Source: Fibrobacter sp. UWR2 | GTDB lineage: Bacteria; Fibrobacterota; Fibrobacteria; Fibrobacterales; Fibrobacteraceae | Direction: 5' to 3' | NCBI RefSeq assembly: GCF_002210285.1 | Contig: NZ_MWQE01000006.1 | Location: forward strand, 1 to 64,000 | Length of the DNA stretch: 64,000 bases | Part shown: positions 1-64,000 of the stretch, piece by piece | Layout of the letters: every line of letters begins with the position of its first letter | How positions within the stretch are numbered: position 1 is the stretch's first letter | The notes under the pieces: model-generated | Database searches by the model: none | The model's input: the letters and a program-made list of their open reading frames with translations, nothing else | What the model was told of the DNA's origin: nothing | Translations under genes and position numbers: made by a program

Positions 1-54
1 CTTCGCCGATGGTACCTGGCCCCCGGGCCCGGGAGAGTAGGGCGCCGCTGGATT
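1..54 (+). rRNA. rrf: 5S ribosomal RNA, 3' end only
   Basis: The first bases read as the 3' third of a bacterial 5S rRNA: a CCGATGGTAC segment, a C-rich/G-rich hairpin, the conserved GGGAGAGTAGG motif, and a closing CGCCGCTGG stretch. The gene begins before the window, so only the tail is visible. A strong terminator follows directly, which fits the end of an rRNA operon. The exact 3' end is uncertain by a few bases because the 5' strand of the closing helix is not in the window. Confidence 0.85.
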
Positions 55-57
55 CAC

Positions 58-96
58 GCCCCGCTTGCCGTAAACGGCGAGCGGGGCTTTTTTTTT
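58..96 (+). terminator. Rho-independent terminator of the rRNA operon
   Basis: A 13-bp stem (58-70 with 75-87, one G-T wobble) closes a TAAA loop and is followed by a run of nine T at 88-96. It lies just after the 5S end. Confidence 0.92.
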
Positions 97-250
97 ATAC
101 CCCCGACAATCCCGCGGGCTTTTTGTCCATTAATGTCCACACTAGCGTGATTATTCCTGTCTTTTTACTTCGTAAAAAGGTAGTTTCGATGCATGGCTAT
201 TGCGTTCTCATCAACGCTTTTGGCTACAGTCCCGCTTTTCTGGGGGTATT

Positions 251-287
251 TCAATTAACATTATATATATTAACTTTAGTTAATTGA
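251..287. promoter_or_regulatory. AT-rich inverted repeats before the fibro-slime gene
   Basis: TCAATTAAC (251-259) and GTTAATTGA (279-287) are exact inverted repeats around a TATATATAT core. An inner copy, ATTAACT (269-275) with AGTTAAT (278-284), gives three half-sites in 37 bp. The element sits 22 bp before the start codon, where promoter and operator are expected. The rest of 97-309 holds a small hairpin (161-179) and no gene I can support. The bound protein is unknown. Confidence 0.45.
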
Positions 288-309
288 TGTCTGCGCTAAA
301 GGAGTTGGT

Positions 310-3300
310 ATGAAGCGCGTGTGTTTGGGTGTTTTGGCTGTTTTTTTGCTCGGTTCCATCGCATGGGCCGACCTTACGTTGCATTTCCAGTCGCCTTGGC
401 GGGACGATGCGACAAGAAGTGACTATGTGCCGCATGTTCTGGGTGGTGCGGGCGGCGATTACAACCCGCATTTCGATGCAACTTCCACGACGATGATGAA
501 GGCCGATGGCGACGGTTGGTTCACCTACACGTGGGTTGGCAAGTCGCTGGCAGATTTCCAGGAATGGATGAGCTTCAATATCAAGGGGTGCCCGAATACT
601 GCCGACTACAACTACAACCAGAACAATTGCGTTCCATGGGGTTCTAATGAGTTCAGGATGGGCGAGTTCTTCGGCACCGAAACGGAACTATGGCTCTATA
701 CGAAGGCGGATGGATCTTACGAGAAGTCGTTCATGGCTCCAGGCTCGAAAATCGTGTGGTTCAAGAGTCCGTGGGGCAACAAGTCGCTGCCGCAGATGAT
801 TTTCGGTGCGGATTCCGTGCTGATGCGCTTTATTCCCGGCGAAGCTTCCAAGTGCGGCTGGTTCTACGGTTCTGTGACTCCGACGATGATGTCGTCGAAT
901 CCGGTCCAGAGCGCTTACTTTATTCGGTATAAGTCTCCGTGGTATGCCGTGCCTGCAGATTCCGATGCGGCCATAGACCTCTCGGTGGCGCTTGCTGCAA
1001 GTGATACTATCTATGTGGATGGTACTTCGGCTGCTCCCGAGGCCTCGCTCACGATGGGCACGAAGGGTGAATGCTTCGACCCGACGCGCGTGCTCCATGT
1101 TTACCACCCGTGGCGTAGCAACACGAGTTACCGTGACAGCGCCTTCTACATCACGATTGGCAACAACATCCTGAACCAGCCGACGCCGCTTGCTGCCGAT
1201 GGAAAGTACAAGTACTGGCGCGAGATTAGCTTTGACGATACGCTAGTGAGTTCCCCGAAGTGGAATTCCACCATGGCTCAAGTCCAGCTTTTGCGTGGCC
1301 AGAACGAATGGCCTCAGCACCCGTACTTCGAGGAGGCTGACCGTCCGCTCGCATCGGACCTTTTCCCTGCCGGCATTTACGAGACATGGATGTTCGCGAG
1401 CACGTCGATGGGCGTGAAGGATTTTGTCTACTATCCGCTTGAACCGAAGGTTGTCCGCCTGCTTTCGCCGTGGGACGACATGTCGCCCTCGATGCTGATT
1501 GTATCGATGGACGATACGGTAAAGATGGGCCCCCTGCCGATGGACCGCCAGAAGGATACCTGCGGCTGGTACGAAGGAACCTACTACAAGCATACTGACG
1601 AGTGGAAAGTGTATTTCAAGCAGACGTTCGGCATGGATTACTACTCGATGTCGGGTATAGTGGGCGAGAACAAGCCCGCGGGTGAGGCCGTGTATCTGGA
1701 TTCCGTGCTCAAGGTGCGCGATACGGTGTGGGTGCATCCTTATCCTGTCTCGAGCAGTGCGCCCCTCCTGGATGTCGCGTTCCCGAATCACCTGGGGCGT
1801 TGCCCGGAGATGAAGATTTCGGCGATGGTGCTGGACTGGGCCGGCGAATCGTACCCGGACAATATCGACGTAGACTTTGGCGGCATCTATAACGGCAATC
1901 CGTATACGACCATCTGGGGGAAGAACCAGAATGGCGAAATGGATTCGCTCAAAACTTGTGGTGGGCATGTGCTGGGAATGGTGCTGCCGACGCTCGTAAA
2001 CGGGCTCCCTGCTCGCGTGGATTCGCTGGATTATCCGTGGTACCAGTGTTCTGCCGCGCACGAGATTGAGAAGTGGTTTGTGCCGCAGGTTGTGGCGACC
2101 GATGCCGCGGGCAAGGAATACACGAACGCTACATGCCGCGATATCGATCTCACGCTTGACGAGGAAGGTTTCTGGCTCGCGGATTTCACGAACGAGGACG
2201 ACTGTAACGACACGATTAATCCGGGATTCTACCCGGTGGACGATTTCGAGTACCTGGATTCGGCGAAGACGGTGAAGAACCCGAAGTTCGACTGGAACGT
2301 GAACGGGTGTAGGCACAACTACAGCTTCGCGATGAAGATCTCGGCACAGTTCCAGTACATTCCCGGCCAGTACTTCGAGTTCCGCGGTGACGATGACGTA
2401 TGGGTGTTTATCGACAACCGCCTTGCGGTAGATATCGGCGGGTGCCATAGTCCGGTGGAAGGTGCGGTGAACCTTGATACGATGGGGCTCGAGGAAGGAA
2501 AGATATACCCGTTCCACATATTCTTCTCTGAACGCAACGCGACGGGTTCGAACTTCAAGATGCGAACCTCCATCAACCTGCAGACGGAAAAGCGCTACTT
2601 CCCGGTCGAGGAACCGACGAGCGATGGTACGATTGAGTATACGATTCTGCAGATTCTTACGGAAGAGAACCTGACCTGCGACATATCGAGCGTGGGCAAG
2701 GTGGATACGACGCTTGCGGAATCCGTGTTCATTCTGTACGGGCAGAACGCGGTGAAGGACGGCGAGACGCTCAAGCCTGGGCTGAACTACGGTGGTATCA
2801 ATATCAGCGAGAACATGGCGGGCTTCGTTATCGATACGGCTGCAATAGTGCGTGCGCGTGCGCTGCCGCCGGGAATGTATGTGCTGCGGTTCTACCTTGT
2901 GGCGGACCCGAGCCAGAGTTCGGAAGTCTACTTTGAGGTGCCTGAGTACCCGTTGCCCGATATCGCGTTTGCCGATGCGGCTGGCGAACCGTTTGACCCG
3001 ACTGGATACAACCTGCTCCTGGAACGGATGGGGCTCCCCGAGAACAACGGCTCGAAGGATACGCTCATGGCGTTTGTATCTTACCCGGTGACGATAATGG
3101 TGACATACATCGGGCAGGTCTGCGCGGATTGTATTATCACGGTAGACCTCTCTACGACGGATTCGCTTTCGTTCCTGGATGCGAACGGTCAGCCGATTAC
3201 AAGTGTCACGACCGATTCAACAGGGTATGCGACATTCTACGTGATGGGATATGCGGCGGTGAATGATGCCTCGTTCACGGTTTCGGGTAGCGAGGTTGCG

Positions 3301-4524
3301 AACAAGCTTGTGTGGGGCGGCATCAACATGATGGAACCGCCGGTACCCTATGCGGGCAAGGGCTACATGTACGACCGCGATGGCGACGGCATTGCCGACA
3401 GCCTGTACATACCGTTCAGCGAGCCGTTCGATACCGATATTCCCGATACGCTGGCGTGGTCGTTCGGGGATTCCGCATGGCATGTGACAACGCCGGTAGA
3501 GAACGTGAGGAGCCTGATCCAGAATGGGTCGGACCTCGTAATCACGGCGGACAATCTTGTGGAAAAGGTATTTACTGGCGGCAACAAGGACGTGTACCAG
3601 GGTGGCCTGCATTACCATTACACCTATTGGGACGAGGACAAGGGCGACTCGATTTCGCTTTCGATGAACGGCACCGTCGAGGACCGCATCGGGCCTGTGC
3701 TGCTCAGCGCCATTGTTACGCCGGGTAAGGATAAATTGACGACACTGACCCTGTTGCTGAGCGAGGCGACGCTAGATACGAGCCTGGGTGCTATTGACAT
3801 GTTCGACTTTACGATTTGGCGCATGGGTGAGGAAGTCTCCCAGCAGATGGTTGTCCCGCGCATGACGAGGATGCAGAACGGTGTTCGCTACGACTTGTAT
3901 TTCTATGGCGATGAGACGGCGGTGTTGCCTGCCGTGGGTGATTCCGTGAGGCTTATGCCGGGCGTGATTCGCGACCTGAACGGGAACGTTCCGCACATCG
4001 CGAACCCCTGGGTGAGGATTATCGGTGGGCAGCGTCTGTTGGTAGATGTGCCGGGGCTCGTGACCTTGACCGAGGAGCGCGCCATAGAGACGGCCCAGTG
4101 GGAAAGCAGCGTGACTCCTATGGCGATTCCTCCGGAGCAGTCGCTGAAGGACGCTATCGAACAGACGGGACTTCCTGGCCAGATGCTCAATTACGACTTG
4201 CAGGAACTTGGCCTTACGGCGAGCGATACGGTCTCCATCGATTCCATAAGGATTGTATGGAACGTGAGCTACTTCTCGACGCTCGGGCAGTTCGTGAACA
4301 AGGCCAAGGGTTCGATCGCCTGCTCGGATCCCGTGATATTTAACGGGGACTGCCGCACTAACCCTGCTAAGGTGTTCCTGGCATGGAATGGCCGCAGCGA
4401 CAAGGGAAGGCTCGTCGGGACGGGCGCATACATCTCGAAGCTTGACTGGAAGGTGATGGCGGGCCGCAAGGCGGTCGGCAAGCGCGACGACACCTTCACG
4501 ATGGGCGTGCGCCGCGGAAAATAG
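310..4524 (+). CDS. Secreted fibro-slime domain protein
   Basis: A 1404-residue surface protein. The start is fixed by AAAGGAG at 298-304 and by a clean signal peptide (MKRVCLGVLAVFLLGSIAWA). The N-terminal half repeats short modules built around an F-x-SPW motif. A fibro-slime domain lies at about residues 490-765, with FWLADFTNEDDC, a GDDDVWVFIDN core and a NATGSNFKM segment. The C-terminal part has Ig-like stretches and ends in a FlgD-like segment (FLAWNGRSDKGR) and a basic tail, as in exported Fibrobacter proteins. Fibro-slime domains are known from Fibrobacter and from Dictyostelium slime proteins and are thought to act in adhesion or fibre contact; the ligand is unknown. It is alone between two terminators. 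Confidence 0.88.
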   Translation: MKRVCLGVLAVFLLGSIAWADLTLHFQSPWRDDATRSDYVPHVLGGAGGDYNPHFDATSTTMMKADGDGWFTYTWVGKSLADFQEWMSFNIKGCPNTADYNYNQNNCVPWGSNEFRMGEFFGTETELWLYTKADGSYEKSFMAPGSKIVWFKSPWGNKSLPQMIFGADSVLMRFIPGEASKCGWFYGSVTPTMMSSNPVQSAYFIRYKSPWYAVPADSDAAIDLSVALAASDTIYVDGTSAAPEASLTMGTKGECFDPTRVLHVYHPWRSNTSYRDSAFYITIGNNILNQPTPLAADGKYKYWREISFDDTLVSSPKWNSTMAQVQLLRGQNEWPQHPYFEEADRPLASDLFPAGIYETWMFASTSMGVKDFVYYPLEPKVVRLLSPWDDMSPSMLIVSMDDTVKMGPLPMDRQKDTCGWYEGTYYKHTDEWKVYFKQTFGMDYYSMSGIVGENKPAGEAVYLDSVLKVRDTVWVHPYPVSSSAPLLDVAFPNHLGRCPEMKISAMVLDWAGESYPDNIDVDFGGIYNGNPYTTIWGKNQNGEMDSLKTCGGHVLGMVLPTLVNGLPARVDSLDYPWYQCSAAHEIEKWFVPQVVATDAAGKEYTNATCRDIDLTLDEEGFWLADFTNEDDCNDTINPGFYPVDDFEYLDSAKTVKNPKFDWNVNGCRHNYSFAMKISAQFQYIPGQYFEFRGDDDVWVFIDNRLAVDIGGCHSPVEGAVNLDTMGLEEGKIYPFHIFFSERNATGSNFKMRTSINLQTEKRYFPVEEPTSDGTIEYTILQILTEENLTCDISSVGKVDTTLAESVFILYGQNAVKDGETLKPGLNYGGINISENMAGFVIDTAAIVRARALPPGMYVLRFYLVADPSQSSEVYFEVPEYPLPDIAFADAAGEPFDPTGYNLLLERMGLPENNGSKDTLMAFVSYPVTIMVTYIGQVCADCIITVDLSTTDSLSFLDANGQPITSVTTDSTGYATFYVMGYAAVNDASFTVSGSEVANKLVWGGINMMEPPVPYAGKGYMYDRDGDGIADSLYIPFSEPFDTDIPDTLAWSFGDSAWHVTTPVENVRSLIQNGSDLVITADNLVEKVFTGGNKDVYQGGLHYHYTYWDEDKGDSISLSMNGTVEDRIGPVLLSAIVTPGKDKLTTLTLLLSEATLDTSLGAIDMFDFTIWRMGEEVSQQMVVPRMTRMQNGVRYDLYFYGDETAVLPAVGDSVRLMPGVIRDLNGNVPHIANPWVRIIGGQRLLVDVPGLVTLTEERAIETAQWESSVTPMAIPPEQSLKDAIEQTGLPGQMLNYDLQELGLTASDTVSIDSIRIVWNVSYFSTLGQFVNKAKGSIACSDPVIFNGDCRTNPAKVFLAWNGRSDKGRLVGTGAYISKLDWKVMAGRKAVGKRDDTFTMGVRRGK

Positions 4525-4562
4525 CCGATTATTGCGTGTAAAATAAAGTTTACGCAGTGCTG

Positions 4563-4594
4563 AATTCTGCATTAATTCTAAATGCAGAATTTTT
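4563..4594 (+). terminator. Terminator after the fibro-slime gene
   Basis: An 11-bp perfect stem, AATTCTGCATT (4563-4573) with AATGCAGAATT (4581-4591), has a 7-base loop and is followed by T residues. It lies 40 bp after the stop codon. Confidence 0.88.
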
Positions 4595-4609
4595 CTGTAT
4601 ACTACATGC

Positions 4610-4638
4610 TTGACATTGCAACCTTATTTCTGTAGGTT
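4610..4638 (+). promoter_or_regulatory. Promoter of the broken CUB/InlB gene
   Basis: TTGACA at 4610-4615 is followed after 17 bp by TAGGTT at 4633-4638, 49 bp before the ancestral ATG. The intact paralogue has the same arrangement (TTGACT, 17 bp, TAGATT) at nearly the same distance, which supports both calls. Confidence 0.6.
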
Positions 4639-4681
4639 TAGGGTAACATTTTTGTAACAACGTCAAAAAGGACGGCTTTCC

Positions 4682-7600
4682 ATGAAAAAGGGTTTTCATG
4701 TGTTTTCGTGTTTATGCTTATCGCCGTGTTCGCCGCGATAGCAAACGCCGGTCAAGTTTCGCTGCAGACGGGCGATGATGGCCAGTACATCAATATGCCG
4801 ACCTCCGGGACGGATACACTCGTTATCCCCTCGGGCGTGACGTCGTTCAAGGTGTATGATGATGGCCTTGGCGAGGACGATAATGGTAATCTAGGAAATT
4901 ATAGCAATAGTGCGAACGGGTATCTTGTGCTGAAGGCCCCTGCTGGAAATCTTCTGAAGATTACGGGTTCCATAAGCACAGAAAGCGGATGGGACTATCT
5001 GTATGTTTACGATGGAGATGTTGGTAGTGATATTCTTTTGAATGGGGAGAGTGGTGTATATAATTTAGATGAACTATCAAGCACGAATGCTTTTGCTACG
5101 CTGTATTTCCATTCGGATGAGAGTGTGACTAATTCCGGTCTGGAATTGACTATATCGCTTATTGAAGCGTCTACTCAACATACAATATCGTTAAATAGCG
5201 TTTCGGGAGGATCCGTTAGCAGCGATAAGTTGACAGCGAAAGTTGGTGAAACAGTGACGTTGTCGCTGACTCCAGGCGAAAACAATGTGTCAAACGGCGC
5301 TATGGTTGTTGCTGAGGGCGGAAAATCTGTGCCGGTTTCTGGAGGTGTTTGGTACGCAGGTAACACGGCGACATTTGTTATGCCCAATAGTAGTGTTGAG
5401 GTAACGCCTTCGTTTGTCGGTAAAGACGATGCCTTTATCAATATGCCAGTATCGGGAATAGCATCTTTCAAAATTCCTGCGGGCGTAACTTCGTTCAAAG
5501 TGTATGATGATGGTGGTTCGGATGGAAACTACGGTAATGGTGCTTGGGGATATCTTGTTTTGCAGGCTCCGGAAGGATTGTCTTTGATGGTATCTGGGAA
5601 AGTGAAAACAGAACAGGGGTATGACTATCTTACGGTATACAGCGGTTATATGGATGCGGCTTCTTCATGCGACCAGGGTTGTTACAAACTGATCGAGAGA
5701 GTGGAGGGTGCGAATATTTCCGTTGGGCCTGTTGTCAGTTTTGGAAATGTTATGACACTTTACTTTCATTCGGATGGTGGCGTTTCTGATGACGGTCTTG
5801 ACTTGACCGTATCTATTGTTGATGCGTCGACTCCGCATGCGGTATCGGTTAGCGATGCATCGGGTGGATCTGTCAGCAGTGATAAGGCGACAGCTTATGT
5901 TGGGGATCTTGTGACATTGACTTTGACTCCAGATGAAAACAAATTTATAAGTGGCGTTTCCGTTGTCGATGAGGATGGAAAACCAGTGGAGGTAACGGGA
6001 GGAACTTGGTATTCTGGAAATACAGTAACATTTGTGATGCCTTTAAGCAATGTTACGGTGAATGCCGTATTTGCCGAAAGTATCACGGCGGAAAGCGGAG
6101 CTTTTATCAATATGCCGGTATCGGGGAAAGAGTATCTCTCCATTCCTGCAGGCGTAACTTCGTTCAAGGTTTATGATGATGGTGGTAAGAATGGAAATCA
6201 CAGCGATTATACAGACGGATATTTGGAACTTTCCGCTCCGATGGGGTATTCTTTGGCTGTGTCGGGGACTGTGAATTCTAGTGACGGATGTGGTTATGTT
6301 ACGGTGTATGATGGCGTTAGTGCCAATTACATAATTTTGGATGAAAAGACAGGCTTGAATGAGGATGTTGGGCCGGTTGTCAGCACGGAAAATGTGATGA
6401 CAATTAGATTCTCTTCAAGTTATTGCTCTGTACAAGCGGGCCTTGACTTGACAGTCACTCTTGTGGACAAGACTGCTCCTCATACGATTACTCTGAATAC
6501 TGCTGAAGCAGGGACTATTGCTAGCGACAAGGAATCTGCGGCCTTAGGGGAAGAAGTTACGTTGACATTAACGCCAAACAGCGGCAAGTTTATAGGAGGT
6601 GTTTCTGTTGTTGATGAAAACGGAAATGCTGTGAAAACATCGGATGTCGTGTGGTACGCTAATGACAATACGGTGAAGTTTATTATGCCTTATAGTAATG
6701 TTGTTGTAACGCCGATATTTGTAGATCTCATTACAGCAGAGGGTGGGGCGTATGTTAATATGCCTGTTGACGGAACTATGGAAATAACAATTCCTGCGGG
6801 TGTTGCTTCATTCAATGTTTATGACGATGGTGGTAAAAATGAGAATTATAGCGATGGTGCCAATGGTTCTATTGTACTGACTGCGCCAGAAAACTACACG
6901 TTCTTGGTTACAGGGACGATTAATACAGAACGTGGTTGGGATTATCTGAATATTTATGAAGACAAAAATACTCTTTTAGATGATTTGAGCGGAAGTACTG
7001 ATATTGGAAACATTGCTAGTGAAGAACGTACCATAACTATTAATTTCCGTTCCGATGGAGGTTCTAATTATTCCGGTCTTGATTTGAAAGTTTCATTGGT
7101 AAACTATTCTACACAACATAATATTGATATCGCGAATTTGCAAGGCGGAACGGTTACTAGCAATAAGGCTACAGCCATGTTGGGAGAAACCGTTGAACTG
7201 GACGTGGACTTGAATGCGAATACTTGGCTGAACAGAATCGATGTTGCTGATGAGAATGGATCCGCAATCAGTGTCCAAGGTGGAACATGGTATACAAGCA
7301 GCGCTGCCACATTTACAATGCCTTATTCAGATGTGACTGTTACGCCTGATTATGCGACAACACCTTCTGCGGCGGGAGGGCTTTATGTCAATATGCCCGC
7401 AAATGGTTCAGAACAAATAACGATTCCGAGTGGGGTTTCTTCGTTCAAATTATACGATGATGGCGGTAGAGATGGAAATTATACTGGTGCCAGCGGATGG
7501 TTGGAATTGATTGCGCCCGAAGGAAAAGTTCTCCAAGTAATGGGTTATGGGCAAATGTATGATAATGGAAAGGATGGCGATGGTTAACTTACCATTTACA

Positions 7601-10600
7601 ATGGCGACGATAGCGGTGAAAGACTTTTGGACAGATGGTATCGTTCGACATGGACTGCTATTGACCCCGTTCAAAGCATCGGAAATGTAGTGACAATAGA
7701 GTTTGAAGCCAATTATGGAACTGCCGCGGGCTTTGAATTGACTGTGTCTGTCCTTGATGCTCCGCCACCTCTTACGATAACATATCTCCCGACAACGGGA
7801 GGAACATTGACTGGGCCGACATCTGCGCAATATCGTGAAACTGTGGAAATGGATGTGTCGACTGAAACGGGTTATCTGTTGAGCCGTGTTGATGTTGTTG
7901 GAACAGATGACAATTCCCCGGTTGAAGTAAATGGTGGACATTGGTATTCTGGCAACGAGGTTAGTTTTGTTATGCCTAACAAGGATGTCTCCGTGACGGC
8001 GCGATTTACAGATAACCTCACTGTGGCGGGGGGACTTTATGTGGTTATGCCAACGGACAACAGCAGATTAAAAGTGTTTGTCCCCAATGGAGTGTCGTCA
8101 TTCAAGATATATCGTGATAATTTTAACGACTATTGGGGTCGCGGCTGGATAGAATTGCAGGCCCCAGATGGGTATGTCCTTCAAGTAAGTGGGTTGACGG
8201 ATGACCTTTCTGGGATTTTGTCAATAGAAGAAAACGGTGAGTATGGAGATTATTGTGCCTGGGGTTATTGCGGTACAGACAAGGAAACGATTGTCTCTCA
8301 ATATTCACAGATTAAACTGAGATATGAATCTGATGATCCCAACGATGATCTTGATTTAACAGTGACGCTTATAGATGCAACTACGTCGCATTCTGTTAGA
8401 ATTGCAGAAAATATTGTTGGCGGAACTATTGAAAGCGATCCTACATCTGCTACCGTTCGGGAATGGATTCATTTGACGGCAACGCCTAACGATGGTTATT
8501 TGCTTTCGTCCGTTGATGTGACGGATTCACTTGGAAATTCTGTAGAGGTCGAAAATGGCAAGTGGTATTCGGAAAATCAGGCCGGATTCTATATGCCTGC
8601 CATGTATGTGACGGTTTCTCCGACATTTACAAATGACTTTACCGGATTGTCGGTAAACATGCCTGTATGGAATGACTTAAATGTCGTTGTTCCTGCCGGC
8701 GTGACCTCATTCAAGGTTTACGATGATGGCGGTGCGGACGGCGAATATACTAAAGAGGGTGGAACCGGATATCTTGTGATGACTGCTCCCGAAGGATATG
8801 TATTCCGTGTGTCGGGTACGGTATCTACTGGTTCGGACAATGATTATCTGCGTATTATTGACGGAGATAAATCTGGTGAAATCCTTTTGAATAGCTTGAG
8901 CGGGTACGAGAAAGATGTAGGAACGTATTATAGCACGGGCCGTGTCATGACATTGATGTTCAATACAAGTTATAGTGGAACTGCGTTTGAAGGTTTAGAC
9001 TTGACTGTAGAACTTGTGGATGCCTCTATAGAGCATGCAATAGCACTTACCTATAATAACCTAAGGGGAACCGTTTCTTCGGATAAGTCAACTGCGGCTA
9101 CGGGTGAAACTGTTACATTGACCGCGGTTCCAAGGAGCGACTATTTGCTAAAGGAAATACGTGTTACGGATGCAAATGGAAATTCCAAGAAGGTGACCGG
9201 CGGTACATGGGCGACATCGAATACGGCGACATTTACGATGCCTTATTCGGATGTTAATGCGGAGGCTATCTTTACAGATAACTGGACCTCGTCTGTGCTG
9301 TTTGTCAATATGCCTGCGTCGGGGGATATGACCGTAGATATACCTGAAGGTGTATCCTCGTTCAAGGTCTATGATGATGGTGGATTGAATGCGAGCAGTG
9401 TCTTGGGTGCGGATGGACATCTTGTATTGAGGGCGCCCATTGGGTATAGATTGCAGGCTTTGGGTTCAATAACTGGTCGTTATATGGCGATAGCGAGACT
9501 GTCTATTCACGATGGCGATGCTTCTGCATCTGTAATTAGTGCGGTTAATTCTGAATATATGGGCGGAACGAAGAATGTTACGACTGTGACGAGTTCTGGA
9601 AATGTGATGACTCTAGATTTTTCATGTAGCTCTATGATGGGAAAGGACTTTGGAAATCCGGCAGATATGCAGTTGGTTGTGACGCTTGTTGCGGCTGAGG
9701 CACACGAGGTCGCTTTGGGCAATTATGCTGGTGGAACAGCCTCCATCGACAAGGCAACAGCTTATCCTGGTGAAACGGTGACATTGACGGCTCATTCGGC
9801 GACGGGCTACATTCTTACCGGAGTCAATGTTGTGGACTCGGAAAATAGTCCTGTAAAGACGAGCGAGCCAACGTGGGATGCGGATAATACCGTAACGTTT
9901 GTCATGCCGAACGATGCTGTTACGGTGACGCCCCAGTTTACGGATAACCTGACTGCCGAAGGCGGGCTTTATATAAGGATGCCGTCTGGCGGAAATGCGA
10001 TGCAGTTTACTGTGCCCGAAGGGGTGACTTCGTTCAAGCTCTATGCAGCCGATGTGGATGAATATCATTGCACAAGCGATTATAGTGATAATATCATTGA
10101 ACTTGCTTCTACTAACGGAAGTGGATTCTTGATTGCGGGAAGTATTTCTTCGGATTCGTACTTGAATATCCATGACGGACAGATAGAATGGACGGAATAT
10201 CCTCCGCAGGATAGATACTATTGGGGCTATCAGTCAACAGATATAGGGCAGTATCAGAGTACCGGCGACACGGTAACGATATCCTACAACCGCTGCGAAG
10301 ATCTTGATTTGAAGGTGACTGTTGGCGGTGTTGCTACGAAATATACGGTTACGATTGCTGATGCTGTTGGAGGAACTGTTTCTAGCGATAAGGAAGAAGC
10401 TATTGCCGGGCAGACCATTGGCCTTGAAATTCGCCCCGATGCGACCCACATTTTGGAAGGCATCCGTGTTGAGGATACTGATGGCAATTCCGTTGTAGAG
10501 CTTGGAGCGACATGGTACAATTACGGTAATCCGTCGTTTACCATGCCTTCGACCAATATTACGGTTATCCCGGCATTTACGGATAATCTTACTGCAGAGG

Positions 10601-11841
10601 ATGGCTTGTTTATCAATATGCCGCGCAACGAATGGAATAGCTTGTATGCATCAATTCCTGGTAATGTCAAGTCGTTCAAGATATACGATGATGGTGGTAG
10701 TGATGGCAATTATATTACGCCTGTTAACGGAGAACTCTATATGCATGCTCCCGATGGATACGCCTTTAAGCTGACGGGTTCCATGACGGCATCAGCGGGT
10801 GGTCGCCTTGTAGTTGAAGTTGGAAGTAATGGAGATTATACTACTCATGAGATAGCCAGTGCGGGAGAAGGCCTCGCAACTGATGTCGGTACCATTATGG
10901 GCGATTACATGCAATTGAGGTTCCGGGGATGCGATAATGATAAGGAGTGCTATAGCGCCTAGACATACTCCGGTCTCGATTTGACTATGTCGCTCGTGAA
11001 GTCGGTTCATTATGCGGCTGTCGGCGTCAAAGAAGACGAAGAGGGTAAAATGGTGGCGACAATTGACGGCAACTATGATGATTATGACGATATTGACATC
11101 CCGATGGAGATTCCGGTCGATACGGTCGTGCTGAATCGCGAGTTCCGCGTCAGTGGCAATTCCGCGTATTCGACGCTTACCCTGCCCTTCGGCATTGCTC
11201 GCAACAAGATTGATGGCTTGGCCGATGTAGCTGAGTTTGGCGGTATTGAAATTAATCCGGAAACAGGCAAGAAACAGGTTGTGATGTATCGAGTGGATGA
11301 TGAACTACAGGCGAATACTCCCTATCTTGTGCAGCTGTCTGCAACGTCACTTGTATTCCATGGCGCTGTAGTGCTACAGCCGACTGTGGAACCCGTTACC
11401 AAGGTCGGAGAATGGGAATTCCGTGGAACCTTGGGTAGGATAGAGTGGTACGATGGCCATGAGGATCTTGGCAAGGTTTACGGATTTGCTGCGGGTAGCG
11501 GCGAAGGGGTCTCTCCGGGGCAGTTTGTGAAGGTCGCGTCGGGTGCGTGGATTAGGGCCTTGCGTGCCTATATCATCAAGAATCCTGCATCGTATGCAAG
11601 GGGCCTGGGTGCGGCTGCAACGCCTGCTGCCGTAGATGCGTCTATTCCGAACGAGATGGAAGTTGTGATTGTCGACCGTCCGAAGGATGGTGGCGAAGAA
11701 CAGACAACGGTTATTGGCCGCATAAATACCCGCACGGGCGAATTTACGATGGAACGTAATTACGACCTGAAGGGCCGCAAGCTGAATGGCAAGCCGGCTG
11801 CACGCGGCATGTACTACGGTAAAAAGAAGATTGTAAAGTAA
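4682..11841 (+). pseudogene. Giant CUB / InlB-repeat surface protein, broken by three lesions
   Basis: One reading frame runs from 4708 to 11841 but is cut by TAA at 7585-7587 and TAG at 10960-10962. Homology continues directly across both stops: the TAA falls where other modules have Tyr in a D-Y-L-x-x-Y-x-G motif. The natural start is ATG 4682 (MKKGFHVFS...), which matches the paralogue's MKTRFHVFF, but this frame shifts near 4705-4720, so the signal peptide is split (the rest reads LIAVFAAIANA). Restored, the product has ten CUB-like modules (each with V-x-SFKVYDDGG), nine divergent InlB-B-like repeats, and a C-terminal domain ending YDLKGRKLNGKPAARGMYYG. A shorter start at GTG 4708 or ATG 4714 could still yield a secreted 950-residue fragment. 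The coding DNA is richer in A+T than the paralogue. Assembly errors are the main alternative to real decay. Confidence 0.85.
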
Positions 11842-11854
11842 GGGAGGATTGAAA

Positions 11855-11992
11855 ATGGAAAACGAAATGAAACAGAAAAAAGAATATGTGGCTCCAGAAA
11901 TGGAAGAAATCCGTCTTAATTTTGGCGCATGCCTGTTGCAAAATAGCGAAGAATCGGACGAGCCGAATTCGTGGGGTGGCGAGTTGGACTAG
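11855..11992 (+). CDS. Small acidic peptide with YVAPEMEEIRL motif
   Basis: A 45-codon gene 13 bp after the giant pseudogene and in the same direction. AGGGAGG at 11841-11847 is a near-perfect ribosome site 7 bp before ATG. The peptide is lysine-rich at the start, then has YVAPEMEEIRL, a GACLLQ centre, and a Ser/Glu/Asp-rich tail ending WGGELD. I recall similar small K-x-Y-x-x-P-x-x-E peptides in Bacteroidota and Fibrobacter genomes, usually unannotated and often near surface proteins; that is recollection, not a search. No signal peptide or membrane segment is visible. The layout (leader-like front, single Cys, acidic Gly-rich end) resembles a modified-peptide precursor, but no maturation enzyme is adjacent. 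Function unknown. Confidence 0.7.
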   Translation: MENEMKQKKEYVAPEMEEIRLNFGACLLQNSEESDEPNSWGGELD

Positions 11993-12015
11993 CATAATCT
12001 GACTTGCAAAAGAAA

Positions 12016-12043
12016 GGCGCCTCGTGTAAACGGGGCGCTTTTT
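12016..12043 (+). terminator. Terminator after the small peptide gene
   Basis: GCGCCTCG (12017-12024) pairs with CGGGGCGC (12031-12038), with one G-T wobble and a TGTAAA loop, and is followed by five T. It resembles the terminator at 20236-20261 after the intact ABC-F gene, which fits the duplication described for this region. Confidence 0.85.
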
Positions 12044-12061
12044 GTATAAAAAATATTTAAT

Positions 12062-12158
12062 CTATATCGGGTATTTATCTTTCGCGGCTTCGAGTTCGGC
12101 GCTGGGGACCCTGTCTTCATAATCATCGAGAGTGTCTAGGAGGCTCTCGATGGTTTCT
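12062..12158 (-). pseudogene. Remnant of a second ABC-F ATPase gene
   Basis: Read on the minus strand, these bases encode ETIESLLDTLDDYE, then a short junction (DRVP), then SAELEAAKDKYPI and a stop. The intact ABC-F protein encoded at 20321-22189 has ESIESLIDALEDYE after its second Walker B motif and ends exactly SAELEAAKDKYPI. About 165 intervening residues and the whole N-terminal part are missing. An internal deletion in a former copy explains this best. Orientation matches the intact gene, and the scrap lies just before the second CUB/InlB gene. Confidence 0.82.
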
Positions 12159-12185
12159 TATTTGAAAATAAATGTTGACGGATAC

Positions 12186-12214
12186 TTGACTTTCCTTTTT
12201 GATTGCTATAGATT
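12186..12214 (+). promoter_or_regulatory. Promoter of the intact CUB/InlB gene
   Basis: TTGACT (12186-12191), a 17-bp spacer and TAGATT (12209-12214) lie 54 bp before ATG 12263. Layout and spacing match the promoter of the broken paralogue. Confidence 0.6.
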
Positions 12215-12262
12215 TATTATGATGTTTGCAAAAGCAGCCTATTTAAAAAAGGTAGGTCGGAC

Positions 12263-15200
12263 ATGAAAACAAGATTTCATGTGTTTTTCCTGTTATGCCT
12301 GTTTTTTGCTCTCGTTGTGACGGCGAGTGCAAGGCAACTGACTTTACTGACGGATTCGGAGTCCGGCAAAAAGTATGTCAAAATGCCTGTAACAGGGACC
12401 GACACTCTTATTCTCGATGAAGCCGTCTCGTTCCAGGTGTACGACGACGGTGGAAAAGACGAAGAGTACAGTAATGATGCGGACGCTTATCTTGTCTTGA
12501 TTGCTCCTACAGGGAAGAAGTTCGAGTTAAACGGTTCGCTTACATCGGAGAGCGGCTATGACTACCTGACTATTTACGAAGGCGACCTGGAAACGGGAAA
12601 CCGTCTTCTGGACAGTGCGGACGGTTTCGTGGAGTTTGGGCCGCTTTCCAGTACGGGTAACGAGATAAAGCTGTATTTTCATTCGGACGGGGGCAGTACC
12701 AATTCGGGTATAGATATTGTTGTCGATTTTCCGGATCCGAGCGTGCCGCATTCCCTGGAGGTTCTTGCTGCCGACGGGGGAAGCCTAGTTAGCAACAAGA
12801 GTTCGGCTCTACGGGGTGATACCGTCCTGTTGACTGCGACTCCGGATTCGAGATATGTCCTTTGGAATGTGAATGCAACTAATGCGTGGGGAAAATCCGT
12901 AAAGGTCAATGGCGGAAAATGGTATTCGGGCAACACTGCTACTTTGACGATGCCCTATTCGGATGTTTCCGTGACGCCGGAGTTTGCACTAATAAACGAT
13001 GTCGCGTACGACCTCTCTCTAAACATGCCTAAAGAAGGAACGTTCACGGCCTTTATCCCGGCAGAAGTAGATTCGTTCTGGGTCTACGACGATGGTGGCG
13101 AGTACGATTACTACTCTGAGGATGCAAACGGAAATATCGTATTGAAGGCTCCCGAAAATCACGCCCTGCTGCTGACGGGTTATGTCTGGCTCAATCCGAA
13201 CTGTGCCGGGTTCACGGTATACGATGGTGCTGCTTTGGTGGGAAAGGTCTTGTTTGAGTCTAATACGAGCTATTCCTATGATATAGAGGCGTTGGCAAGT
13301 TCTTCAAACTCGATGACGATCCATTTCCATTCGGGTGAATGCTGGACAGATGGTGGATTGAATTTTAGAATCCTGAATCTGAATTTGAAAAAGAAGTTTG
13401 CGGTTCAGGTCAACGAGGCCGAAAATGGAACTGTCTCGACGAACAAGGCTACCGCGGCATTCAGCGAGAGCGTTACCCTGACGGCGACACCGGAAACGGG
13501 CTATCTCCTATGGAACATGGAGGTGACAGGCGCATCGGAATTCCCGGTCAAGATGGATGGTGGAAAGTGGTACTCGAATAATTCCGCGACAGTCTCGATG
13601 CCCTATGCCGATATTGAGGTTTCGCCCGAGTTCGTGAGCAAGACTACGGCCGAAGACGGGCTCTTTATAAATATGCCGAAGAATGGAACCCTCCAGGCGA
13701 CTATCCCGAATGGCGTGACCTCGTTCAAGGTTTTTGGCGATAAAGGCGAAGATAATTACACTTCTAGGGACGCGAACGGCAATCTCGTTTTGAAAGCTCC
13801 CGAAAACCACGTGCTGCTGGTGACCGGTTCTGCGTATCTCAGTTCGGAATGCGGCGAGTTGCTCTTCTACGAGGGCGAAGGGACGGGTGGCAAGATTCTG
13901 GAGAGCCAGGAGGAGGGCTCCGGGATAGGAACCGTAGCCAGTTCTGCAAACGTGATGACGGTGCATTTCGATGCGGGCTCGTGCTATGACTATTCTGAAC
14001 TCAACTTGCTGGTGAGGAGCATTAACCTTGCCTTGCCGCATACTATCCTGGCGATTGAAGTTGAAGGCGGGACTATAAGCACGAACAAGGCAAGCGCAAA
14101 GCATGGCGAGGTGGTAACCTTGACAGCAAGGCCGGAGTCGGGCTACATATTCAGCGGGTTGAGTGCTGTCGACAGTTACGGGTCAAAGGTGAAGTTCTCG
14201 TTTGACGGGAACATAGCGACGTTCGAGATGCCGCTTTCCGATGTGACCATCCAGCCGATATTCTCTGACAAGCTCTCTGCTGGCGATGGGCTCTTTATCA
14301 ATATGCCCACGCTGGGAACGAAGACCGTTACCATTCCTGACGCAGTGACGTCTTTCCGCGTGTATGACGATGGCGGCGAAAGCAACAACTACAGCAATTC
14401 TTCCGCTGGATACCTTACCATAACGGTTCCCGAAAATCGTATACTGCGCATGTCGGGCGATTTCATTGCAGAGGCGATGAAGGATTCGCTGTTTATCTAT
14501 GATGGGGAAAGAACCGGCAAGCTCCTGTGGAAAAATTACGTGGAGGAAAATGCCCGTATAAGGGAAATTGCTACTTCGGGCAATACGGTCACGCTCTACT
14601 TCAGGTCGAACGAAAGAAAAACGCATAGTGGACTCAGCTTGTATGTCGAAATCGTTGACGCGAAGGAATTGCGCGAGATATCTGTTTCTGATGACGAGAA
14701 TGGAACTATCTCTAGCGACAAGACTGAGGCTAGGTATGGCGAGACCGTTACGCTGACTGCGACGCCGCAGGCGGGCTATTTTGTATGGTATACGAATGTC
14801 ACGAACTGGTCGACGGACGAGTACTTGGATGTCTCCATGAATGGAAACAAGGCGACCTTCAAGATGCCCTATTCTGATGTGTATGCGTGGCCGACATTCA
14901 CGAACAAGCGCTCGATACAGGAAGGTCTCTATGTCGATATGCCGAATTTTGGAATGAGGACAATAAGTATTCCTGACGGCGTGACGTCTTTCAAGGTGTA
15001 TGACGATGGCGGGAAGGACAGTGACTATGGCTATAACGCCGATGGATATCTGGCCTTGACTGCCCCGCAGGGCTATGTCCTGTTGGTGAAGGGCACGATT
15101 GATGCCTATGGCCCGTACGATGCTTTGACAATCTTGGACGGAGCGGGTAGAGATGGCGAGGCCCTTCTGTATAGGGCCAGCGGGAACGGCACGGAGATCG

Positions 15201-18200
15201 ATCCGGTTGCCAGCACCGGCAGGAGCATGACGCTTTACTTCCACTCGGACGGCTCTTCGGTGACATCCGGATTGGATTTGGATGTGGAAGTCTTCGAGGC
15301 GACTACGGAGCATACGATAACGGTTGCTACGGTAGAGGGCGGAACAATGGTGGCCAGCGCCAAGAAGTCCGTCGCGGGCAAGACGATTACGTTGACCGCT
15401 TCTCCGGCAGACAATTATCTTCTGGATAGGGTGGCGGTTGTCGATGCGGACGGTGATTCTGTCTGGATGAGTGGCGGCCGGTGGTATCTGGGCAATGTCG
15501 CTACGATGGTGATGCCTTCCAAGAATGTCTCGGTGACGCCCGTGTTCACGGACAAGCTGACGAGCGAAGGGAACCTCCATATCGATATGCCTAGGAAGGG
15601 TATGGTCAAGGCGACCATCCCGGCCAATGTCTCGTCGTTCAAGGTCTATGATGACGGCGGTAAAGACGGGCCGTATAGCATCGGTGCCAAAGGAACTCTC
15701 GAATTGACGGCTCCCGAAGGTAAGGTCTTTGCGTTGACGGGAACCGTGACAAAGGACCACTATTGTTACCTTGGCGTTTTTGACGGGGATACCAATAAGA
15801 CGGTGCTTATATATGACTCGGAGCGGAATCAGGCGGTTAGTGTCGGGCCGGTTGTATCTACGGGCAACGTGCTGACTGTCCAGTTCCAGGTCGATAGCGA
15901 AGTCGCCCTGGATGGCCTTGACCTGACTGTTTCCGTCATCGATCCTCCGGTAGAACATTCCATAATGGTTGCCTCCGCAGAAGGGGGTGTCCTGGAATGT
16001 TACGAGGAAAAGGCCCTGATGGGCGAAAAAATACATCTCTATGCGTATCCCCAGGAAGGGTATGTTCTGGATAGCATCAAGGTGGAAGGCTCTAGCGGAG
16101 GTCTCGTAGAGGCGGAAAATGACTACTGGTATTCGGACAACAATTCCACCCGTTTCACGATGCCGGATGAAAATGTTGTGCTGACTCCGGTGTTCTCGAA
16201 GAAGACTTCTGCGGAAGACGGGCTGTATATCAACCTGCCGCTGGAGGGGGGGTTGGAGGCGGTAATTCCCTATAGCGTGACTTCGTTCATGGTATATGAC
16301 GATGGCGGCAAGAGCGGCAACTATGGAGACCGGGCTTACGGTTCTCTTGTCATGGTAGCATATGGCAGGCTGTTTGAAATCTCCGGTTCCATGGATACCC
16401 AGGCCTCTCACGATTCCGTGAAGATCTGCGATGCGGAATACGATTATAACTGTATTTTTGAAGGCTCTGGCAAACAGACCGATATCGGAACGTATTTCGG
16501 GACCAATTATTACATGAAGGTTGCCTTCCGTTCCGATGAAAGCGAAAACCGTTCGGGCTTCGCTTTCAGGGTGAACGTCCATGACGCCTCGGTTATGCAT
16601 GCGATAACGGTGGTCAACACGACTGGCGGTAGCGTAGAGTGCGATGTTGACAGTTCCCTGCAGAATACGGATATTGCCCTGTCCATAGTTCCCGAGGACG
16701 GATATATCCTGGATAGCCTTGCGGTTGTAAGCGGCTTGGGGGATACATTGCAATTGCAGGGAGGGCACTGGTATTCTGGCGATACGGCCTGGTTCAGGAT
16801 GCCCTATGCCGATGTGACGGTCACGCCGAGTTTCAAGAAGAAACATACCGCGGAAGACGGCCTTTTCATCGATATGGTTGAAAATATGTGGACGGAGGTC
16901 ATTATTCCCAAGTGTGTCACCTCGTTCAAGGTTTATGACCATGGCGGCAAGGATGGCGATTATGGTAATTTGAGTTATTCGACTTTCGACGCCCTTAGGT
17001 TGATTGCCGCCGAAGGATATGTCATGCAGGTGACGGGAAGCATGAATACCGCGCAGAACAGTGACTACCTGTACATTTACGATGGCGGTGACAATGTCGA
17101 GGAGAATCTCTTGCTGCAAACGAGCGGTGAATCTACCGATATCGGTTCATATTCGACGACAAATCATACCATGCTCATTACTATTGAATCGCAATATTCA
17201 GTTAAGCCCGGTTTTGAACTGACGGTGAATGTCGAAGAAGCGAAGAAGCATTCCATAACCATTGCCGGTGTTACTGGAGGCTCGGTGGAGAGCGACAAGG
17301 CCGAGGCCATAATTGGGGATACGATTCATTTGACGGCCTCGCCGCTTGAGGGTTACCTGCTGAACAGGATAAGCGTGGTGGACGCCCAAGGGAAAAGGAT
17401 AAATGTGACCGGAGGTTCCTGGATTACGGACATGACGGCTTCGTTTGTCATGCCTGCAGAAGATGTGGTGGTGACCTGTGATTATACCAACAAGTGGACT
17501 GCCGCGGGCGGGCTCTTCGCCGAGATGCCGTTAAAGGGCGAAGTGTCCTTTGAAATTCCGGAAGGCGTGACATCGTTCAAGCTCTACGACAATGGCGGCA
17601 AGGATTGGGATTACAGCAGGAGTGTCGACGGAACGTTAGAATTGATTGCACCTGAAGGCTATGTGTTTAAGGTGTCCGGTTCCTGGTCCCTGGGATACTA
17701 TTCCAGCTTCTATATCGAGGATGATGGCTATACCATTATGTATGGAAACTTCTATGCCGATGAGAATGAAGGGGCGCAGACCACCTTGTCCAATAAACTC
17801 AAGGTGCATTTCTATGCGGGTTCGTCTGTCGGCGAGGGCCTGGACTTTACCGTATCGGTCCTTCCGCAGAACGTGATAATAGCGAGATCTTATGACGGGA
17901 TGGTTGATTGCGACAATGTCTCTGCTACAGAGGGTGCCGAGGTATCCCTGACGGCGGAACCGGATGGCGACTATATACTCCACCATATCAGTGTGACGGG
18001 CCTGGATGGGGAAACTATAGAAATGAATGGTGGCAACTGGTATTCCAATAATTTTGCTACCTTCGCCATGCCTTCGCAGAAGGTGAATGTCGTGCCGAGC
18101 TTCGCTTATATCTATGACGATGATGTCGTCTATGAGATTGTAATGCCCAAGACCGGTACGATCAATGCTACGATACCCGATGGGATAAAGTCGTTCAAGG

Positions 18201-19354
18201 TCTATGACGACGGTGGCAGGGATGGCGATTACAGCAACGGTGCTGCAGGATTCCTTGTAATGAGTGCTCCGGAGGGCTATGTTTTCGAGGTGACGGGAAG
18301 CGTGGTCACGGAGCGTGACGGGGATGTCTTTGTCGCCTATGATGGCGACCGCGACGGAAAGGAACTTTTCAGGGCGAGCGGGGAACAGTCGGATGTGGGT
18401 TTCCATATCAGCAGCGGCAATGTCATGACATTCTCGTTTGCTTCCAATACGAGCGAGAGCCTCGAGGGACTTAACCTGAATGTGGCGGTAGTCAAGGCAA
18501 GCACGATTACAAAGTATGCCGCGGTTACTGTTGTCCAGACGATTGATTCGACTATCGCTATTATCGATGGTGCATACCTTGGTGATGATACTATTGCAAT
18601 TCCTGATGATATCGATGTCGATGCGGTCGTGTACAATCGTTCGTTCTCGACCAGCGGGTATTCCACTATCACCCTGCCGTTCGATATTGATGGGTATAAT
18701 GTCGGTGGCTGGAGTGCGGTGCTTGAGTTTGTGGGCATTGGCCTTGACGAAAGGGGTAACAAGATGGTGCGCATGAAGTATGCGTGGTGCGATACGTGCT
18801 ATTCACTTGATGGCTCGCTCAAGGCTTACACTCCCTACATAGTCCGTCTAACCGGTGAAAATCTTTCGTTCTATGGTTCGACAACCCTGAAAGCGACCGA
18901 GGAGCCGATTGTCCGTCAAGGCGATTGGGAATTCCGCGGCACACTGTCGAAGACGCAGTGGAATGTGGGCGATCCCGAACTTGGGTATATCTGGGGATTC
19001 TCGGCAGACAAGACGCAGTCTATCAATATAGGCGACTTTGTACGGGCTGTTGATGGAACGATGGTTCGCCCGCTACGTGGCTATCTAGTTGAGAAAGCCT
19101 CCAACAAGTCTAGAAGATACGCGATTGATATGTATCGCGACCTGGGCGCGAAACCTGTAGAAGATACGCCTTACGAGCGGATGAAGGTTGTGCTTGTGGA
19201 AGATGGCGATGATGGCGTGGAACGCACGACTGTCATCGGGCATATCAATACCCGTACCGGCGAATTCAAGACGGAGCACACCTACGACCTCAAGGGGCGT
19301 AAGGTGAATGGCAGGCCGACGGCCCGCGGTGCTTATTACGGGAAAAGGCGCTAG
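12263..19354 (+). CDS. Giant secreted CUB / InlB-repeat surface protein (2363 aa)
   Basis: The signal peptide (MKTRFHVFFLLCLFFALVVTASA) is followed by ten CUB-like modules, recognisable by V-T-SFKVYDDGG, D-Y-L-x-x-Y-D-G and YFHSDGG...GLDL. Nine divergent InlB-B-like repeats alternate with them (H-x-I...GG-x-V-x-S-x-K, GE-x-VTLTA-P, ...MPYSDV-V-P-F). The last ~290 residues form a separate domain (YSTITLPFDIDG, WEFRGTLSKTQW, RTTVIGHINTRTGEF) ending YDLKGRKVNGRPTARGAYYG plus basic residues. The same C-terminal domain ends the broken paralogue and looks like an export or anchoring tail. CUB and InlB-B modules usually serve binding and spacing; adhesion to plant fibre or cells is inferred. GGTAGG precedes the ATG weakly. 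The gene meets the lipoprotein gene tail to tail with a 4-bp overlap. Confidence 0.88.
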   Translation: MKTRFHVFFLLCLFFALVVTASARQLTLLTDSESGKKYVKMPVTGTDTLILDEAVSFQVYDDGGKDEEYSNDADAYLVLIAPTGKKFELNGSLTSESGYDYLTIYEGDLETGNRLLDSADGFVEFGPLSSTGNEIKLYFHSDGGSTNSGIDIVVDFPDPSVPHSLEVLAADGGSLVSNKSSALRGDTVLLTATPDSRYVLWNVNATNAWGKSVKVNGGKWYSGNTATLTMPYSDVSVTPEFALINDVAYDLSLNMPKEGTFTAFIPAEVDSFWVYDDGGEYDYYSEDANGNIVLKAPENHALLLTGYVWLNPNCAGFTVYDGAALVGKVLFESNTSYSYDIEALASSSNSMTIHFHSGECWTDGGLNFRILNLNLKKKFAVQVNEAENGTVSTNKATAAFSESVTLTATPETGYLLWNMEVTGASEFPVKMDGGKWYSNNSATVSMPYADIEVSPEFVSKTTAEDGLFINMPKNGTLQATIPNGVTSFKVFGDKGEDNYTSRDANGNLVLKAPENHVLLVTGSAYLSSECGELLFYEGEGTGGKILESQEEGSGIGTVASSANVMTVHFDAGSCYDYSELNLLVRSINLALPHTILAIEVEGGTISTNKASAKHGEVVTLTARPESGYIFSGLSAVDSYGSKVKFSFDGNIATFEMPLSDVTIQPIFSDKLSAGDGLFINMPTLGTKTVTIPDAVTSFRVYDDGGESNNYSNSSAGYLTITVPENRILRMSGDFIAEAMKDSLFIYDGERTGKLLWKNYVEENARIREIATSGNTVTLYFRSNERKTHSGLSLYVEIVDAKELREISVSDDENGTISSDKTEARYGETVTLTATPQAGYFVWYTNVTNWSTDEYLDVSMNGNKATFKMPYSDVYAWPTFTNKRSIQEGLYVDMPNFGMRTISIPDGVTSFKVYDDGGKDSDYGYNADGYLALTAPQGYVLLVKGTIDAYGPYDALTILDGAGRDGEALLYRASGNGTEIDPVASTGRSMTLYFHSDGSSVTSGLDLDVEVFEATTEHTITVATVEGGTMVASAKKSVAGKTITLTASPADNYLLDRVAVVDADGDSVWMSGGRWYLGNVATMVMPSKNVSVTPVFTDKLTSEGNLHIDMPRKGMVKATIPANVSSFKVYDDGGKDGPYSIGAKGTLELTAPEGKVFALTGTVTKDHYCYLGVFDGDTNKTVLIYDSERNQAVSVGPVVSTGNVLTVQFQVDSEVALDGLDLTVSVIDPPVEHSIMVASAEGGVLECYEEKALMGEKIHLYAYPQEGYVLDSIKVEGSSGGLVEAENDYWYSDNNSTRFTMPDENVVLTPVFSKKTSAEDGLYINLPLEGGLEAVIPYSVTSFMVYDDGGKSGNYGDRAYGSLVMVAYGRLFEISGSMDTQASHDSVKICDAEYDYNCIFEGSGKQTDIGTYFGTNYYMKVAFRSDESENRSGFAFRVNVHDASVMHAITVVNTTGGSVECDVDSSLQNTDIALSIVPEDGYILDSLAVVSGLGDTLQLQGGHWYSGDTAWFRMPYADVTVTPSFKKKHTAEDGLFIDMVENMWTEVIIPKCVTSFKVYDHGGKDGDYGNLSYSTFDALRLIAAEGYVMQVTGSMNTAQNSDYLYIYDGGDNVEENLLLQTSGESTDIGSYSTTNHTMLITIESQYSVKPGFELTVNVEEAKKHSITIAGVTGGSVESDKAEAIIGDTIHLTASPLEGYLLNRISVVDAQGKRINVTGGSWITDMTASFVMPAEDVVVTCDYTNKWTAAGGLFAEMPLKGEVSFEIPEGVTSFKLYDNGGKDWDYSRSVDGTLELIAPEGYVFKVSGSWSLGYYSSFYIEDDGYTIMYGNFYADENEGAQTTLSNKLKVHFYAGSSVGEGLDFTVSVLPQNVIIARSYDGMVDCDNVSATEGAEVSLTAEPDGDYILHHISVTGLDGETIEMNGGNWYSNNFATFAMPSQKVNVVPSFAYIYDDDVVYEIVMPKTGTINATIPDGIKSFKVYDDGGRDGDYSNGAAGFLVMSAPEGYVFEVTGSVVTERDGDVFVAYDGDRDGKELFRASGEQSDVGFHISSGNVMTFSFASNTSESLEGLNLNVAVVKASTITKYAAVTVVQTIDSTIAIIDGAYLGDDTIAIPDDIDVDAVVYNRSFSTSGYSTITLPFDIDGYNVGGWSAVLEFVGIGLDERGNKMVRMKYAWCDTCYSLDGSLKAYTPYIVRLTGENLSFYGSTTLKATEEPIVRQGDWEFRGTLSKTQWNVGDPELGYIWGFSADKTQSINIGDFVRAVDGTMVRPLRGYLVEKASNKSRRYAIDMYRDLGAKPVEDTPYERMKVVLVEDGDDGVERTTVIGHINTRTGEFKTEHTYDLKGRKVNGRPTARGAYYGKRR

Positions 19355-20106
19355 CGCAGTTTACGGCTCTGGAATTCTTTGGGCATGGTCTCGAGTACCC
19401 ACTCGCCGCCCTGACAGATCTCGTAGCCGACTGAAGGTACGACCCTGGTTGCACCTTCATTTTCTGCAGTGCATTCCAGCACGGCTTCTTGCCAGCCGTT
19501 GCTGGTGCATTGTAGGGGGATTGTCCAGCCGATTATTACGCCGATATTGTCGGCGGAACATTCCATAATGTTCTCGAGCATCCATAGGCCTTTTGAGCAA
19601 TTCAGAAGCTCGATGACGTTTTCCGAGATGTACTCGACCTTATGGGCGTTTTCTGTACAAACGGGTTGCGCGCTGGAACTGGACGACTCGATGCTGCTGG
19701 ATGATTTTGCGCTGGAACTTGACTTCGCGGAGCTGGAGGAAAGTACGATGCTGGACGAGGAGGGTGTCTTTGAACTGGAAGAAAGTGCCTTGCTAGACGA
19801 CGACTTGGCGCTGGACGAGGATTTCGCACTACTCGAAGACCTTGCGCTGGAACTAGATTTTGCCTTGCTGGAGCTGGAAACGGATTTTTTTGAACTGGAG
19901 GAAATCGTCTTTGTGGAACTGGAAGAACCCTTCCTTGAACTGGAGGACGATACCTTGCTGGAACTGGATGAGACCTTTTGGGAGGAGGAGGTTAATCCTT
20001 CGTGTTCGTCGGGGCCGGCGCCCGTGCTGCTGTCATCGCAGGCAGAGAATGTAAGCCCCAATAGGGCGGACATGGTCAAGGCAGTTACGATTTTCTTGAT
20101 ATGCAT
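19351..20106 (-). CDS. Serine-rich-linker lipoprotein
   Basis: A 251-residue lipoprotein with lipobox LTFSAC near residue 23. A long low-complexity linker of serine runs broken by Lys/Ala spans about residues 38-150. A C-terminal domain of about 100 residues has several Cys (VCTEN, LLNCSKG, MECSADN, LQCTSNGW, LECTAEN, EICQGGEWV) in evenly spaced pairs. Serine linkers of this kind are a hallmark of Fibrobacter envelope proteins, where they may be glycosylated spacers. The C-terminal units (C-x-N-G-W / C-x-G-G-E-W) resemble short repeats seen in Fibrobacter lipoproteins; no enzymatic motif is visible. AAAGGTG precedes the start. Role unknown, probably cell surface. Confidence 0.8.
   Translation of the reverse strand: MHIKKIVTALTMSALLGLTFSACDDSSTGAGPDEHEGLTSSSQKVSSSSSKVSSSSSRKGSSSSTKTISSSSKKSVSSSSKAKSSSSARSSSSAKSSSSAKSSSSKALSSSSKTPSSSSIVLSSSSAKSSSSAKSSSSIESSSSSAQPVCTENAHKVEYISENVIELLNCSKGLWMLENIMECSADNIGVIIGWTIPLQCTSNGWQEAVLECTAENEGATRVVPSVGYEICQGGEWVLETMPKEFQSRKLR
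19675..19990. repeat. Low-complexity Ser-codon repeat tract
   Basis: Degenerate GGA/GCT/GAC-rich units, read as Ser codons on the minus strand, fill the linker of the lipoprotein gene. There are no regular spacers or conserved repeat units, so this is coding low complexity. Confidence 0.75.
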
Positions 20107-20235
20107 GGGGACACCTTTGGGGTTGATATCAATAAATATATATTAATCGCCCCAAAAAGCAAAGAAAATAGTGATAGAGTTTTTTTTGCGAAAAAGCGTG
20201 TGTCCCAGATGACGAACGAACGGTCTACAGTGAGC

Positions 20236-20261
20236 AAAAAGCGCCTCGTCTTAACGAGGCG
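20236..20261 (-). terminator. Terminator of the ABC-F gene
   Basis: Perfect 7-bp stem CGCCTCG (20242-20248) with CGAGGCG (20255-20261). Read on the minus strand it is followed by GC and five T. It lies 60 bp after the ABC-F stop; the rest of 20107-20320 is AT-rich and carries no gene I can support. Confidence 0.82.
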
Positions 20262-20320
20262 TGTTTGCGAGAGTGAGCGCATGCCGGAGTAATTTAACAC
20301 CGGGGTGTAGCGCGAACGGT

Positions 20321-22189
20321 CTAAATCGGGTATTTATCCTTGGCGGCTTCGAGTTCGGCACTAGTCCGCTCCCATTCCGCATAGAGGCTGTCAACAAGGT
20401 TCTTGTTGTCGTCCATCTCTTTGGCGATGGAGGTGATGGCGTTCCCGTCGCCGGATTCCGAGGCGGTCACGAGTTTTGCTTCGAGTTCGCCGCCGAGGGC
20501 TTCTGCCTTCGCGATGTCTTCTTCGAGTTTTGCAAGTTTCTTTTCGAGGGGCTTGATGACCTTGCTGCGCTCGGCGATGTAGTCGGCGCGTGCCTTGCGG
20601 TCTTCCTTGGCGCGGGGCGCAGCATTCTCTGCGTCAGTTTTCACGTCGATATTCGAGACCTTGATGTTTGCGGATTCGCTACCGCCGGGCTTCTTTTCGG
20701 ATGCCCAACCCACCTTCTCGAGGAAGTCCGCGTAGGTGCCTTCGAATATGCGGCACTTTCCGCCATCGAATACCACAAGCCTGGTGGCGAACGCGTGCAG
20801 GAGTTCTTCGTCGTGGGTCACCACCATCGCGGTGCCTTCGTAATCTTCCAGCGCGTCGATGAGGCTCTCGATGCTTTCCATGTCCAGGTGGTTCGTCGGT
20901 TCGTCGAGTAGCAGCATGTTGCAGGCGCTTGCGAGAATCTTCCCGAGGAGCACGCGGCTCCGCTCGCCACCACTGAGTACCTTCACCTTCTTGAGGGCGG
21001 CATCGCCGCTGAACATCATGAGGCCGGCAAGCCCGCGGGCACGGCTCTTTTGCGAGACTTCCGCGATGGCGGTTGCGATTTCTTCTTCGACGGTGTTGTC
21101 GAGGTTCAGTCGGTTGATATTTGTCTGCCCGAAATAGTTTATCTGTAGGTTAGGGTTGTGGCTGATTTCGCCGGCGGTGGGTTGCAGTTCTTTTGCAATC
21201 AGGTTCAAGAGCGTCGTTTTACCGCGGCCGTTCGGGCCTATGACGGCAATGCGGTCACCCTTGAAAACTTCCATCGTCAAATCGGTGATGAGTTCCGGAC
21301 CGCCATCATACGCAAACGAGAGTCCCTTGATCTGCAGCATTCTCTTGCCAGGGAAGGGTGCTTCGGTAAAGCTGAAATCCAGGTTGCGTTCGTGGGTGAG
21401 GCGCTCGCCGTTCGCAAGCTTTGCGGCGGCCTTGATCTTGGACTGCACCATGGCGGCCTTTGCTGCCTTGTAGCGGAATCGCTCGATAACCTTCTCGAGC
21501 TGTTCCTTCTTCTTTGCCTCGTTCTCTTGCGTGCGCTGCGCGACTTCCTCTTCTTCGGCAATCGTCTCGCGCAGCTTTTCTACTGTACCCTTCACCTTGC
21601 GGATTTTGTGGCGGTGAATGCCGGCGGTGTGCGTGCAGACCTCGTCCATAAAGTGATGGTCGTGCGTAATCAACAGCACTTCGCCCTTCCAGTTGCGCAG
21701 GAACCTGCTGAGCCAGCGCATCGACACGATATCGAGGTAGTTCGTCGGTTCGTCGAGCAACAGCATGTCGGGCTCGCTCGCCAAGACTTTTGCGAGGTTC
21801 AGGCGGATCTGGAAACCGCCCGAAAGGAGCATCGGGCTCTTGTGCATGGATTCCTCGTCGAACCCGAGGCCGAACAGAATCGCTTCTACCTTGTGTTCTT
21901 CCAGCCAGCCGTCTTCGTTGGGCTTCAGTACACTGCAGGCCTCCTCGTGCACGGTCGCGTGCGTGAAGTTCAGGTGCTGCTGCAAGTAGCCGAGTGTGTA
22001 TTTCTTGGGAATATCGATGGAACCGCCGTCGAGGCATTCCTGCCCGAGAATCATCTTGAACAGCGTAGACTTGCCGCAGCCGTTACGACCCACGAGACCC
22101 ACGCGCTCATGGTCGCCCACGAGCAGGCTCGCACCGTCCAAAAGGACTTGCACGCCGAATGATTTGGAGACGTTCTGGATTTGAATCAC
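20321..22189 (-). CDS. ABC-F family ATPase
   Basis: A 622-residue soluble tandem ABC ATPase without membrane segments. ABC1 has Walker A GRNGCGKST (35-43), signature LSGGFQIRL and Walker B LLLDEPTNYLD. ABC2 has GPNGRGKTT, LSGGERSRV and LLLDEPTNHLD. A charged linker (about 230-300) joins them, and a C-terminal coiled coil (about 530-622) resembles Uup/Etta-type proteins. ABC-F proteins act on ribosomes or DNA-linked processes; Uup-like is the closest layout. The start is GTG 22189, where homology begins (IQIQNVSKSFG); the open frame extends upstream but looks non-coding. No clear Shine-Dalgarno site is visible. A truncated relic of a sister copy lies at 12062-12158. Confidence 0.9.
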   Translation of the reverse strand: MIQIQNVSKSFGVQVLLDGASLLVGDHERVGLVGRNGCGKSTLFKMILGQECLDGGSIDIPKKYTLGYLQQHLNFTHATVHEEACSVLKPNEDGWLEEHKVEAILFGLGFDEESMHKSPMLLSGGFQIRLNLAKVLASEPDMLLLDEPTNYLDIVSMRWLSRFLRNWKGEVLLITHDHHFMDEVCTHTAGIHRHKIRKVKGTVEKLRETIAEEEEVAQRTQENEAKKKEQLEKVIERFRYKAAKAAMVQSKIKAAAKLANGERLTHERNLDFSFTEAPFPGKRMLQIKGLSFAYDGGPELITDLTMEVFKGDRIAVIGPNGRGKTTLLNLIAKELQPTAGEISHNPNLQINYFGQTNINRLNLDNTVEEEIATAIAEVSQKSRARGLAGLMMFSGDAALKKVKVLSGGERSRVLLGKILASACNMLLLDEPTNHLDMESIESLIDALEDYEGTAMVVTHDEELLHAFATRLVVFDGGKCRIFEGTYADFLEKVGWASEKKPGGSESANIKVSNIDVKTDAENAAPRAKEDRKARADYIAERSKVIKPLEKKLAKLEEDIAKAEALGGELEAKLVTASESGDGNAITSIAKEMDDNKNLVDSLYAEWERTSAELEAAKDKYPI

Positions 22190-22251
22190 GGATGCAAAGA
22201 TAGAAAAATGCCGGAACCGTTGCCGGGGTATTTTTTTATTATTCTTGCAGT

Positions 22252-22794
22252 ATGATTTGCAAGAAGTGTGGCCAGGAATTTCCGGATGATATGTCCAATT
22301 GCCTCTGGTGCGGTGCACCAAACGAGGATTTTGGAAAGGAACCTGTTCCCCCTGACTGGGGCGAAGAAAAAGACGACGATGATCCGGATGCTCTCGGAGG
22401 CGACCAACACCCTGCCGGCAACTTCATGTGGAGCGCGGCTCTCGGCGGACCCATTTTTTCGACCATTGTGCATTACAGGAAATTGAAGAGCCTTCGCTTC
22501 TTTTTAGAATTGGCTCTCGCCAATGTCGCGATAAAGTTCTTGTTTAGAGTCCTGGATAATAGCATTGATTGGACTGAGTTCCCTCTTTTGGCTCCACCTG
22601 CGGTTATCTTCTCATGGGTGATACATGTTTGCGTCATGGGGAAACTCGGTGCCTGGAGAATAAAGGCCTATATACCCAAATACAATGTAAACGAATACCG
22701 CCGTCGCGAAAAGATAGGCGTCATTCTCGGCTTGATCTTTTTTATTGTTATGGTCACCCTGGAAATTTTGTTTACCCTGTGGAAGTTGCGATGA
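22252..22794 (+). CDS. Zinc-ribbon membrane protein, function unknown
   Basis: A 180-residue protein opening with a zinc ribbon (C-x2-C ... C-x2-C: CKKCG near residue 3, CLWCG near residue 17). An acidic linker (EEKDDDDPD) follows, then about three hydrophobic segments (near 60-80, 100-130 and 155-175). Such short ribbons on membrane proteins are common and of unknown role. The stop overlaps the ATG of the following secreted hydrolase (ATGA), so the two are translationally coupled and probably share a transcript. It diverges from the ABC-F gene over a 62-bp gap that must hold both promoters. Confidence 0.75.
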   Translation: MICKKCGQEFPDDMSNCLWCGAPNEDFGKEPVPPDWGEEKDDDDPDALGGDQHPAGNFMWSAALGGPIFSTIVHYRKLKSLRFFLELALANVAIKFLFRVLDNSIDWTEFPLLAPPAVIFSWVIHVCVMGKLGAWRIKAYIPKYNVNEYRRREKIGVILGLIFFIVMVTLEILFTLWKLR

Positions 22795-23789
22795 AGTTTG
22801 TATGTGTGCTTGCGCTTCTGGCCTCGCTCGCGATGGCGCAGAGTGAGGATCCGCTTCTCGGACAACCTTTTACAATCTATTCCTTCGAGGCGGGAGACAG
22901 CGCGCAGTACCATGCGACGGTTGTGCGATATGTAGGCCCGCAGACGGAAAATGTTCGCAAGGCGGCCGTGCTTTATATCCATGGATTCAATGATTATTTC
23001 TTCCAGCGAAACCTTGCCGAAAAGATGGATTCGGCGGGCTATGCCTTCTATGCAATAGACCTGCACAAGTACGGACGCTCGTATCGCGATGGTGAAGTGA
23101 TGGGAGAACTTCGCGATATCCGGGAATACTATGCTGAGCTTGATACGGCAATTGCGTTTGTTCGTAATACAGAGGGGGATTCGGTACCGCTCGTGATGCT
23201 GGGGCACAGTACCGGCGGACTTATCGCGTGCCTTTACGCGGCAGACCGCGACAACGGTGCTGGCCTTGCGGCCATCGTGCTCAACAGTCCGTTTCTGGAG
23301 ATGAACTACGGCTGGCCGATGCGTAAGATTGTCGTTCCCGTGTTTTCTGCAGTGGGCGCGTTGCTGCCGGGTTTGGGAATCCCGCGAAGCGTTAACGAGA
23401 ACTACGACAAGAGTCTTCTGAAATCTGATTTTGGCGAGTGGGAGTACGACTCGAAATTGAAAGTGCGCGGGAGCCTCCCGATAGACTTTGGCTGGCTCCG
23501 TGCCATCCATCAGGGGCATGCGCGTGTGCAGGCCGGCTTGCGGCTTGTGCCTCCGGTGCTAGTGATGCATAGCGGCTGCAGTTACCGCGATGACGACTGG
23601 AGTGAAGAATACTCCCATTGCGATGGCGTGCTGAACGTGGAGCATATCCGCGAATATGGCCGGAATCTCGGGTCGAGCGTGCAGCTCGAAGAAATCGAGG
23701 GCGGCCTTCACGACCTGTTCCTTTCGCATTTGCCGGCCCGCGACAATGCCTACACGAAGATGTTCGAATTCTTGGATAGCAGGCTCTGA
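22791..23789 (+). CDS. Secreted alpha/beta hydrolase (serine aminopeptidase / lysophospholipase type)
   Basis: A 332-residue exported hydrolase with signal peptide MKFVCVLALLASLAMAQ. The fold shows HGFND (oxyanion region, about 64), the nucleophile elbow GHSTGG with Ser140, and GGLHDLF near residue 312 carrying the likely catalytic His. The pattern fits the Hydrolase_4 / monoglyceride-lipase-like group; substrates may be lipids or acyl esters. I chose ATG 22791 because it starts the signal peptide and overlaps the previous stop; the longer frame upstream lies inside the zinc-ribbon gene. The product should act in the periplasm or outside the cell. Confidence 0.85.
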   Translation: MKFVCVLALLASLAMAQSEDPLLGQPFTIYSFEAGDSAQYHATVVRYVGPQTENVRKAAVLYIHGFNDYFFQRNLAEKMDSAGYAFYAIDLHKYGRSYRDGEVMGELRDIREYYAELDTAIAFVRNTEGDSVPLVMLGHSTGGLIACLYAADRDNGAGLAAIVLNSPFLEMNYGWPMRKIVVPVFSAVGALLPGLGIPRSVNENYDKSLLKSDFGEWEYDSKLKVRGSLPIDFGWLRAIHQGHARVQAGLRLVPPVLVMHSGCSYRDDDWSEEYSHCDGVLNVEHIREYGRNLGSSVQLEEIEGGLHDLFLSHLPARDNAYTKMFEFLDSRL

Positions 23790-23808
23790 TTTGCGTACTT
23801 TGAAATGC

Positions 23809-23814
23809 TATAAT
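23809..23814 (+). promoter_or_regulatory. -10 element before the cupin gene
   Basis: A consensus TATAAT lies 34 bp before ATG 23848. The -35 region (CTGATT, 17 bp upstream) is weak. Confidence 0.45.
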
Positions 23815-23847
23815 TCATAGTGCTTTCAGGTGAAAGACGAGGTTACG

Positions 23848-24180
23848 ATGATTATCGATTTGAAAGGCATGGAAACGACGGTGCTGCCGAACTTCAAGGG
23901 CGGCGAGAAGGAATACAAGGCAAAGATGTACTTTGACGGGACGACTCGCATTATGCACGGGACGCTCGAGCAGGGTGCATCCATCGGTTTCCACAAGCAC
24001 GAGACCAACAGCGAGATTATGTTCTTTGTAAGCGGCAAGGGCAAGGTGCTCTTTGACGACGGCGTGGAATATGTGGAAGCGGGCCAGTGCCATTTTTGCC
24101 CGAAGGGCCATAGCCACAGTCTGATTAACGAGAGCGAGGAACCGCTCGTGTTCTACGCGTGCGTCCCGGAACTCGGATAG
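23848..24180 (+). CDS. Small single-domain cupin protein
   Basis: A 110-residue cupin_2-type beta-barrel. The metal-binding motifs are visible: motif 1 around GFHKHETNSEIMFFVSGKG (H-x-H ... E) and motif 2 around CPKGHSHSL. Such one-domain cupins include isomerases, sugar-binding and sensor proteins, so the reaction cannot be named. ATG 23848 is preferred over the upstream GTG because GAGG sits 5 bp before it and the cupin fold begins soon after. It precedes the phosphohexomutase gene by 22 bp in the same direction, so cotranscription is likely; a sugar-phosphate link is a guess. Confidence 0.8.
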   Translation: MIIDLKGMETTVLPNFKGGEKEYKAKMYFDGTTRIMHGTLEQGASIGFHKHETNSEIMFFVSGKGKVLFDDGVEYVEAGQCHFCPKGHSHSLINESEEPLVFYACVPELG

Positions 24181-24202
24181 GTTTAAAAACGGAGTATACA
24201 AG

Positions 24203-25543
24203 ATGTCAAAACTGATGCGTTCTATTTCGGGTATCCGCGGTATCGTGGGCGATACCCTCACCCCGCAGGTGCTCAAGAGCCATGTGCGCGCCTTCCTCGA
24301 GATTACAAAGGCGAAGCGTGTCGTTATCGGGCGCGACAGCCGCCCCACCGGCGATGCCATCGTGCAGTTTGTCGCGGGCATCTGCCGCCTCTCTGGCGTA
24401 GATGTTGTGGACGTGGGCCTTTCGACGACGCCTTCGGTGGAACTCCTGACGGTGCATTTCAAGGCGGATGCGGGTATCATCATTACCGCAAGCCACAACC
24501 CGCTCGAATGGAACGCACTCAAGTTCCTCAACAGCAAGGGGCTTTTCCTCGGGCCCGACGACGTGAAGAAACTTTTTGAACTCGCCGATGCGGACAACTT
24601 CAGCTATCCCGACTACCGCACGATGGGCAAGTACGAGGTGGCGCCCGATGCCGACGGCATCCACATCGACGGGACGCTCAAGATTCCGTTCGTGGACGTG
24701 GAGGCGATTCGCGCGAAGAAATTCAAGGTGGCCGTAGATGCCGTGAACGGTGCGGGTAGCTACATTGTGCCGCGCCTCTTGGAACAGCTCGGCTGCGAGG
24801 TGGTGCGTGTGCATTGCGAACCCGATGGCACGTTCCCGCGCGGTGCGGAACCGATTCCGGAAAACTTGGGTGACCTGCGTGAAGCCGTGAAGAAGAATGG
24901 CTGTGCTCTCGGTTTTGCGGTGGATCCGGATGCGGACCGCTGCGCCCTCGTGGACGGTTTAGGACAAAGTATTGGCGAGGAGTATACGCTCGCGATTGCA
25001 ACTGAAGAAGTGCTTAGCCAGAAGAAGGGTAGCGTCTGCGTGAACCTTTCGACGAGCCGCATGAACGAAGATGTTGCCACGAAGTACGGTTGTGCTTTCA
25101 GCCGCGCGAAGGTGGGCGAGATCAACGTGAGCCTGCAGATGATTGAAAACGGTTGCATCATCGGCGGCGAAGGCAACGGCGGCGTGATTCTGCCGGCGCT
25201 CCACTACGGGCGTGATTCCCTGGTGGCAGCGGCTCTCGTGCTCAGTTGGATGGCGCACCATGACGGCGGCCCCGAGAAGTTCGTGGCCGAAAACCCCGCC
25301 TACGTGATGCCGAAGAAGAAGTTCGAACTCGGCGACAAGAAGGTGGCGGACATTTTGCCTAAGGTGAAGGCTGAATTTGCCGGCTGGAAGAGCGACGAAC
25401 GCGACGGCCTGTGGCTCGGGAGCGAAAAGTCCTGGGTGCACGTACGCGCGAGCAATACTGAGCCTGTTATTCGCGTAATCGCTGAGGCGCCTACAGCGGA
25501 AGAAGCAGAAACATTGTGCAGTAAAGTCGAAAAACTTATTTAG
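24203..25543 (+). CDS. glmM: Phosphoglucosamine mutase / phosphomannomutase family
   Basis: A 446-residue alpha-D-phosphohexomutase. The active-site serine loop TASHNP lies at 95-100 (Ser97), the metal loop DPDADR near 237, and the sugar-binding GGEGNGG near 325. The phosphate-binding RASNTEP is near the C-terminus. The opening SISGIRGIVGDTLTP is typical of GlmM and related archaeal-type mutases. GlmM makes glucosamine-1-phosphate for peptidoglycan and LPS; phosphomannomutase or phosphoglucomutase activity is the alternative, because these families are hard to separate by eye. CGGAG precedes the start. A terminator follows. Confidence 0.83.
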   Translation: MSKLMRSISGIRGIVGDTLTPQVLKSHVRAFLEITKAKRVVIGRDSRPTGDAIVQFVAGICRLSGVDVVDVGLSTTPSVELLTVHFKADAGIIITASHNPLEWNALKFLNSKGLFLGPDDVKKLFELADADNFSYPDYRTMGKYEVAPDADGIHIDGTLKIPFVDVEAIRAKKFKVAVDAVNGAGSYIVPRLLEQLGCEVVRVHCEPDGTFPRGAEPIPENLGDLREAVKKNGCALGFAVDPDADRCALVDGLGQSIGEEYTLAIATEEVLSQKKGSVCVNLSTSRMNEDVATKYGCAFSRAKVGEINVSLQMIENGCIIGGEGNGGVILPALHYGRDSLVAAALVLSWMAHHDGGPEKFVAENPAYVMPKKKFELGDKKVADILPKVKAEFAGWKSDERDGLWLGSEKSWVHVRASNTEPVIRVIAEAPTAEEAETLCSKVEKLI

Positions 25544-25570
25544 CGACCGCTCAATATTGTGTATATAAAA

Positions 25571-25600
25571 AAGCCCGCCGCAAACGCAGCGGGCTTCTTG
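25571..25600 (+). terminator. Terminator between the mutase and transporter genes
   Basis: AAGCCCGC (25571-25578) pairs perfectly with GCGGGCTT (25589-25596) around a 10-base loop. T-rich sequence follows on the plus strand, and A residues precede it, so it may serve both converging genes. Confidence 0.85.
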
Positions 25601-25608
25601 CTTTCTTT

Positions 25609-27291
25609 TTAGGTAGAAATCAGCAGTATGGCGAGTACCTGGCCGCTCAATATGCGTAGCAGCATGGTGAGCGGGTAGACGGAGGCGTATCCGATGTTGA
25701 CGGCTTCGCTGTCGGCCTGGCCGTTTGCGAAGGCGAGTGCGGGCGGGTCCGTGGTGGCGCCCGCAAGCACGCCGCAGAGCGAGAGGTAATTCACCTTGAA
25801 TACCAGGTGCCCGACGGTTGCGACAATGGCGAGCGGCACGAAGGTGATGAGCGCGGCGAGGCCCATGTAGTAAATTCCGTCGCCGTTCAGCAGCACATCG
25901 AAGAACTTGATGCCCGCATTGAGCCCTACGCAGCTGAGGAACAGCGTGAGCCCGAATTCGCGGAGCATGAGGTTCGCGCTGTTCGCCATAAAGAAGTTGA
26001 GCGGTCCGATTTTGCGCTTGCGGCTCAGGAGAATCGATACGATGAGCGGCCCACCTGCAAGCCCGAGTTTTAGCGGGGTAGGCATTCCCGGGATGGCGAT
26101 AGGGATGCTGCCTGCGACGACCCCGAGGAAAATCCCGAGGAATGCGGGCAGGATTTCGGGGTGGTCAAGTGCAGTGAGCGAATTGCCGAGTTCCTTTGCG
26201 GCGGCCTCGATGCCTTCGGCGGTACCGACGAGCAGGAACTTGTCGGCGAATTTTATGCGCATGTCCAGCCGGCCAGTGAACTTGAAACCGCTGCGGACAA
26301 CGCGGCTCACGTTCACGCCGTAGCGATCGGCAAGGGCGAGCGCACCGATGGTCTTGCCGAGCACCTTCTTGTTTGTGACGAGAACCGTCTTGACCAAGAT
26401 GGTGCGGCCGCTATCTGCTGCGGTTTCCTTAGTAATGGGGGTCTCGAGGCGCTTGCCAATAATCTTTTCCATGATGGCGACGGCCTCGGGCATGCCCACG
26501 ATATGCAGCTTGTCGCCTTCCTGTATTACGGTCTTCCCGTTCGGGGTGAAGATATCGTTACCGCGCATCAGTCGCGTGACGACGGCTCCGCTCGAAATCA
26601 GGTCGGGAATATCTTTCAGCAAGGTCCCGAAGAGGTTTTTGTTTTCGACAGTGAGGCTGCACGATTCGATTTCCTTTGTGCTTGCCGCGATATCGGCGGC
26701 GTAATCCTTGGCGGCCTTGTCTGGGTTCTGCCTAAAGAAAATGCGCACGAGGAGCATCACGAGTATAATCCCGATGACGCCGAATGGATATGCAACAGCG
26801 TACCCGATGCCCGTAAGGGACGTGTCCACCCCAGCCGCGGCAAAGGCTGAATTCGCGGCTCCAAGGGATGGCGTGTTCGTGACTGCGCCACAGAGCATCC
26901 CGATGAGCACGGGTACGTTGTTATGCATATCTGTAAAGAAGTACAGGCAGAGCGTTACCGCCACGCCGAGGAGCACGATGCTTGTCGAAAGTATGTTGAG
27001 CACGAGCCCGTGGCGGCGTATGGAATCCATGAATCCGGGCCCTACCTGCATGCCGATGGTGTACACGAACAGGATGAGCCCGAATTCTTGGATAAAGTGG
27101 AGTACGCTTCCGTCGACGCGCAGGCCAATGTGCCCAAGGGCAATGCCCACGAAGAGCGCGCCCGCCCCGCCGAGGCTGATTCCCTTGACCTTGACTTTCC
27201 CGAGCATGAGCCCGAGTGCCGCGGTGAGCGCGATGGCAATGACCTGTTGTGCGACAGAGGGTTTTGTGAATAAGTCAATGAGCCATTCCAT
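25609..27291 (-). CDS. AspT/YidE/YbjL-family transporter with two TrkA-C domains
   Basis: A 560-residue inner-membrane protein built as two homologous halves, about five helices at each end. Two RCK/TrkA-C regulatory domains lie between them (about 190-275 and 290-370). The half-repeat motif appears twice: GLILFVYTIGMQVGPGF and GLTLFLSCVGLNAGIKF. Founding members exchange aspartate and alanine; most relatives are uncharacterised, so the substrate is not assigned. Nine bases separate it from the TIGR02145 lipoprotein gene upstream on the same strand, so the two likely form an operon facing away from the LysR gene. Confidence 0.87.
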   Translation of the reverse strand: MEWLIDLFTKPSVAQQVIAIALTAALGLMLGKVKVKGISLGGAGALFVGIALGHIGLRVDGSVLHFIQEFGLILFVYTIGMQVGPGFMDSIRRHGLVLNILSTSIVLLGVAVTLCLYFFTDMHNNVPVLIGMLCGAVTNTPSLGAANSAFAAAGVDTSLTGIGYAVAYPFGVIGIILVMLLVRIFFRQNPDKAAKDYAADIAASTKEIESCSLTVENKNLFGTLLKDIPDLISSGAVVTRLMRGNDIFTPNGKTVIQEGDKLHIVGMPEAVAIMEKIIGKRLETPITKETAADSGRTILVKTVLVTNKKVLGKTIGALALADRYGVNVSRVVRSGFKFTGRLDMRIKFADKFLLVGTAEGIEAAAKELGNSLTALDHPEILPAFLGIFLGVVAGSIPIAIPGMPTPLKLGLAGGPLIVSILLSRKRKIGPLNFFMANSANLMLREFGLTLFLSCVGLNAGIKFFDVLLNGDGIYYMGLAALITFVPLAIVATVGHLVFKVNYLSLCGVLAGATTDPPALAFANGQADSEAVNIGYASVYPLTMLLRILSGQVLAILLIST

Positions 27292-27300
27292 GGCTGTACC

Positions 27301-27864
27301 CTACTTCTTGATGCACCTGACCGAGGCGTCGATATTCTTGTTGAAGTGTTCGAAGGTGTAAGCCGAATCGGTCACGCGGACCATGTAGGCCCTGGAATCG
27401 TCGAAGGCGTCTGCGGTCCAGAAGCTTGCGGTTTGCCCGCGGTCGGCGAACTTTCCGTCGTAGTACTTGAATCCGGCAAACTGCAGGTTGAAGGAATCCT
27501 TGTTCTTGAGTTCGGTGATGGCCTTGCCTTCGAAGGCGGCCTTGAAATCTTCGCGGGTCGGCAGCCCCCAGCCCAAGGGGCAAGCGGAACTCATGGCTGC
27601 ATCGAAGGAATACAGGCGCCCGTCCGTTTCGCAGTTTTGGTGATTGTTGTCGTAGCAGATGCTGGAATCGGGCGTGAAGACGGCGAGATTTTCGGCCATC
27701 CAGGTGTTGCCACCCATGACGATGGTGGAGTAGGTCTTTTCGGGGCATTCGAGCTTATTGGCGGCCTGGTCAAAGGTGCAACCGCGGTTGTCCTGGCAGG
27801 CGATAAATGCTGTGGCGGCAAGGATGGTGATGGTGGCAAAAGCCGTGTTCTTGATGTGCTTCAT
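27301..27864 (-). CDS. TIGR02145-type (Fibrobacter major paralogous domain) lipoprotein
   Basis: A 187-residue lipoprotein. The start at 27864 is fixed by GGAG seven bases upstream and by the lipobox signal peptide (ATAFIAC). The mature part has the diagnostic run of this Fibrobacter paralogous family: MGGNTWMAENLAV, a Y-S-F-D-A segment, CPLGWGLPTREDF, an F-W-T-A-D-A motif, and C-terminal ASVRCIKK. Family members are surface lipoproteins of unknown function. The frame stays open upstream to 28146 but would run into the LysR gene and lacks coding character. It is first in an operon with the AspT/YidE-type transporter. Confidence 0.88.
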   Translation of the reverse strand: MKHIKNTAFATITILAATAFIACQDNRGCTFDQAANKLECPEKTYSTIVMGGNTWMAENLAVFTPDSSICYDNNHQNCETDGRLYSFDAAMSSACPLGWGLPTREDFKAAFEGKAITELKNKDSFNLQFAGFKYYDGKFADRGQTASFWTADAFDDSRAYMVRVTDSAYTFEHFNKNIDASVRCIKK

Positions 27865-27910
27865 AAATAACTCCTGTGTTTTTCGGCCGTAAAGGTAGCA
27901 ATGGTAATTG

Positions 27911-27962
27911 ATAATGACTAATGCATTATTTATATTTAATTCATCACTTTTAGTTATGAATT
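27911..27962. promoter_or_regulatory. Paired inverted repeats, likely LysR-regulator binding sites
   Basis: AATTCAT (27938-27944), 11 bp, ATGAATT (27956-27962) is a perfect inverted repeat of the T-N11-A type used by LysR regulators. ATAATG (27911-27916), 7 bp, CATTAT (27924-27929) is a second one. Both lie in the 118-bp divergent gap between the LysR gene and the lipoprotein/transporter operon. Confidence 0.55.
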
Positions 27963-27982
27963 GCGCGAGGTAATAAAATAGT

Positions 27983-28864
27983 ATGGAACTGACACATCTC
28001 AAATATTTTCTAGAAGTCGCCCGTACGCAGCACGTGACGCAGAGCGCGCATAACCTGTGTATTGTGCAGCCGGCGCTTACCAAGGCCATCCACAAGCTCG
28101 AAGAAGAAATCGGTGTTCCGCTGTTCAAGACGAAGGGCCGAAACATCGTGTTGACAGAATATGGTAAGTATTTCCACGAACGTGTGCAGCCCCTTTACGA
28201 AGAAATTGGCCGGCTCCCGCAGGAGTTGCGTGACATGGCCAGCGATGATGCGGTAAAGATTCGCCTGAACGTGCTGGCGGCATCTTCGTTGATAACTTCT
28301 GCAGTGATTGCCTACAAGCGCCTCCATCCGGAAATCAGTTTCGACTTGAGCCAGAACGAAAGTTCGACCATGTACGATATGCGCGTTTCTACGTTTGCGC
28401 ATGCGCGCCTTGCAACTACCGACGACGATGCAGCTTGCAGTTTCGAGGAAGAAATTTTCCTTGCCGTCCCGAATGTGGATCAGTACAGGAAAATGGATGC
28501 GATTTCACTTTCACAGATGAAGGGCGAAAAGTTTATCGGGCTTGCGGGTACAAAGCAACTGCGCAATATATGTAACGAGTTCTGCCACGATATCGGCGTG
28601 CAGATGGACGTTTCGTTCGAGAGCGACAACACATCGGCCATCAAGGACGCAGTGGCATCGGGCATAGGCGTGTGCTTTTGGCCAGAATACACTTGGGGCC
28701 GTGTCGAAAAGCGCAAGATTCGCCTGCTAAAGATTGTGGATGCCCCGTTCCGGCGCGAACTTCTCGTGACCATGCGGAAGAACAAGGCCGACAACCGCAA
28801 TACGGAACATTTCTACAAGTTCCTAGTCATGTACCTGAAGAAACACTTCCGCCACCATCGGTAA
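27983..28864 (+). CDS. LysR-family transcriptional regulator
   Basis: A 293-residue regulator. The N-terminal winged helix-turn-helix (about 1-60) reads LKYFLEVARTQHVTQSAHNL...VQPALTKAIHKLEEE, typical of LysR. A linker helix and a periplasmic-binding-like effector domain (about 90-290) follow. It is divergent from the TIGR02145 lipoprotein and AspT/YidE-type transporter genes, so it probably controls them and itself; the effector may be the transported compound. GAGG lies 12 bp before the ATG, which is far. Two inverted repeats in the shared promoter region fit LysR sites. Confidence 0.87.
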   Translation: MELTHLKYFLEVARTQHVTQSAHNLCIVQPALTKAIHKLEEEIGVPLFKTKGRNIVLTEYGKYFHERVQPLYEEIGRLPQELRDMASDDAVKIRLNVLAASSLITSAVIAYKRLHPEISFDLSQNESSTMYDMRVSTFAHARLATTDDDAACSFEEEIFLAVPNVDQYRKMDAISLSQMKGEKFIGLAGTKQLRNICNEFCHDIGVQMDVSFESDNTSAIKDAVASGIGVCFWPEYTWGRVEKRKIRLLKIVDAPFRRELLVTMRKNKADNRNTEHFYKFLVMYLKKHFRHHR

Positions 28865-28887
28865 ACGGCACCGTTTATTGCTGAAGT

Positions 28888-28912
28888 GTCATCCCCGCGT
28901 AGGCGGGGATCT
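28888..28912. repeat. Short palindrome TCATCCCCGC-GTAG-GCGGGGAT
   Basis: A perfect 8-bp inverted repeat (28891-28898 with 28903-28910) closes a 4-base loop between the converging LysR and recD genes. It is only weakly followed by T, so it is a poor terminator. It resembles the GTCATCCCCGC...GCGGGGATC palindromes scattered between genes in many bacteria. Confidence 0.5.
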
Positions 28913-28915
28913 TAT

Positions 28916-30748
28916 CTACAACTCAATTCCCGTATCGCGCTCGATGACTGTTTCGCAGGCGGCCTTGAACGTCTCGGATGTCGCGACGATGGTCACGGAA
29001 TGCTTGGCGCGGGTAATGCCGGTGTAGAGGATTTGACGGTTGAGGAGCGGGTGCTCGGGCCTCGTCGGTATAAACATCAATACATTGTCGTATTCGGAGC
29101 CCTGCGCCTTGTGGATGGTAATGGCAAATGCTGTCTCAAGTACATTGGGCGCAAACTGGTATTCCGGATAAAAAACGAACCCTCTGTTGGTTTTGAACAG
29201 GATGAATTTTTCCCCGTTACCATTGGTAAAGAGAATACCCGTGTCTCCGTTGTAAAGCTTGAAACTGCTCTGGTTGCGGTTGAGCATTATAATCTTGCTG
29301 ATGGGCGCTCCCTTCGCTTTTGAAAGCAGGAGGCGTTCTATTGCATCGTTGATGTTCTGGACGCCCGCAGGCCCCGACCGCTCTGCGGAAAGGATGCGTG
29401 CCTGTGTGCAGAAGTTCCAGACGCGCTCCAGCAATTCATCTTGGTTAGGCTTGTTGGGGGTAACTTGTGCGGCAAGCTCCACGAAGGAATCTAGGTACTC
29501 GCTGGCCCATTTTTCGAGGATTCGCTGTAGCTGTGTGGATTTTTCGCGGGTATCCAGGTTCAGCAATTGCACTTCGCTGTGCATGTCCCATTCGCTTGGC
29601 AGAACAAATGTGCATGGAGACTGGCTAAAATCGAGTTTAGCCAATTGCCCGATGGCCGAGTTTTCGTTGAAGCGCCTTGAGACGGTAAGCTTGACAGTTG
29701 AATCGGCCTTGGATTCCAGAAGTTCGCCGAGTACGGCGCCTGCATCGACGGAAGGCAGCTGGTGTGCATCGCCCAGGAGGAAGATTCGTGCGCTATGCGG
29801 TAGGGCTTGCAAGAAATTTGCAAAAAGCGTCAGGTCGATCATGCTCGATTCATCGATAACGAAAACGGAATTTTCCGGGAAGCGGTTTTCGGAGTTATAG
29901 ATGAATTTATTGTCGTCGGGCTTGTAGCCCAGCAGCCTATGGAGCGTATAGGAATCTGCGTTCGACATCTTGTTATAAATGACGAGGTTCGTTTCGAATT
30001 CGTCGGCGCCAATCAGGTTCACGGACTGCTCGATGCTTTCCTTCATGCGGTCGGCGGCCTTGCCGCTGGGAGCCGCAAGATAGAGTGGCGCCTGCAGGTG
30101 CTTTTCGGAATTCAGGTAGAGTTCGCGGAGCAAGAAGAAGGTGACCGTCGTCTTGCCGGTGCCGGGCCCGCCTGTGATAATCAGGTTTTCTTGCCTGCCG
30201 CGGATTACGGCCAGCGCCTGTTCTTTTTCCAGCGTGATTCCGCCCCCTTGCGGGCCACGCGTGATAGATTCGATGGTCCGGATGCATTGCGGGATTTCGG
30301 ATTCATCGGAAGGAATGTGGTTGAAAAATTCCTTGACCTTGTCTTCGACGATGACTTTCGCAAAATAGTATTTGGAAGGGTACAGGAATCCGTTCTGCAG
30401 TATGAAGGGTTTCTGGTAGAAGGAACTGGCGTCCGGTGCGCTGTCAATAATATTCCCGTAGGCGCCCTGCTTGATAGATGATGCCCCGTTCACGATGGAT
30501 TCCGAGAACTGCTCGAAATCTGCAATGCCCAGGTTCTGCATTTTCCTGCTGATTGCCTTGCGCAATGGGGCTTCTTCGACGGAAATTCGCGTGTCGCCGT
30601 CGCTTTGCTTTGCAAGCAACAGAGCAAACAGGTTTAGCGCATCCTGGTTCAAATTCTTCTGGAGGCCGGTCAGGAACTTGAGTAACCGCGCCTGGAGCGA
30701 AGATATTCCGCCGCATTCGAGCAATGTGTTGATGAACGTATCACGCAT
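28916..30748 (-). CDS. recD: RecD: exodeoxyribonuclease V alpha subunit (helicase)
   Basis: A 610-residue SF1B 5'-3' helicase subunit. An N-terminal RecD domain is followed by Walker A GGPGTGKT (193-200), Walker B VIDESSMIDL (about 296), GDAHQLPSV, TIHKAQGSEY (about 548) and YTGITRAK near the end. In RecBCD it drives unwinding on the 5' strand and with RecB/RecC processes double-strand breaks. It overlaps the recB stop by one base (TGATG), so translation is coupled. It is the last gene of the recC-recB-recD operon, and its length matches the Escherichia coli protein. Confidence 0.92.
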   Translation of the reverse strand: MRDTFINTLLECGGISSLQARLLKFLTGLQKNLNQDALNLFALLLAKQSDGDTRISVEEAPLRKAISRKMQNLGIADFEQFSESIVNGASSIKQGAYGNIIDSAPDASSFYQKPFILQNGFLYPSKYYFAKVIVEDKVKEFFNHIPSDESEIPQCIRTIESITRGPQGGGITLEKEQALAVIRGRQENLIITGGPGTGKTTVTFFLLRELYLNSEKHLQAPLYLAAPSGKAADRMKESIEQSVNLIGADEFETNLVIYNKMSNADSYTLHRLLGYKPDDNKFIYNSENRFPENSVFVIDESSMIDLTLFANFLQALPHSARIFLLGDAHQLPSVDAGAVLGELLESKADSTVKLTVSRRFNENSAIGQLAKLDFSQSPCTFVLPSEWDMHSEVQLLNLDTREKSTQLQRILEKWASEYLDSFVELAAQVTPNKPNQDELLERVWNFCTQARILSAERSGPAGVQNINDAIERLLLSKAKGAPISKIIMLNRNQSSFKLYNGDTGILFTNGNGEKFILFKTNRGFVFYPEYQFAPNVLETAFAITIHKAQGSEYDNVLMFIPTRPEHPLLNRQILYTGITRAKHSVTIVATSETFKAACETVIERDTGIEL

Positions 30749-33700
30749 CAGGCGATAATCTCCCTGTAAAGTTTTTCCAGTTCTTCGAAGGAGCCGAATG
30801 TACTTGCCACTATGCCGCTATTTTCGTTTGCGCGGCAACCCCTGAAGAACACGTAGTAGATGCCGCCAAAATAGTTGTCGAATATTTCCTGCTCGCTCAT
30901 TTGCGGGTAGAACGATTTTAGCCAGCGGATTAGTACGTAGGAATAGAGAATCTGTTGCACGTTGTAACGGCGCAGGAGCATCTGGTTCTTCATGGCTGGT
31001 TCATCGTATGTATCGATATAGTCCGATTTCCAGTCCAGAATGCAGTAACGCCCGTTCCGCTTGAACAGAAGGTCCATGAAACCCTTGCAGTAAAGGTTTA
31101 TCACTTCCTTTTCGCGCGCGGATTTTAAATCCATAAAGAAGAGCATTTCGCTTCGGCGAGAATCGTTGGCGATTTCATTAAGGCTAAAGGAATCTTGCCC
31201 TATGGAATTGCCTTCGATAACGGCAAGGCTGGCGTTGAGCGTATTCCAGACAAAGCTGATAGTTGTATCGAGCCAATCGGGGTGGGAATCGATATCCAGC
31301 GATTCGTGCAAGAACGAAGAGACGATCAGTTCCTTGAATGCGGAGTCCTGTTTTAGTGTTTGCAAGTCTGCCTGGCCTATCTTTTGGAAATCGACGAGTT
31401 CAAAAATCTTGTGCAGCGCGTTACCGAGTTCTGCGCCGCGCGGGTATGTGCTTGTATCCTTCACGGTGCGAGCGGCACCATCGCCTTCGTCTTTTTGCAG
31501 GCGGCCTTCGTCTGTTTCTTGTTCCTGCTTGCCGTGTGCAATTTGCGAGTACGACGTGGAATGCGGGAAACGCCCCCAGACCTTCCAGGCGGCCATCTTT
31601 TCTGCCAGTTTTGTGGCGTCAATTAGGCTAGTGTCTTTTTCGCCGTTGCCCATGCCACCTAGAATCTGGGAGATTCGCGCCTTTACGTTCTCGACAGGCT
31701 TTTCAACAAGGCGTTCGTAATACAGTTCCTGGTTGGTGCTGTTCTGGCAAAAATCATCCATGGTTACAGAAAGCCAGGTCATCTCTTTCTTGCGTTCTTG
31801 CAGTTTGCCGTCCGCCCTCTTTTTCATCTTTGCAAAGCGGGGCATGATAAGCATGTGCGTTGCGCGAGTAAATGCGACATAGAACAGGCGGCGCCATTCT
31901 GCTTCTGTTTCGCGCCTTGAAAGGTCCTTTGCGTCGTCGTCAAAGCTCAGGTTCCGTTTGGAATCCGTTTCGGAATGCACCAGATAGGGCCCTGAAGAAC
32001 CGATATGCCCGCGTTCGCCTGCGACAGAAATGACAATCGGGTATTCAAGCCCTTTTGATGCATGGATTGTCATGGTTTGGATGACATCGAGGTCAGTTCC
32101 CTTCGCGACGATGCTGGAATCCTTCAGTGCGCTTTCGGAATTAGTGACAAGGGCGTCCAGGTGGCGGACCAGTTCTTCAAGCGAACAATTGGTCGTGTAG
32201 AGGTATTCGACGGCGTAATCCCCGATTTGACGAATCTTGTTTAGACTCTGGAGATTTTCTGGCTGATAGAGTTCACCCATGTTTGGGGAATCTGCGTAAA
32301 TACTTTCTTGCAGTTCGGCCCACCGGCGTGATTCTGCAAGCGCATGCCACTTGGCAAACGTGGAAATCTCGTCGATGCTCTTTTCGCCGGCTGTGAGGGC
32401 GTTTATGTAATCTAGGTCCCTACCCCAGAAGTCTGTCAGCAATGCGGCGTATAGGAGGTTGCGGTTCCTTTCGGAGTAATTGTCGACGTCGATTGCCTTG
32501 AGTAATGCGCTCCATTCGGCGCATTCCCTGCTGGTAAACAGGTTTTCGTCTTTGTAGCGCAAGAAGGGTAGGCCGACTTTGCGCAACTTGTATTCAACGT
32601 GCTCGAGTTCGGAACGCGTACGTGCCAGAATCGCGAAATCCGAGAATTTAACGTTTCGCAGTTCGTGTGTTTGCTTGTCGGGAACTTGTAACCGGGTCTT
32701 GTCGCCGTCGAAGGTGCAGAAATCGATGATGTTGTTGACGACGATTTCGGCATATTCCTTTGGCTCGATGTCTTCGGCACTAATCCAGAAAGGCTTTACG
32801 GGTTTCCCCTTGTATTCCGCATTGGGTTTCGGTTCTGGCGGGCAGTCGGACGGCGTGAAATTGAGATGGAAATGCGGGCTCGTTTCGAATAGCGTGTTGC
32901 AGGCTTCTATCATCACGTCGCTGGAACGCCAGTTGGTGGCAAGTGCCTTCCCGTGCCCGATTTCGGAGATGGCCTTTTCGTAGACGCTGAGGTCTGCGCC
33001 CTGGAACGAATAGATGGATTGCTTGGGGTCGCCTACCACCAGAATGTGGTGTTGGCCGTCGTCGGCTTCTACAAAAATCTTCTTGAAGATATCCCACTGG
33101 AGCGCGTTCGTGTCCTGGAACTCATCGATGATGGCGTACCTGAACTTTTGCCGGATGGAGCGAACCAGGGGAGAATTTTCGACCATGACGGCGTTGCGCA
33201 CGTTTCGGATCATGTCGTTGAACGACTGGATCTTCTTGGTGCGTTTTTCCTTTTCCCATTCCCTGTACAGTCGTGGAATATAGGTGAACAGGCATTTCTG
33301 CAAAAGAAGGGTGTCAATTCCCTTTTTGGAGTCGAGCAGGCTCTTGAAATCGACGATAATCTTCAGCGCGGTTTCAAAGTCGCCTTGTGGCTCTTCGATA
33401 TTGATGCGGAATACGGTCCCGCTATAAAGGGCCTTTCCCTTGCGCCATTCCTTGATGGCGTTTAGCAAATCCTTGGCAGTCTTGCTCTTGGTGACATGCT
33501 GGTCTGCGTTACTTTGCAGAACATGGACCGCTGCTGCAAAAATTTCTACGAGCAGCAGGTCTTCGTAGTTCTTGGCTTCGCTTATCTTGCCCAGTTCGCT
33601 GTAAGCAAGTGGGGCGCCGCCTGCAGTGATATCGGAATCGGGCGGGAGCGAAATAGTTTCGGGAATGTATGTCTGTATGGCACTCTTTAGGAGTGCAGAA

Positions 33701-34164
33701 AGGCTAGCTACGTTTCCGCCGCTCTTTAGGAACGTGATAAAGAGTTCTTCGTGAATCCAGTTGTCGCGAATCAGTTTCTCTATCAGGTCCTCGACGGCGC
33801 TCTCGTCAATCATCTCTTGTTCAAATGGGACGCTTGCTTCGTATGCAAATTCGGCAGAGACTTTTTCGCAGAAGGAATGGATGGTGCCGATGGGGGCGCT
33901 ATGGATATCACGGAGCGCCTGTTGCAGCATGGCGTTCCCCGGAGCCTTCAGGGACTCCTCTTCGATTTTTTTGCGGATGCGGTCCTTTAGTTCGCCTGCC
34001 GCTTTTTCGGTATAGGTGACGATAAGGATCTGGTCGAGCGTGAGGCCGTTTAGAACAAGCCGCGCGACAACCTGCTGGATGGTGTACGTCTTGCCGGTTC
34101 CTGCAGAAGCGGCAATGAACAGGTTTTCATCTTCCTTGAACTCATTGATGTTGAAATTATCCAT
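30748..34164 (-). CDS. recB: RecB: exodeoxyribonuclease V beta subunit (helicase-nuclease)
   Basis: A 1138-residue UvrD-type SF1A helicase fused to a C-terminal nuclease. Helicase motifs seen: AASAGTGKT (18-26), IDEFQDTNALQW, VGDPKQSIYSFQGAD, TIHASKGLEYPIV and FYVAFTRATHML. The nuclease site is GFMDLLF...ILDWKSD near residue 1050, with the Asp and Lys of the RecB-family motif. I prefer ATG 34164 over 34188: GGAG stands 9 bp before it, and ATGGATAA overlaps the recC stop by 8 bp. It forms the RecBCD complex with the flanking recC and recD products for recombination repair and degradation of linear DNA. Confidence 0.92.
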   Translation of the reverse strand: MDNFNINEFKEDENLFIAASAGTGKTYTIQQVVARLVLNGLTLDQILIVTYTEKAAGELKDRIRKKIEEESLKAPGNAMLQQALRDIHSAPIGTIHSFCEKVSAEFAYEASVPFEQEMIDESAVEDLIEKLIRDNWIHEELFITFLKSGGNVASLSALLKSAIQTYIPETISLPPDSDITAGGAPLAYSELGKISEAKNYEDLLLVEIFAAAVHVLQSNADQHVTKSKTAKDLLNAIKEWRKGKALYSGTVFRINIEEPQGDFETALKIIVDFKSLLDSKKGIDTLLLQKCLFTYIPRLYREWEKEKRTKKIQSFNDMIRNVRNAVMVENSPLVRSIRQKFRYAIIDEFQDTNALQWDIFKKIFVEADDGQHHILVVGDPKQSIYSFQGADLSVYEKAISEIGHGKALATNWRSSDVMIEACNTLFETSPHFHLNFTPSDCPPEPKPNAEYKGKPVKPFWISAEDIEPKEYAEIVVNNIIDFCTFDGDKTRLQVPDKQTHELRNVKFSDFAILARTRSELEHVEYKLRKVGLPFLRYKDENLFTSRECAEWSALLKAIDVDNYSERNRNLLYAALLTDFWGRDLDYINALTAGEKSIDEISTFAKWHALAESRRWAELQESIYADSPNMGELYQPENLQSLNKIRQIGDYAVEYLYTTNCSLEELVRHLDALVTNSESALKDSSIVAKGTDLDVIQTMTIHASKGLEYPIVISVAGERGHIGSSGPYLVHSETDSKRNLSFDDDAKDLSRRETEAEWRRLFYVAFTRATHMLIMPRFAKMKKRADGKLQERKKEMTWLSVTMDDFCQNSTNQELYYERLVEKPVENVKARISQILGGMGNGEKDTSLIDATKLAEKMAAWKVWGRFPHSTSYSQIAHGKQEQETDEGRLQKDEGDGAARTVKDTSTYPRGAELGNALHKIFELVDFQKIGQADLQTLKQDSAFKELIVSSFLHESLDIDSHPDWLDTTISFVWNTLNASLAVIEGNSIGQDSFSLNEIANDSRRSEMLFFMDLKSAREKEVINLYCKGFMDLLFKRNGRYCILDWKSDYIDTYDEPAMKNQMLLRRYNVQQILYSYVLIRWLKSFYPQMSEQEIFDNYFGGIYYVFFRGCRANENSGIVASTFGSFEELEKLYREIIA

Positions 34165-37100
34165 TTTCACCACTCCAGATGGGCGCAAGAAGTTGAGTCT
34201 GTTCCTTGATGGCGGTAATCCATTCTTCCTTGAAATTGTCTATCGAGAATCCCGAGAATTTTTCCGGGGCAAACAGGTTTTTCCCGTCAAAGTATTCCCA
34301 TGGGCCATTTTGCGATGTCAGTTTGTTGCGGTAGTCTGCAAAAGACAGGATTTGGGGTTCATCGAAAAGTTGTAGCGGAGCGCATTTCCCGTATTTCTGG
34401 ATGAAGGCGCGGTCGAACATTTCTTCCAGTAACTGCGAAGCGTCTGTGGGCAGTATCGCAAATGAAATCTCTTGCGGGGAATCGCTGGAGCACAGGTAAA
34501 TACGGAGGATGAATGTTTCTGCAGTGTCTTTTGTGGAACTCGATGCTGCCATAAGGAGCGCATCGAGATACATCTTGACGAAATCTGCGGTGGAACCGCC
34601 GTTCTTCTTTACCGTGAAAAGGATATGCTTGTGTTCGTCTAGCTGCGAATACCAATCCAGCGTGGTCGTAAGCGTCCAGAGGTGGGCTCCGTTATTCAAG
34701 ATGGCTTCGCGCTTTTCCTGGTATGTTGCGGGAATCAAGAAGTCTCCGCTCTGGATTTTTTGCGAAACATCCATTGCGAGGTCGTTGTACTTTTGCTGGA
34801 CCATTTCCCCGAAGATTCCGTTCGGGAACTTCCTCTTTAGAATCCATTCCTGTTCTGTCTTCGTGTACCCGCTAAAGTCTTCGCTCAAAATGGAATGGAC
34901 AAATTCCTTGAGCAGTTTTGACTTGTCGTAGGCCTTCAGGTCTATGGGTTCAAAGAGTTCCTTTTCCGGGTTTTCTTCGATAGAGGGCAGGCGTACGGAT
35001 TTCGCCAGCTGGAAACGGAAGGGGTCGTCAAAGAACAGCTTGAGTTCCCGTACGGTAACCTTGTCCGGGAGTATTATGGGCTTGCCTTCGATTTCAATTT
35101 TCGGCGGGTTGTTCACGTTGCCGTCAATATGCAGGCTCTTCCTGTTCCGCAGGGAGCGCTGCGTAAATAGTTCGTCGGCCGGTCGCGTCTCGTCGAGCGG
35201 GATTTTCTTTTCGTCAAATTCCTTCGCGCCCGGCACGCCCGAAGAGGCGATGAAGAATTGCAGGTCGCGTACCACCGATGCGGGGAAAAGCTCTTCGTCT
35301 TTCTGCAGGTTCCTGTTGATGTAACTGATGTGGAAACCTTCCGTGGCGCTCATCAGCTGGCAAAGGAACGTATAGCAGTTGCGGTCAATGACGGAATCGT
35401 CGCCGGGCCAGCGCGCCGCCTGCGAGCGCAAATCTATCGTGTTCTGCCTCTTGCGGCCAGGGAATACGCTCGCGTTTGCCCCGATGAAGAAGATGTGCTT
35501 TGCAGGGATGGTGCGGTTGACGGAGAACTTCATGAATGTGAGTCCGCCGCTGAACAGCCGGTTGTTGCCCCCGCGGGAATTCTTGCATGCGCATTGGATG
35601 GTCTGTTGGACAATTTTCCAGGAGATGTATTCGGCTCCGGCATCAAACTGGATGTTCAGTAAGTCGATGGCGTTCTGGACTTTGTGCCAGATGCTTTTCT
35701 CGTTAATGAATTCATCTTCGTTTGCCGGGATGGAGACCCAGTGCGAAAGCATCTTTTCGAATTGCTGGATGCCGTTTTTGTCGCTAACGTCGAGGCCTTC
35801 CCGCGCAAATGCAATCCATTTGCGGAGTCCGTCGATACAATCGATGAATTTCTGTACGGAATCTGAATTACCGGATTCAATATCTGAATAGGGCACGTAC
35901 CCGTCGCTTTCGGAACGGAACGGGCTTGCGCTCACCTGCGAGAGTAGGAGCTGGTTGACGCAATGCTCCCAGTCGTCTTCACGGATTTTGCCCCCGTGAC
36001 GGAACACGTTCATGTTCACAATCCATTGTTCCCATGCGGAGATGTAGTCGGGATTTATGGAAAGCGAGGACTGGACTACCGGATTCTTTACAAGACTGAA
36101 AAATGCCGGCCTGGAAATGTAACCCTGCTGGTGAATTTCGAACAGGTTGTTTATGGCGTTTTCAATCAGGGAATCCTTTTCGGGATAATCTGTAATGGTG
36201 AACGGAATGTAGAACGGGGAATCCTTTTTCGCCGCATTGAAGACCTGTTCGATGGGGGTCCTGTACTGGTCGAGATTCGGGGACACTACAACCATTTCGT
36301 CGAGGCGTGTTCCGCTTTGCAGAAGCTGGCAGACTTCCGTATGGAGGGCTTCTATCTCGCGCAATGCCGATGGCGCCGCTGTCAGGGAAAGCGTATGGTC
36401 TGCCGCCTTGCCGGCATTGTCTTGCAGGAGATCTGCGTCGAAAACATTCTTGCGGTGCGCTACCAGGTATTGCACCTGGTGCAGCAGCGTGTCGGGGCAG
36501 AAATCTGCATCGACAAAATCGAACGTGTAGTCGCTGGAGAGGCACCAGAGCCTTATGTTTTCACGGCCGGTGCGGCCCCAGTTTTTCAGCAGCAGGTTTT
36601 CGTTTTCGTCCAGGTTCTGCTCGGCATCGTCATCTGCCGTTTTGGGCAGGGCGATTCCCGCAGGCGCATTGGACTTATTCCAGTGCTTTACATGCTTTAC
36701 GTCGATATCTTCCCAGAATTCCATGCACGGGTTCTGGATATAGGCGTAAACCTCTTTCTGGTTTGCGATTTCTTGCAGGATGACCCGGTAGAATTGGCCC
36801 ATTCCGGAGAGCCCGAAAATAAAGATGGGCCTGTCGCAGTCAAAATTGTTGTTGCATTGCGAAAACAGGTAAGGCAGTGTCAGGAATTCTGTTTCTTGGT
36901 TGGTGCGCTTTACCGTTGCCTTGAAAGTCTTGGTCAACAGGGATTCGCCGCCATCGTTGTGGAAAAGCTTGGCGTAGATATGGCGCTGCCATTTTTCCTT
37001 GGGGACGGGCCTGTCCTTGGTCGAGAAGAAGTCTCGCAGGTCGCCCTGTTTCCAGTAGGCGAGCAGGCCTTCGTGATGGTCACTTTGCAGTGGCGAAATG

Positions 37101-37543
37101 AAGTTGCCCGGGCGGCTCGTTTCGTATTCCAGGAAGAGTCCCGCGAGCGTGTTGGCAAAATCAAAAAGTTTGGCGTCGTCAATCTCGCCGGTTTCGCCAT
37201 CCAGGTAAGAATGGAGTTCCCGAAGGATGGGTGTGTTCTGCTTTAGGGCGTTGCCCTTGAGGTATGCGAGTAGCACGTTCCGGAGGATATCGGTCGAAAT
37301 TTTCTGTTTCGAAGAATCCCCATGCGAAAGGACGCGGAACAGGAACTTGTCAATCGTCGTGACTTCAAGATTCGCAATGACACCTTTCTTTTGCACCCAG
37401 CGCAGGCGGAACCACTGTTCCAGTTTCGGGTCCGGGAAAATCACCATGGGCGCCTCAAACGGGTTTTCCCAGCACCACGAAATCTCGTCAATCATTTGGT
37501 CGACGAGGTTTGTCAGGTTCAGTGCAAAATTCAGGTGCAGCAT
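34157..37543 (-). CDS. recC: RecC: exodeoxyribonuclease V gamma subunit
   Basis: A 1128-residue RecC protein. The opening (FPDPKLEQWFRLRW, near 37) matches the P-N-x-G-x-x-W-L-x-x region of the family, where a dead helicase fold scans for Chi. Later landmarks are IFIFGLSGMGQFY (about 240), MVVSPNLDQYRTPIEQVF (about 415), FSGGLTFMKFSVNRTIPAKHIFFIG (two adjoining parts, about 665-690) and VRELKLFFDDPFRFQLAKS (about 830). No active nuclease motif is expected in RecC. There is no Shine-Dalgarno site before ATG 37543, but the 58-codon gene ends 13 bp upstream, so coupling is likely. Confidence 0.9.
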   Translation of the reverse strand: MLHLNFALNLTNLVDQMIDEISWCWENPFEAPMVIFPDPKLEQWFRLRWVQKKGVIANLEVTTIDKFLFRVLSHGDSSKQKISTDILRNVLLAYLKGNALKQNTPILRELHSYLDGETGEIDDAKLFDFANTLAGLFLEYETSRPGNFISPLQSDHHEGLLAYWKQGDLRDFFSTKDRPVPKEKWQRHIYAKLFHNDGGESLLTKTFKATVKRTNQETEFLTLPYLFSQCNNNFDCDRPIFIFGLSGMGQFYRVILQEIANQKEVYAYIQNPCMEFWEDIDVKHVKHWNKSNAPAGIALPKTADDDAEQNLDENENLLLKNWGRTGRENIRLWCLSSDYTFDFVDADFCPDTLLHQVQYLVAHRKNVFDADLLQDNAGKAADHTLSLTAAPSALREIEALHTEVCQLLQSGTRLDEMVVVSPNLDQYRTPIEQVFNAAKKDSPFYIPFTITDYPEKDSLIENAINNLFEIHQQGYISRPAFFSLVKNPVVQSSLSINPDYISAWEQWIVNMNVFRHGGKIREDDWEHCVNQLLLSQVSASPFRSESDGYVPYSDIESGNSDSVQKFIDCIDGLRKWIAFAREGLDVSDKNGIQQFEKMLSHWVSIPANEDEFINEKSIWHKVQNAIDLLNIQFDAGAEYISWKIVQQTIQCACKNSRGGNNRLFSGGLTFMKFSVNRTIPAKHIFFIGANASVFPGRKRQNTIDLRSQAARWPGDDSVIDRNCYTFLCQLMSATEGFHISYINRNLQKDEELFPASVVRDLQFFIASSGVPGAKEFDEKKIPLDETRPADELFTQRSLRNRKSLHIDGNVNNPPKIEIEGKPIILPDKVTVRELKLFFDDPFRFQLAKSVRLPSIEENPEKELFEPIDLKAYDKSKLLKEFVHSILSEDFSGYTKTEQEWILKRKFPNGIFGEMVQQKYNDLAMDVSQKIQSGDFLIPATYQEKREAILNNGAHLWTLTTTLDWYSQLDEHKHILFTVKKNGGSTADFVKMYLDALLMAASSSTKDTAETFILRIYLCSSDSPQEISFAILPTDASQLLEEMFDRAFIQKYGKCAPLQLFDEPQILSFADYRNKLTSQNGPWEYFDGKNLFAPEKFSGFSIDNFKEEWITAIKEQTQLLAPIWSGENG

Positions 37544-37556
37544 AGTGAGAATATAG

Positions 37557-37733
37557 TTATATGTTGGTATCTAAACCTTCTGCTTCCCTGGCCCACTGGT
37601 CATCCAGATCGGGGTGTTCCTTGCGGAAGCGCCTTAGGGCTTTATGGATTTCCCAATCCAGGTTCCGGTTTTCGGCTTGGCACTTGGGCTTCAGCTCGTT
37701 GTAGAGTTCTTTTACTTTTTCTTCGAGTGTCAT
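37557..37733 (-). CDS. 58-residue protein leading the recCBD operon
   Basis: A short gene with AAGGAG six bases before ATG 37733 and its own promoter just upstream. The product is charged, apparently helical (LEEKVKELYNELKPKC near the start, IHKALRRFRKEHPDLDDQW later) and soluble, without signal or membrane segments. The stop is 13 bp before recC on the same strand. The tight position suggests cotranscription with recC-recB-recD. It could be a RecBCD accessory or modulator, or simply a small leader gene; I do not recognise the family. Confidence 0.72.
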   Translation of the reverse strand: MTLEEKVKELYNELKPKCQAENRNLDWEIHKALRRFRKEHPDLDDQWAREAEGLDTNI

Positions 37734-37751
37734 GGTTTGCTCCTTTTCTCT

Positions 37752-37789
37752 GTTTTAAATTTAATCAATGCAAGTGTCAAATATTGACA
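37752..37789 (-). promoter_or_regulatory. Promoter (and possible operator) of the recCBD operon
   Basis: On the minus strand TTGACA (37780-37775), 17 bp, TAAAAC (37757-37752) lies 19 bp before the 58-codon gene. The -35 box is one arm of a perfect inverted repeat, TGTCAA-ATA-TTGACA (37775-37789), so a bound protein would block it. Confidence 0.6.
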
Positions 37790-37794
37790 TCTGC

Positions 37795-38586
37795 TTATTT
37801 TTGTGAATTTACGGATTCTTCGAATTCCTTCATCCTCAATTCGTTAATCAATGTTTCGAGATTGCACGGCGTGCCGTCACCGTGGAAATCGTCGCCTGGC
37901 TTGGGGTCTTTGTATTTCCCTTCGGCGACCTTCTTTTCGTGATCCGTTTCGGCGAGCGTCCATTTGGCGATAAAATCCCTTGCGACGGTCTCGACGTCTT
38001 TGGAAAGTTTTTTCTGCAAGTACCAGAAATATCCACCGAAACTGCGGTTAGCGACATGTGCTTCCTGCTTGCACTCGGGGCAATATGCGGTCGCCCGTGA
38101 ACTGCCCGAAAGCGGAGAACCCGTAAAGCTGCGGATGACTGCCGTTCCGCCGCACTTGCATTCGACTTTGAACTGGTCGGTTTCCCAGATGCGCAGGAGT
38201 GTGGCGAGCCTGAGATTGACCCTGACAATGCTGCCTGCGATGTTGAACGCCCTTGAAGTGCTCAGGGGGCCTACGTAGAGTCCGCCGCCCTTGATGGCGT
38301 AATGCGTGTCGATGTTCGCGTATCGCGGGGTGGCGAGGATTTCGTCACGGTGGCGCAGTATCAGGTCCAGGTTGTCGAACAGCAGTTTCTTTTTGCGTTC
38401 AAAGCTCTTTTCCTGGAGCTTGCGCATTTCCTCCTGCTCCCTGGTTTCTTGTTCCATTTCGTCACTGATCAGTTTAAGGCCAGCCGCTTGCCGTTTGAAG
38501 AACTCCAGGGCTGATTCGTGTCTATTGTCCGGTTGTTCGGGAATAACGGGGAAAGGCTTGGAATCGTCGATGAAGATTGTTGCCAT
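37795..38586 (-). CDS. Zinc-binding protein of unknown function
   Basis: A 263-residue soluble protein. A strongly charged coiled-coil segment (EMEQETREQEEMRKLQEKSF, about 42-61) precedes a domain carrying two Cys pairs: CKCGG near 142 and CPECKQ near 170, likely one zinc site. The C-terminal third is rich in Lys and Asp. I do not recognise the family. AGGAGG seven bases before ATG 38586 is an excellent ribosome site, which suggests strong translation. It lies upstream of the recCBD operon on the same strand, but a separate promoter sits between, so a shared function is not implied. Confidence 0.75.
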   Translation of the reverse strand: MATIFIDDSKPFPVIPEQPDNRHESALEFFKRQAAGLKLISDEMEQETREQEEMRKLQEKSFERKKKLLFDNLDLILRHRDEILATPRYANIDTHYAIKGGGLYVGPLSTSRAFNIAGSIVRVNLRLATLLRIWETDQFKVECKCGGTAVIRSFTGSPLSGSSRATAYCPECKQEAHVANRSFGGYFWYLQKKLSKDVETVARDFIAKWTLAETDHEKKVAEGKYKDPKPGDDFHGDGTPCNLETLINELRMKEFEESVNSQK

Positions 38587-38740
38587 AGGGAACCTCCTGT
38601 ATAAGGGTTTTGTTTGTGCTGCTCAAGGCGCGTACTTTTTTGTTTATGCATATATATAAATACATGCATAACTATAGACCAATATACAAATTACCTGCGA
38701 CAAAAACTGTCATTTTGAAAAAAAATCTATATTTGACCGC

Positions 38741-39076
38741 ATGAAACTTGTCTTAGCGGTTTTGTTGTTGAGTGTGTCGCTTGGCTTTGCCCAACTTGTG
38801 CAGAAGAAAAATCCTGCGCCGACAGCGGTCGATTCGATTGACCTTTCAGGCGGTACGAAAAAGCGCCCGCTTGTTTATTCGGATAGCGCTACCCAACGGA
38901 ACGACAAGGCGGCATCCGATGCCGTATCGGCGATGGATCTTGAATACTCGAATGATTCCCTTACGGGGACGCTCATTGGTATTGGTGCGGAATACGTCGG
39001 CCAGACCATGAAGAATATGCTCTCTCCGAATTCTGCCGAGGCAGACGCCGTCGAGCTAGAACGCACAAGGCGTTAG
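38741..39076 (+). CDS. Small secreted protein of unknown function
   Basis: A 111-residue protein with a clear signal peptide (MKLVLAVLLLSVSLGFAQ). The mature part is polar and has a LTGTLIGIGAEYVGQTMKNM segment that may be an amphipathic helix. It ends in charged residues. No lipobox, cysteine or enzyme motif is visible. The 154-bp gap upstream is AT-rich and may hold divergent promoters for this gene and the zinc-binding protein gene; no Shine-Dalgarno site stands out. Probably periplasmic or outer-membrane associated. Confidence 0.65.
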   Translation: MKLVLAVLLLSVSLGFAQLVQKKNPAPTAVDSIDLSGGTKKRPLVYSDSATQRNDKAASDAVSAMDLEYSNDSLTGTLIGIGAEYVGQTMKNMLSPNSAEADAVELERTRR

Positions 39077-39159
39077 ATTATTTAGTTATCCGAAATAATT
39101 TTACTTTATTTACAATTCTCTTGTTGCACATTTAATATAAAATGCCTATATTAAGTTGT

Positions 39160-39936
39160 ATGAACAAGAAAAAACTTATTACTCTTCTTTTAGTTGTCGT
39201 CGGTATCCTCATGGTGACGTTCTTCGTGAGGGACTGGCTCGTGTTCTACCGCTGTGGTGCTGTCGAACAGTGCCTTATTGAAAGCAGTAACTACCAGAAT
39301 ATCGCCAAGTTCGCGGTTACCGCCATCATGACGGTCGTCGTGTTCTTCATCGGTGGTAATTGCCTTTGTCGGAGGGATCGCAATTTCTTGCAGGCCGGCT
39401 TTGCGATGGCCCTGTGTGCAGATTTCTGCCTCAAGATTATGCACAACTATACCCGTTGCTCGAGTTTCCGCAACGACTACACGTTGCTTGGCATCTGCTT
39501 CTTCATGGTGGTGCAGGCCCTGTTCATCTACCGCCATACGCGCACGAGCGACACGGACAAGAGTTTCCCGTGGATTCTATGTATCCCGTTCACGGTGATG
39601 TTCATTGCGAACGCGCTGCACCTGTTCCGCATTTTCGATGGCCCGACGGTCCCGATTGTCGCTACCTACGGCGCATTCCTCATCTGCTCGCTAATTGTCG
39701 CCTGCAAGGTGCCCAAGATGGGGTATTTCCCCGAAAAGAATGCCCGGAACATCAAGCGCGGCATGATCCTGTTCTTCTGCTGCGATGCCTGTGTCGGGAT
39801 TTCCCTGGCTACGGGCGACAACCATACCGTCCGCGAAATCGTCGCTACGGTCGCAAATAACTTTGTGTGGTACTTCTACACGCCGGCGCTGATCCTGCTC
39901 GGCCTCAGCGGCTACAAGGGAAAAGAGTCGGCGTGA
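39160..39936 (+). CDS. Multi-pass membrane protein (possibly YhhN/TMEM86-like)
   Basis: A 258-residue inner-membrane protein with about seven or eight hydrophobic helices. Helical segments ALCADFCLKIMHNY, FCCDACVGISLA and FYTPALILLGLSGY recall the YhhN/TMEM86 family (lysoplasmalogenase-like), where Asp residues sit inside helices, but the match is by eye only. It is unusually Cys-rich for a membrane protein. ATG 39160 (MNKKKLITLL) gives a cleaner N-terminus than ATG 39142; neither has a good ribosome site. It converges on folD with no strong terminator in the 33-bp gap. Confidence 0.6.
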   Translation: MNKKKLITLLLVVVGILMVTFFVRDWLVFYRCGAVEQCLIESSNYQNIAKFAVTAIMTVVVFFIGGNCLCRRDRNFLQAGFAMALCADFCLKIMHNYTRCSSFRNDYTLLGICFFMVVQALFIYRHTRTSDTDKSFPWILCIPFTVMFIANALHLFRIFDGPTVPIVATYGAFLICSLIVACKVPKMGYFPEKNARNIKRGMILFFCCDACVGISLATGDNHTVREIVATVANNFVWYFYTPALILLGLSGYKGKESA

Positions 39937-39969
39937 GCCTCCTCTTGGTATGGCTTGTGAGGTCTGTGC

Positions 39970-40809
39970 TTATCCGAGGTATTTTTCGCCGCTTTCCACG
40001 CTCTGGTAGATGAGCGTGTTGATGGTCATGGGGCCCACGCCACCCGGAACCGGTGTGTAGGCGCTGGCTACGTCGTCGAGACCCTTCTCGATATCACCGA
40101 CGCCACCCGGATGGTAGCCGGCGTCCACGACGACGGCGCCCTGCTTGATCCATTCCTTCTTGATGAACTCGGGCTTGCCGACGGCACCCACGAGGATGTC
40201 CGCCTGCTTTACGAATTCGGGGAGGTTCTGCGTTTTGCTGTGGCAGATAGTCACGGTGCAGTCGGCGTTCAGGAGCATGAGTGCCATGGGCTTGCCGAGG
40301 ATGGCGCTACGACCCACGACTACGGCGTGCTTGCCTGCGAGCGGGATATTGTAGGCCTTCAGCAGGCGCATGATGCCGGCGGGAGTCGCGCATCCGTAGG
40401 CGGGTTCGCCCATCGCCATGCGGCCAAAGCCGAGACAGGTCACGCCGTCCACGTCCTTGCGGGCGTCGATGGCCTCGAAGGCGGCGCGTTCGTTGATGTG
40501 GCGCGGTACCGGGTGCTGCAGCAAAATTCCGTGCACATCGTTGTTGTCATTGAGTTCCTGGATTTTGTTGAGGAGTTCCTCGGTGGTGGTGTTCTTGGGG
40601 AGCACCACGCGGATGCTTTCCATGCCCACGCGTGCGCAGGCGTTGCCCTTCATCTTCACGTACGTGGCGCTGGCCGGATCGTCGCCCACCAGGATGGTCG
40701 CGAGGATGGGGGTCTTGCCCGTCTTTTCCTTGAGATTCGCCACGCGGGCGCTGAGTTCTTCTTCAGTGGTCTTGGCGAGTGCCTTGCCGTCGAGGATGAG
40801 TGCTGACAT
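39970..40809 (-). CDS. folD: FolD: methylene-THF dehydrogenase / cyclohydrolase
   Basis: A 279-residue bifunctional enzyme that interconverts 5,10-methylene-, methenyl- and 10-formyl-tetrahydrofolate with NADP. Signatures: the catalytic Y-V-K-x-K ([10 protein letters not shown]), [26 protein letters not shown] (NADP loop), CHSKT and PGGVGPMT. The start is ATG 40809, with GGAG eight bases before; the longer frame upstream has no support. The Arg/Lys positions of the family look intact. The gene stands alone, and folE, another folate/pterin gene, lies 6 kb away on the other strand. Confidence 0.93.
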
Positions 40810-40909
40810 AATGTCTCCGGAGCGCATATTGCGCGATTGATTCGCCGACAAAGATAAAAAAAAGCCGCAGCAACGGATGCCGCGGGAATTAAAAAGGCTG
40901 CTCGGGGAC

Positions 40910-41152
40910 TTATAGCAGAGTGTCGAGTATGGCGGGGATTACGGCGGTCACGATGACCCACGGGTAGGAGAGTGCGCCGCGGAGCCAGCCGGTCGTCTGG
41001 AGGGGAACGCGGCGGGCATGGCCGACCCACGCCTTGCGCGAGGCTGCCCTGATGGATGTGTCGAGAGCGCTGGCGATTTCTTCGACAGAAGAATCGAACC
41101 GGCTCTTGTTGGCCGAGGCCTTCGACACGATGTCCATGAAACGATGCTCCAT
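40910..41152 (-). CDS. Small protein with a C-terminal hydrophobic helix
   Basis: An 80-residue product. The first 55 residues are polar and basic; the last 25 ([20 protein letters not shown]) look like one membrane-anchoring helix. AGAGGA lies five bases before ATG 41152, which supports translation. No family is recognised. It lies about 100 bp upstream of folD on the same strand. It may be a tail-anchored membrane peptide; function unknown. Confidence 0.55.
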
Positions 41153-41350
41153 AGTTCCTCTCTGTCCTTGGGTAAAAAAATAAAAACATCTTACGCCGTC
41201 TGCAACCCTTTTTGTTTACAGAAGTTTACATTACGGGTTTTGCGTGAAATGCGTCACTGGATTTCAAAGTGTGCAATTTTTGCAGGAAATGGCAGTTTTT
41301 GCATAATTTATTCGAAAAAAGGCAATTGCGGCTGACCGAGGTGGTCTTTT

Positions 41351-41385
41351 TGGGGCAAAAATCCTATTTTTGTCAAAGTGCCCCA
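41351..41385. repeat. Inverted repeat before the FKBP lipoprotein gene
   Basis: TGGGGCA (41351-41357) and TGCCCCA (41379-41385) flank an inner AAAAAT-CCT-ATTTTT palindrome. It lies in the 260-bp gap 41153-41412, which otherwise holds AT-rich, gene-free sequence. It could be an operator or a leader hairpin. Confidence 0.35.
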
Positions 41386-41412
41386 GGTCACACGAAAAAT
41401 GAGGTTTTTTCT

Positions 41413-42342
41413 ATGAAGTTTACTTATATTGCGCTCGCCGCTGTCTCTTGCACTGCCTTGGTTGCCTGTGGCGGGAACAAGAACGCCACTCCTGCGACCG
41501 ACCCGACCCCAGCCCCGGCGCCCGCCGCGGTGTCTGATTCCGGGAAGGTTTCCCTGGACAGTGCGGTCGACCGTTACAGCTATGCGCTCGGCATGGACCT
41601 GGGCAAGGCAATCGCGAACATCAGCGTGCCGCTCAAGCTTGACGTCATCATCTCGGCCATCAGGGACGAGGTGGATTCGGGCCGCACCGTGCTTATGACG
41701 GATTCCGCTTCCGAGGTTGCCCTGCAGGACTTGCTCCTGAAGATGCAGCAGAAGAAGGAAGCCGACGAGAAGGCCGCCGCGAAGAAGGCGCTTGACGAAC
41801 AGGCTGCGTTCCTCGCCAAGAACATCACGGATTCTACCGTGAAGGTCACGACGAAGGGCGTGCAGTACAAGGTTATCAAGGACGGTGCGGGTGCTATGCC
41901 CAAGGTGGGCGACAAGGTGCAGGTGCACTACATCGGTTCCCTCCTCGACGGTACCGAGTTCGACAACAGCGTGAAGCGCGGCGAACCGCTGGAATTCCCG
42001 GTGAGTGCCGTCATCGAAGGCTGGCAGGACCTGCTCCAGGTGATGAAGGAAGGCATGAAGGTCAAGGCCTGGATCCCGAGTGCCCTTGCCTACGGCGAGG
42101 CCGGCGTGCCGCCGATGATTCCGGCGAATGCGCTCCTCGTGTTCGAAGTCGAACTCCTGAAGGTCTATACCGAGACTCCGGCAGTGGATACCACCGCCGT
42201 GGCGCCTGCCGCCCCGGCAGATGCAGCCAAGACGGGCGAGGTCACTTCTGTTGAACCTGCTGCTCCGGAAACCGCGAAGCCTGCCGAACCTGCCAAGCCC
42301 GCAAAGGAAGAAAAGAAGCCTGCGAAGGGCAAGAAGAAGTAA
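41413..42342 (+). CDS. FKBP-type peptidyl-prolyl isomerase lipoprotein
   Basis: A 309-residue lipoprotein (lipobox ALVAC at about residues 15-19). After a Pro/Ala/Thr-rich linker comes an FkpA-like N-terminal domain (YSYALGMDLGKAIAN, about 55-69). A helical stretch rich in Lys/Ala and one FKBP domain (about 145-255) follow: VGDKVQVHYIGSLLDGTEFD, VIEGWQDLL and AYGEAGVPPMIPANALLVF. It catalyses prolyl cis-trans isomerisation during periplasmic folding. The tail is low-complexity Pro/Ala/Lys (KPAKEEKKPAKGKKK). The start at 41413 is set by the signal peptide; the frame stays open upstream without coding features. Confidence 0.9.
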   Translation: MKFTYIALAAVSCTALVACGGNKNATPATDPTPAPAPAAVSDSGKVSLDSAVDRYSYALGMDLGKAIANISVPLKLDVIISAIRDEVDSGRTVLMTDSASEVALQDLLLKMQQKKEADEKAAAKKALDEQAAFLAKNITDSTVKVTTKGVQYKVIKDGAGAMPKVGDKVQVHYIGSLLDGTEFDNSVKRGEPLEFPVSAVIEGWQDLLQVMKEGMKVKAWIPSALAYGEAGVPPMIPANALLVFEVELLKVYTETPAVDTTAVAPAAPADAAKTGEVTSVEPAAPETAKPAEPAKPAKEEKKPAKGKKK

Positions 42343-42373
42343 TCCTTAAAGTGTAAGGACTAGTTTTTTGCAG

Positions 42374-42400
42374 AACGGCGCCCCAGGGGTGCCGTTTTTT
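42374..42400 (+). terminator. Terminator after the FKBP lipoprotein gene
   Basis: AACGGCGCCCC (42374-42384) pairs with GGGGTGCCGTT (42386-42396), with one wobble pair, followed by a T run. It ends 15 bp before the next start codon. Confidence 0.85.
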
Positions 42401-42415
42401 ATTAAGTTTTGTACC

Positions 42416-43774
42416 ATGAACAAGTCTGCGTCTGATTTTTACTCTCAGCACTTCGAAGTCGCCGGGTTCATCCGGGAAGTCTTCGGTTACATGGACCGGT
42501 TCAAGGGCCAGCTCTTCATTTTGAAGATTGACGACAGCCTTATGGACCACCCCCTGTTCCCGGTGCTCATGCGAGATATCGCCCTGTTGCACAAGGCGGG
42601 TATCCGCATTATTATCGTGCCCGGGACGCGTAAGAGTATCGACGCACAGCTCAAGGCTTGGGAAATCGAGTCCAAGTTCCACGATGGCGTGCGGCTTACG
42701 AGCGAAGAGGCCCTGCCCCTCATAGAGCAGGCGTCTCTGGGCGTTGCCCAGCGCATCATGAGCCACCTCACGGCGAGCGGCCTGAGCGGTATCCAGGGCA
42801 ACTGGGTGCTGGCGCGGAGCCTCGGCGTCATCGACGGCGTGGACTACATGAGGACGGGCCGGATCGAAAGGATCCAGCGTGATATCCTCGACCAGCTTTT
42901 GAACGAAAAGTTTGTGCCTATCATTCCGCCGATTGGCTGGAACAAGCTCGGGCATGCCTACAACATCAGCTCCACCGAACTTGCGACCGAAATCTGCAAG
43001 TACATGAAGGTGGGCAAGCTGTTCTTCATTGGTAACGAGAACGGTATCAAGCTCAAGGGGCTTGTGACCGGCAAGAACACCAAGTACCTGGAACCCACCG
43101 AGTCGGGCGTGATTTCGGCTTTGGACGTGGACCAGGCAAAGGAACTGTTGGAACTCAATTCCGACGTGTTGAACTTTGCGCAGATGGACTACCTGATGAA
43201 CGCCATCCATGCTTGCGAGGCGGGCGCGAACCGTGTCCACTTGCTGAGCGGTGAATTCCAGGGTAGCGTGCTGCAGGAAGTCTTCAGTGCACGCGGTGAC
43301 GGTACCATGGTGTACGCGAACCAGTACTCGAGTATCAGGCCCGCGAACATCGAAGATATTCCGGATATCCTCCGGATTATGCAGGACTACATCGCGAAGG
43401 GCTACCTGGTGCCGCGTACGCAGGAAAGCATTTCCGAAAAGCTCAAGGACTACGTGGTGTACAGCATCGACAACAGCATTCACGGTTGCGGTGCGTTGCA
43501 CGCCTTCGAAGACGGCATGGCCGAAATTGCGGGCATTGCCGTGGGTGCGAACTACCGCAAGTCGGGAATTGGCGACGCCATCGTGCGGCACCTGATTTCG
43601 ATTGGCCAGATGAAGGGCTACAAGAAATTGTTCCTGCTCACGACGCAGGCACTCGACTGGTTCTACCCGTTCGGATTCGAAGACGGGACGGTCGAGGACT
43701 TGCCCAAGAGCAAGCGGGACAACTACAACCAGAAGCGCAACTCGCGTATCCTGGTGTTGCCGCTGGAAAAGTAG
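42416..43774 (+). CDS. argA: Amino-acid N-acetyltransferase (N-acetylglutamate synthase, ArgA type)
   Basis: A 452-residue two-domain protein. Residues about 15-290 form an amino-acid-kinase fold (FILKIDDSLMD, IIIVPGTRK, FFIGNENGIKLKG). Residues about 305-450 form a GNAT acetyltransferase with the acetyl-CoA loop RKSGIGDAIV and the LLTTQALDWFYPFGFE segment. The combination is that of ArgA-type N-acetylglutamate synthase, the first step of arginine synthesis; usual length is about 440. Feedback inhibition by arginine is expected from the kinase-like domain but is not shown. The start is ATG 42416, just after the terminator. The nitroreductase gene follows by one base. Confidence 0.88.
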   Translation: MNKSASDFYSQHFEVAGFIREVFGYMDRFKGQLFILKIDDSLMDHPLFPVLMRDIALLHKAGIRIIIVPGTRKSIDAQLKAWEIESKFHDGVRLTSEEALPLIEQASLGVAQRIMSHLTASGLSGIQGNWVLARSLGVIDGVDYMRTGRIERIQRDILDQLLNEKFVPIIPPIGWNKLGHAYNISSTELATEICKYMKVGKLFFIGNENGIKLKGLVTGKNTKYLEPTESGVISALDVDQAKELLELNSDVLNFAQMDYLMNAIHACEAGANRVHLLSGEFQGSVLQEVFSARGDGTMVYANQYSSIRPANIEDIPDILRIMQDYIAKGYLVPRTQESISEKLKDYVVYSIDNSIHGCGALHAFEDGMAEIAGIAVGANYRKSGIGDAIVRHLISIGQMKGYKKLFLLTTQALDWFYPFGFEDGTVEDLPKSKRDNYNQKRNSRILVLPLEK

Positions 43775-43775
43775 T

Positions 43776-44366
43776 ATGAACACACTCGAAGCAATACGCA
43801 CACGTCGCAGTACCCGTAAGTTCAAGGCACAGCCTGTTGAACTCGAGAAGTTGAAGCAGATTGTCGAGGCGGGCCAGTTCGGGCCTACCGGCGGCAACGC
43901 GCAGAGCAACCACTTCTTCGTGATTTCGGATGCTTCGGTGATTGCGAAGCTCAAGGAACTCGTGCAGTCCGCCTTTGCCGCGATGGAACTCCGCGAAGAC
44001 CTGTACAAGAGCCTCAAGAATTCCATCACGCTCGCCCGCAAGGGCAGCTACTCGTTCTGCTATACGGCTCCCGTGCTGATCGTGGTCGCGAACAGGAAGG
44101 AATACGGCAACAACATGGCCGATGTCGCCTGCGCTGTGGAGAACATGATGCTTGCGGCGAACGAACTCGACCTGGGCAGTTGCTACATCAACCAGCTCAA
44201 GTGGCTGAACGAAGACCCGACGCTCCTCGAATACCTGCGCGGTTTTGGCTTGCGTGAGGACGAGCGCGTGTACGCCTCCGTTGCCATCGGCTACGCCGAC
44301 ACCGAGAGTGGCCTCCCGAACCGCGCGGAATCCCCGCGCGTCGGCAACGAAGTCGTGTTCGTGTAA
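43776..44366 (+). CDS. Nitroreductase-family flavoprotein
   Basis: A 196-residue FMN-dependent oxidoreductase. The N-terminal RTRRSTRKFK binds FMN phosphate, and GPTGGNAQSNHFFVI, CYTAPVLIVVAN and a C-terminal YASVAIGYAD follow the family layout. Substrates of such enzymes vary (nitroaromatics, quinones, flavins), so none is assigned. It begins one base after the argA stop, so the two are very likely cotranscribed. It ends 11 bp before the convergent acetyltransferase gene. Confidence 0.85.
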   Translation: MNTLEAIRTRRSTRKFKAQPVELEKLKQIVEAGQFGPTGGNAQSNHFFVISDASVIAKLKELVQSAFAAMELREDLYKSLKNSITLARKGSYSFCYTAPVLIVVANRKEYGNNMADVACAVENMMLAANELDLGSCYINQLKWLNEDPTLLEYLRGFGLREDERVYASVAIGYADTESGLPNRAESPRVGNEVVFV

Positions 44367-44377
44367 TTAGTGCCGGG

Positions 44378-45025
44378 CTATTTCCCGAGCATTTCTTTCA
44401 CTTTCTTCTTGACTTCTGTCAAGTCGCTGCTCGTGAGTACCGGGATAAGCGAGTTTATTTCTTCGATGGGCTTGTCCCACCAGCGCCATTCGAGCATCAG
44501 GTTCGTGAGTTCTTCGTCGAAGCGCTTGCGTATAAACTGCGCCGGGTTGCCCGCGACAATCGTGTAGGGCTCCACGTCGCTACCGACGACGCTGTTTGCG
44601 CCGATGATTGCACCGTCGCCGATATGCACTCCGGGGAGTATCGTTACGTTCTGGCCAATCCACACGTCGTTCCCGATAACGGTATCGCCCTTGAACGGTA
44701 AATCGCTTTTTGCAGGCGCCTTCATGTCCCAGCCTGTGAGCGTGTAGAACGGGAATGTTGATGCCGCATTCATCTGGTGGTTTGCCCCGTTCATCACGAA
44801 CTCCACTCCCGCCGCAATCTGGCAGAATTTGCCGATAACCAGCTTGTCGTTGTTCCACGGATATAGGTGAGTCACGTGGCTCTCGAATTCGCTGTCGGCA
44901 ATGTAGGTGAAGTCGCCCACGACTATATTCGGGTTCTTGAGCGTCGGCTTCACGTAGATTTCCTTGTCGTAGCCCGCAATCGGGTGTACTGCCGTCGGGT
45001 CGGGAATGTTTTGCGGCGTTGTCAT
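44378..45025 (-). CDS. Hexapeptide-repeat O-acetyltransferase (Vat / xenobiotic acyltransferase family)
   Basis: A 215-residue left-handed beta-helix enzyme using acetyl-CoA. Family signs: VTHLYPWNNDKLVIGKFCQI, catalytic-His segment NGANHQMNAASTFPF, then hexapeptides (VIGNDVWIGQNVTILPGVHI) and SVVGSDVEPYTIVAGNPAQ near the end. Members include streptogramin and chloramphenicol acetyltransferases, but many act on sugars or unknown targets, so no resistance is claimed. The start may be 45025 (MTTPQN) or 45040 (MYFDTM); neither has a ribosome site. It diverges from the GH5 gene. Confidence 0.82.
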   Translation of the reverse strand: MTTPQNIPDPTAVHPIAGYDKEIYVKPTLKNPNIVVGDFTYIADSEFESHVTHLYPWNNDKLVIGKFCQIAAGVEFVMNGANHQMNAASTFPFYTLTGWDMKAPAKSDLPFKGDTVIGNDVWIGQNVTILPGVHIGDGAIIGANSVVGSDVEPYTIVAGNPAQFIRKRFDEELTNLMLEWRWWDKPIEEINSLIPVLTSSDLTEVKKKVKEMLGK

Positions 45026-45054
45026 GGTATCAAAATACATTATTTGCGAACGTG

Positions 45055-45071
45055 GTTGACATCTTGTCAAC
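45055..45071. promoter_or_regulatory. Perfect palindrome in the acetyltransferase / GH5 divergent gap
   Basis: GTTGACA-TCT-TGTCAAC is a perfect 7-3-7 inverted repeat. It carries a TTGACA box in both directions, so it may be a shared -35 region or operator for the two divergent genes. No good -10 box pairs with it. Confidence 0.45.
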
Positions 45072-45168
45072 GGAAAAAGTGCCGGAAGGGTGCCCGCGGG
45101 CCATAAATCCATATATATTTCAGGTGTTGTTTGAAATGGGGGTGCCTTTGGCATCCTAAAGGGATGTT

Positions 45169-46668
45169 ATGTCTAAAAATAAACTCTGGACTGCGGCGGT
45201 GGCCGCTTCCTTCTCCGTGGCGTCGCTTGCTGTGCTCGCGAATGCCGAAACGCTCCCGACTGCGGGCGAAATGTTCAACAAGATGGGCTTCGGCATCAAC
45301 ATCGGCAACACGATGGAAGTTCCGGGTAACCCGACGGGTTGGGGAAACAAGTTCCCGACAGAGGCCTACATCGATTCGGTGAAGGCGGCGGGGTTCAGCA
45401 CCATACGCATTCCCTGCGCCTGGGACAGCCACGCGAGTAACGGCGTCATCAACGAAAGCTGGATGGACTCGGTGCAGACGGTGGTGGACATGTGCATGCG
45501 CGCAGGCCTCGTGACGGTCCTGAACATCCACTGGGATGGCGGCTGGCTCGAAGAGAACCTGAAGGACGAAAAGAAGGACGAGGTGAACGCGAAGCAGAAG
45601 GCCTACTGGACGCAGATTGCGACGCGGTTCAAGGACTATAACGAGAACCTGCTCTTTGCGAGCGCGAACGAGCCTGCGACAACCGATGATAACTACAAGC
45701 ATGAGACGGAAATCCTGATGGTATACCACCAGACATTCGTGGATGCAGTGCGCGCTACGGGCGGGAACAACGCGAGCCGTACGCTCGTAATTCAGGGGCC
45801 TTCCACGAGTATCGACCGCACGACCGAGGTGATGCCGGTTTCTAAACTCCCGAAGGACGTGATTGAAAACCGCCTGATGGTCGAGGTGCATTTTTATGAC
45901 CCGTACACCTACACACTCTTGAACGATATTGTTGACTGGGGCGCGCAAGTTTATCCGCAATACTACTGGGGCGACGACCTCGCGACTGGTGCAGACATCG
46001 TGCACAACTGCGGTTACAACGCCTGGGCGGGCGCCATGGGCGACAAGTGCACCAGCGCACAGATTCAGGACCAGTTCGGCAAGATGAAGACGAACTTTGT
46101 GGACAAGGGCGTGCCTGTGATTATCGGCGAGTTCGGCGCGAACGACCGCGTGGGCGTGCTGACGGGCGACAACTACGCGAAGCACCGCAAGGGTCGCCTT
46201 GCCTATTACGATGCCGTGATGAAACTCGCGAAACAGAACAAGGTGGTGCCTATCGCCTGGGATACCGGTCACGAGGGCGAAAACAACATGACCATTATCC
46301 GCAGGCAGTCCGCGCCGGACGGCTCCGTGTTCGACATGGACGTGCTGAAGATTATGCGTAGCGCCTACGGGCTCGGCGACTACGTGAATAACGGCATCAC
46401 GCATGTGGAAGGGTTTGACGGCGGCACGACGAAGATTGCAACCGGCGCACAGCTGGGCGAGCGTCTTGGAAAGCGGGTGGGCAGTCTTGCGAACCTGGGG
46501 ATTGTCCGCATGGGCAACCGCCTTGAATCTGCGGGTGAAATTAGGCTGTTCAACGTGAACGGCACGCTTGTCCGCAAGGCGGTAAACAGCATGTCTCTCG
46601 AAAATCTCCCGCTTGGCATCTACATAGCCAAGGGCGTTGACGCCTCGGTGAAGGTCAATATCCAGTAG
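45169..46668 (+). CDS. GH5 cellulase (endo-beta-1,4-glucanase) with C-terminal sorting-type tail
   Basis: A 499-residue secreted glycoside hydrolase. A signal peptide (1-26, ...VLANA) leads into the TIM barrel: GINIGNTMEV (42-51), IHWDGGWLEENL (120-131), acid/base Glu168 in SANEP, HFYDPYTYT (241-249), nucleophile Glu321 in IIGEFG, and aromatic IAWDTG. All catalytic residues of GH5 are present. It cleaves internal beta-1,4 bonds in cellulose or related glucans; the layout resembles subfamily 4. The last ~45 residues (IRLFNVNGTLVRK...LPLGIYIAKG) form a beta-strand domain like a type IX export tail. No separate carbohydrate-binding module is visible. It stands alone. Confidence 0.92.
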   Translation: MSKNKLWTAAVAASFSVASLAVLANAETLPTAGEMFNKMGFGINIGNTMEVPGNPTGWGNKFPTEAYIDSVKAAGFSTIRIPCAWDSHASNGVINESWMDSVQTVVDMCMRAGLVTVLNIHWDGGWLEENLKDEKKDEVNAKQKAYWTQIATRFKDYNENLLFASANEPATTDDNYKHETEILMVYHQTFVDAVRATGGNNASRTLVIQGPSTSIDRTTEVMPVSKLPKDVIENRLMVEVHFYDPYTYTLLNDIVDWGAQVYPQYYWGDDLATGADIVHNCGYNAWAGAMGDKCTSAQIQDQFGKMKTNFVDKGVPVIIGEFGANDRVGVLTGDNYAKHRKGRLAYYDAVMKLAKQNKVVPIAWDTGHEGENNMTIIRRQSAPDGSVFDMDVLKIMRSAYGLGDYVNNGITHVEGFDGGTTKIATGAQLGERLGKRVGSLANLGIVRMGNRLESAGEIRLFNVNGTLVRKAVNSMSLENLPLGIYIAKGVDASVKVNIQ

Positions 46669-46679
46669 GTGATTATTTG

Positions 46680-46704
46680 GCCCGGCGTTGTGCCGGGCTT
46701 TTCC
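46680..46704 (+). terminator. Terminator after the GH5 gene
   Basis: GCCCGGC (46680-46686) pairs perfectly with GCCGGGC (46692-46698) around GTTGT, followed by TTTTCC. Confidence 0.85.
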
Positions 46705-46722
46705 TTTTCTATCTTTGTGTAC

Positions 46723-47295
46723 ATGATGGATATGCAAAAGATGGCTGCCGGCTTTCGGATGATTCTGGAAGGCATGGGCGAAAATCCGGACCGCGAAGGT
46801 CTTGTCGATACGCCGAAGCGCGTCGCGAAAATGTATGCTGAACTCATGACGGGCCTTTCGGGCGAAACCCGCGCCGAAGATATCTTGAAGACGCGTTTCC
46901 ATGAAAAATATGACGAGATGATTGTCGTCCCGAACATTGAGTTTGCGAGCATGTGCGAACATCATTTTCTGCCGTTTACGGGCAAGGCGCACGTGGCCTA
47001 CATTCCGGGCGACTGCGTCGTGGGGCTTTCCAAGATTCCGCGTGTTGTGGAATACTATGCGCGCTTCCCGCAAATCCAGGAACGCATGACCCGCCAGATT
47101 GCGGAACTCATCCAGAAGGAATTGAACCCGAGGGGTGTCGCCGTGGTGCTCGAGGCGTCGCACATGTGCATGACGATGCGCGGCGTGAAAAAACCGGGCG
47201 CTACGATGGTCACGACCCAGCTTCTGGGCCGATTCAAGACCGACGAGAAGACCCGCGCGGAATTCATGGCGACCATCAATTCCTCGAAAAAGTAA
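46723..47295 (+). CDS. folE: GTP cyclohydrolase I
   Basis: A 190-residue enzyme that turns GTP into 7,8-dihydroneopterin triphosphate for folate or, through related steps, queuosine. Zinc ligands are Cys78 and His81 in [10 protein letters not shown] and a second Cys in [10 protein letters not shown] (about 149). Also seen are [20 protein letters not shown] and the C-terminal TTQLLGRF. Length and motifs are those of the zinc-dependent FolE type. ATG 46723 follows the terminator; the upstream open frame covers that terminator and is not coding. The window also has folD and queH, so pterin/queuosine use is plausible, but the genes are not clustered. Confidence 0.94.
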
Positions 47296-47324
47296 ATTTA
47301 ATGGTGTAACCGGAGATTTGTTGT

Positions 47325-48554
47325 ATGAACGCTGCTATTCTTACCAATGAGTTTCCGCCGGAAATTTACGGCGGCGCTGGCATCCATGTGAAGTTCTTGA
47401 CGCAGGAACTTGCAAAGCTCTGCCATGTCGAGGCACGTTGCTTTGGCGACCAGGATGTCGACGAGGACAATATTCGCGCCATCGGTTTTTCGCGCAAGCT
47501 GGGCCTTGACCCTAAGGACGACCGCTTCCAGAAAATTTTCAAGCCGCTCGATATCAATATCCAGTGGGCTGCCGAACTCGACGACATCGACATCATTCAC
47601 TGTCATACCTGGTACAGCCACTTTGGCGGCGTGCTGGCGAGCAGGCTTCTGCAGTGCCCGCTGATCCTCACGACGCATTCGCTGGAACCGCACCGCCCGT
47701 GGAAGGCGGAACAGCTCGGCGACGGCGGCTATGCGATGAGCTGCTGGATTGAACGCACTGCCTACGAGGCTGCCGACGGCGTGATTGCAGTGAGCCAAGG
47801 CATGAAGCGCGACGTGATGAAGCTTTACGGCGTGCCCGAGGACCGCGTGAAGGTTATCTACAACGGTATCGATCCGGACTTTTACGCGCCGACATTCGAC
47901 GAAAACATTTTGACAAAGTGGGGCGTGGACCCGAAGCGCCCCTACGTGCTTTTCGTGGGCCGCATTACGCGCCAGAAGGGAATCAGCCAGCTGATCCAGG
48001 CGATTCCGCAAATCGACAAGAGTGCCCAGGTGGTGCTCTGCGCCGGCGCCCCCGACACGGTTGAACTTGCCGATGAATGCAAGTCGCTTATCGAGAAGGT
48101 CCAGGCCACCCGCGATGGCGTGGTGTGGATTCAGGAGGCTGTACCGCATGAGGAACTGCGCGTGCTCTACAGCCATGCGACCGTGTTTGCCACGCCCTCG
48201 CTCTACGAACCGTTCGGCATCATCAACCTCGAAGCGATGAGCTGCGGTACTCCGGTGGTGGGTTCTGCGGTGGGCGGAATTCCCGAGATTATCGTGGACG
48301 GCGAGACCGGATTCCTGGTGCCGCTCAAGGCCAAGTCCGAGACGGATTTTGAGCCGGCCGACCCGAAGGCCTTTCAGACCGACTTTGCGAACAAGTTAAA
48401 CAAGATTCTAGAAAATCCGGAACTTGCCAAGAAGATGGGCGAAGTGAGCCGCAAGCGCGCCATTGACGTGTTTAGCTGGAAGTCCATTGCCAAGCAGACG
48501 TACGACTTCTACCAGGAATGCATTGAACGCTACAAGCGCGAAGGCAAGCGGTAG
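47325..48554 (+). CDS. Glycogen synthase, GT4 family
   Basis: A 409-residue GT-B glycosyltransferase. An N-terminal donor-free half opens TNEFPPEIYGGAGIHVKFL and contains DIIHCHTWYSHFGG and THSLEPHRPWK. The C-terminal half has VLFVGRITRQKGISQLI, the E-x7-E motif PFGIINLEAMSCGTPVV, and GGIPEII. This is the short GT4-type glycogen synthase found in archaea and actinobacteria, rather than the 480-residue GT5 GlgA. It would extend alpha-1,4-glucan, or make maltose-1-phosphate as in GlgM. Fibrobacter is known to store glycogen. It begins 29 bp after folE. Confidence 0.88.
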   Translation: MNAAILTNEFPPEIYGGAGIHVKFLTQELAKLCHVEARCFGDQDVDEDNIRAIGFSRKLGLDPKDDRFQKIFKPLDINIQWAAELDDIDIIHCHTWYSHFGGVLASRLLQCPLILTTHSLEPHRPWKAEQLGDGGYAMSCWIERTAYEAADGVIAVSQGMKRDVMKLYGVPEDRVKVIYNGIDPDFYAPTFDENILTKWGVDPKRPYVLFVGRITRQKGISQLIQAIPQIDKSAQVVLCAGAPDTVELADECKSLIEKVQATRDGVVWIQEAVPHEELRVLYSHATVFATPSLYEPFGIINLEAMSCGTPVVGSAVGGIPEIIVDGETGFLVPLKAKSETDFEPADPKAFQTDFANKLNKILENPELAKKMGEVSRKRAIDVFSWKSIAKQTYDFYQECIERYKREGKR

Positions 48555-48609
48555 ATAGCCGCGACTGTCATTCTGGAGAGGGATTTTTACAAAAAAGAAG
48601 GAGAATAGC

Positions 48610-51600
48610 ATGAATAATTTTAAGATTCTGGCAATATCGCTTGTCGTTGTAGCGACGGCGGCTTTTGCTGCGCCCAAGGTGTGGACGGGCAAACTAGCCG
48701 AAGGCTTTGACGGCGGTACCGGCAAGCAAGACGACCCGTATTTGGTTTCGACCGCAGAGCAGTTCGCCTTGATGGCCGCCAGGGGTGATTCCGCCACTTT
48801 CTACAAACTGACCGAAGACATTATCCTGAATGAGGGCGATGCCTCGGAATGGGCGGAAAATCCGCCGGCAAACAAGTGGACCGCCTATGGTTCGCTGGAA
48901 AACCCGGTTCTCATATTTATCGATGGTGACTCGCACAAGGTGAGTGGCCTGTATGTGAATTCGACCGACACGCTACAGGGATTGTTTGGCGCCTTTAACG
49001 GGACCATTCGTAATCTGAATCTGGTGAATGGCTACGTAAAGGGAGGCGACCTTACGGGAGCCCTGGCTGGCGTGTATTATTGCAACATCTACAAAACTTA
49101 TGGTTACGATATTTGCGGATTCGTGCACGACACGGTCGATGTCTACGTGGAAGGGGGCGACATGGTAGGCGGTGTTGCGGGTGTGATAGGCAACGTGAGA
49201 CGCACGGACCCCATATTCGGCACGATGAATACCGAATGGCTTTACACTGCAAGCCGTGTATCGCGTTTTACCAACTATCACGATGTCGTCTTTAAAGGAA
49301 CCACGGTCGGAAATCGTATTGTAGGCGGCCTTTTCGGGTTATACACAGGAAGTGAAAATGGAGTCTACGCGGACATGCTTGTCAATCATGGGGATGTTTC
49401 CGGAAAGAGTTTCGTGGGAGGGGTGATGGGCATGAACTTTGTCAGCACGTCCTGTTACAGCATGGTATGGGAAACAAAGAATTTCGGCTCTGTCAGGGGT
49501 GATTCTGCTGTTGGCGGTGTAATCGGTATGTTTAGGACGGAGAGTCTGGGTAAGGAGCCGGTCAGTTTCGGCTTGAATAATGGAGGCCTTTTCAATTTTG
49601 GCGATGTGACCGGGGGCGTCAAGGTTGGGGGCGTTGTCGGCGCAATGGCGCAGAGCACGAAATATGCCAAGCTTCGCCACAGCTACAATGCAGGAACCGT
49701 TACCGGGACAAATCTTGTCGGGGGAGTCTATGGAACAGCCGAGTGCTTTCGCGATAACTCCTGCAAAGATGACGTTTTGACCGAGCCTGCTGTTGCATGC
49801 CTCAATTTTGGTGCAGTCGTCAACGCCGGAGACACGCTTTCGAAAAAGAAGTCTATAGAAGAAGCCAACGCCATGCTTTCTCCGATGGATTACAACTTCG
49901 TTGCCGATGAAAAAGGAAGCGGCGAAAATCTCGGTTACCCGTTATACATTCCCACGCACAAGGAGCTTGTCTTGCCCGAAGGTTCGGGAACGAAGGACGA
50001 CCCCTACCTCATCGCCAGCGAAAAGGACCTGTTTGGTTTCGAGGTCTTGTTTAGGCAGGAATCGGATTTCTTGCGCCTGGACACGCTCTATTTCAAGCAG
50101 ACCGCCGACATCGCCTGGTCTGGCAAATACGGGAAATGGTTCGTCGATTCCCTGTTCAGGGTCGATTACAACGGATTGAATCATACGATTTCGGGCATAA
50201 AGGTTGACCGTCCCGGTGAATATAGGGTTGGCTTTGCACGCTTGATTACCTCCTTCAGAATTTACAACTTGACCTTGAAGGATTTCGAAGTTGTTGGCGG
50301 CAATAATGTCGGCATGCTGGGCGGAGGTATGTTCAAAGGCTACTTGCACAATGTGCGTCTATATGGAACCGTCAGTGGGGATTCCATTGTAGGTGGAATC
50401 GCAGGCTATACCGGGAACGTGTCTTTTACAAATATTCAAGACTTTGCGGACGTGACCGGCAAATCTGTGGTCGGGGGCGTGGCCGGTAATGGATACACTT
50501 CGGATCTTTCATGCTCCGCCGTCCACTCCCATGTTGTCGGCGATAGTGTTGTTGGTGGACTTTACGGATTGACCGATACCCCGAGATTTATGACGCTCTT
50601 CAATGTCTATATGGCTGGCGATGTCGAAGCTAGGGTCAGGGGTGATATGCTTGTGAACGATTCGCTGGCAAAGAATTCCGAGGCTCCCAAGAAAGTTTAC
50701 CACAAGAAGAGCGAACTTGGAGAATCTTACTGGGGAACTGCCCTGGACGATGAATTCATGAAGTCGGATGCCTTCCTCGATTCCTTGCCGCTAACCTTCG
50801 TAAAGGATACGGCCGCAAACAGCAAGGGGTATCCGGTTCCGTACCTGTATAAGGGCCTCGGCAGTGAGGAATCCCCATACCTTATCGAAAATGCAGATGA
50901 CCTGACCGTTCTTGACATGCGCCTTTCTCGCGGAAACATAACGGCTGCAAATACATTGGATTTCAGGGATTACCTTGCCTCGAGCCATCTCAAGCTGACT
51001 GCGGATATCGACATGAAGAAAAACGAGAAGTATGGATGGGAGGCGATAACCCGTTTCGATGGCTACCTGGATGGCGACTTCCATGCCGTGAGCAACATGA
51101 AGGTTGTCGCGGAAGATACCATCGCGGCCTTTTTCCATACTCTTAACGGAAGTGTCAAGAATATGGGAATCGAAAATTCCGTGTTCCAGGGTAAAGGCGC
51201 TGCTGCCTTTGCGTTTTTTTTTGAAGGCCAGATGGAAAAGTGCTGGAACGGCAACAGCAAGGTCACGGCGAAAAAACTCTCTGCGGGTGGCCTGATTGGC
51301 GTTATCGATCTTGACGAATCTTCGTCTAAGGCCATCCGCGGCGTCCCGCGCATAGACAGGGTTTACAACACCGGGAATGTAAGCAGTACAGACGATGCTG
51401 CTGGCGGAATTGTCGGGACTATTTATATAGACTCGTATTCCCAAATCGACACAAGTCAATACCTGATAAGCAATGTCTACAATCGCGGGGACCTTCCATC
51501 TGGCAGCGGAGTAGGAACCATCTATGGAAATCTCCGTGAACGCAAAGTGACGGGAAACTGGCGGTTCCTTTCAAGTGCTTACGGGACAAACTCGTTAGCC

Positions 51601-52086
51601 TGTATCTCCAGTGGAAGCGCATCGCTCCGCCAGGAAATAGTCAACTCCTACAATGTATACAATGAGGGTTGTATAGAGATCAGTTATGAATATCGCCCGA
51701 AGGGAAGCGTCTTGGAAGCTGATTCCATGAAAACGTCCTGGTTTGTAGATACTCTGGGCGCCGCGTTCGAAATGGACAAGGCCTACGTGAACGACGGTTT
51801 TCCGATTCTTAAGGGGTTGAGTCCTAAGTCCAGGGATACCTTGACAACGCATGTCGATGTTGCAAAAATCCGCCACGACATGCCTGCGCTCCGCGTGACG
51901 GCTACGGGCCGCGATTTGAATGTTTCGGGACTTGTGCCCGGCACGATGGTGAAACTCTACGACATCTCGGGCGCTCTGTTGCAGACGACCCGTGCGACAG
52001 GCAATTCGATGCTCCTGCCCGTTCGCAGGGCGGGGCTGTTCATTGTCCGTAATGAAGGGAAAACCCGGACCGTCAAGGTGAAATAG
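48610..52086 (+). CDS. Secreted GLUG-repeat surface protein with C-terminal sorting-type tail
   Basis: A 1158-residue exported protein. AAGGAG precedes ATG 48610, and the signal peptide reads MNNFKILAISLVVVATAAFAA. Three large blocks each start with a GTG-x-x-DPY-L-x-x-x-x-x-L motif (residues about 37, 455 and 755) followed by beta-helical repeats carrying GLUG-like V-GG-x-x-G turns. Such domains occur in adhesins and surface proteins. The last ~75 residues (LRVTATGRDLNVSGL, VKLYDISGALLQTT, GLFIVRNEGKTRTVKVK) form the beta-strand tail seen on type IX-type cargo. The substrate or partner is unknown; binding to plant fibre is a guess. Confidence 0.85.
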   Translation: MNNFKILAISLVVVATAAFAAPKVWTGKLAEGFDGGTGKQDDPYLVSTAEQFALMAARGDSATFYKLTEDIILNEGDASEWAENPPANKWTAYGSLENPVLIFIDGDSHKVSGLYVNSTDTLQGLFGAFNGTIRNLNLVNGYVKGGDLTGALAGVYYCNIYKTYGYDICGFVHDTVDVYVEGGDMVGGVAGVIGNVRRTDPIFGTMNTEWLYTASRVSRFTNYHDVVFKGTTVGNRIVGGLFGLYTGSENGVYADMLVNHGDVSGKSFVGGVMGMNFVSTSCYSMVWETKNFGSVRGDSAVGGVIGMFRTESLGKEPVSFGLNNGGLFNFGDVTGGVKVGGVVGAMAQSTKYAKLRHSYNAGTVTGTNLVGGVYGTAECFRDNSCKDDVLTEPAVACLNFGAVVNAGDTLSKKKSIEEANAMLSPMDYNFVADEKGSGENLGYPLYIPTHKELVLPEGSGTKDDPYLIASEKDLFGFEVLFRQESDFLRLDTLYFKQTADIAWSGKYGKWFVDSLFRVDYNGLNHTISGIKVDRPGEYRVGFARLITSFRIYNLTLKDFEVVGGNNVGMLGGGMFKGYLHNVRLYGTVSGDSIVGGIAGYTGNVSFTNIQDFADVTGKSVVGGVAGNGYTSDLSCSAVHSHVVGDSVVGGLYGLTDTPRFMTLFNVYMAGDVEARVRGDMLVNDSLAKNSEAPKKVYHKKSELGESYWGTALDDEFMKSDAFLDSLPLTFVKDTAANSKGYPVPYLYKGLGSEESPYLIENADDLTVLDMRLSRGNITAANTLDFRDYLASSHLKLTADIDMKKNEKYGWEAITRFDGYLDGDFHAVSNMKVVAEDTIAAFFHTLNGSVKNMGIENSVFQGKGAAAFAFFFEGQMEKCWNGNSKVTAKKLSAGGLIGVIDLDESSSKAIRGVPRIDRVYNTGNVSSTDDAAGGIVGTIYIDSYSQIDTSQYLISNVYNRGDLPSGSGVGTIYGNLRERKVTGNWRFLSSAYGTNSLACISSGSASLRQEIVNSYNVYNEGCIEISYEYRPKGSVLEADSMKTSWFVDTLGAAFEMDKAYVNDGFPILKGLSPKSRDTLTTHVDVAKIRHDMPALRVTATGRDLNVSGLVPGTMVKLYDISGALLQTTRATGNSMLLPVRRAGLFIVRNEGKTRTVKVK

Positions 52087-52089
52087 GGA

Positions 52090-54174
52090 TTATTTCCCCC
52101 AGGGGCTCTTTTTGCCGAAGCGGGTCTTCTTCTTGGGCCCGTAATTGAACGCGGGGTCCTTTGCCCTGCGCTGGCGTTCGGCGCGTTCTTCGCGCTCCCT
52201 GCGGAACTTTTCGCGTTCTTCCTCGGTCCAGCGGGGCTTTTCCTTTTTCGGGATGAGCGCATTGGCGCGCTCGCTGCGCATGTGCTGTTCGCGCTCGCGG
52301 TAATCGGCGTTGCTTTCGCGTTCCTTGCTGGGGAAGAACTCCTTTCCTTCCGCCTTCGCGCTACGGCTCAATAGCAGGCGCCCGATTTTGCCCAATTTCA
52401 GGCGTTCCAAGGTTGCGCGAATTTGCGGGCGGTTCTCCGGGATATACCAGAAGAAGAACTGCCTCTGGCTCTTTTTTTGCTCGGGTGTCTTTGCCACGTA
52501 AAGCGGCTTTCCGTCGGGCGTGAGTTCGCTGTAGAACATCTCGGTCGCAATCGTCATCGGCGTGGGGGTGAAATCTTGCACCTGCTCCAGCTGGAATCCG
52601 AGTTGCTTTGTCTCGAGGGCGAGTTCCGCCATGTCGGCTTCGGTACACCCGGGGTGGCTACTGATAAAGTAAGGTATTATCTGCTGGCGCTTGCCGATGC
52701 GCTTGCATTCGTCGTCGAAGAATTCCTTGAACTTGTGGAACAGCGTAAAGCTCGGCTTGCGCATGAGTTTCAGGACTTCGTCGCTCGTGTGTTCCGGTGC
52801 GACCTTCAGGCGTCCGCTTACATGGTAGTCGATAAGTTCGCGGGCGTATTCCTCGTGGTCCTTGCGCAGTTCCTCGTCGCTTGTCTCCTGCAGCAACATG
52901 TCGTAACGCACGCCACTCCCGATGAACAGGTGCTTCACCTTCGGGTGGTTGCGCACTTCGCGGTAGAGCTCAAGGATTTCCTTGTGGTGCGTGTCCATGT
53001 TGTCGCAAATCTTGGGCGTGAGGCAACTGGCTCGTGCGCACTTTTGGCAACGGCTCGGGTCGCGGCCACGCATGTTGTACATGTTGGCGCTAGGGCCGCC
53101 CAAGTCCGTGATGGTGCCGGCAAAGCCGTCCATCTTGGTAATCAAATCGACTTCGCGTAAAATGCTTTCGCGGCTGCGGCTCGCGATAAACTTTCCCTGG
53201 TGTGCGTTGATGGCGCAGAAACTGCACCCGCCAAAACACCCGCGGTGCGTATTGATACTGAACTTGATCATGTCGAACGCGGGCACGTTTCCGCGTTTTT
53301 TGTAGCGCGGGTGCGGTTCGCGTGCGTACGGGTATTCAAAACTTTCGTCGAGCTCGCCGTATTCGAGCGGCGGGTACGCGGGGTTGATGACGATGGTCTG
53401 TTCCGCGACATCCTGCAGAATGCGACGCTGGAACCACTTGTTGCATTCGATGTCCACCTTGCGGCAGTTTTCCATCTGCGTGCGCTTGCTTGCGAGGCAT
53501 TCCTCGTAGCTTGCGAGGCGCAAGTCTTCCCACTGGTTGCTCTTCGGGACGTTCCCCTTGGGTGCTAAGTAGGCCGTCTGCGGTATGGAATGCAGGCTCG
53601 AGAACGGTACACCCTTCTTCAAAAGGCGCACCATCTCTTTCAGTGGCTTTTCGCCCATGCCGTAGACGAGGAGGTCGGCCTGCGTGTCGAACAGAATGCT
53701 CGGCTTTAATCTGTCGCTCCAGTAGTCGTAATGTGTCACGCGGCGCAGGCTCGATTCCAGCCCGCCAATCATCAGCGGCACATCGGGGTAGAGCTGCTTC
53801 AGGATTTTTGCGTAAGTGTACGTCGCGTAGTCGGGGCGGAAACCCGCCTTGTTGCCGGGCGTGAAGGCATCGTCGCTGCGCAGGCGTTTTGCGGCGGTGT
53901 AGTGGTTCACCATGCTGTCCATGCCGCTACTGATCGCGAAGAACATTCGCGGGCGCCCGAGCTTCTTGAAATCGCGTAAGTCGTCGCGCCAGTTGGGCTG
54001 CGGCAAAATCGCGACCCGTAAACCTTCGTGTTCAAAGAGCCTTGCCACCACGGCGTGCCCGAAGCACGGGTGGTCCACATAGGCGTCGGCGCTGATGATG
54101 ATTACGTCCACGTAATCCCAGCCGAGTTCGTCTAGGTCTTCCTTGCATATGGGGAGGAATCGCGGATCGTACAT
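52090..54174 (-). CDS. YgiQ-family radical SAM protein
   Basis: A 694-residue protein. The N-terminal half has the YgiQ-specific region (VDVIIISADAYVDHPCFG, GGLESSLRRVTHYDYWSD, LVYGMGEKP). The radical SAM core follows with its cluster motif, RGCFGGCSFCAIN (C-x3-C-x2-C), near residue 315. The C-terminal domain is long and basic (RERE/RREREERAERQRRAK), perhaps contacting RNA. YgiQ relatives are widespread but their reaction is not established. No signal peptide. It converges on the GLUG gene with a 3-bp gap and has no obvious partners. Confidence 0.9.
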   Translation of the reverse strand: MYDPRFLPICKEDLDELGWDYVDVIIISADAYVDHPCFGHAVVARLFEHEGLRVAILPQPNWRDDLRDFKKLGRPRMFFAISSGMDSMVNHYTAAKRLRSDDAFTPGNKAGFRPDYATYTYAKILKQLYPDVPLMIGGLESSLRRVTHYDYWSDRLKPSILFDTQADLLVYGMGEKPLKEMVRLLKKGVPFSSLHSIPQTAYLAPKGNVPKSNQWEDLRLASYEECLASKRTQMENCRKVDIECNKWFQRRILQDVAEQTIVINPAYPPLEYGELDESFEYPYAREPHPRYKKRGNVPAFDMIKFSINTHRGCFGGCSFCAINAHQGKFIASRSRESILREVDLITKMDGFAGTITDLGGPSANMYNMRGRDPSRCQKCARASCLTPKICDNMDTHHKEILELYREVRNHPKVKHLFIGSGVRYDMLLQETSDEELRKDHEEYARELIDYHVSGRLKVAPEHTSDEVLKLMRKPSFTLFHKFKEFFDDECKRIGKRQQIIPYFISSHPGCTEADMAELALETKQLGFQLEQVQDFTPTPMTIATEMFYSELTPDGKPLYVAKTPEQKKSQRQFFFWYIPENRPQIRATLERLKLGKIGRLLLSRSAKAEGKEFFPSKERESNADYREREQHMRSERANALIPKKEKPRWTEEEREKFRREREERAERQRRAKDPAFNYGPKKKTRFGKKSPWGK

Positions 54175-54226
54175 GGGGCAAAATTTAGTAAATAGCGGTT
54201 GCCCTCGGCGGGCGATACCCTTCCAT

Positions 54227-54338
54227 ATGAAACAGGGTGTTTCATAAAATATAGGAAAATGGATAAATGTTTGAAAATATTCGCGAAATTGTTGAAATTT
54301 TGCAAATAATGTTTCATGGAAAACGTATATTTATCCAT
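54227..54338. promoter_or_regulatory. Cluster of inverted repeats before the TIGR02147 gene
   Basis: ATGAAACA-GGG-TGTTTCAT (54227-54245) is a perfect palindrome; a third TGTTTCAT copy lies at 54310-54317. ATGGATAAAT (54259-54268) and ATTTATCCAT (54329-54338) are 10-bp inverted repeats that end 6 bp before the start codon. The cluster may be the operator of the adjacent regulator or form leader hairpins. Confidence 0.5.
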
Positions 54339-54343
54339 GAACA

Positions 54344-55174
54344 ATGAAGCCGATAACGGAATACGAAGATTACCGCGCTTATCTGCGGGATTTCTACGAG
54401 GAACGGAAGAAGACTTCTGTTTTCTCGTGGCGCGAGTTCGCGAAGCTTGCGGGTTTTTCGTCGTCGGGATACCTTAAGCTCGTTTGTGACGGAAAGACCA
54501 GGCTCTCCAAGACGGGGGCCATCAAGGTCGCTCCGGCGATGGGGCTCGCAGGGTTCCAGGCGGAATATTTCTGCCTAATGGTGGAATTCTGCGATGCGCC
54601 GGATGACAAAGTCCGCATGAACGCTTATTCCCGGATGCGGGCCCTGGCGAAGGAGAACGGGGTCCGCATCTTGGGAACTGAGGCCTTTAGCTATTTCACT
54701 TCGTGGGTGAACCCGGTGGTCCGTGAGCTTGCACCGGTCATGGCTGGCGCGAAGCCTTCGGATATCGGGAAAATGTGCGTGCCCGAGGTCAGTGCCGGGG
54801 AGGTGCGCAACTCGCTTGAACTCATGGTGCGCATGGGCTTGCTCGAACGCAGGCCCGATGGCAGTTACGTGCAGACGGACAAGGGTGTTTCTGGAAAATC
54901 TACGGCGATTCCCTCGGCGGTGCGTACCATGCAGAAGCAGTATGCCTACCTTGCCGCCGATGCGGTCGACTCGTTCCCGCCCGAATCCCGACATATTTCC
55001 GGATTGACTGTGGGTATTGATGCCCGCGCCTTTGAACGACTCCTTGTCGAGCTACATGAATTTCGCCGTAAAATAGCCTCCATTGTCTCCGATGTCGAAA
55101 ACTACGACCGCGTATATCGATTAAATTTACATCTGTTCCCTCTTAGCAACCCCATTGGAGAAAAAGATGTATAG
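54344..55174 (+). CDS. TIGR02147-family (Fibrobacter paralogous) putative regulator
   Basis: A 276-residue soluble protein. The opening YEDYRAYLRDFYEERK and the helix-turn-helix-like FSWREFAKLAGFSSSGYLKLVCDGK (two adjoining parts) are diagnostic of the TIGR02147/DUF4423 family, which is expanded in Fibrobacter. The middle has Y-F-x-x-W-x-x-x-V-x-R-E-L (SYFTSWVNPVVRELAP), and the C-terminal part has VGIDARAFERL. The family's molecular role is not established; a DNA-binding regulator is inferred from the N-terminus. The stop overlaps the ATG of the following lipoprotein gene (ATGTATAG). Inverted repeats upstream may be its own operator. Confidence 0.85.
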   Translation: MKPITEYEDYRAYLRDFYEERKKTSVFSWREFAKLAGFSSSGYLKLVCDGKTRLSKTGAIKVAPAMGLAGFQAEYFCLMVEFCDAPDDKVRMNAYSRMRALAKENGVRILGTEAFSYFTSWVNPVVRELAPVMAGAKPSDIGKMCVPEVSAGEVRNSLELMVRMGLLERRPDGSYVQTDKGVSGKSTAIPSAVRTMQKQYAYLAADAVDSFPPESRHISGLTVGIDARAFERLLVELHEFRRKIASIVSDVENYDRVYRLNLHLFPLSNPIGEKDV

Positions 55175-55709
55175 CGAGAAGTTTGTCCAGAATAAAGCAT
55201 CTTTGTTCGGCATGTTGGTCACCCTGTGCCTCGTTCTCTCCGGTTGCGTCGGCTTTACCGAGGACTGGTTTACCTGCAGCGATGCCGATGCCGCCATATC
55301 GGGCCATACCGAAGAGGCTCCTAAAATAGACAGCCCCGATTCCTTTAGTGCGTTGCAGAAAATGATTGCGGGCTCGTTGCAGGTTGATTCTGCCTCGAAC
55401 ACGCTTATGATGATTGTTGATTTTCGGGATACATGTGTTGAATCCGGATCGTCGTTTGCACTGGGCTTGGATGATACCTTCCCGGATACCTTGATAGCGG
55501 AATTCGGTATCGAAGACTACAACTTGGTGCTTTCGCCAGTGTCGAAGGTCTATCGGATTGTCTTTGCGGACGGAGAGGACTATAAATTGTATGCTATCTG
55601 GCGCCAGCTGTATTTCGATACTTATCCTGCATACTGGAAGTTCGATGAAGACAGGTTCGAAATCCGGATACTGGGAAATTTCAATTCCTGCCCCGTTTAC
55701 AGGAACTGA
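55167..55709 (+). CDS. Lipoprotein of unknown function, coupled to TIGR02147 gene
   Basis: A 180-residue lipoprotein with a clear lipobox (MLVTLCLVLSGC; Cys about 25). The mature chain has few Cys, Asp-rich segments and an F-A-D-G-E-D-Y-K-L-Y-A-I-W-R strand pattern; I do not recognise the fold. GGAG lies 6 bp before ATG 55167. The start lies inside the last codons of the TIGR02147 gene, so translation is coupled. A beta-barrel gene follows 33 bp later. The three may form an envelope-linked regulatory unit, but only the coupling is seen. Confidence 0.75.
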   Translation: MYSEKFVQNKASLFGMLVTLCLVLSGCVGFTEDWFTCSDADAAISGHTEEAPKIDSPDSFSALQKMIAGSLQVDSASNTLMMIVDFRDTCVESGSSFALGLDDTFPDTLIAEFGIEDYNLVLSPVSKVYRIVFADGEDYKLYAIWRQLYFDTYPAYWKFDEDRFEIRILGNFNSCPVYRN

Positions 55710-55742
55710 TTAGAACAGTCGTAAAAAAAAGGAAGGAGAAAA

Positions 55743-56501
55743 ATGAGGAAGGGAGTATTGTCTGTTTTTATATTGGTATTAGTTTGTCTGCCATTGCTGG
55801 TCGGCGCTGCTGAAAAAAAGGACAACGGTCCTTTTGATGTTGGTGTCCGCCTGGGAGCGCAGATTTCAAACCTTCATACTGACGCGCAATGGGGCCCGTA
55901 TCCCGATATATCGGGGCCGGGCGGAGTGCTTTCGGTTGATTTCTCGCATGGGTTTACGGATAACTTTTACCTGCATACGGCGCTAGGGTTGGACTTCCGT
56001 ACATACTCCACATATGTCGAGATGAGCATCGCTTGCGATGGAGATTGTGGTGGAGCATGGGAAGGTGACGAGATATATTCCTACCTCTACCTAGAAGTTC
56101 CCGTAATGGCGCAGTGGCGCACGTCGGTGCTGTTTGTCGAGGCGGGGCCGGTTGTCGACGTGATGCTCTTCTCCGACAAGGAACATGTCGTACCGGAGAG
56201 GTATCGCGGCCAGAGTGATGGCTGTTACGAGGACAAGCGCTTCGGTGCTGGTGTCGTCGCGGGTGTCGGTCATGTGTTCGGTTTTGGCCTTTCGATAGAT
56301 GCGCGCGTGTCGTTCCAGTTTACGGATGTGGTGTCCGGCGACAAAAAATGCCTCACGGCGCATTCCGAGGAATCCCAATTACAGATGGACGTGGAGACGG
56401 GTGAGGCAACGGTCACGAAACTCTGGGAATCCGACGAGTACATGGGCGGATCCTACTACAAGGTGCTGAAATACCAGATTGGTATCGGGTACTGGTTCTA
56501 G
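55743..56501 (+). CDS. Outer-membrane beta-barrel protein (PorT-like / OMP_b-brl)
   Basis: A 252-residue exported protein with signal peptide MRKGVLSVFILVLVCLPLLVGAAE. The mature part alternates hydrophobic and polar residues: VGVRLGAQISNLHT, FYLHTALGLDFRTY, YLYLEVPVMAQWR, VLFVEAGPVVDVML and VLKYQIGIGYWF. That is a small barrel with the terminal aromatic typical of outer-membrane proteins. The layout (G-x-x-x-G-x-x-x, L-E-V-P-V/L) recalls the outer-membrane beta-barrel domain of PorT-like proteins. GGAGAAAA precedes the start. It ends convergent with queH, overlapping 4 bp. Confidence 0.78.
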   Translation: MRKGVLSVFILVLVCLPLLVGAAEKKDNGPFDVGVRLGAQISNLHTDAQWGPYPDISGPGGVLSVDFSHGFTDNFYLHTALGLDFRTYSTYVEMSIACDGDCGGAWEGDEIYSYLYLEVPVMAQWRTSVLFVEAGPVVDVMLFSDKEHVVPERYRGQSDGCYEDKRFGAGVVAGVGHVFGFGLSIDARVSFQFTDVVSGDKKCLTAHSEESQLQMDVETGEATVTKLWESDEYMGGSYYKVLKYQIGIGYWF

Positions 56502-57157
56502 GGCGTGCTGCCCTCGTTTTTCTTGGCTTCCCGCTCTTCGGCTTCGCGCTTTGAGTACGCGCAGCCGCAGTAGTTTTGACGGTAGAGGTTGTATTCGGCA
56601 GAGAGTTCTATGGAACGCTTGTTTCCGCCCTTGCGCTTGAAGTCGCTGGGGAGCGCCTTGACGCCGTAGATTTCGCCCTGTTCCTTGGCCACCACGTTTA
56701 GCACCTGTTCGTCTTTCTTGGGGCTGATGGTGAGCGTGGTGGTGAAGTAGTCGAATCCCATTTCCTTCGCGAGTTTTGCCGTTTCGCCGAGACGCAGTTC
56801 AAAACACTTGCGGCAGCGCTTGCCGCCTTCCTTCTCTTCTTCGAGCCCGCGCGCGATGTCGTAGAACTTCTTGGGGTCGTATTCGCCCTCGATAAATTTC
56901 ACCGGATACTTTGTCTTGAATGTAGAGACGAAACGCTTGATTTCGGCGACGCGGTGGGCGTATTCCTCGGAAGGGGCGATATTCGGGTTGTAGTAGAAAA
57001 TCGTGATGTGGAAGAACTGCGAGAGGTACTCGATGCAGTAGGTGCTGCAGGGCCCGCAGCAGGCGTGCATTAGGAGCGTAGGGACAATTCCCTTGCGCTG
57101 GTTCCAGCGGATGATGTAGCCGAGGTCGCGCTGGTAGTTGTGATAGGCTTCGCCCAT
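56498..57157 (-). CDS. queH: QueH: epoxyqueuosine reductase
   Basis: A 219-residue protein of the DUF208 family, which reduces epoxyqueuosine to queuosine in tRNA and replaces QueG in many bacteria. Conserved cysteines are present: HACCGPC near residue 31, RCRKCFE near 120 and NYCGCAYSKRE near the C-terminus, the ligands of its iron-sulfur and metal site. TVSPKK-like ISPKKDEQ and LPSDFKRKGGNKRS complete the pattern. It lies 24 bp after a small membrane-protein gene on the same strand. The tail overlaps the barrel gene convergently. Confidence 0.92.
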   Translation of the reverse strand: MGEAYHNYQRDLGYIIRWNQRKGIVPTLLMHACCGPCSTYCIEYLSQFFHITIFYYNPNIAPSEEYAHRVAEIKRFVSTFKTKYPVKFIEGEYDPKKFYDIARGLEEEKEGGKRCRKCFELRLGETAKLAKEMGFDYFTTTLTISPKKDEQVLNVVAKEQGEIYGVKALPSDFKRKGGNKRSIELSAEYNLYRQNYCGCAYSKREAEEREAKKNEGSTP

Positions 57158-57181
57158 AAATCTAGTCCTAGGTTCTCTCGT

Positions 57182-57571
57182 CTAGAAATCGAGTGTGCCG
57201 AATGCCGTTATCCAGAAGCAGATCGTGGCGACGACGGCGAAGCTGCCCATGACCATGCGTTCCCTGTAGGCCGTGCTGAACAGGACTGTCGCTGTGTAGA
57301 ACGTAAGGTAGACCGCGAAGAAGAACGCGAGGATGCGCGTAATCATGAACGGGATAATCTCGGGGACGATGTGGCCTGCGCTGAGGAGTACGAACATCGC
57401 GAAAAACTGCATGCAGATGGGAATGATGAACGCCTTGCGCGCTTCCTTGGGAACCACCTTGTTACGACCGTTCATGGCGTACAGGCCGAGTGGGGCGCCG
57501 AATGCGAGAGCCACGTTCAGGGCGATGGACGGCAAGAAGAAAATGGCTCCGATGATGGTCGCGATAGTCAT
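57182..57571 (-). CDS. Small integral membrane protein of unknown function
   Basis: A 129-residue protein with about four hydrophobic helices (IIGAIFFLPSIALNVALAF, AFIIPICMQFFAMFVLL, ILAFFFAVYLTFYTA and a final one ending AFGTLDF) and a charged loop (NGRNKVVPKEARK). I chose ATG 57571 because the longer frame upstream is out of character and antisense to the next gene's tail. It has no clear ribosome site; a hairpin lies directly upstream. It likely shares a transcript with queH, 24 bp downstream. Family not recognised. Confidence 0.6.
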   Translation of the reverse strand: MTIATIIGAIFFLPSIALNVALAFGAPLGLYAMNGRNKVVPKEARKAFIIPICMQFFAMFVLLSAGHIVPEIIPFMITRILAFFFAVYLTFYTATVLFSTAYRERMVMGSFAVVATICFWITAFGTLDF

Positions 57572-57588
57572 GGCGTAAAGATAAAAAA

Positions 57589-57631
57589 TAACCCCCTCAG
57601 GTAAAGGAGGAGACCTGAAGGGGTTTGGGAG
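57589..57631 (-). terminator. Terminator or leader hairpin
   Basis: AACCCCCTCAGGT (57589-57601) and ACCTGAAGGGGTT (57619-57631) form a 13-bp stem with one mismatch. On the minus strand it is followed by ATTTTTTAT. It fits a terminator for the beta-strand protein gene ending at 57766 and lies 18 bp before the next start codon on the same strand. Confidence 0.65.
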
Positions 57632-57765
57632 TGTTTGGGTATCTATAAGATACCTATTTGCAGGGGCTTGGGCGGGGAAAATCGTGATATTCTTGTTTAC
57701 ACGTGTGAACAATTCTGTGTACGGAATATGGCGATTTTTGCTCAAAATCGGCAATTTTGACCGAT

Positions 57766-59145
57766 TTAGAAGAAAAATCCGGCGGTTACCTGTGCATGGG
57801 TGGGGTGAAAGTTCGAGGTTTCCGTGCGCTGGAAGGCTGCCGTGAGGGCGAATTCGAGGAAGTCCCCGTAGATGCGGGTCTCGGTGCGGACTTGGAGCTT
57901 TTTCTGGGGGCTTGCTTCCGGCGCGACGAGAGCGATGCGGTAGCTGTTCCTGCGGCTGCCCGCGTTTTTTTGGCCGCTTTTCCTTGCGAGAATCTCGTCT
58001 AGTTCGGCGGCGATTTCGAGACGCGGCGCCTGCCAGGAATTGCCGGAGCGCTCGTGCCGGGTGCGCGCCCCGCCGGTAAACGTTGCGGTTTTTTGCCCGA
58101 AGGCATGCGAGGAGGCTATCTTGGCCTGGTATACGGTCTGGTCGCAGTCGCTTGCCGCTTCGATGCATGTGACTTTTATGGCGGGGCGAGCAATTTCCGG
58201 CCCGCCGGAAATGTCGATGGAGAATCTTCCGGAGATACTGTCGGAACGGAGCGGCCTCGTGGCCCTCGCGCTCACTGTTGCCTTCGTGTTGAGGAAATCT
58301 TTTGCGTGCAGGGTTAAGTTCTGCGTCGACCAGAAACTGTTCTTGAGGATGCTTGTGCTCAGGCGGGCCGGGGCCGGGATGGAATCTCCGTGGATATAGC
58401 CTGTCGTACTCCACGAGAAGGCGGAAGTGTTCCTGGTGCGGAAGGAGAATCGCACCAGCGGGGAAGATTGCCCGGCCTGGTACCATGCGGTGATTCTTCC
58501 GGAGGGGACTGTGAGCGTGAGGCTCCCCGATGGTGAATCCGTGCTTGCCGAGTCTCCCTTGCTGTACCAGATTGCCGCCTGTGCCGTAAACTTGGAAAAC
58601 GGGCCTGCCGTAATCCCTGCGTATGTTACTTTGGATGTATCGAACGCTGCGGAAAGCCTGAATTTTCCGAGGGAATAGGAGATGGCGGTGCCCCAGAAGG
58701 TATCGAGCGGTATTTCGGAATGCAGTTCTCGTGAGGAGACCTGCCCGAAGTGCGCCTCGCCCCGCTTGCTCCTGTAGGTGAGGAGTTCCTGCGTACCGAG
58801 CCTGAGGGTGAGTCTGCGGAATGCAAGCTCGAGTTCCTTGCGGTGGCTCGAGACTGCTCCTGTGGAATCGAGCCGGAGTTTCGTTGTGTAGTGCCCGTGG
58901 TAGAACTTGCGTACGGAATCGGGCATGGGTATGGCCGGATCCCCGCAGGGCTCGTCGGAGTAGATTTCGGCAAGTGCGCATGCTTCCCGCATGTTGCCTT
59001 CGTCCATCAGCGAAATAATCTCGTTCGCCTCTTCGGGTGCGATTAAACCGTCGTCCCACCATTCGAAAACCTTGGCCTCGGTGAGTTCCGCAGCCAATAC
59101 CTGTACGGCAGCCATCAGTGCCATGAGTAAAAGTCTCTTGCCCAT
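57766..59145 (-). CDS. Exported beta-strand-rich protein, probable outer-membrane barrel
   Basis: A 459-residue protein. The signal peptide is MGKRLLLMALMAAVQVLAA. A helical N-terminal part (VFEWWDDGLIAPEEANEII; LMDEGNMREACALAEIY) looks like a small helical-hairpin domain also seen before some bacterial barrels. From about residue 90 the chain is alternating beta strands rich in Ser, Thr and Arg and ends GFFF, an aromatic end expected of an outer-membrane barrel. No family recognised. It diverges from rsmG over about 96 bp. Confidence 0.7.
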   Translation of the reverse strand: MGKRLLLMALMAAVQVLAAELTEAKVFEWWDDGLIAPEEANEIISLMDEGNMREACALAEIYSDEPCGDPAIPMPDSVRKFYHGHYTTKLRLDSTGAVSSHRKELELAFRRLTLRLGTQELLTYRSKRGEAHFGQVSSRELHSEIPLDTFWGTAISYSLGKFRLSAAFDTSKVTYAGITAGPFSKFTAQAAIWYSKGDSASTDSPSGSLTLTVPSGRITAWYQAGQSSPLVRFSFRTRNTSAFSWSTTGYIHGDSIPAPARLSTSILKNSFWSTQNLTLHAKDFLNTKATVSARATRPLRSDSISGRFSIDISGGPEIARPAIKVTCIEAASDCDQTVYQAKIASSHAFGQKTATFTGGARTRHERSGNSWQAPRLEIAAELDEILARKSGQKNAGSRRNSYRIALVAPEASPQKKLQVRTETRIYGDFLEFALTAAFQRTETSNFHPTHAQVTAGFFF

Positions 59146-59241
59146 TTCTTCTCCGCAATAGTGCTCTACTTATAAAGACGGTTTCGCGGGCAAAATAAGC
59201 CGTTTGATGACCTTTTTTCGTATCTTTTTTAAATTTGGGGT

Positions 59242-60006
59242 ATGGCAAGTTCGTCCTGGTCAAAAAAAACATTCGCTCGCGCGGGCAGTTCTGCGGGTCG
59301 CGACTTTGTTCCGCATATCAAGGCGCCGCGTACCGATTTCCCGCTGTTTAATGGCAAGCGCGTGAAGCCCTCGCTTGAAGGCCTCGACAAGCTACTGCAT
59401 TACTATGGCGTGGAACTTCAGGAAAGTTCCCTCAAGCAAATATGGGAATTTCACCAGTTGCTACGTGCCAACAACGAAGACCAGGACTTGACTCGCCTGA
59501 ATGCGTTCGAGACGATGGTGGAACGCCACTACGCGGACTGCACTCTCATTAATGCGTTTGTTCCGGAGTGGCCCGCCCGCATGATAGATGTCGGGAGTGG
59601 CGCCGGTTTTCCGGGGATTCCGCTGAAGTTGGTGAATCCGCACATCCGTCTTACTTTGTGCGAACCGCGCCCGAACCGCATCAACTTCCTCAACATGGTC
59701 ATCGAGAAGATGGGCCTTAAGGGCATCGACGTGTTCGGCCACAAGGTTACGAGCAGGAGCATGACCATCCCTGTGGATGGCGTCATCAGCCGTGCGTTCG
59801 AACTCATGGAGAAGACTCTCCCGCGCATTGCAAATTCACTCAAGGTCGGTGGTCGCGTCTACTTTATGAAGGGTCCCGGAGTGGCCGACGAACTCGCGGT
59901 ATTCCACCCCGAAGATTTCGGATACAAGTTTGTCGGGAAGCATTTCTACACCATCCCGAACAGCACGCAGGACCGCGCCCTGATAATACTCGAACGTGTA
60001 GAATAA
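59242..60006 (+). CDS. rsmG: RsmG: 16S rRNA (guanine-527 N7) methyltransferase
   Basis: A 254-residue SAM-dependent methyltransferase. The SAM loop is VGSGAGFPGIPL (about 112-123), preceded by NAFETMVERHYADC and followed by EPRPNRINFLN and SRAFELMEKTLP. It modifies G527 of 16S rRNA. The protein is about 45 residues longer than usual because of a basic, Ser-rich N-terminal extension (WSKKTFARAGSSAGRDF) before the family's normal beginning near residue 47; the extension keeps the same frame and start. A bidirectional terminator follows. Confidence 0.9.
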   Translation: MASSSWSKKTFARAGSSAGRDFVPHIKAPRTDFPLFNGKRVKPSLEGLDKLLHYYGVELQESSLKQIWEFHQLLRANNEDQDLTRLNAFETMVERHYADCTLINAFVPEWPARMIDVGSGAGFPGIPLKLVNPHIRLTLCEPRPNRINFLNMVIEKMGLKGIDVFGHKVTSRSMTIPVDGVISRAFELMEKTLPRIANSLKVGGRVYFMKGPGVADELAVFHPEDFGYKFVGKHFYTIPNSTQDRALIILERVE

Positions 60007-60032
60007 TCCGCGCTTGTATTGAGGAATGAAAA

Positions 60033-60057
60033 AAGTCGGGCCCGTTGCCCGACTTTT
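60033..60057. terminator. Bidirectional terminator between rsmG and the PorV-like gene
   Basis: AAGTCGGGC (60033-60041) pairs perfectly with GCCCGACTT (60047-60055). T residues follow on the plus strand and A residues precede it, so it can serve both converging genes. Confidence 0.88.
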
Positions 60058-60078
60058 AAACTATTGTCTAGTGACTGA

Positions 60079-62265
60079 TTAGAACTTGAACAGGGCGCCG
60101 AAGCGCATCTGGCCGTCACGCACGCCGTCGTTGTCGCCCACGTCCATGATGGTCGCAAGGTCGAACTGCAGCATATCCGAAATCATGAATCCGATACCGA
60201 AGTCGGCTTCGTTACGCTTGCCGGTCCGGTCATAGAGGTAGCCGAGGCGGAGAGCCACGGTGTTCGAATAAATGAATTCCAGGCCGGTGTTGAAGACACC
60301 CTGTAGCAGCGAGTTCTTGAATGCGGTAAATCCGTGACCGCCGCGTTCGGGGTGCCCGATGGATTTCCAGCAGGCTATGTAGAACGGCTCGGGGTCGCCC
60401 TTATCGTCGTCGTACACGACTTCGCGGTTGTAGTCCGCGGCAATCGTGAGCCTGTAGTCGGCAAGCGAGAGGATTTCGTAGGAAAGTCCCACGCGCCAGG
60501 TGAGCGGAATCGGGTCCTCGATGGTCTTGTCTACGTAGTAGACGCTCGGGCCGATGTTCGCGAGCACGAGAGCGAAGTTCAACTTGTCGATAAACAGGTC
60601 CTTCTTGAGGATGCCGATATCGAATGCGTAGCCGAATGTTGTCGCTTCTTCTTCGCCGGCACCTGCACCGGAACTCAGGTCGGAGTAGAACAACTTGATG
60701 GAGAGGCCGAGACCCCAGTTGTTCGGGAACCGCGTGCCGTAGCTTACGCCGCCCACGATTTCGGAACTGTTGTAGGCCACGAGGTCGTCGGCGTCTACGT
60801 CGCCCGAGACAACGGTGGAACCGAAACTCACGAAGTTCACGAAGAACCCGAGTGTTCCCCATTCGGCAACGGGGACGGTCATGCCGCCGAAGAGGTGGTA
60901 GAGGTCGGGAATGTTCAGGATAGGCAGGAGCTTCTCGTAGAACGCGACGAGCTGGTAGTCGGCATCCTTGTAGAGTTCCATGCCGTTTGCGGTACTGAAC
61001 CACACGTCGCCGCCCTGCGGCAGGACCTTCCATACCTTGTTTGTGCTGAGTCCGTTACCCGAATGGAAATGCAGCCACTCGTCTTCTTTCTTGACGCTGC
61101 CTTCCTGTTCGGCGACTCCGCGTTCGAGTTCTGCCTTGCGTCCGCTTGCGGTCGCGTAGTCGGGCAGGTGGCGCCACACACCCTTGTCGGTTGCAATCCA
61201 GATATGGCCCTTCTGGTCTACGGAAATGTCGTTCACCACGTTGCCGTCGAACTGCACCTGTTCCCACTTGCGCAGGTTGAAGTGGCTAAGGCCGCCCTTG
61301 TGCGCCGCCCATACGTGTGCGGAACTGTCTACGGCGAGTGCTGTCGGGTGCAGGTCCATGATGCCGTCCTCTTCGGTGAAGAGGCTCCAGCGGTCCTTGT
61401 CGTTGATACTCTTCTTGGGCACGAGGCGCGCGATGCCGGCGCCGTCGACTGCAACGTAGAGTTCCTTGCGTTCCTCGGACCACACGAGGTCGTTAATCTT
61501 CTGGCTCGGGAGCACCTTGCCCTTCTGCTCGAACTGCCCGTTACGGTACAGGAACAGGCCGTTGTCGGTACCGATCCAGAGCGATGCGCCCTGGTTCTCG
61601 AGTGCGTTGATACGGTGCGACCCGAGTTCGCTTTCGTAGCTCTTCCAGGCCTTGCCGTCGAAGCGGTAGAGCGCCTTCGGGGTGCCCACCCAGAGTTTTT
61701 CCGTGCGGCTCTCGTAGAGGAGCGCCGTGATGGTGTCCTTCACCACGAGGTTCCACGGGATTTTCACTTCCACGACATGCGATTCGTCGTCGGCGTTCTT
61801 GATGTCGTTGAACTTCTTGACCTGGCGGGTGTATTCGTCGAGCCCGCGCTCGGTGCCGGCAAACACACGCACGGCGTCCTTGACTTTCGCGTTGCCCTGG
61901 AGCGTCACCGTGTGGTAGTCGACCCACTGTTCGCTATCGTATTTCAGAATGCCGTTGACCGTACCTGCCCAGAGCTCGCTCTTGGAGAAGAATCCGTTCT
62001 TGGAACGGCTTGCCATCTGCGTAAAGTGGGGAGTCTTCTTGCCGTCGGCGGGGTACGAGACCTTCCATTCGTCGGCGAGAGGCCCGAAGGCGAGGCCTGC
62101 GGGGTTGTAGAACATGGCCGAAGCATCGTCGGCAAGTGCGGCACCCGCTTCGCCCATGCCGAGCTGGCGTGCGCCAACGGGCATTTCGAGGGTGATGATG
62201 GCCGAACCTGCGGCTAGCGAGATTGCCGGTGCAAAAAGTAATGCAGAAAGTAGAGATTTACGCAA
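60079..62265 (-). CDS. PorV-like outer-membrane protein with inserted beta-propeller
   Basis: A 728-residue exported protein. After a signal peptide (RKSLLSALLFAPAISLAAG) comes the PorV/UPF0164 hallmark VGARQLGMGEAGAALADD (30-47) and FYNPAGLAF. The barrel is then interrupted at about residues 85-430 by propeller repeats of the two-component-regulator-propeller type (LWVGTPKALYRFD, LWIGTDNGLFLYR, VWAAHKGGLSHF, IWIATDKGVWRH, VWFSTANGMELY). Barrel strands resume at about 440 and end FGALFKF. PorV acts as a carrier of type IX cargo. The start is TTG 62265: GGAGG lies four bases upstream, and TTGCGTAA overlaps the previous stop by 8 bp, so the two are coupled. Confidence 0.85.
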   Translation of the reverse strand: MRKSLLSALLFAPAISLAAGSAIITLEMPVGARQLGMGEAGAALADDASAMFYNPAGLAFGPLADEWKVSYPADGKKTPHFTQMASRSKNGFFSKSELWAGTVNGILKYDSEQWVDYHTVTLQGNAKVKDAVRVFAGTERGLDEYTRQVKKFNDIKNADDESHVVEVKIPWNLVVKDTITALLYESRTEKLWVGTPKALYRFDGKAWKSYESELGSHRINALENQGASLWIGTDNGLFLYRNGQFEQKGKVLPSQKINDLVWSEERKELYVAVDGAGIARLVPKKSINDKDRWSLFTEEDGIMDLHPTALAVDSSAHVWAAHKGGLSHFNLRKWEQVQFDGNVVNDISVDQKGHIWIATDKGVWRHLPDYATASGRKAELERGVAEQEGSVKKEDEWLHFHSGNGLSTNKVWKVLPQGGDVWFSTANGMELYKDADYQLVAFYEKLLPILNIPDLYHLFGGMTVPVAEWGTLGFFVNFVSFGSTVVSGDVDADDLVAYNSSEIVGGVSYGTRFPNNWGLGLSIKLFYSDLSSGAGAGEEEATTFGYAFDIGILKKDLFIDKLNFALVLANIGPSVYYVDKTIEDPIPLTWRVGLSYEILSLADYRLTIAADYNREVVYDDDKGDPEPFYIACWKSIGHPERGGHGFTAFKNSLLQGVFNTGLEFIYSNTVALRLGYLYDRTGKRNEADFGIGFMISDMLQFDLATIMDVGDNDGVRDGQMRFGALFKF

Positions 62266-62824
62266 GATGCCTCCAGTCGGGGACGTCGTAGGAGCTTCCG
62301 TGGGTGGGGACGACCGCTTTCCAGCCGGACTTGCTCGGGTTTTCCCAGGGCTGCTTGGGCAAAAGCTTGCAGTCGCAGCCGAGCACGTATGGCGGCAGTA
62401 TTTCCGCATGGTTGCGGATCTGTTCGCGGGTAATAAAGTTTTCTTCGTGGACGAACTTCACGTATTCCTTGCCCTTGGGGCCGAGTTCAATCCTGTAGGT
62501 GACGGTGCCGTTCTGGTCGCCGTCGTCGATAGTCTTGATGGTTTCCTCGATGGAGGCGTTCCACTTGTCGAGATATTCCTTCCGCTGTTCGGGGGTGAGC
62601 TGTTCCTGCGTCTCGAGCCAGGCGCGGATGGAATTTTCGGAGGGTTTCACGGCTGTGATGGATTCCCTGGCCGGGCGGACGACCACGGCGTATTTGCCGG
62701 ACACGTCGATGACCGGCTTGACTTCCTCTTTTTCGTCGGCACTATGGATGACTACATAGGCTCCAATTCCTGCGAGGATGACGGACAGGATGATGATAAC
62801 TATGACAATGATGACTGATAGCAT
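62258..62824 (-). CDS. Single-pass membrane protein of unknown function
   Basis: A 188-residue protein. One N-terminal hydrophobic helix (LSVIIVIVIIILSVILAGIG) is followed by a soluble domain, probably periplasmic, with a Pro-rich C-terminal half. I do not recognise the family. Its stop overlaps the TTG start of the PorV-like gene by 8 bp, so the two are translated together and may act together. The start follows GGAAAAG. The 76-bp gap to the divergent FKBP gene must hold both promoters. Confidence 0.68.
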   Translation of the reverse strand: MLSVIIVIVIIILSVILAGIGAYVVIHSADEKEEVKPVIDVSGKYAVVVRPARESITAVKPSENSIRAWLETQEQLTPEQRKEYLDKWNASIEETIKTIDDGDQNGTVTYRIELGPKGKEYVKFVHEENFITREQIRNHAEILPPYVLGCDCKLLPKQPWENPSKSGWKAVVPTHGSSYDVPDWRHLA

Positions 62825-62900
62825 AATCTTTTCCGTTCTATATTAGAATTCCTCTTTTCTCAAAAACTAGCATTTTCTATCTTGTGGGGTAGGAGTTTTT

Positions 62901-64000
62901 ATGTTAAAAATGAAGTTTTTTCTTGTTCTGTTGTTTTCTGGCATAGTATGGGCCATCCCTTTCAATGTAGAAGTGGTAAAAACAGGTGATGGCGACGAGA
63001 TTCGTGCGGGCCAGCTTATCAAGGTGCACTACAAGGGCTACCTCTATGCAGATATTGTAAAGTTCGATAGCCTGAAGGTCGTGGCGGATTCCATTGCCAA
63101 GGCCGATTCCGTAGCGAAGGCGGCGGCACCGAAGGCCGATGCAAAGAAGGGCTCGAAGAAGGCAGACAAGAAGGTTGAAGAGGTTAAGCCGGATTCCGCT
63201 GCCGTGGATAGCCTTGCAGAAGAGGCTCCGGTCGATACGCTTACCCCGTTTGCCGATACGTATGCAAGTGGCGATCCCCTGGAATTTACTATTGGCGTGG
63301 GCCAGGTGATTGCGGGCTGGGACAAGGGCATTGTCGGGATGAAGGTGGGCGAGGTCCGCAAGCTTACTATCCCTTACGTGATGGCATACGGCGAGAATTC
63401 GCTCGAAGGCATCCCCCCGTATTCCGACCTTTATTTCGAGGTGGAACTCGTGGCCGCAGAAAAGCCCATGGAACCGGACGTGTTCCCGGCTGATTTGAAC
63501 AAACTAAAATGGTCGGACAAGGGCAAGGGCCTCAAGATTTACGACGAGAAGGTCGGTTCGGGCAAACCGGCGATGATTGGCACGAACCTCAAGGTGCACT
63601 ACACGGGTTGGCTCGTTTCGGGCCGCAAGTTCGGCAGTTCCAAGGATATGGGCAAGCCGTTCGAGGTGGTGCTTGGCGCGGGCAAGATGATCAAGGGCTG
63701 GGAACAGGGCCTTGACGGCATGCGCGAAGGCGGTGTGCGTTGGCTGCGCGTGAGCCCCTCCATGGGTTACGGCGCGACCGCGTTCACGATGATTCCGCCG
63801 AACTCCACTCTCGTGTTCCGCGTCGAACTTGTAGAATCGATGGTCGACCCCGAGATTGCTGCCAAGATGGACTTTTTCCCGGATACGACAACGCTCGCCT
63901 TCGAGCACGGTTCCGAAGGACTGCGCTATGCGGTTATCCAGAAGGGCGAGGGTGAACCGGCCCGCGCTGGCGCGAACGTGAAGGTGCATTACACGGGCTG
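62901..64000 (+). CDS. Multi-domain FKBP-type prolyl isomerase (partial, runs off the window)
   Basis: The first 366 codons of an exported FKBP-type isomerase; the end is outside. AGGAG (62891-62895) precedes ATG 62901, and the signal peptide reads MLKMKFFLVLLFSGIVWA. FKBP domain 1 (about 22-190) is split after IKVHYKGYLYADIVKFD by a low-complexity Lys/Ala/Asp insertion (about 60-110). Domain 2 (about 210-320) is complete: NLKVHYTGWL, MIKGWEQGLDGM, GYGATAFTMIPPNSTLVF. Domain 3 begins near 345 (NVKVHYTG) and is cut by the window edge. It would act on proline bonds of periplasmic or surface proteins. Confidence 0.88.
   Translation, partial: MLKMKFFLVLLFSGIVWAIPFNVEVVKTGDGDEIRAGQLIKVHYKGYLYADIVKFDSLKVVADSIAKADSVAKAAAPKADAKKGSKKADKKVEEVKPDSAAVDSLAEEAPVDTLTPFADTYASGDPLEFTIGVGQVIAGWDKGIVGMKVGEVRKLTIPYVMAYGENSLEGIPPYSDLYFEVELVAAEKPMEPDVFPADLNKLKWSDKGKGLKIYDEKVGSGKPAMIGTNLKVHYTGWLVSGRKFGSSKDMGKPFEVVLGAGKMIKGWEQGLDGMREGGVRWLRVSPSMGYGATAFTMIPPNSTLVFRVELVESMVDPEIAAKMDFFPDTTTLAFEHGSEGLRYAVIQKGEGEPARAGANVKVHYTG

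Follow-up and report, generated by a model that had tools for sequence, protein, structure and literature searches.

Judged from its sequence, a 97-base scrap of DNA in Fibrobacter sp. UWR2 is a genuine remnant of the 3' part of an ABC-F gene. Probably it is the 3' end of the resident gene, stranded when a segment was added that carried a newer giant surface-protein gene (here referred to as GIANT), a lipoprotein gene, a repeat and an ABC-F tail of its own. What had been told as a duplication is here recast as gene turnover, a tiny fossil pointing to the gain and loss of giant surface genes next to a conserved one. Fibrobacter is a cellulose-degrading gut genus, and its surface proteins likely matter for fibre attachment. 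The stretch analyzed (the window) comprises 64,000 nucleotides and corresponds to bases 1-64000 of contig C6 in a genome of 3.28 Mb. We used 80 Fibrobacter genomes for gene searches and read about 70 ABC-F loci, 64 of them with enough flanking sequence.

The intact ABC-F gene and its remnant

ABC-F proteins are ribosome-associated. The intact gene of the window (20321-22189, minus strand) encodes 622 amino acids (Pfam ABC_tran, E 1.8e-49). It is present in 78 of the 80 genomes, one in each except where assemblies split it, and is single copy at high identity. In the G001 group, ABC-F-like genes at a distance of about 12-16 kb are paralogs of 31-36% identity and were set aside as candidates for scraps.

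When 11990-12260 was searched against the whole genome with blastn, we obtained two matches to the ABC-F gene. The outer piece (12061-12103, minus strand) holds the last 13 codons (SAELEAAKDKYPI) and the stop codon, with 91% identity over 43 nt to 20320-20362 (E 4.4e-10). The inner piece (12112-12157, minus strand) corresponds to residues 438-451 (ETIESLLDTLDDYE), with 80% identity over 46 nt to 20833-20878 (E 6.2e-5), and its counterpart in the intact gene lies 513-558 nt from the stop. Translated from the minus strand, the scrap reads in frame as ETIESLLDTLDDYE-DRVP-SAELEAAKDKYPI-stop, so that residues 438-451 and 610-622 follow each other in their natural order, strand and frame, separated by four unrelated residues (DRVP). 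These matches bear out the first-pass annotation, which had placed an ABC-F fossil at 12062-12158 from the letters alone; the deletion that it described is also there, though its size of about 165 residues is corrected to 158 (residues 452-609). Homology stops at residue 438, where the next inward codons are AAA TAA instead of the expected DM. As a control, the 3' part of ABC-F at each of the 64 loci was searched against the reversed flank of the same gene, and the best E value was 0.043, compared with 8e-10 for the window. The scrap differs from its own genome's ABC-F gene at 13 of 89 sites. Its best matches are scattered over G043, G070, G063 and the genome's own gene; 89 nt are too short for placement in a tree, and we dropped the attempt to read an origin from the nearest neighbour for the same reason.

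Two giant surface-protein genes

The window opens with what appears by eye to be the 3' end of a 5S rRNA (1-60, plus strand); the identical sequence opens the G064 contig, and an Rfam search reported none. The locus therefore seems to lie directly after an rRNA operon. It is followed by a gene for a PA14-domain surface protein (310-4524, plus strand; PF07691, E 1.5e-7), which in this genus usually stands directly next to ABC-F. Next comes a giant surface-protein gene (4682-11841, plus strand) that ORF finders split into three genes. In fact, alignment to an open gene of 2400 codons in G070, at 79% nucleotide identity, shows a single pseudogene with a 1-nt deletion at 4703, a TAA at 7585 and a TAG at 10960. 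By sequence comparison this upstream giant is the ortholog of the giants abutting ABC-F in G070, G018 and G064, and the older resident of the locus.

Behind it stands a small gene of 45 codons (11855-11992, plus strand; MENEMKQKKEYVAPEMEEIRLNFGACLLQNSEESDEPNSWGGELD), which is conserved 3' of giants of the same family in six other genomes, with identities of 75% in G018, G064 and G070, 44% in G009 and G019, and 55% in G073. The small gene is intact despite the dead giant upstream. A terminator-like palindrome (12016-12043) follows, and its orthologous site in G018, G070 and G064 lies directly before the intact ABC-F gene; it is conserved in these relatives with a different stem sequence. The stretch 11998-12058 matches the same three genomes at 84% over 61 nt, beside their ABC-F 3' end. 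In all three, intact ABC-F thus comes after the older-giant ortholog, the small gene and the terminator, which puts the scrap of the window at the position of the resident ABC-F tail.

On the other side of the scrap, the region 5' of GIANT (12159-12262, plus strand) has no match in the other 69 loci; it contains a putative promoter, TTGACT-15-TATAGA, recognized by eye at 12186-12212. GIANT itself (12263-19354, plus strand) is intact and encodes 2363 amino acids with a CUB domain (PF00431, E 4e-17) and InlB-like B-repeats (PF18998, E 3.7e-62). Among the 80 Fibrobacter genomes we found no ortholog or relative of GIANT above 42% identity and no donor sequence. Convergent with GIANT is an open reading frame for a serine-rich lipoprotein (19351-20106, minus strand), whose matches in the genus are only partial and serine-rich. 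These two are the only open reading frames between the scrap and ABC-F, and there is no room for an integrase gene.

The locus in related Fibrobacter genomes

In about 30 of the approximately 70 loci the PA14 gene directly faces ABC-F, while a giant gene lies in between at eight loci (G000, G009, G018, G019, G064, G065, G070 and G073). Two species markers were used to place the window's genome. By rpoB it is nearest to G018 and G064 (about 96%), with the rpoB of G070 not found; by a YgiQ-family gene it is nearest to G021 (94%, this genome having a second, more distant copy) and G070 (93%), followed by G064 and G018 (90%). These two genes replaced RecB, which appears too patchy in the genus. 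The window has RecD/RecB/RecC-like genes at 28916-37543, and among the 80 genomes only G078, G018 and G062 have close recB DNA (82-89%).

Similar scars were found in two other species. In G009, a 366-nt scrap of the ABC-F tail is fused to the final portion of a PA14 gene (codons 1078-1404), followed by a giant and then by intact ABC-F. In G064, a 40-nt ABC-F tail is fused to the 3' part of a lipoprotein gene, the one located before the PA14 gene in G043 and G040, again followed by a giant and ABC-F. The common anatomy is a stub of the resident ABC-F tail, a donor end that sometimes starts inside another gene, a giant and a complete ABC-F gene. The scraps end about 40 nt (G064), 366 nt (G009) and at least 558 nt (window) from the stop and are joined to unrelated sequences, as expected of an illegitimate joint at variable positions. 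Among the 64 loci with enough flank, scraps occur in three of the eight giant-bearing loci and in none of the 56 others (P about 0.0013). Weak ABC-F-like matches in the flanks of G015 and G023 were discarded as chance, their translation being lipoprotein and apparently noncoding DNA.

The individual histories seem to differ. In G009 the tail and the body of the intact gene are both G043-like and it is the scrap that is the odd sequence, so the direction of exchange may be different there. On the outer side its scrap abuts a YggS-like gene (by eye), an arrangement unique among the loci read, which suggests that the outer side has been rearranged too; we considered YggS beside ABC-F as an ancestral order and rejected it, as it is seen in no other locus. 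Most of the G064 giant is 95-100% identical to that of G018, which is free of scraps, and the history of G064 therefore has more than one step.

The 3' region of the intact ABC-F gene is itself a mosaic between species, with a breakpoint at about 20496 (maximum chi-square, permutation p 0.0005 for the window against G070/G064 and G070/G043). Every significant breakpoint near this position has G070 as a parent, so that G070 instead of the window may be the recombinant; without G070, the p values are 0.18 (G018/G043) and 0.28 (G019/G043). Beside the ABC-F stop, 106 nt at 20218-20322 are 100% identical to G043, compared with about 90% for ABC-F coding DNA and 90% for rpoB, which could reflect either a recent exchange or the spread of a repeat. 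As far as sequence comparison goes, the mosaic tails support exchange at this locus.

Origin of the remnant

The resident order would have been rRNA operon, PA14 gene, older giant, small gene, terminator and ABC-F. We infer that DNA from another Fibrobacter came in and that its right side paired with ABC-F, giving a homologous crossover inside the gene, while its left end would have been joined illegitimately inside or beside the resident ABC-F tail. The newcomer's tail would have kept ABC-F complete; the old tail, stranded 8.2 kb off, would have decayed and lost residues 452-609. The older giant would have lost its function afterwards, through one frameshift and two stops. The anatomy shared by the three species is what would be expected if one side recombined by homology in ABC-F and the other was joined illegitimately. 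A ComEC homolog in the genome permits, but does not demonstrate, uptake of DNA as the presumed route of entry.

As the first-pass annotation reported, there are two instances of the order giant, terminator and ABC-F end, and the two giants are homologous over their full length. We therefore considered whether these parts had been copied together long ago in tandem, the giants and terminators having since diverged, and judged this quite unlikely. Copies of one block are expected to be equally similar, yet the giants share 36% amino acid identity and the unconstrained scrap retains 80-91% nucleotide identity. The small gene is found after the first giant alone and the lipoprotein gene after the second alone, and the sister species have single giants to which the upstream one is orthologous. 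Moreover, the scraps of G009 and G064 have no giant on their outer side, which goes directly against the proposal that such scraps come with a duplication. The terminators (12016-12043 and 20236-20261) do resemble each other as had been claimed, albeit weakly (27 nt, 85%, on the minus strand, the site being palindromic; E 0.05 in the genome), but this is no evidence of duplication either: the first was inherited with the small gene, and the second is part of a 14-copy dispersed repeat. Duplication of the region as a block was accordingly rejected for its unequal divergence and unshared parts. An artefact of assembly, or a chance match, is hardly credible. The region is rich in repeats and giant genes, and the contig begins at the rRNA operon; however, the E values of the two pieces are 4e-10 and 6e-5, two independent assemblies show the like anatomy, and the 13 differences from the genome's own ABC-F gene leave no place for a read-level copy.

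Other kinds of insertion can also be envisaged. Genomic islands occur at the 3' end of prfC, for example. They have likewise been described at the 3' ends of other conserved genes, as SGI1 at trmE and the dusA islands, where insertion brings a replacement tail (PMC8409611). A replacement tail with the displaced tail as a direct repeat, as found here, is the anatomy of such an island, and an integrase might have inserted the element and then been lost. This is very unlikely, since the scraps end differently in three species, with no fixed core site or junction, and the interval in the window contains no integrase, its only genes being the giant and that of the lipoprotein. It is also conceivable, though unlikely, that the outer and inner pieces (43 and 46 nt) stem from different events, the inner one having come already decayed with GIANT and 12104-12111 being the true recombination joint. 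The inner piece is more diverged from the nearest intact ABC-F gene (8 of 46 sites, against 2 of 43 for the outer) although its region is normally more conserved (mean nearest distance 1.8 vs 3.3), and loci of the G064 type suggest that scars can travel with giants. On the other hand, the private changes (3 vs 0) do not differ significantly (Fisher p 0.24), and the frame and natural order are kept across both pieces.

Stranding of the resident tail by an added segment remains the probable course of events. A wider proposition, which we put forward tentatively and regard as somewhat doubtful, is that, throughout Fibrobacter, the interval between the rRNA operon and ABC-F is a permanent slot in which giant surface proteins are exchanged without an integrase. 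Homology would be provided on one side by the rRNA operon and on the other by the ABC-F tail, and every exchange that failed or was additive would be recorded by ABC-F scraps. For other genomes, ABC-F tail scraps provide a simple marker by which past exchanges can be found.

Comparison with known systems

In naturally transformable bacteria, homology-facilitated illegitimate recombination (HFIR) joins incoming DNA at one end by homology and at the other illegitimately (PMC3240628). The Fibrobacter locus resembles it in having a presumed homologous end, here ABC-F, and an illegitimate end, with DNA added and a resident stub that can remain; it differs in that here there are only scars across species and no observed event. 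As no relative of GIANT above 42% was found in the 80 genomes, we say that the locus works like HFIR, and not that it is a proven member. We know of no transformation in Fibrobacter.

Kirchberger and colleagues proposed HFIR for the type VI effector arrays of Vibrio cholerae, with their displaced remnants and orphan 3' ends, and rejected duplication on grounds similar to ours (PMC5361080). In both systems, large variable genes have been added again and again next to a conserved anchor, with remnants of earlier residents left behind. However, the cargo here is a giant surface protein instead of an effector-immunity pair, the remnant is the tail of the anchor gene, and the displaced material decays. 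The process has been proposed before, for these arrays, and the Fibrobacter locus is a new example of it; a literature search of incomplete coverage returned no earlier report of such an exchange in Fibrobacter.

The repeat beside the ABC-F stop

The hairpin at 20236-20261 that had been taken for a second terminator lies in a copy (20205-20325, plus strand) of a dispersed non-coding repeat of about 98-118 bp. The genome has 14 copies, others being at C1:525658, C1:194487, C1:1035176, C2:268762 and more, and at ABC-F the repeat is tandemly repeated in G064, G070 and G043. It is absent at the scrap. When 12044-12063 is set against 20205-20325, the scrap resembles an empty site of the repeat, which in relatives separates the terminator from the ABC-F stop. 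No Rfam match was found for the repeat, which is possibly an undescribed structured RNA or a small mobile repeat. Its hairpin varies on both sides between copies (CGCCTC/GAGGCG, CGACTC/GAGTCG, GCCCTC/GAGGGC and CCCCTG/CAGGGG), its 3' half is conserved (GAGAGTGAGCGC..CCGGAGTAATTTAA..GCGCGAACGGTCT), and it folds better than shuffled sequences (z -2.6).
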